Shown piece by piece: positions 1-20,417 of a DNA stretch of 20,417 nt. Position 1 is the stretch's first letter, and every line of letters starts with the position of its first letter. The notes under the pieces were generated by a model. It did no database searches. It was not told the DNA's origin and saw only the letters and a program-made list of their open reading frames with translations. The stretch spans positions 1 through 20,417 of IMG/VR virus record IMGVR_UViG_3300008261_002517; one strand, written 5' to 3'. Source of the stretch: a virus. The position numbers and the translations under genes were made by a program.

Positions 1-778
1 TTTGTGTATAACTTTCAGCTATCAAAAGATTTTCTATTATAAATTGTGAAACCGGTTCACCTTTACTTTTCATAATCTTAGCACATTCAATAACAAACGT
101 ATCTTCTAATCCATAATGTCCTAATGAATCCGGTACCCCTACTTTATCTAATAATGATTTACTTATCAATGTAAACCAACCGCCGGCGAATTTAAATGTT
201 TCTATTTCTTTAACAGCTACTTCACCAATTTGTGGTAAGGTATCTTCATAAACATCTGATATCAATTCATAATCCAATTGGTGATTCCAGAATCTTTCAT
301 TAACGATTACATCCCAAGTATTATCCCATTGCTTTACGAATTGAGGCGTAACCACACACATATCCATACCAGCTTCTTTTAACATCTTAAATGATGATGC
401 CGAATAAAACAATGTACTATCTTTGAATATAAAATCACAATCTAACCAAATAAAAAAATCGGCATCTGGATTATTTTTTAAACTCATTCTTCTTTGGGAA
501 ACGCATCCTAATATTGTCGAGTTCTTATCAAATCGCAATACAAATTCACACCATCCCAAATACTTTTTACATAATTCTTCTGTTCTTTTTAATATATAAT
601 CTTTTGGTAAAAGTGATTCTTCCCAATTAGTTAATTCATCAGATAGACACATAGTAACTTCTACTTTGTAATCTATACTTTTATCTCTAAATACAGAGTT
701 TCTTTTTAGCATGTTTAAAGTTAGTGCTAAATCTTCTAACTCCTGCGGCATCGCAAATATTGTTATAACTCCTTTCAT
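1..778 (-). CDS. GT-A glycosyltransferase, 3' end outside window
   Basis: The frame is open from an ATG at 778-776 to the window edge, giving 259 residues with no stop, so the C-terminus is missing. The N-terminus starts MKGVITIFAMP, a typical first strand of a GT-A Rossmann-like fold. Around residues 110-119 the sequence IWLDCDFIF holds a DxD metal/nucleotide-sugar site (D113, D115). Near residue 220 the motif GHYGLEDTF (E225, D226) resembles the G-x-ED motif of the C-terminal acceptor/catalytic region in GT2-like and galactosyltransferase-like enzymes. The start codon shares one base with the stop of the upstream gene (TAATG), which fixes the start and implies translational coupling. It is the last gene seen of the glycan operon. 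Glycosyltransferase activity is a family inference; donor and acceptor are unknown. Confidence 0.75.
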   Translation of the reverse strand, partial: MKGVITIFAMPQELEDLALTLNMLKRNSVFRDKSIDYKVEVTMCLSDELTNWEESLLPKDYILKRTEELCKKYLGWCEFVLRFDKNSTILGCVSQRRMSLKNNPDADFFIWLDCDFIFKDSTLFYSASSFKMLKEAGMDMCVVTPQFVKQWDNTWDVIVNERFWNHQLDYELISDVYEDTLPQIGEVAVKEIETFKFAGGWFTLISKSLLDKVGVPDSLGHYGLEDTFVIECAKIMKSKGEPVSQFIIENLLIAESYTQ

Positions 779-1506
779 TATCTTATAATTTGTCCATCGG
801 CTTTATCTAATAAAGTTGGATGTTCAACAACATCAATACCACTATTAGTTAAATGCCATCTTAGTAAATATTCATTTCTTAATCCACTATCTTGTCCAGG
901 CCAGCCACCTTGTAAAAACTGAATGTAATTCAAATCATAATTTAAATACCAATCAATTTTTTTATACAATTGTGAATATATTCCCATATTAGTTTGGTTA
1001 CCAATGGCAAATACATCATAGTATCCTCTATGTTTAACTCTCTCATCCGTTTTCCAATCCCAAACATGTACTTTACTCAAATCCAATGATTCCAAATCTA
1101 ATAAAGAATCTTCATATTGTAAATCGAAACGGGTTCTAATTACAACATCATATTTTCTTTCAATTAAATCATACGCTTGATATAAAGAATACCACATCGA
1201 TTTTGAATTCTGAAGTGGTTGCCTCCATAAAGGGTCAACTATTCCTTTATCATCAAATACTTTTGGAGATTCAATAGCAATAGCTTCAGCTTTATACATA
1301 TTTTTAATCTCCGAAAGATAATTGTCAGAATATTCATATACATCTTTTGGTCTATCTTTGAAAAATTGAGTTGCTTCAAATTTACCACCTGCCCAAGTAT
1401 GTAGATAAACATCACAATCGTATCTATCTAAATACGATTTTTTTAAATTATCATAACCTATTTGATAATTTCTCGGTTGACCCGAAACTAAAATTGCTAC
1501 TTTCAT
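778..1506 (-). CDS. Putative glycosyltransferase (SGQPR / RTRFDL type)
   Basis: A 242-residue protein without signal peptide or membrane segment. It starts MKVAILVSGQPRNY, has HTW at 36-38, RTRFDL at 124-129 and DVFAIG at 164-169. This pattern, a strand followed by SGQPR and a central R-x-R-x-D, is one I associate with uncharacterised glycosyltransferase-like proteins of phages and of bacterial surface-glycan clusters. The RFD segment after a hydrophobic strand (VVIRTRFD) would take the place of the DxD loop. It overlaps the upstream gene by 4 nt (ATGA) and the downstream gene by 1 nt (TAATG), so it is translated as part of the glycan operon. The family assignment is from memory and context; substrate and linkage are unknown. 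Confidence 0.55.
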   Translation of the reverse strand: MKVAILVSGQPRNYQIGYDNLKKSYLDRYDCDVYLHTWAGGKFEATQFFKDRPKDVYEYSDNYLSEIKNMYKAEAIAIESPKVFDDKGIVDPLWRQPLQNSKSMWYSLYQAYDLIERKYDVVIRTRFDLQYEDSLLDLESLDLSKVHVWDWKTDERVKHRGYYDVFAIGNQTNMGIYSQLYKKIDWYLNYDLNYIQFLQGGWPGQDSGLRNEYLLRWHLTNSGIDVVEHPTLLDKADGQIIR

Positions 1507-1952
1507 TTTTTATATTTTTCTATGAAATCTGAACAAACTCCAGCTGCTTCCGATACATCATCATTATAGATTTCAGGCATAACAGCTATACTTCCATTTA
1601 TTGGCTGTTTGCCAGGAAATGCCCATATCCAATTTTCTGATGTTAGTGTTACAGTATCGTTTTCGTGCCAAAAATAATTAAATAATTCCAACGAATAATC
1701 GATATCAGTAAGGTATAATAAAGCATCTATGTTTTTACAATGAATCCATAAATTTGAACTTCTTTCTTTTAACCAATCCCATCCTATTGGGTATTGTGGG
1801 GTATCATGTCCTAAAAATAATTCACCATCTATACCCCAAACATCAATCTCTACATCATAACCTAAATCTAATGCAGTTTGTATATAATCTGGTCTATTTT
1901 CTGCTTCAGGTATTTTACCATTCACATTTCCTCTGTGCGATATTAGTATCAT
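1503..1952 (-). CDS. Short glycerophosphodiester phosphodiesterase-like protein
   Basis: This 149-residue protein has the ordered motifs of the GDPD TIM-barrel family. ISHRGN holds H6-R7, PEAEN holds E18-N19 (compare the PEN of GDPD enzymes), VEIDVW holds the metal ligands E35 and D37, LGHD holds catalytic H49-D50, and HCKN supplies K73 in the place of the family's E-x-K strand. Family members hydrolyse glycerophosphodiesters to glycerol-3-phosphate and an alcohol in a metal-dependent reaction. At 149 residues it is much shorter than the usual 230-250, so the barrel's last strands look lost or minimal, yet the N-terminal catalytic residues are intact. It could act on a glycerol-phosphate or phosphodiester-linked sugar made by the adjacent enzymes. 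The start lies one base after the upstream stop, and the 3' end overlaps the next ATG by 4 nt. Confidence 0.7.
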   Translation of the reverse strand: MILISHRGNVNGKIPEAENRPDYIQTALDLGYDVEIDVWGIDGELFLGHDTPQYPIGWDWLKERSSNLWIHCKNIDALLYLTDIDYSLELFNYFWHENDTVTLTSENWIWAFPGKQPINGSIAVMPEIYNDDVSEAAGVCSDFIEKYKK

Positions 1953-1953
1953 A

Positions 1954-2823
1954 TTAATATTCCTCCCCTTCTACAACCTTTCTAGCATCTCCTCTTTCGT
2001 GGTTGTGGTTTTTTGATTTAATTGTGTGATACATATGAACTCCAAATGTACCAATTTCAGTTGAACGATTTATTCCACCCTGATTAAACCCAACATTAAA
2101 CAAATCATGTGCACCTCCCCAAGTTGCATTTGGGTTCAATGCTCTACTTGCTATTTGATGGCAAATACTTAATACATCATTTGTGAATATGTGTAGATTA
2201 TAATCATTTTGAATATTGTGAGATACAAATTTAATAGATGGGTGTGTATCTGCTTCACCATTTGATGAATATTCTTTATACGGGTCGGCTAATGAACCTG
2301 GGGTTATTGGATGATTTGTTCCACCTCTATAATAGGTTGCTAAAGGAGCTACTTCAAACTTATCCAACTTACACAATTCATCGATTTCTGATTGTGGAAC
2401 TTTTGATTTAGCGTTGTATATTGGTAAACTCCATATAGAATTTATATCAGTATGTTTGTTAAATACTTTGTTAAAGTTATGGGATACACAATAATCGGAT
2501 TTTAATAATAATGTTTTGCCTGGCTTATTCAATCCATTTTCAACCAACATTCCCAATTGATTAATGATATCTTGTGTTAATGTTTTTTGACAATCTAATT
2601 CATCATATGGAAATACAGCCAAATTCTGAATATAGTTATTGATATCCAATTCTTTAACTTTAGCTTCCAACCATTCATTACTAATGGTTTCGGAATGTGT
2701 GTTGTATAGGATAAACCAATCCCAAATTATACTTTCACTTTGGGTTTGTAACAAAGAACGTAAGCTATATTCAGCATGTTCTTTTGTTAAGGTTGTGTGT
2801 GTTGTAAATATACAATTATTCAT
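1954..2823 (-). CDS. Putative GT-A-like glycosyltransferase
   Basis: A 289-residue soluble protein. The opening (CIFTTHTTL, then a helix and WDWFILYNTHS at about 34-44) has the alternation expected at the N-terminus of a GT-A fold. A hydrophobic strand ending in KSDYCVS (LLLKSD, D110) sits where a DxD motif would be, but only one acidic residue is present. The middle (about 160-195) is rich in G, N, H and P, and the C-terminus is charged and His-rich. I do not recognise a named family; the role is inferred from this fold-like N-terminus and from its position between a methyltransferase and a GDPD-like gene in a run of glycosyltransferases. It overlaps the upstream gene by 8 nt and ends one base before the next ATG. 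Confidence 0.45.
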   Translation of the reverse strand: MNNCIFTTHTTLTKEHAEYSLRSLLQTQSESIIWDWFILYNTHSETISNEWLEAKVKELDINNYIQNLAVFPYDELDCQKTLTQDIINQLGMLVENGLNKPGKTLLLKSDYCVSHNFNKVFNKHTDINSIWSLPIYNAKSKVPQSEIDELCKLDKFEVAPLATYYRGGTNHPITPGSLADPYKEYSSNGEADTHPSIKFVSHNIQNDYNLHIFTNDVLSICHQIASRALNPNATWGGAHDLFNVGFNQGGINRSTEIGTFGVHMYHTIKSKNHNHERGDARKVVEGEEY

Positions 2824-3427
2824 AATTTAAAAATTCATCGCTATTGATTAAATTAAGTATTTCTACTCTATTTGATTCTAAAAAATCATAATTTAAAATA
2901 GTTGGTATTTCTATTTTTAATTCTTTTCCTATTTGATTTGGCTTTATAACGCCCAATCCTTCATCATCATTTACTACAAATACTTTATATTTTAAATGTG
3001 AGTTATTTTTTCTAAATTTTACAATAGACTTCCAAACATCTCCATTCCAACCATACTCCCATATATCAAAATCAGCAGGTACTCTTTGTCTCATTTCTGA
3101 TATTGGGTTACAATCGTGTAATATTATAACACCATCATCTTCTAAATGTTTAAGAGAATTTTCTATATCTTTATCAACTTGCTCCGTATGATGTAATCCA
3201 TCTATAAAAATAACATCATACTTATACCCCAAAGTTGGTCCAATAGTTTCAAAAAAATCATCGGATGTTAAATGATAGACAGCTGGGCTATTTTCATCTG
3301 GGTCAACGGAATCTTTTATGATTGCATCAACACCACTATAACTATGCCCTTTGTGAACTCCTATCTCCAAATATTTTTTAAATTCTTTTTTAGATAGGTA
3401 ATGATTTATTAAGATTACTTTATTCAT
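2816..3427 (-). CDS. Class I SAM-dependent methyltransferase
   Basis: A 203-residue protein with the SAM-binding Rossmann signature near its N-terminus: YLEIGVHKG at 19-27 (motif I), SVDP at 40-43 (acidic end of strand 2), YDVIFIDGLHH at 70-80 (motif IV-like, D76) and GVIILHDCNP at 99-108 (strand 5). The IDG-x-HH and HD elements are typical of the Methyltransf_24 type and of O-methyltransferases of the TylF/cephalosporin-hydroxylase-like group, which often modify sugars. It probably methylates a sugar hydroxyl or glycan end within this cluster, although a protein or small-molecule target is possible. It overlaps both neighbours by 8 nt, consistent with coupled translation. The fold is well supported; the substrate is not. 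Confidence 0.82.
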   Translation of the reverse strand: MNKVILINHYLSKKEFKKYLEIGVHKGHSYSGVDAIIKDSVDPDENSPAVYHLTSDDFFETIGPTLGYKYDVIFIDGLHHTEQVDKDIENSLKHLEDDGVIILHDCNPISEMRQRVPADFDIWEYGWNGDVWKSIVKFRKNNSHLKYKVFVVNDDEGLGVIKPNQIGKELKIEIPTILNYDFLESNRVEILNLINSDEFLNYE

Positions 3428-4205
3428 TTAAATAAATTTTAGAAAAATATTCTTTTATAGAACCACTCATCTTTGGATTCAAATTATGTGGTTTACTATC
3501 TACAAAATGAAATATTTTTACGGTTGAAACATCTTCTAATTTTAATTCATTTACTGCATCTAAATCGAATAGTAAATAGTTATAATCCGAACTTAAATAA
3601 GTTACAAATATTTGATTAGAACCCACAAAATAATCCAAAGCAGGGGTATCACTGTTAAATCTTCTAGTCTGCTTTGATGCTTCTCTAAATAGAGAACTTA
3701 TTTTTTCATTTACATACTGATGTGTATTTATTATTTGAAATCCTGCATTTGCAGAATATTTATCAAACGGGTCATACCAATTGGGTGCTTCCGCAATCGA
3801 TATTGCTAAATCGCTTTCTAATTCTAATAAATCAAAGTGTGAATTACACATCATATCACCATCACATTTTATAGCATAATCATATGATTCTTTTAAATAT
3901 TCAGGTGCATCGCAATACCAATACATAGCATCGGGCCATCTACCTTTTTGTCCGCTTTCAATATATTGAACATCCGAATATTGATTGTAGTTTTTCTTAC
4001 AATCTCCTTTTACTAACTTAATGTTGTTATCATCGCAAAGCTTTTGAACTTCATCGATTCTTTCTTCATTTATATCTGTAAAATATACATAATCTAATTC
4101 TTCTTTGAAATACTTTTGAAAAGATTTCAACATTCTGATTGGTTCTTTGTTTTCGGATAAAATGTATTCCGAATTACCAGCGCAATATACTACCCACTTT
4201 CCCAT
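3420..4205 (-). CDS. GT8-like glycosyltransferase (GT-A fold)
   Basis: A 261-residue protein. The N-terminus (KWVVYCAGNSEYI, then a helix and DYVYFTDI at 38-45) follows the GT8/nucleotide-diphospho-sugar transferase pattern. YAIKCDGDMMC places a DxD motif at D115-D117. NAGFQIINT at 153-161 matches the GT8 N-(S/A)-G-x-x-(L/I)-(I/L)-N block, and IFHFVDSKPHN (H233, K238-P239-H240) resembles the HF-x-G-x-x-KPW block that contributes the third metal ligand. Together these support a retaining, metal-dependent GT-A enzyme using an NDP-sugar in the cytoplasm. Its start overlaps the stop of the upstream fusion gene by 1 nt, and its 3' end overlaps the methyltransferase by 8 nt. Sugar and acceptor are unknown. 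Confidence 0.7.
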   Translation of the reverse strand: MGKWVVYCAGNSEYILSENKEPIRMLKSFQKYFKEELDYVYFTDINEERIDEVQKLCDDNNIKLVKGDCKKNYNQYSDVQYIESGQKGRWPDAMYWYCDAPEYLKESYDYAIKCDGDMMCNSHFDLLELESDLAISIAEAPNWYDPFDKYSANAGFQIINTHQYVNEKISSLFREASKQTRRFNSDTPALDYFVGSNQIFVTYLSSDYNYLLFDLDAVNELKLEDVSTVKIFHFVDSKPHNLNPKMSGSIKEYFSKIYLNE

Positions 4206-5581
4206 TATTTTTTATAGTTTTCTAAGTAATATTTTAAATCTTCAGGCGTTCCCAACCCCCACATCTTTTCGATGTTGAATGTTTTGATTTTTTTACAATC
4301 ACCAATTGCTTCGTTGAATACAGGACAAACATAGAATTCATTATTTGTTCTGATATTTTTTTCAATCATTTGTTCAGCGTATTTAACATAATCTGAACCT
4401 TTAGCCCAATAGTAAACACCAACAGTTGCAATGTCTGAAATCGGATTCTTCTCTGCTACTTCCGTTACATATCCATACTCATCCACTTTAGCGAATGACC
4501 ATTTAGGATGTGTTGCTGTAAATGAAAGGATACCACCATCAACTTTTTGTTCAATCATTTTATACATAAACTCATTACTATCCCACTCTACGAATTGGTC
4601 AGAGTTTGCCATAAGTAATGGTTCATCGTTGTTAATAAATTCCTTAGCCAACAATGTTGTACAAGCTGCTCCTTCAGTCATACCATCCACTTCTACAATT
4701 TTACAATTGGGAGTGATTAGATTTAATAGAGTATCCAAGTTAAACTTAGCTCTATGCTCTTTTTGTACTACATAGATGAAGTTAGCATCTATATTTAGAT
4801 TATCTACTACAACCTGAATCATAGGTTTACCTTCCACATCAATTAGTGGTTTTGGAAACGTATATCCTGCTGCTGCGAATCTACTTCCAGCGCCTGCCAT
4901 TGGGATAAGAACGTTCATCTTACCACCTTGCCATTTTGGTGTACTCATAATTTTACTTTTTGTTTCGTCTAATTTACTAATAATTTTTGATAAAACCAAA
5001 TCTTTTGGATTATCTACTCTTAATATACTTGCTCTACTTCTACTTGCTGCCAATAAACCATGCGGGGAATCTTCTACAATTAGAGTTTCTTCCGGCAAAC
5101 ATCCCATCATACTCATAGCCTTCCAATACATCTCAGGATGTGGTTTAGAGTTCTTTACATCCTCATTAGAGATAATTAAATCCATATACTCAATAATCCC
5201 TATCTTTGCTAACATCACCAATACAGACCTTCTAATTGAGTTTGAAGCACATGCCAACTTATAACCCCTATCTCTTAATTCCTTAAATAATTCAATCTTA
5301 TCTAAGTCGGGTTGTAATCCTGATATAGCTTCAATTGTTAAGTGTTGCTTTCTATTCCACACATGCTCATGTACATCTTTTGGTAATCCTTTGCTTTTAG
5401 TCAACATATCTAACTTTTGATTTGTTTTCAAACCATCATATGTAGATAAGTGTTCAGCTTCTGATATAACGTACTTATTACTCTGTCCAATTTCCCAAAG
5501 AGCTTGGTTTAGGGTTTTAAAGTGTATTTCTTTTGCTTCTACTAATACTCCATCTAAATCGAAGATAATTAATTTTGTCAT
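4205..5581 (-). CDS. HAD phosphatase/mutase fused to sugar nucleotidyltransferase
   Basis: A 458-residue protein with two complete domains. Residues 1-205 are a HAD hydrolase: FDLDGVLVEA gives the nucleophile D8 and acid/base D10, CASNS gives S113 (motif II), SKPHPE gives K146 (motif III) and VEDSPHG gives E170-D171 (motif IV). The roughly 90-residue helical insert between motifs I and II is a C1 cap, as in beta-phosphoglucomutase and small sugar-phosphate phosphatases. Residues 222-458 are an NTP_transferase domain: PMAGAGSRF at 227-235, FPKPLIDVEGKPM at 242-254, NSD with the metal ligand D328, EKNP at 377-380 and VGVYYW at 387-392. A mutase or phosphatase joined to a nucleotidyltransferase could turn a hexose phosphate into an NDP-sugar for the neighbouring transferases; the exact sugar is unknown. 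The start overlaps the upstream stop by 4 nt. Confidence 0.88.
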   Translation of the reverse strand: MTKLIIFDLDGVLVEAKEIHFKTLNQALWEIGQSNKYVISEAEHLSTYDGLKTNQKLDMLTKSKGLPKDVHEHVWNRKQHLTIEAISGLQPDLDKIELFKELRDRGYKLACASNSIRRSVLVMLAKIGIIEYMDLIISNEDVKNSKPHPEMYWKAMSMMGCLPEETLIVEDSPHGLLAASRSRASILRVDNPKDLVLSKIISKLDETKSKIMSTPKWQGGKMNVLIPMAGAGSRFAAAGYTFPKPLIDVEGKPMIQVVVDNLNIDANFIYVVQKEHRAKFNLDTLLNLITPNCKIVEVDGMTEGAACTTLLAKEFINNDEPLLMANSDQFVEWDSNEFMYKMIEQKVDGGILSFTATHPKWSFAKVDEYGYVTEVAEKNPISDIATVGVYYWAKGSDYVKYAEQMIEKNIRTNNEFYVCPVFNEAIGDCKKIKTFNIEKMWGLGTPEDLKYYLENYKK

Positions 5582-6219
5582 ATTCTATATTTTTCTTTTG
5601 GAAATGTTTCCATATAATGATTCACTTTACTATTGAATATTGAATATGGTTTCCAATTGTTACCTAATTGAATAAATTGCAATTCCGCATTGAATCTATT
5701 TCTTTTTACGTTTTCTAAATTTATTGTTTTTATATAATCAGCTTTTGCCCACCAAAAATTGCCAGAATAAAACTGACATAATGGAATTGAATCCAATAAA
5801 CATCCAAATGTATTATATTTTGTTCTTTCAAATATAGCAAAAACATCATTAACTTTTTCAACATTGAAGTACATCATTAAATTTCTCCAATCTTCTATAT
5901 TTTCATAATTCGAATCGTTTAGTTTGGATGCTCCCTTTGTGTGAAAGTAAAAAACGTAATCCGAATCATTAAATTTACTACTATCTGATTCTAATAACTC
6001 TAATGTAATGAATTCATGCCCTTCCGCTCTAACATCTCTTATTTTGGTTTTATCTAATAGTGATAGAACTTTTTTTGTTGATATGTTTTTGCCTGCTATT
6101 GAAATCCCTATATTTAAATTATATTCAAAATTAAACTTACTTTTAAGTAATTCTATTTGCTCACTTATTATGGTTTCTACCCCATCTATTGCATATATGT
6201 GATAGTAAACATGTACCAT
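5578..6219 (-). CDS. Glycosyltransferase-like protein (HTKG / NFWW type)
   Basis: A 213-residue protein starting MVHVYYHIYAIDG. The open frame continues 22 codons upstream to an ATG at 6285. I chose 6219 because that ATG shares one base with the upstream stop (TAATG), the spacing used throughout this operon, and because the upstream start would overlap the previous gene by 67 nt. Visible motifs are FYFHTKGASK (H93-T94-K95-G96), a following E-x-WR (W111-R112), GC at 139-140, and SGNFWWAKADYI (152-163). The H-(T/S)-K followed by W-R and a later W-rich segment resembles the rhamnan synthesis F (RgpF)-like group and related uncharacterised transferases. Glycosyltransferase function is an inference from this pattern and the operon. 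It overlaps the next gene by 4 nt. Confidence 0.6.
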   Translation of the reverse strand: MVHVYYHIYAIDGVETIISEQIELLKSKFNFEYNLNIGISIAGKNISTKKVLSLLDKTKIRDVRAEGHEFITLELLESDSSKFNDSDYVFYFHTKGASKLNDSNYENIEDWRNLMMYFNVEKVNDVFAIFERTKYNTFGCLLDSIPLCQFYSGNFWWAKADYIKTINLENVKRNRFNAELQFIQLGNNWKPYSIFNSKVNHYMETFPKEKYRI

Positions 6220-6842
6220 TATAAAGTTTCGTAATAATTGTTTTGCTTCTCTTGTCTTTGAATTGTCTTTGGATGCTTTATACAATACATCTCATCCGAT
6301 GGAAACGCTGTGTATGATTCAAACCCACCAATTCTTTCGTGTACTTTTCCAGCCCAACCAATCGTTTCTTTATTTTTGTAGATACGGGTCTGAACATCTG
6401 GAAAGTTAACCCATCCCTTTTCATCTACTCTCCATCCCCATTTTTGAATATGCTCTTCTGTCAATCCTTCCACTGTGTTTATGCGTGGAACTACAATTAA
6501 ATCTTTATCGATATTATTTTCCAATATATCTTCCAAATTAACAATAAGGTTTGGGTCTAAATACTCATCTGCATCCAATTGAAAAATCCACTCACCTTTA
6601 CAATTTGAATTTAAAAAGTTTTTCCAATGAGCAAAATCGTTATCGAATTCCGATTCTATTAAAGTAATATAATCTGCGTTTGCTTGAAGTTCCAAATACT
6701 CAACCATTTCGGTTGGTGCTTTGGGTGTATCTAAAAGAACTACAATTTCTGAATTCTCTCCTTTGTAGTTTAATAATTGTGTAACTAATCTTATAATTTC
6801 TTCGTGTTCATTACAAGCCGTTATTGCGTAACTTAATTTCAT
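6219..6842 (-). CDS. GT2 family glycosyltransferase
   Basis: A 207-residue GT-A enzyme. It opens with SYAITACNEHEEI (residues 4-16), the donor-binding first strand and N-E dipeptide of GT2. It continues with EIVVLLDTP (32-40) and IFQLDADEYL, which gives the DxD motif D90-A91-D92 and E93. KVHERI at 166-171 matches the K-x-H-E block found in WaaE/SunS-like GT2 enzymes such as lipopolysaccharide core glucosyltransferases. The length is short for the family but the catalytic half is complete. The start codon lies 32 nt inside the 3' end of the epimerase gene, the longest overlap in the operon, and its stop shares a base with the next ATG. Expected to transfer a sugar from an NDP-sugar in the cytoplasm; the acceptor is unknown. 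Confidence 0.85.
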   Translation of the reverse strand: MKLSYAITACNEHEEIIRLVTQLLNYKGENSEIVVLLDTPKAPTEMVEYLELQANADYITLIESEFDNDFAHWKNFLNSNCKGEWIFQLDADEYLDPNLIVNLEDILENNIDKDLIVVPRINTVEGLTEEHIQKWGWRVDEKGWVNFPDVQTRIYKNKETIGWAGKVHERIGGFESYTAFPSDEMYCIKHPKTIQRQEKQNNYYETL

Positions 6843-7674
6843 CTATATAACTTTTTAATTTATCGATTGGTTGCCATCCTAATCTTTCAACGGCATCATT
6901 ATTTAATCTTAATGTTTTTCTATAATTTCCTTTTACATCATCTACATACTTTCTATTTGGGTAATCCAACATATCTGCTAATTCATTCAATGAATAATTA
7001 CAACCCGTTCCTAATTCCCAAGCATCTTCATGCTTTTCATCGCTTTCAGCTATTCGTATTAAACCATCAACGATATCATCAACGTGTGTAAAATCTCTAC
7101 GTTGTTCACCATCTCCGTGAATTAAAATTGGTTCATTTTTAGATATAGCATATCTCCAAATTCCAATAACCGCTGCCATGTCAGAGCCAACCAATTCACC
7201 TGGTCCGTAAACATTGTAAAATCTAGCTATCTCACCATTAAATTCATATACTTCTTTAAACATCTTAATCCATTCTTCTCCCATATGCTTTGTTAATGCG
7301 TATGGCGATAACATCGGATTGTGATGGCGAGATGATGAACCGGCATAAATTAATTTACATCCATTTTTATGTGCATATTCAACAACTTTCTTCGTTCCTT
7401 TTACATTACAACTGAACGTTAAGTTTGGATTTTTAAATGATGGCTGTATTCTACTCAATGCTGCTAAGTGAAAGATGTAATCGTAGGATTTATCTTTAAC
7501 ATTATCCATAGCTCTGACATCTCCACCTAAAAAATTTACGAATGGATGAATTTTAGCTTCTTTACCAATAGATAGATTATCAACAACATCTACCTCATAT
7601 CCTCTTTTGAGTAATTCGGATGAGAGAGCATATCCAATAAATCCTGCTCCACCTGTAACTAATACTTTTTTCAT
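6811..7674 (-). CDS. NAD-dependent sugar epimerase/dehydratase (extended SDR, GalE-like)
   Basis: A 287-residue extended short-chain dehydrogenase/reductase. GGAGFIG at 8-14 is the NAD-binding loop, VVDNLS at 30-35 fits the dinucleotide-specificity strand, and FHLAAL at 68-73 is the conserved strand 4 block. Catalytic residues are an SSS at 113-115 and Y125-x3-K129 (YALTK). RFYNVYGPGE and RRDFTHVDDI are the substrate-binding blocks of UDP-glucose 4-epimerase/GDP-mannose dehydratase relatives. It is slightly shorter than the usual 310-340 residues. The reaction is probably 4-epimerisation or dehydration of an NDP-sugar, supplying the adjacent transferases; sequence alone does not fix which. 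The start is coupled to the upstream gene by TAATG, and the 3' end overlaps the GT2 gene by 32 nt. Confidence 0.88.
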   Translation of the reverse strand: MKKVLVTGGAGFIGYALSSELLKRGYEVDVVDNLSIGKEAKIHPFVNFLGGDVRAMDNVKDKSYDYIFHLAALSRIQPSFKNPNLTFSCNVKGTKKVVEYAHKNGCKLIYAGSSSRHHNPMLSPYALTKHMGEEWIKMFKEVYEFNGEIARFYNVYGPGELVGSDMAAVIGIWRYAISKNEPILIHGDGEQRRDFTHVDDIVDGLIRIAESDEKHEDAWELGTGCNYSLNELADMLDYPNRKYVDDVKGNYRKTLRLNNDAVERLGWQPIDKLKSYIDEIKLRNNGL

Positions 7675-8069
7675 TAATCTTCGTTGTGAGGTTTATTATT
7701 TGTATAACTCCAAGAACTACCACTTGGATATCCCGTTGCAGTCGATGTTACAAATTGTGGCGTTGCATATGTAATAGAACCTCCACCCGGTGTTGTTGTG
7801 ATTACTGCCTGCGTAGTACCTGTTCCGAATGAACCCGAACTACACGTTATCTTATATGGATTATATGGGTCTATATAGTGTGGGTGTTGCCACGTTGGAA
7901 ATTGTTGTATGTTTGGAACTCCTATGCCCGGTCCAATTGGTGTACCAACTAAATCATTTACCTCTGCTAATTTATCTTTTAATGCATCCCATTGTTTTGG
8001 TGTGGGTGCGTATTCGTGGCAGGCTTCTACAAAGCCTTTAAGCCATATAACATATTCTTTTGAATTCAT
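7674..8069 (-). CDS. Small phage protein with Ser/Thr/Gly-rich tail
   Basis: A 131-residue protein in two parts. Residues 1-42 form a compact helical segment (KEYVIWLKGFVEAC, then PTPKQWDALKDKL) of a kind I recognise from small uncharacterised proteins in many tailed phages, where W-L-x-G-F and T-P-x-Q-W are conserved. Residues 43-131 are low-complexity, rich in G, P, S, T and aromatic residues, and probably disordered. No catalytic motif, signal peptide or membrane segment is visible. It lies between the frameshifted small gene (2 nt gap) and the epimerase (1 nt overlap), so it is co-expressed with the glycan genes. The function is unknown; a virion-associated or scaffolding-type role is only a guess. 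Confidence 0.6.
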   Translation of the reverse strand: MNSKEYVIWLKGFVEACHEYAPTPKQWDALKDKLAEVNDLVGTPIGPGIGVPNIQQFPTWQHPHYIDPYNPYKITCSSGSFGTGTTQAVITTTPGGGSITYATPQFVTSTATGYPSGSSWSYTNNKPHNED

Positions 8070-8071
8070 AA

Positions 8072-8427
8072 CTATCTACCTTTTAATTGTGAACGTTTAT
8101 CTATTCCGGTAACATTCATATTCTTAGGAGTTATTTCATTAACATCCATAGTCAATTCCACTACCTTTTGTAATCCGCTTATTTTATATGTTCTATAAGC
8201 ATCATTTGTTATAATTGGTACTTTAGCAACAACAGTTTCATAAAACTTTTTAGCTCCGCCTCTCATTTGTAATTTTTCAGTTTCTTCATTTACAAATTTA
8301 CCAAAAAACTTTTTAATCAAATTTGGGTTTACATTAGATACTTTTACACAATGTACTATATCTTTTCCTTAGGAGCTACTATATTTTTATCATCAATGGA
8401 TTTACGATATATTGGATTGTAATTCAT
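8072..8427 (-). CDS. Small protein split by a -1 frameshift (118 aa if joined)
   Basis: The only ATG-initiated frame after the 422-residue gene starts at 8427, one base past its stop, and ends after 23 codons at TAG 8358-8356. The -1 frame is closed by TAA at 8371-8369, then stays open from 8368 to the stop at 8072. The open 82-codon part annotated conventionally from 8320 would begin with TTG, yet coding-like sequence continues upstream of that TTG (HCVKVSNVNPN). Joining the frames at 8362-8368 gives 118 residues running through APKEKDIVHCV without a break in character. The downstream part is basic and helical. I do not recognise the family. Either a programmed -1 shift, a natural one-base loss or an assembly error explains it; the conventional start at 8320 is the least likely reading. 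Confidence 0.65.
8362..8368 (-). other. Possible -1 slippery heptamer GGAAAAG
   Basis: Read on the minus strand the heptamer is G GAA AAG in the frame of the 23-codon ORF. Slipping back one base re-pairs AAG as AAA (the shift-prone A-AAG of tRNA-Lys) and GAA as GGA, and continues into the long downstream frame. The two frames overlap only from 8368 to 8359, so any shift or indel must fall here. An AAGGA sequence overlaps the site. I saw no convincing downstream hairpin. If it is a mutation, the loss of one A from a run of five would give the same break. Confidence 0.4.
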
Positions 8428-8428
8428 A

Positions 8429-9697
8429 TTACTTACTTACCATTTTTAATTTAGGTAACTGCATTGGTTGAAACGTTGGTTGTTTCTTACTATAAATACC
8501 ATACTGATTTAAAATAGTATCAAACAATTTAGTCATTTTTTCCAAACTAAAATTTTGCTTATTTTGCTTACCTAATTGGAATGAATTCACTTTGTACTTA
8601 TCATAGCTTTTGTAAACATCTTTAATTACTGGTAATGACTTGGAAACATTTACATTAAACCACTTTGCTTCTTTTAATAAAAAGTTATCTGCCGCTGATT
8701 CATGTACTTCTTTCAATTCACCTTCTAATAATACTGCTCCACTTTTTAAGAAATCCAAATGACCACTCCAATTAGAAACAATTACAGGCTTACCTGTTAA
8801 ACTGAATTCTAATAATGGTCTACCAAAACCTTCACCTTTTGTGAAATTTATCATTGCTTTTACTTTTGGATGTTCATATAATCCATTCATTTGAGCAGAT
8901 GTTAAATCGCCATGCAATAGATAAACCGGCACGCTTTTATAATCCTTACCCAACGTTTCTCTTATTTTAGAAACCAATCTTTCTCTATCCATTATACTAA
9001 AGCCAGCGGTTGATGTTTTTAGAATTAGAGCAGGTTTTACCTTTTCATTTTTAAAAGCCATTGCGAATGTTTTAATCATCATTCCCACATTCTTTCTATC
9101 TTCTCCTAAATCACCTTTTAACCAATGTCCTACAAATAGGAATGCAAAATCTTCTTTAACTTCATCCAATTCGGAAATATGTGCTACTACTTCAGTTCCA
9201 AAATCGTTTTCATCAAATCCTTCAAAAAGAACTTCTACGGGTTTTTGTATCCTATGTTGTGCAATTAATTGCTTAGTTTTATTATCTTGCTCATTATAAA
9301 CAGTATCAACTAAACTTTTCTTAGCGTGTTCGGATGGAGTTATAATCAAATCCATTCGGTTACATCCGTGAATCCAATCTAATGCACAATGCGTTGTTTC
9401 GATTCCAGCAGTAATTCCGATATTATAGTGTCCTAATGGTTGAAACTCATTTGGTACAGTGACCTGAATATATACATCTGGCTTTTGCTCTGGCTTTTGG
9501 ATAATATTATCTACAATCCATTTATGAAATTCATTATCATAATTTAATGCATCCATTGGAGTTGCCCCCCAACGAATACTAATTACTTTTATTTCGAACT
9601 TATCTAACTTATATAATGAATGTAATAAATCTCTCGCATGGTCTCCGTATCCACTTCTCGTTGCTACGGGTGCCTGAAATACTAATGTTGGTTTCAT
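8429..9697 (-). CDS. GT-B glycosyltransferase (GT4-like)
   Basis: A 422-residue GT-B enzyme. The N-terminal domain has a glycine-rich acceptor loop, TRSGYGDHARDL at 13-24. The C-terminal domain carries the donor site: FLFVGHW at 187-192, an R-K pair at 201-202, a lysine at 227 in ILKTST, then a GEGFGRPLLE segment giving E289-x7-E297, the retaining GT4 signature, followed by GKPVIVSNWSGHLDFL. No membrane helix is predicted by eye, so it acts in the cytoplasm or peripherally. It follows another GT-B gene after a one-base gap and precedes the frameshifted small gene by one base. Donor and acceptor are unknown; the fold and class are secure. Confidence 0.85.
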   Translation of the reverse strand: MKPTLVFQAPVATRSGYGDHARDLLHSLYKLDKFEIKVISIRWGATPMDALNYDNEFHKWIVDNIIQKPEQKPDVYIQVTVPNEFQPLGHYNIGITAGIETTHCALDWIHGCNRMDLIITPSEHAKKSLVDTVYNEQDNKTKQLIAQHRIQKPVEVLFEGFDENDFGTEVVAHISELDEVKEDFAFLFVGHWLKGDLGEDRKNVGMMIKTFAMAFKNEKVKPALILKTSTAGFSIMDRERLVSKIRETLGKDYKSVPVYLLHGDLTSAQMNGLYEHPKVKAMINFTKGEGFGRPLLEFSLTGKPVIVSNWSGHLDFLKSGAVLLEGELKEVHESAADNFLLKEAKWFNVNVSKSLPVIKDVYKSYDKYKVNSFQLGKQNKQNFSLEKMTKLFDTILNQYGIYSKKQPTFQPMQLPKLKMVSK

Positions 9698-9698
9698 A

Positions 9699-11078
9699 TT
9701 ATAACTCTATTAATTTAAATTTTTGTTTTGGTTTCCAATTTTCGAATGCACCTTCCATACCTTCCACTAATGCATCACACATAGCTTCTCTACTTAATTT
9801 TCCTTCACCCATAAAATGCTTTCTACCTTTTAATCCTGCTGATTTTCTATCTTCTTTTGGCGTTTGATACCAATCCATAATCAATGGTGCTACATCTTCA
9901 AAATCAATTCTATCATCAAAAATATATGGAGTAGGAACTGAACCTGTTGTTGAACGAACTGGCCAAATTGGTTTTACCCAATCTCCCCAAACTACACTTG
10001 CTTTTTTATGCTTATCGTGTAAAGAACCAATTTCTAAATAATCTTCTGCGGTTAGTAATTTACCCGTACCTCTTTCTCTAAACCCACATTGGTCTTGCAA
10101 TCCACCCGTTACAGTTGTAATGATTGGAGTCCCTGCCATTACTGATTCCGCAGTTCCTAATCCGAATCCTTCGTTAGATGATAACATAATAGTTACATCT
10201 GCCAAATTGTAAAGATAGTTTAATTCTTCTTCTTTTAATTTTTCATCAACAAATATAATATTTGCATCCGGCATTAAATGTTCTGCTGTTTTTATTAAAT
10301 CAGTACCATGCTCTTCAACGGGTCTAGTTTTCATAACTAAAACAACCTTATCTCTTTTTTCTTCTGGCAATGCTTCTCTAAATGCATTGAATGCTAACAT
10401 CACATCAATTGGTTGCTTTCTTCTGATATTTCTATTTGTCCAATAAAGAACAAATTCATATTCTTTATCACCAAAAATTCTTTCTTTAAAATCTTTTGGA
10501 ACTTCTACTGGTTTGTAGATATCTGAACGGATACCATGTGGTACATAGCTTACTTGCCAATCTTCAGGCTTAGTCCAATGTTTTTCTTTATCCCAACTCC
10601 AAACTCTTTTAGTAATACCATAGGTTTGCTTTGAGATACATCCAATCCAATCACAACTTTCGTAATAATCTCTATTGTATTTTGGGTCTGGCAAATCATC
10701 CCAAATGTGATAAAAGAAAAGGGGAACTGATTGACGAATTTCATGCTCAATCTCATACAACCAAATCCAATATCTAGGGTCGGTGAAGTGTAAGATAGCA
10801 TCTGGCTTTTCCATCATCAATAACTGACGAATAACATCGGGATTACCATATCCATCAAATGGATAAATTTTTACGTTAGCATCTTCTACGCCTGTTTGCT
10901 TTCTAACATCTTCATTTAAATCAAATATTTTTCCTGCTTCAGGGTGTTTGATTGCTGCACCTAATTGTACCCAATCGTATTTGTGAACTGTTCCTAAAAC
11001 CAATTGCTTTGACATATTGGCTATACCACTAGCCATTCGAAGGTCATCGGACAGTAACAAGATTTTTTTCTTTGCCAT
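9699..11078 (-). CDS. GT-B glycosyltransferase (GT4-like)
   Basis: A 459-residue GT-B enzyme. The first strand and acceptor loop are ILLLSDDLRMASGIANMSKQL at about 6-26. FYHIWDDLPDP at 122-132 is a conserved N-domain block, and YVPHGI at 178-183 is the interdomain hinge motif common in GT4. The donor domain shows WTNRNIRRKQP (R-K at 220-221), LVMKTRP at 247-253, and SSNEGFGLGTAE giving E303-x7-E311. GTPIITTVTGG at 316-326 completes the signature. It is the first gene of the long glycan block, 16 nt downstream of the ribbon-helix-helix-like gene, and ends one base before the next ATG. Two different GT-B enzymes in tandem suggest successive sugar additions. Confidence 0.85.
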   Translation of the reverse strand: MAKKKILLLSDDLRMASGIANMSKQLVLGTVHKYDWVQLGAAIKHPEAGKIFDLNEDVRKQTGVEDANVKIYPFDGYGNPDVIRQLLMMEKPDAILHFTDPRYWIWLYEIEHEIRQSVPLFFYHIWDDLPDPKYNRDYYESCDWIGCISKQTYGITKRVWSWDKEKHWTKPEDWQVSYVPHGIRSDIYKPVEVPKDFKERIFGDKEYEFVLYWTNRNIRRKQPIDVMLAFNAFREALPEEKRDKVVLVMKTRPVEEHGTDLIKTAEHLMPDANIIFVDEKLKEEELNYLYNLADVTIMLSSNEGFGLGTAESVMAGTPIITTVTGGLQDQCGFRERGTGKLLTAEDYLEIGSLHDKHKKASVVWGDWVKPIWPVRSTTGSVPTPYIFDDRIDFEDVAPLIMDWYQTPKEDRKSAGLKGRKHFMGEGKLSREAMCDALVEGMEGAFENWKPKQKFKLIEL

Positions 11079-11094
11079 AACTTATTTTGTTCTC

Positions 11095-11292
11095 TTAAAA
11101 TTGTGAACCACTAATTTGTAATGTAGTGTATTCGTTTAATTGTTTTCTAAATTCTTCGTTTTTCGTATAAAGGTCTAAAGTTCTATTAACAAGTCTTTGA
11201 AAATTTAATCCACCTTGAATTGTAGCTATTTTAAAATCCTCATCATATAACCTTTTTATAACCTTAACCGTAGTTAATTTTAAATCTGTCAT
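11095..11292 (-). CDS. Small ribbon-helix-helix-like protein
   Basis: Read from the ATG at 11292-11290 this is 65 residues, starting MTDLKLTTVKVIKRLY. An upstream in-frame ATG at 11316 exists, but it lies inside an AT-only inverted repeat and would add MYIQILLT, which does not look like part of the fold. The pattern T-x-VKV-x4-LY-x-FK (strand) followed by LNFQRLVNRTLDLY and EEFRKQL (two helices) matches Arc/MetJ-type ribbon-helix-helix proteins, which bind DNA as dimers through the N-terminal strand. A repressor or other DNA-binding role is inferred. The inverted repeat just upstream would be a natural operator. It is followed after 16 nt by the first gene of the glycan block. Confidence 0.6.
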   Translation of the reverse strand: MTDLKLTTVKVIKRLYDEDFKIATIQGGLNFQRLVNRTLDLYTKNEEFRKQLNEYTTLQISGSQF

Positions 11293-11295
11293 AGT

Positions 11296-11327
11296 TAATA
11301 ATATTTGTATATACATATATATACAAA
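11296..11327 (-). promoter_or_regulatory. Possible weak promoter upstream of the RHH-like gene
   Basis: On the minus strand TTTG (11327-11324) is followed after exactly 20 nt by TATTATTA (11303-11296), ending three bases before the chosen ATG. The -33 element and spacing match the three strong promoters in the window, but the -7 element keeps only four of the six consensus bases of TAnnTTTG. The site therefore depends on context and is uncertain. Confidence 0.35.
11307..11324. repeat. Inverted repeat GTATATA-CATA-TATATAC, possible operator
   Basis: Two perfect 7-bp arms separated by 4 bp. The repeat fills most of the spacer between the proposed -33 and -7 elements of the weak promoter, immediately upstream of a gene for an RHH-like protein. 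That position suits a repressor operator. It is AT-only apart from the arm ends and central C, and it has no T-run on the transcribed side, so it is not a terminator. Confidence 0.4.
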
Positions 11328-11330
11328 AAA

Positions 11331-12191
11331 TTATTTTCCATCACAATGTGTTCCATAAAATTCACACCATCCGCATAGTTTAGATGGTTTCTTAAAAAAA
11401 TCTACATCGGTTCTATATGAACCATCTGGATTAAATACATTATCCACAAATGCATTAAACTCATTCCAAGCTTTATTAATAGATGGTTTACCATTTGCCG
11501 GAACGTGTCTACTAATGCGTGGAATTACATAATCAGTATTTTCGGAAACTTTTCTTTTTAGAATGATAAACTCAACATCTATCATATCCATAGAAACTCC
11601 TAACATTTCTGAATAGAATTTTTTGTAAAGAAGTATTTGTGCGTTCTTAGTTGGGTCTTTCTTTTGGTATTTACTCCAACCCGATGTAGATGTTTTGAAA
11701 TCTATAATTCTATACTTACCATCGAAAGTACTTCTAACTACCAAATCTATAAATCCTAAGAAATTAATATGTTCTCTGATTTTTGTATTGATTGGTTGTT
11801 CGATTGCTACTAATTCATCATACTTTAAAGAAAAAAAGTTATTGAAATTTTTAGATTTTTGAAAGTAATCTAAAATAAGATTACCATCTTCTAAAAATTC
11901 TACTAATTCTTCTTTACTACAAATTGGGTCTTTACCTTCGTTGGATTCTTTGAGAAAGATTTCTCTCATTTTTTCTTTAAGAAATGCTTTCGTATCCATT
12001 CCCTTATCCGCTTGTGATTTGGAGATACGAAGGCATCTACTTAAATACTCTTGCAACGTTTCGTGCATTGCTGAACCAAATACTGAATGTATATTGGATG
12101 TGGATTGTGATAATCCATCTATGTAACTTAGTTTATATTGTTGTGGGCAACTGCTCCACATACTATATTGTGAAAATGATACTCTAGCCAT
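11331..12191 (-). CDS. PD-(D/E)XK nuclease with Cas4/AddB-type Fe-S cluster motif
   Basis: A 286-residue RecB/Cas4-like nuclease. The N-terminus has SFSQYSMWSSCPQQYK with C15, the first cluster cysteine. GSAMHETLQEY supplies H43. FIDLVV gives D149, IIDFKTS gives D164-x-K166, and NAQILLY gives Q185 of the QxxxY motif. The C-terminus KLCGWCEFYGTHC provides C273, C276 and C283. The C...CxxC...C arrangement is that of the 4Fe-4S domain in Cas4 and AddB. These enzymes degrade or process DNA ends; here it most likely serves phage recombination, replication or host DNA breakdown, not CRISPR, since no cas1/cas2 or array is present. The conserved SFSQYSMW block lies right at the N-terminus, so the ATG at 12191 must be the true start. 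It has its own promoter. Confidence 0.85.
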   Translation of the reverse strand: MARVSFSQYSMWSSCPQQYKLSYIDGLSQSTSNIHSVFGSAMHETLQEYLSRCLRISKSQADKGMDTKAFLKEKMREIFLKESNEGKDPICSKEELVEFLEDGNLILDYFQKSKNFNNFFSLKYDELVAIEQPINTKIREHINFLGFIDLVVRSTFDGKYRIIDFKTSTSGWSKYQKKDPTKNAQILLYKKFYSEMLGVSMDMIDVEFIILKRKVSENTDYVIPRISRHVPANGKPSINKAWNEFNAFVDNVFNPDGSYRTDVDFFKKPSKLCGWCEFYGTHCDGK

Positions 12192-12195
12192 ATAA

Positions 12196-12227
12196 CAAAT
12201 ATACGAAATTTATTTTAATAAACCAAA
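12196..12227 (-). promoter_or_regulatory. Bacteroidota-type promoter of the nuclease gene
   Basis: On the minus strand TTTG (12227-12224), 20 nt, TATATTTG (12203-12196). This matches the Bacteroidota housekeeping consensus (-33 TTTG, -7 TAnnTTTG) perfectly. Only four bases (TTAT) separate the -7 element from the ATG at 12191, so transcription should begin at or within a base or two of the start codon. The promoter fills the short gap between the gp62-like gene and the nuclease gene. Confidence 0.8.
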
Positions 12228-12230
12228 GAA

Positions 12231-12683
12231 TTATATCTTTAATTTGAGTTTCGTAATTTGTTTTTTATCTATTCCGTATTTCTCACAAATATATTTAATA
12301 TTCTCCCTACCTTCTCTAGTAGAGTAAAGAATATCAATGTATTCTACTGCCTGTGATTCTGGCACTGTAAAATCTTTCTTAATCAATTCAACTAAAAACT
12401 CTTCATATTTATCTTCCGATTTACCCTTTGTATATTTTAAATATTGCTTACCTTTTGGTAGAACATTAATATACAATTTGTACATTTCCTTTGGCTGAAG
12501 AGTTTGAGTTAAAGGTAATAATGATGCAACAAGTTCAACCCATTCCGGCTTCATTGATAGGAATCGATTAATCATAAAGTTACTCCACGATTTCAAATCC
12601 TCTTCCGATAACTTATCGAAATAGTTCGGGTCTTGCTCCGCCGTAATTGCATTAAGATGGTCGAATAACTTTTTAGCTGCCAT
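12231..12683 (-). CDS. 62: Clamp loader small subunit (T4 gp62-like)
   Basis: A 150-residue, mostly helical protein. The stretch YKLYINVLPKGKQYLKYTKG (68-87) lines up with T4 gp62 around its NYLMAAVPRGKRYGKWAK segment, and the following LIKKDFTVPESQAVEYIDIL (100-119) aligns with the gp62 helix pair that ends in YKSIL. gp62 is the single small subunit that joins four gp44 ATPases to open and load the gp45 clamp. It is shorter than T4 gp62 (187 residues). Position supports the call: it follows gp45-, gp44-like genes and a zinc-ribbon gene. Its ATG shares one base with the upstream stop. The alignment is by eye and from memory; context makes it convincing. Confidence 0.78.
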   Translation of the reverse strand: MAAKKLFDHLNAITAEQDPNYFDKLSEEDLKSWSNFMINRFLSMKPEWVELVASLLPLTQTLQPKEMYKLYINVLPKGKQYLKYTKGKSEDKYEEFLVELIKKDFTVPESQAVEYIDILYSTREGRENIKYICEKYGIDKKQITKLKLKI

Positions 12684-12922
12684 TATTTTTCTTCTTTTAC
12701 ACTTTTTAATTCTTCAGGTAAAAATTCATCCAATGGTTTACCGCAATTAGTACACAAAGGTACTTCGAATGGCATTACAGTATCTCTATCACCACCGGTT
12801 AATAATTTAGATGCCTTACGGAATCTATAACCTAACATAAAAAGTAAATTACCACATTCACACGGAATATCGCGTGTATCTTTTAAATCGATTTGTGGTT
12901 GTTGGAATTGTTCGTTTATCAT
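12683..12922 (-). CDS. Small zinc-ribbon protein
   Basis: A 79-residue protein with four cysteines in two pairs: CEC at 21-23 (C21, C23) and CTNC at 57-60 (C57, C60), consistent with one zinc ribbon. The intervening segment GYRFRKASKLLTGGDRDT (31-48) is strongly basic and probably contacts nucleic acid or a partner. It sits between the two clamp-loader genes, overlapping gp44 by 4 nt (ATGA) and gp62 by 1 nt (TAATG), so all three are translated together. T4 has no gene at this point between 44 and 62. The function is unknown; an accessory to the clamp loader or a transcription-linked role is possible. Confidence 0.7.
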   Translation of the reverse strand: MINEQFQQPQIDLKDTRDIPCECGNLLFMLGYRFRKASKLLTGGDRDTVMPFEVPLCTNCGKPLDEFLPEELKSVKEEK

Positions 12923-13866
12923 TTTATAATATTTAAAATTTGAATAATTGTGCTCATAAACACTATTTCTTTATCTACTACTAAAGCATCTTTAGATAAT
13001 CCATCTGCAATAGTAAGTATTACATTTGCCGTATTTCCACTTGCATATTCATCAACTTTATCATATAACATTGTGTACATTTCTGAATAGTCATTTAAAC
13101 GATTATCTGCTACTGCTTGTCTAATGTTTATGAATAAGTTTCTTTTATCATTTGATGATTTAAGTAACTCAATCAATTTGGTTTGGAAGTTTGATTCGAC
13201 CATAATCGAATGGTCTACTTTCAACTCGCCTTTAGCCGATTGTAATTGGCAAGTATTTAAGATTCTACGGATATCAGGGTAATATGAATTGATAATATCA
13301 GCCATATTCTTTGGTTCGTACTTAATCTTTTCCGAATCTAAAATCTTAGCAACCTGAACGGCTACATCTTTTTTAGTTGGCGGAGTGATAGCAAACGATT
13401 GACATCTACTTTGAATCGGGTCGATAATCTTTTCAATGTAGTTACAAGTCAAAATGAATCTACAATGTTTACTGAATGTTTCCATTAAGTTACGAAGGAT
13501 TGCCTGTGCATTTGGAGTCATATAATCAAACTCATCCAAAATGATAACTTTAAATCCTGCAAAACCTACCGATGATGCGAAGTTCTTTACTTTGTTACGA
13601 ACGGTATCCACATTGTTTTCATCCGATGCGTTGATAATCATATGGTCACATTTGATTGTGTTTACGATTAACTTTGCTAATGTGGTTTTACCTGTACCCG
13701 CCTTACCATAAAGTAGTAAGTGAGGTATATCGTTATTATCCAAATATTGTTGAATAGTTTCTTTGATGGTTTCATTACCAACGTAATCAGCTAATGTTTG
13801 TGGGCGGTATTTCTCCACCCACAAACTATGCTCTCTTTTATTAATATCGTTTGCGAAAAAGCTCAT
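12919..13866 (-). CDS. 44: Clamp loader large subunit, AAA+ ATPase (T4 gp44-like)
   Basis: A 315-residue AAA+ protein of the RFC/gp44 family. LWVEKYRPQTLADYVG (15-30) is the conserved N-terminal RFC box. GKAGTGKTT at 54-62 is Walker A, IILDEFD at 108-114 is Walker B, TCNY at 140-143 carries the sensor 1 asparagine, and SRC at 153-155 holds the arginine finger that acts on the neighbouring subunit. PDIRRIL near 225 is the sensor 2 region. Length matches T4 gp44 (319). It forms the ATP-driven loader with the gp62-like protein. It lies 3 nt downstream of the MazG-like gene and overlaps the zinc-ribbon gene by 4 nt. Confidence 0.95.
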   Translation of the reverse strand: MSFFANDINKREHSLWVEKYRPQTLADYVGNETIKETIQQYLDNNDIPHLLLYGKAGTGKTTLAKLIVNTIKCDHMIINASDENNVDTVRNKVKNFASSVGFAGFKVIILDEFDYMTPNAQAILRNLMETFSKHCRFILTCNYIEKIIDPIQSRCQSFAITPPTKKDVAVQVAKILDSEKIKYEPKNMADIINSYYPDIRRILNTCQLQSAKGELKVDHSIMVESNFQTKLIELLKSSNDKRNLFINIRQAVADNRLNDYSEMYTMLYDKVDEYASGNTANVILTIADGLSKDALVVDKEIVFMSTIIQILNIIK

Positions 13867-13869
13867 AAA

Positions 13870-14169
13870 TTAATTTTTTACAAATACTCCGTTTACAGTT
13901 TTACCTGTTCTATCTTTTATCTCATTCCATGCTGCTTCTAAACATTCAGCTGGCTCTAAACCTAATTGTTTAGATAAAATAATAAGAGTTACAAACGAAT
14001 CACCGATACCATCTTTGATTTCTTCATCTTTTGATTTCAATAATGCACCTGCCGTTTCGCCTACTTCTTCTAACACCTTTAACATTTGCTTTGGTGCATT
14101 ATCAGGAACTAAAATTCCCTTATCGTGTGCCCATTGGGTCACATTTTCTATTAAATTATCAAAACTCAT
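13870..14169 (-). CDS. MazG-like nucleotide pyrophosphohydrolase
   Basis: A 99-residue all-alpha NTP pyrophosphatase of the MazG superfamily. LEEVGETAG provides E34-E35-x2-E38 and IKDGIGDSFV provides D53 and D57, together the E-E-x2-E...(D/E)-x3-D metal site that binds Mg2+. Single-domain enzymes of this type hydrolyse dNTPs or NTPs to monophosphate and pyrophosphate, and phage forms are thought to clean modified nucleotides or adjust nucleotide pools or alarmones in infected cells. It lies between the clamp-neighbour gene and the clamp loader with 3-nt gaps on each side, inside the replication operon, which favours a role in dNTP quality or pool control. Confidence 0.85.
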   Translation of the reverse strand: MSFDNLIENVTQWAHDKGILVPDNAPKQMLKVLEEVGETAGALLKSKDEEIKDGIGDSFVTLIILSKQLGLEPAECLEAAWNEIKDRTGKTVNGVFVKN

Positions 14170-14172
14170 ATT

Positions 14173-14472
14173 TTAGTTTTTATTTTCTTGTTGTCTTTGA
14201 ATTTTAGATTCTTCGCTAATTGGTCTTGGGAATATACTAAATTCCATACCATTTTGTCTGAAAGTTAACTTATCACTTTCGTTTGGTTGAATTTGTAATA
14301 CCAAAGGAGATGGTTCTTGTCCTTCATTTTGCCAAGCGAATACTATCGGTTCATTATTGAAAAATTGAAAACACCATTCCGCATCTTCTATAATTTTTGG
14401 TTGTTCCATTTGAACACTACCTTGCTCTTGTGGAAACAATTCTAATTGTTCGAATTCTTTTTTCTTTGCCAT
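14173..14472 (-). CDS. Small protein with QLELF clamp-binding-like motif
   Basis: A 99-residue acidic protein with no recognised domain. After a basic start (MAKKKEF), residues 9-13 read QLELF followed by PQ, which fits the bacterial beta-clamp-binding pentapeptide consensus QL(S/D)LF and resembles PIP-type ligands. The rest is strand-rich in the middle (WCFQFF, IVFAWQ, LVLQIQP, EFSIFP), with a charged, glutamine-rich, probably flexible C-terminus. The gene lies 4 nt after the sliding clamp and 3 nt before the MazG-like gene, so it is made together with the clamp. A clamp-interacting accessory is the natural hypothesis, either with the phage clamp or the host beta clamp. Nothing else in the sequence points to a function. 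Confidence 0.65.
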   Translation of the reverse strand: MAKKKEFEQLELFPQEQGSVQMEQPKIIEDAEWCFQFFNNEPIVFAWQNEGQEPSPLVLQIQPNESDKLTFRQNGMEFSIFPRPISEESKIQRQQENKN

Positions 14473-14476
14473 TTTA

Positions 14477-15190
14477 TTAGTTTTGAATTTCTACTAAATA
14501 ATATTTACAAACGAACTCATCGATAATGAATTCAACGTGCGCCAATCCATCAGCCGATACTTTAAGTTTAGCAGCGGTTGCTTCTTTGTTAGCCGTTAAG
14601 ATTTCTTTAAGATACTTAGCGGAGAAAGAGATTGGTTTAACTTCACCAGCGTAACCTTTTTCACAAGTGAATGTTACTCTATTTGTAGAAATGGTTGAAT
14701 AACCGATAGCCATTTTCAAATCACCACCTTCGGTAAATACAGTGAATGTATCGATATCACTCAATGCACCCTTTGCTTTGATAAACTTATCAATCATAGT
14801 AGATGCCATCTCAATTGAGATACCAAATTCTGGCAATACCTTCAAATCAGGCACCGCAGGAATTACACCTAAATCAGCCAATTGATATGAAGTTTCGGTT
14901 TCATCTGAAACCAATTTTAATACGGTAGCTTTATCGCCAGCCATATCAACATTTAAAGATAAATCATTATCTAAAATGCCTAATAAATTTTTTAACAATG
15001 ATGTAGTATAAATACCAACATTGAATGGTTTTGATGTAAAGCCATTAAAATCCACTTCACCCAGCATTGTCTTATCATCTGAAATGAAACGTACAGATAA
15101 TTTGTTTCCTTCTGCGTTCCATGCTACTGATTCGATTACTCCACCTAATGAGTACTTCTGAATGAATCTTTGTAAATTGTTTTTGTTCAT
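14477..15190 (-). CDS. 45: Sliding clamp, DNA polymerase processivity factor (T4 gp45-like)
   Basis: A 237-residue protein close in length to T4 gp45 (228). It has no catalytic motif. It shows two similar strand-rich halves, with helices such as NLQRFIQKYS near the start and MASTMIDKFIKAKG near the middle, and the SFSAKYLKEILTANK helix in the second half, as in ring-shaped processivity clamps. It ends in a strand (VEFIIDEFVCKYYLVEIQN), the typical clamp C-terminus. Three subunits would encircle DNA and tether the polymerase. It is the first gene after the promoter at 15222-15253 and is followed by clamp-associated genes. The identification rests on overall pattern plus the pol, gp44 and gp62 neighbours. 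Confidence 0.85.
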   Translation of the reverse strand: MNKNNLQRFIQKYSLGGVIESVAWNAEGNKLSVRFISDDKTMLGEVDFNGFTSKPFNVGIYTTSLLKNLLGILDNDLSLNVDMAGDKATVLKLVSDETETSYQLADLGVIPAVPDLKVLPEFGISIEMASTMIDKFIKAKGALSDIDTFTVFTEGGDLKMAIGYSTISTNRVTFTCEKGYAGEVKPISFSAKYLKEILTANKEATAAKLKVSADGLAHVEFIIDEFVCKYYLVEIQN

Positions 15191-15221
15191 AATCTAGTTT
15201 TTAAATTTTATGTTATTGTTA

Positions 15222-15253
15222 CAAATATAAGAAAAACTTTTTAATATTCCAAA
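15222..15253 (-). promoter_or_regulatory. Bacteroidota-type promoter of the clamp operon
   Basis: On the minus strand TTTG (15253-15250), 20 nt, TATATTTG (15229-15222), a perfect match to the Bacteroidota housekeeping -33/-7 consensus. The -33 element begins at the first base after the polymerase stop codon. The start site should fall near 15215-15218, leaving an A/T-rich leader of about 25-28 nt with no Shine-Dalgarno sequence before the clamp ATG. The promoter lets the clamp, MazG-like and clamp-loader genes be made in larger amounts than the polymerase upstream. Confidence 0.82.
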
Positions 15254-17815
15254 TTAAAAGGAGAAAAACTTCTTAGCAGTTTGGGCTTCCGTTGATGCTT
15301 TCTCCCACTTTAGGGCTTTATAAAAATCATCAACTTTGTTTTCCAATTCTGCTTTATAAATCATATCCCTATCAACATATTGCTCTACGAAATCCATAAT
15401 TTCATTTGGGTCATTATAATCTTTGAACGCCACAGTATCTAACCCCAATGGATTGTTTTTAAGATATACCCACTTTACTTTATCACCATCTCTGATTGGT
15501 TCGTGCTTATATGGGCAATTAAAGAATTTCAATAATCGGTTATAAGTGATTCCAGCTTTTACGTGTGCAGGAGTTCCTTTCTCAAAGTTAGCGATTGATA
15601 ACCCACTATCTTTTCTCCAACTACCATCATCGTATTTACTCAACTCTTTAATAGCCCCACCTTTTGCTATTTTATTTACAGGTAAATTAATCATATTCTT
15701 TTTGAACTCTAAAAGAGATTCATCCATATATGCGTTATCTTTACCCATTAAAATATCCTTTAACATCTTAGCCATAAAGTCCTGAAATGCTTTGGGAAAT
15801 GATGAACGAACTACATCCAATCCCTTTACATCCAACTTATCACAAGGGATACCATTCTTTAAAATCATCCATTGAGCGTAACGTTTCTTAGCTACCCAAA
15901 ATCCTGCTTTACTGATGTACTCTTTCTTAATCTCAAATCTATGCTTATCTTTTGGTATAAAGAAAAATCTTTCTGCCAACATATCATAGAATGAGTTTAA
16001 AAATGTTTGAGTTTCTTCGGCGATTGTATTTACCTCTTCAGCCATTCGGTTTTGGTCAAACTCTTTATAGTTGGGATAACGATGTTTCACCAACGGCTCA
16101 GCCATCATATAGATGGAATCCGTATCTATATAAACATTGTAATCTTCTCTTGTTCCGAGTTCTTTCCAGTATTTGATGTTTGCCATCTCTGCTGTTTTTT
16201 TGATAACAGTCTGACCGGTGATTGTAACCGCTTCTGCATTATCAATATCATAAAACCTAAAGGCAGGAAGACCAAGCACGCCATACATAGAATTAAGAAG
16301 AATCTTCTGAACCAACTGCCGTTTTGCATAGAATTCATATTTTTCTGTATCTTTTGCTTCTCCATATTTTTTTTCTAATTTCCTAAATTCAACACGTTTT
16401 TGAAACCAATCATTTAGGATATCTGCGATTAGACCCGGCTTATCTTGTGTATAAAGAACTCCATTTGCAGCAACACCTAAATTACTATCTTTAATAACTT
16501 CTTTTAATTCCTGTGTACTATATTCGTAAGTATCACCATCCTTACCCACTAACTTATATGTCTTTTCAGCACCTCTAATATTTTCCTCTGCATCCCAATT
16601 CTGAATCTTACCAACTTTGGTTTCTGGCGAAATGTTTAGAGTCATAATGATTGATGGATATAGTGATGTTAAATCCAAATCATAAATCCAATCATACTTA
16701 CCAACGATAGGTTCTTTTACATATGCTCCTATAAACTTCTCCTCATTGTTATCTCTAAGAGCCTGCATCCTTTCCTTCCTATCTTTTGGTTTATTAGTTG
16801 CTACCAATCCTTTCTTTTTAAGATATCCCAAACAAGCGCCTTCTAACCATTTAGATGAGAAAATATAATCCTCATATGGTACATATCCGGCGTGGCAAAC
16901 TGCTCTACATAATTCAATGAATTGAAGTTTCTCATCCATTGCTACAACTAAGTCCACATCGACAATGTTATACTCAATGAATTTTTCCAAATCATTTTCG
17001 AATAAATCATCTAAACTTCCTTCGTACTCAACCTTACCTCTACCCAATTCTTTAGTAGCGATATAGTTTAGGGTATAAGATGCTTCTAATGTATATGTGT
17101 AAGTTTTGTATAGATTGATATAATCCAAAATACTTACACCACCAAAACTAAACTTTTCTCTATATGGAGACCAGAATGCCTGACCTATTGGTGATAATCG
17201 TTTAGCGTTACCTTCACCACATACGTTTTTTAATCTGTTATACAAATATGGAATATCAAAGAAATCTATATTCCATCCGGTGAGAATAGTTGGATTAACT
17301 TCTTCGTAATAATTAAGGAAAGCATATAGTAGATTTTTCTCATTGTCAAAAATGTGAACGTTAACTTCTCTACCATCTTTGTTAAAGTTTTTGGCATTGT
17401 TTTTTACTTTTCTTTCTTTATCTAATACGAATACATCATACAATTTAGTTGCTCCATCGTGAGCCGCTATTGCAGTGATTTCGTTCTTTGCTTCTTTTGT
17501 GTTTGGTAGACCTGTTATCATTTCCACCTCAATATCAAATGTAAGAACTCTATGTCCATTCGATGGTAAATCGTTATCGTAGATATCTACTAACACTCTC
17601 GTTGTTTCAGGTACATCCGATTCAAATAAATCTTCAGCATCTTCCTTTTCCCACTTACCAATTTTAGTTAATTTATCGCCATACATAGAACGATACTCAC
17701 CATATGGGTCTTTCTTATACGCATACTTTCGGTATGGAAATGTTTGATATCCACTCTTATCATCCCATAAGTGAATTAAGTTCTTCTGCCTTTCGTAATA
17801 AATGTTTTGATACAT
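15254..17815 (-). CDS. 43: Family B DNA polymerase (T4 gp43-like)
   Basis: An 853-residue replicative polymerase, close to T4 gp43 (898). The 3'-5' exonuclease is intact: TFDIEVE gives D94 and E96 (Exo I), TGWNIDFFD gives N182 and D184 (Exo II), and YNIVD gives Y282 and D286 (Exo III). The polymerase domain shows DLTSLYPS at 381-388 (motif A), KILLNSMYG at 504-512 (motif B) and YIDTDS at 562-567 with D564 and D566 (motif C). The last residues, AKKFFSF, resemble the hydrophobic C-terminal peptide by which T4 and RB69 polymerases hold the clamp. The start is fixed by TAATG overlap with the GT-B gene upstream. It copies the phage genome with the gp45/44/62-like proteins encoded directly downstream. 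Confidence 0.97.
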   Translation of the reverse strand: MYQNIYYERQKNLIHLWDDKSGYQTFPYRKYAYKKDPYGEYRSMYGDKLTKIGKWEKEDAEDLFESDVPETTRVLVDIYDNDLPSNGHRVLTFDIEVEMITGLPNTKEAKNEITAIAAHDGATKLYDVFVLDKERKVKNNAKNFNKDGREVNVHIFDNEKNLLYAFLNYYEEVNPTILTGWNIDFFDIPYLYNRLKNVCGEGNAKRLSPIGQAFWSPYREKFSFGGVSILDYINLYKTYTYTLEASYTLNYIATKELGRGKVEYEGSLDDLFENDLEKFIEYNIVDVDLVVAMDEKLQFIELCRAVCHAGYVPYEDYIFSSKWLEGACLGYLKKKGLVATNKPKDRKERMQALRDNNEEKFIGAYVKEPIVGKYDWIYDLDLTSLYPSIIMTLNISPETKVGKIQNWDAEENIRGAEKTYKLVGKDGDTYEYSTQELKEVIKDSNLGVAANGVLYTQDKPGLIADILNDWFQKRVEFRKLEKKYGEAKDTEKYEFYAKRQLVQKILLNSMYGVLGLPAFRFYDIDNAEAVTITGQTVIKKTAEMANIKYWKELGTREDYNVYIDTDSIYMMAEPLVKHRYPNYKEFDQNRMAEEVNTIAEETQTFLNSFYDMLAERFFFIPKDKHRFEIKKEYISKAGFWVAKKRYAQWMILKNGIPCDKLDVKGLDVVRSSFPKAFQDFMAKMLKDILMGKDNAYMDESLLEFKKNMINLPVNKIAKGGAIKELSKYDDGSWRKDSGLSIANFEKGTPAHVKAGITYNRLLKFFNCPYKHEPIRDGDKVKWVYLKNNPLGLDTVAFKDYNDPNEIMDFVEQYVDRDMIYKAELENKVDDFYKALKWEKASTEAQTAKKFFSF

Positions 17816-18927
17816 TAACCTCTTAGTTTTTCGTTTAATACTTTAATCATTCTACTATCGTTTAACGATAGTTCCTTTGCTCTCTGAATTGCTTTATTCG
17901 ATAATTCTATTCTATGATGTTCATCATCTAATATTTTATCTAACATATCAAACAAGTCCTTTTTATATTTAAAAAATAAACCATTTGGGTCTATTTCTTT
18001 GTAACAATCTGATTCCTGAAATATCATAGGAGTTCCGTTCATCATACAATCGGTAGCCGCTACACTCCAACCATAATTAGTCTGCCTCATTTGAATTCCA
18101 ACTGAACACGATTGTAATTTTTTATAGTAATCATGCTTAGCTACTTTAGTATTATCAATCCACCCAAATTCAGGCTTACCATCTAATTGTGGCACCCACA
18201 CTTTGAAATCTTGTCTACGCTCTCTATATTCCTCCATTAATTTAATAAAAGATGGATATCCCTTATATGCGGCTGCTCTATGATTGAATACAATAACCTT
18301 TTCTTTTGGTTGTAGTGTTTCTATAATTTTAGTATCATCTATACCTAAATTCCAAACCACTAATATACTATTTAATTTTTGAATAAACAAATCATTGAAC
18401 CACAATTTTGCTTCTTCTAAAACTCTATCTTTTTGTTCTTGCGTATTTAAAAAGCAAGTATCCATTTGAGATACACCCAATAATTCTATTGGCATCCATC
18501 TCCATTTATTTTTTCTATCTTCCGCATTGCAGGTTTTCATTTCCCACCAATGACAATACCCAATAATTTTTGTATTGAAGTCGTTTTTATATCTACCAAC
18601 TTGCGGCCAATCAGGTAAATGGGAATAAATTACATCATACTCAATTGTTTCCATCAAACGATTCATATCAGGTGGATATGTTCTCATTTTAATCATATCA
18701 CCTGAAAATTGAAGTATGTGTTGCTTTACATTAATTAGATTTAATTTCTTAACAGGCTGTGGTAATATAATATTCCAAAAGTATTCTCCATGTGATTCCA
18801 ATGATTTAATATGATTGTAAATAACATCTACAAACGAATCTTTTTCAATATTGCCAGAATTAGTAATATTTGGTATTACTAATACTTTTCTAGCTTTTTT
18901 ATAATCAATGGTTTCCCAAAATGCCAT
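17815..18927 (-). CDS. GT-B fold glycosyltransferase in the polymerase operon
   Basis: A 370-residue protein with a GT-B layout. The N-terminal Rossmann half includes VLVIPNIT at 15-22 and IIGYCHWWEM at 121-130. The C-terminal donor half includes VIVFNHRAAAYKG at 211-223 (the R217-K222 region resembling the phosphate-binding R/K pair), FKVWVP at 241-246, VGIQMRQTNYGWS at 276-288, and a GTPMIFQESDC segment at 298-308. The usual E-x7-E is not evident; Y-G-W-S-V-A-A-T-D occupies its place with D293 as the last acidic residue. It lies between the DruA-like gene (1-nt gap) and the polymerase (1-nt overlap), far from the main glycan block. Glycosylation of modified bases in phage DNA is therefore possible, but no base-modifying gene is visible here. 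Confidence 0.7.
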   Translation of the reverse strand: MAFWETIDYKKARKVLVIPNITNSGNIEKDSFVDVIYNHIKSLESHGEYFWNIILPQPVKKLNLINVKQHILQFSGDMIKMRTYPPDMNRLMETIEYDVIYSHLPDWPQVGRYKNDFNTKIIGYCHWWEMKTCNAEDRKNKWRWMPIELLGVSQMDTCFLNTQEQKDRVLEEAKLWFNDLFIQKLNSILVVWNLGIDDTKIIETLQPKEKVIVFNHRAAAYKGYPSFIKLMEEYRERRQDFKVWVPQLDGKPEFGWIDNTKVAKHDYYKKLQSCSVGIQMRQTNYGWSVAATDCMMNGTPMIFQESDCYKEIDPNGLFFKYKKDLFDMLDKILDDEHHRIELSNKAIQRAKELSLNDSRMIKVLNEKLRG

Positions 18928-18928
18928 A

Positions 18929-20155
18929 CTATCTTCCTACTTCTTTTAAATAATGTTCTTTCATTTGCTCCCAAGTCATTCCGATTGCATTCACATAGAA
19001 CAATACTTCGGGTTTAATTCTACCTTCTTCGTGTAATTTTGTATATCGTTTAATGGCTTTATCTTTCCACCATTTTATAGTATATTCATTTCCTTTAGCA
19101 AATTTTTCATTTAATACTAAATCCGTTTCTTCTATTTTAGAACAAAGAAAGTCATTACCATTCTGATACATTTGTGCAAAGTAAACACCTCTTTGGAATC
19201 CGTGGTCATAAGCGTTACCTTTAATTCCTAACTCTTTGAAAATTGCCTGAATAATCTTTTGTTTAATTCCACTTACAGGTCCGTTCTTTTCGTATCCCAT
19301 ATTAGCACCATTACGTTCCCTTTCATCCATAATGTTTTTCTTATACCATTCTGAACGATTTTCTTTTAACCATTGATGCCACGGGTCATATACTGAATCA
19401 TCTGGCTTTGTAGAAATCTTACCTTTAGATTCTCCTAATGTTTTGAAATGTGGAATACCATTGTATTGAGAATGAATCCCATACAAAGATGTTGTACCTA
19501 CTCCAACTAATGGGTTATCATATTTAGTTTTCCAATATGCTCTAATTTCAGGAGCGGTTGCTAATGCTGCGATTAACTTACCTCCTAAGAAATTATATCC
19601 AAATGGTTGAGTTGATACGATAGTTGTAGCAATAGATGTACAATTCAATTTACCTTTTTCAAATTTATCTTCTTTGCCCCAACCAATAAATTCATCTCTA
19701 ACTCCTAATGAAGTGATATCTGACCCTAAACAAATTTGTCCTAATATCTTTCCGCTTGTTCTATCTTTAACGTATATCTTTACGTTTCTGCCAGGATTAG
19801 CCTGAAATTCCATTGTATGTATTAACTTACGAATTTCAGTCCAACGAGTGGATTCTTTCGGGTCATCTTCCACAATTTCCACATACGGGTCAATTGCTTC
19901 AATTTCTGAAATAGTTAATTCTTTATTCGTAATATCAGTTGGTTTCCACAAAGAATCATAATATGATTGCAATACAGGCAGACGTTTCATATTTGAAACT
20001 CTATCTTCATTCCATTCAATCCACTTCTTATATAGAGTTTGTTCCTCTACTGACATTTCTTTAAGATAGTCCAAATTCTCAATGAACTTCTTCTTCATCA
20101 CATCATAATCGAATGTGGCTGTGTTTGTTTCTTCTCCTGTATCCCAAAATTTCAT
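18929..20155 (-). CDS. DUF4338/DruA-like protein
   Basis: A 408-residue protein. The middle region shows the order GKILGQICLGSD (135-146), RDEFIGWG (153-160), a gap, FGYNFLGGKLIA (185-196), VGVGTTSLYGIHSQYNG (217-233) and a closing LGESKGK (240-246). This succession, G-x-I-x-G then RD-x-(F/W)-IGW, N-terminal to a GYN/GK(L)-A block and a T-SLYG block ending in G-x-(S/T)-KG, is what I recall for the DUF4338 family that includes DruA of the Druantia defence system. The 110-residue N-terminal and roughly 160-residue C-terminal extensions are charged and helical. The molecular function of the family is not established. It is first in the operon leading to the GT-B and polymerase genes, directly behind a strong promoter. 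The assignment is from pattern memory and should be treated as moderate. Confidence 0.55.
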   Translation of the reverse strand: MKFWDTGEETNTATFDYDVMKKKFIENLDYLKEMSVEEQTLYKKWIEWNEDRVSNMKRLPVLQSYYDSLWKPTDITNKELTISEIEAIDPYVEIVEDDPKESTRWTEIRKLIHTMEFQANPGRNVKIYVKDRTSGKILGQICLGSDITSLGVRDEFIGWGKEDKFEKGKLNCTSIATTIVSTQPFGYNFLGGKLIAALATAPEIRAYWKTKYDNPLVGVGTTSLYGIHSQYNGIPHFKTLGESKGKISTKPDDSVYDPWHQWLKENRSEWYKKNIMDERERNGANMGYEKNGPVSGIKQKIIQAIFKELGIKGNAYDHGFQRGVYFAQMYQNGNDFLCSKIEETDLVLNEKFAKGNEYTIKWWKDKAIKRYTKLHEEGRIKPEVLFYVNAIGMTWEQMKEHYLKEVGR

Positions 20156-20159
20156 ATTA

Positions 20160-20191
20160 CAAATATAACAAATTAATTTTAAATTACCAAA
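20160..20191 (-). promoter_or_regulatory. Bacteroidota-type promoter of the polymerase operon
   Basis: On the minus strand TTTG (20191-20188), 20 nt, TATATTTG (20167-20160). Both elements match the Bacteroidota consensus perfectly. The -33 element lies within the last codons of the upstream gene, and only TAAT separates the -7 element from the ATG at 20155. Transcription should start at or next to the start codon, giving a leaderless or nearly leaderless message. Confidence 0.8.
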
Positions 20192-20417
20192 ATTTGGTAT
20201 CTATTTCCGTTTCTGGTGCGATTGTTGTCCAATGTTGGATATCCTTATTGAATGCACGGGTATCTTTTGGATAAGGTCTGATTTCATGCTTAAAGGATTT
20301 CATAATTGCTTTCTTTTCCTTCTTATCAGCTGTGATAATTTGCAGATATCTATGCTTTGGTGGTTCTTCCCTTCTCCAAAATTCCTTATATCCTTGCTTA
20401 CCAATTTCTCTACGAAG
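20184..20417 (-). CDS. Unidentified protein, C-terminal 77 residues
   Basis: The frame is open from the window edge to TAA at 20186-20184; the start lies outside. The visible part begins LRREIGKQGYKEFWRR, continues with HRYLQIITADKK, a lysine-rich helix, and ends TEIDTKFW. It is highly basic and rich in aromatic residues. I do not recognise the family. Its last codons contain the -33 element of the next promoter, so the two genes are packed without spare sequence. Because it precedes a strong promoter, it probably belongs to a separate upstream transcript that reads through. Confidence 0.7.
   Translation of the reverse strand, partial: LRREIGKQGYKEFWRREEPPKHRYLQIITADKKEKKAIMKSFKHEIRPYPKDTRAFNKDIQHWTTIAPETEIDTKFW

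Follow-up and report, generated by a model that had tools for sequence, protein, structure and literature searches.

A putative phage glycan-assembly operon with a conserved three-glycosyltransferase core and a mosaic tail

Few phages are, to our knowledge, documented to glycosylate their virions. In mycobacteriophages, phage-encoded glycosyltransferases (GTs) glycosylate capsid and tail-tube proteins (Freeman et al. 2023, as summarized in PMC12619734); the locus described here likewise encodes its own GTs, and the hosts differ, as far as that summary describes them. Chloroviruses such as PBCV-1 provide a close parallel. Their soluble GTs are cytoplasmic and expressed early (PMC5408694, PMC7826918), and the glycan of the chlorovirus capsid protein combines a conserved core with virus-specific decorations (PMC7826918, PMC5408694). 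These viruses infect eukaryotic algae and their acceptor, Vp54, is known, whereas the phage genes lie in one packed run. T4 offers a third comparison: its alpha-GT and beta-GT are likewise GTs of a T4-like phage encoded in the replication region, and they act on hydroxymethylcytosine. Finally, the moraphages are outlined in PMC12619734 as large, polymerase B (PolB)-bearing phages from freshwater and estuaries, with predicted Bacteroidota hosts and four core GT orthologous groups.

Two isolates carry an arrangement like the one studied here. Flavobacterium phage immuto and Microcystis phage Mel-JY01 (for which Microcystis is the recorded source) share the gene order PD-(D/E)XK nuclease, GT4a, GT4b, GT2, followed by sugar-modifying genes, at 41-54% identity and with different tails. 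The immuto locus differs in that a family A DNA polymerase lies nearby and an unrelated protein, which showed no resemblance to g12 in the comparison made, separates GT4b from GT2; in the Mel-JY01 annotation, GT4a is split. We found no functional test of either GT run. GT sets in large aquatic phages and virion glycosylation in mycobacteriophages are already known. What is new here is a GT4a-GT4b-GT2 core in fixed position, the restriction of this core to phages within the range searched, and a mosaic decoration tail behind it.

The glycan-assembly block and its genes

We analyzed a virus fragment of 20,417 bases (IMG/VR record IMGVR_UViG_3300008261_002517), hereafter the window. It carries a T4-type replication module with a family B polymerase, clamp, clamp-loader subunits, a MazG-like gene, and a PD-(D/E)XK nuclease. 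The phage collection contains no near-identical record. The window polymerase shares 49% identity with its Mel-JY01 counterpart, at most ~34% with those of the other listed isolates, and 85-99% with the best 80 among 389 related IMG/VR stretches. Since relatives include immuto and Rhodothermus phage RM378, a metagenome-assembled genome (MAG) is labelled Flavobacteriaceae, and the moraphages are similar, the source is probably a large uncultivated phage of a Bacteroidota host. Moraphage identity itself is unsupported: the lysyl-tRNA ligase that is usual, if not universal, among moraphages as PMC12619734 outlines them (PF00152) is absent from nine relatives, with positive controls.

The block comprises 14 open reading frames (ORFs), all on the minus strand, running from 11078 to 2 with ~99% coding density (Table 1). 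The original prediction of about 13 packed, co-oriented genes with overlaps or gaps of a few bases holds in its packing and orientation; the count becomes 14, with g1 truncated by the contig end. Gaps (+) and overlaps (-) at successive junctions are +1, +108, +2, -1, -32, -1, -4, -1, -8, -8, +1, -4, and -1 nt, so that most are overlaps of 1-8 nt and one gap is long. Promoter-like and terminator-like sites are not commoner in the block than in shuffled sequence, and the arrangement suggests co-transcription. We found no convincing membrane segment in any protein of the block; the sole hydrophobic stretch falls in g7, inside its soluble HAD domain.

Table 1. Coordinates and assignments of the block genes and of two further features of the window
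Gene	Position	Strand	Assignment	Evidence
PD-(D/E)XK nuclease	11331-12191	-	Boundary marker; precedes the core in relatives	PF12705 8.7e-19; synteny
g14, GT4a	9699-11078	-	GT-B glycosyltransferase (GT4), first core gene	PF00534 1.3e-11; PHROG 2170 1.2e-22
g13, GT4b	8429-9697	-	Second GT4	PHROG 2170 3.1e-22; PF00534 1.6e-3 (weak)
g12	8072-8428	-	Remnant of a conserved ~156-aa gene; the ORF at 8072-8320 is its tail	
g11	7674-8069	-	Small protein, hypervariable Ser/Thr-rich C-terminus	PHROG 28500 5e-8
g10	6811-7674	-	NAD-dependent nucleotide-sugar epimerase/dehydratase	PF01370 2.9e-46; PHROG 540 9.6e-59
g9, GT2	6219-6842	-	Third core gene	PF00535 3.8e-10; found in relatives mapped
g8	5578-6219	-	GT-A-fold protein	AF2 pLDDT 94
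g7	4205-5581	-	Fusion of HAD phosphatase/mutase-like and sugar-1-phosphate nucleotidyltransferase-like domains	PF13419 5.5e-31; PF00483 1.1e-10
g6	3420-4205	-	Putative GT	DGD (DxD-like) motif
g5	2816-3427	-	Class I SAM methyltransferase	PF13578 1.2e-12
g4	1954-2823	-	Putative transferase	
g3	1503-1952	-	Short GDPD-like protein, 149 aa	HRG, EIDV, and GHD motifs read from sequence
g2	778-1506	-	DUF7796-related protein, GT-A (GT6-like) fold	AF2 pLDDT 91
g1	2-778	-	Putative GT-A protein; truncated by contig end	WLDxD motif
GT-like gene	17815-18927		Further GT-like gene outside the block	

The EX7E motif is characteristic of GT4 enzymes. It is present in 105 of 117 GT4a orthologues and kept in 108 of 111 GT4b orthologues, mostly as 'EGFGRPLLE'; GT4b, which matches the same PHROG as GT4a, is likely its paralogue. 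Judged by sequence, GT4a, GT4b, and GT2 are clear GTs. For g8 and g2, modeled structures support GT-A folds, and GT activity is putative. The g8 model aligns with heparosan synthase (8viw; VIA Z 12.1, 3.0 A over 167 residues) and with viral models at TM 0.76-0.84, among them a Klosneuvirus glycosyltransferase; in Foldseek it resembles nucleotidyltransferases too. This gene starts at ATG 6219, not TTG 6285, and occurs in about half of the relatives. The g2 model aligns with a bacterial GT6 (4ayl; VIA Z 11.8, 3.8 A over 185 residues), and 37 of 58 members of its family carry PF25072.

Genes g1, g4, and g6 are possible further GTs. Complete g1 orthologues have 289-304 aa and weak GT matches; g4 has no Pfam, PHROG, or NCBIfam match and no nameable DxD-like motif; g6 has no significant match in Pfam, PHROG, NCBIfam, or solved-structure profile searches. 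Searching solved structures with sequence profiles of g1, g2, g6, and g8 returned nothing usable, and profile-profile comparison linked neither g1 to the g2, g4, g6, or g8 families nor g2 to g6. Against the predicted seven or eight GTs, support thus extends to five, three by sequence and two by fold, with these three as further possibilities.

The remaining enzymes bear out much of the predicted sugar chemistry. The epimerase and the methyltransferase were recovered as g10 and g5. For the proposed mutase-nucleotidyltransferase, g7 is upheld as a HAD-nucleotidyltransferase fusion, with RmlA models matched below cut-off; the mutase part is not, as matches to beta-phosphoglucomutase models fall far below their cut-offs. 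The proposed GDPD-like enzyme, g3, shows the motifs, and its GDPD identity is unconfirmed; it is short, has no Pfam or NCBIfam match, and belongs to PHROG 34507 (3.2e-35), a family that has no functional label. Overall, the claim that the block holds chemistry for building and decorating a glycan is well supported.

Two small genes stand apart, neither of which has relatives in the phage collection. The frame of the g12 homologue is intact in ~90 relatives. In the window, g12 is broken by a frameshift and a 112-nt deletion, read against a related locus (L164), and the 108-nt gap is the front part of the broken gene. The deletion junction is absent from every other locus compared and so confined to this contig; it could reflect either a true mutation or a misassembly. 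An out-of-frame upstream ORF had suggested programmed frameshifting, which we rejected given the single intact frame of the relatives and the deletion unique to the window. The C-terminus of g11 averages 31% Ser plus Thr over 65 orthologues. As several relatives and immuto lack this gene, we dropped g11 as an obligatory glycan acceptor.

A conserved core followed by a mosaic tail

We compared the locus across relatives chosen by their polymerase rather than by their GTs, and scored presence in loci long enough to show the gene. The PD-(D/E)XK nuclease is present in 36 of 36 such relatives, GT4a in 30 of 30, and GT4b in 28 of 28, with GT2 following GT4a and GT4b in the loci mapped. Behind GT2, the picture changes: the tail comprises 120 gene clusters in 27 loci, 74 of them singletons and none present in 90% of loci. 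The locus therefore has two layers, a conserved GT4a-GT4b-GT2 core and a mosaic tail. The original prediction had proposed comparing the block between related phages to look for mosaic gain and loss, and the outcome is positive.

Tail content follows relatedness loosely. Core identity and tail sharing correlate with a Spearman coefficient of 0.22 over pairs that are not independent, and some pairs of loci with 87-93% identical cores share less than 20% of their tails. One locus with 85% polymerase identity (L129) has almost the entire window tail in common; another at 96% (L177) has it in common up to g8 only, within its available sequence. Elsewhere, tail clusters include a DegT aminotransferase, a sugar C-methyltransferase, GNAT, a 2OG oxygenase, a kinase-aldolase fusion, and more GTs. 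Clusters with an assignable class are mostly sugar-related.

The core GT4a family looks phage-specific, as far as searched: a pattern-based, non-exhaustive scan of 84,980 bacterial and archaeal species genomes yielded only six contigs, all phage-like. These are short MAG contigs with the nuclease and core in the same order at ~40-50% identity. All six carry GT4a, GT4b, and GT2 in order, and four carry the nuclease and at least one replication gene upstream; for these reasons, the bins most likely contain them as phage sequence.

Possible targets of the core glycan

In our main reading, to which we assign a probability of about one half, the block is a two-layered glycan-assembly operon that places a core glycan with exchangeable decorations on something the phage itself makes, a virion protein being the likeliest acceptor. 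In the cytoplasm, three soluble GTs would assemble a short core glycan step by step, GT4a acting before GT4b and GT4b before GT2. The variable tail, with its nucleotide-sugar (NDP-sugar) synthesis, additional GTs, and methyl-, amino-, and acyltransferases, would then decorate this core in a strain-specific manner, and the purpose may be to mask or vary the particle surface.

The comparison with chloroviruses is consistent with this. Both systems have soluble GTs free of membrane domains together with methyltransferase and nucleotide-sugar genes, and both pair a conserved core with variable decoration, here at the level of genes rather than glycans. Neither shows an export or lipid-carrier module, a statement that for the phages covers four families in nine large relatives whose records may be incomplete. 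The best solved-structure match of GT4a is chlorovirus NY2A B736L (3oy2, E 6.6e-7), itself a protein without known function, so that the match serves as an analogy rather than as proof. Counting against our main reading, the block sits with replication genes and not with structural genes; in one relative (G004), ~90 kb separate the core from the gp23 gene.

That position keeps alive the main rival, a serious one that the original prediction did not list: the core GTs could add sugar to a modified genome base and so protect the DNA from restriction and CRISPR, as the T4 enzymes do. The genes for the polymerase, clamp, and clamp loader directly precede the core. Phage GTs are described as hypermodifying DNA (PMC13216743, citing Pyle 2024), immuto encodes DpdA and QueF, and a thymidylate-synthase-family gene occurs in immuto and one metagenomic relative. 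T4-type DNA glycosylation, however, requires a hydroxymethylase of the PF00303 family, which in T4 is gp42. Most large relatives lack this family: PF00303 (thymidylate synthase/hydroxymethylase) is absent from six of seven large metagenomic relatives and from Mel-JY01, all of which carry GT4a. The cytosine methylase family PF00145 is likewise absent save in Mel-JY01. Moreover, GT4a and GT4b match GT4 models, with no AGT or BGT model found in the Pfam scan, and methyl-, amino-, and acetyl-sugar chemistry that varies among close relatives would better fit a surface glycan. The Tet_JBP dioxygenase family (PF12851) was not matched in nine records, and control genomes gave no signal for it either. 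Overall, we consider DNA glycosylation unlikely. These family absences are those of metagenomic contigs of unstated completeness, and the genome behind the window is represented by its 20-kb fragment only.

Host-surface remodelling, one of the two options originally put forward, is somewhat less likely again. Here the enzymes would alter lipopolysaccharide (LPS), capsule, or other envelope glycans to block superinfection, drawing on host carrier lipids and transporters. The enzyme set does resemble surface-polysaccharide loci, the mosaic tails recall O-antigen clusters, and host undecaprenyl-linked intermediates and a host flippase could serve the phage. Yet the usual routes of host-surface synthesis require membrane parts, of which the block proteins give no convincing sign. 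Lysogenic-conversion gtr and O-antigen (Wzx/Wzy) loci differ in the same respect: initiating phosphoglycosyltransferases (PF02397, PF00953), the flippase PF01943, and GtrA (PF04138) are absent from nine large relatives, whereas control genomes gave positive signals. In the non-exhaustive genome scan, relatives of GT4a were found on phage-like contigs only and none in host polysaccharide loci. The host option is thus weakened, and the other original option, virion glycosylation, is the better fit, as a putative function.

A small soluble glycoside, made by MshA- or BshA-like core GT4s for anti-defence or redox chemistry beside a tail that is an unrelated accessory hotspot, is very improbable: tail turnover is high and GT4a matches the MshA (1.4e-10) and BshA (1.7e-7) models, both well below the model cut-offs, but the sugar-related character of most assignable clusters does not fit a generic hotspot, and the block showed none of the enzymes that partner MshA or BshA in their pathways.

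Extending virion glycosylation to the whole lineage is a more tentative step. A lineage of T4-like Bacteroidota phages, widespread and uncultivated, might make an autonomous cytoplasmic glycan for its particles, combining an invariant three-GT core with a decoration cassette that is exchanged horizontally and lends every phage an individual sugar coat. Such a system could be a bacterial-virus counterpart of that of the chloroviruses. Flavobacterium phage immuto is an isolate that shares the core, so the reading is directly testable. If true, an entire aquatic phage lineage would produce sugar coats of its own, in which swappable decorations are added to a fixed core. This would be relevant to surface variation in these phages and would provide a group of GT4 enzymes specific to phages.

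Genes beside the polymerase

Next to the region of the window's family B polymerase lies a gene with the DruA domain of the Druantia defence system. It is kept in at least 45 relatives, and both cyanophages and phages of Pelagibacter carry remote homologues of it. Between the DruA-like gene on one side and the polymerase on the other lies a GT-B-like gene, carried by about half of the relatives chosen by their polymerase.

Features beside the polymerase and small genes of the glycan block
Feature	Coordinates	Strand	Remarks
g11, small protein	7674-8069	-	N-terminus conserved, C-terminus hypervariable
g12, gene of ~156 aa elsewhere	8072-8428	-	disrupted in window; 112-nt deletion
GT-B-like protein	17815-18927	-	without the EX7E motif
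DruA-domain gene (Druantia)	18929-20155	-	PF14236, 9.9e-19; PADLOC DruA, 2.8e-19

Copy number in the GT4a and g2 families

GT4a, first gene of the conserved GT4a-GT4b-GT2 core, occurs as two full copies ~45 kb apart on a single phage contig, the 111,940-base relative G007. In Microcystis phage Mel-JY01 (L234, 16001-17489), it is annotated as two genes, reflecting either a split or a frameshift. The family of g2, a DUF7796-related protein with a predicted GT-A fold, forms tandem arrays of 2-4 genes in other phages (L264, L253, L285, and L273).

Small genes of the glycan block

The deletion in g12 is confined to this contig; the gene is otherwise conserved. In g11, serine and threonine together average 31% of the hypervariable C-terminus, and the protein is a possible glycan acceptor in those phages that carry it.
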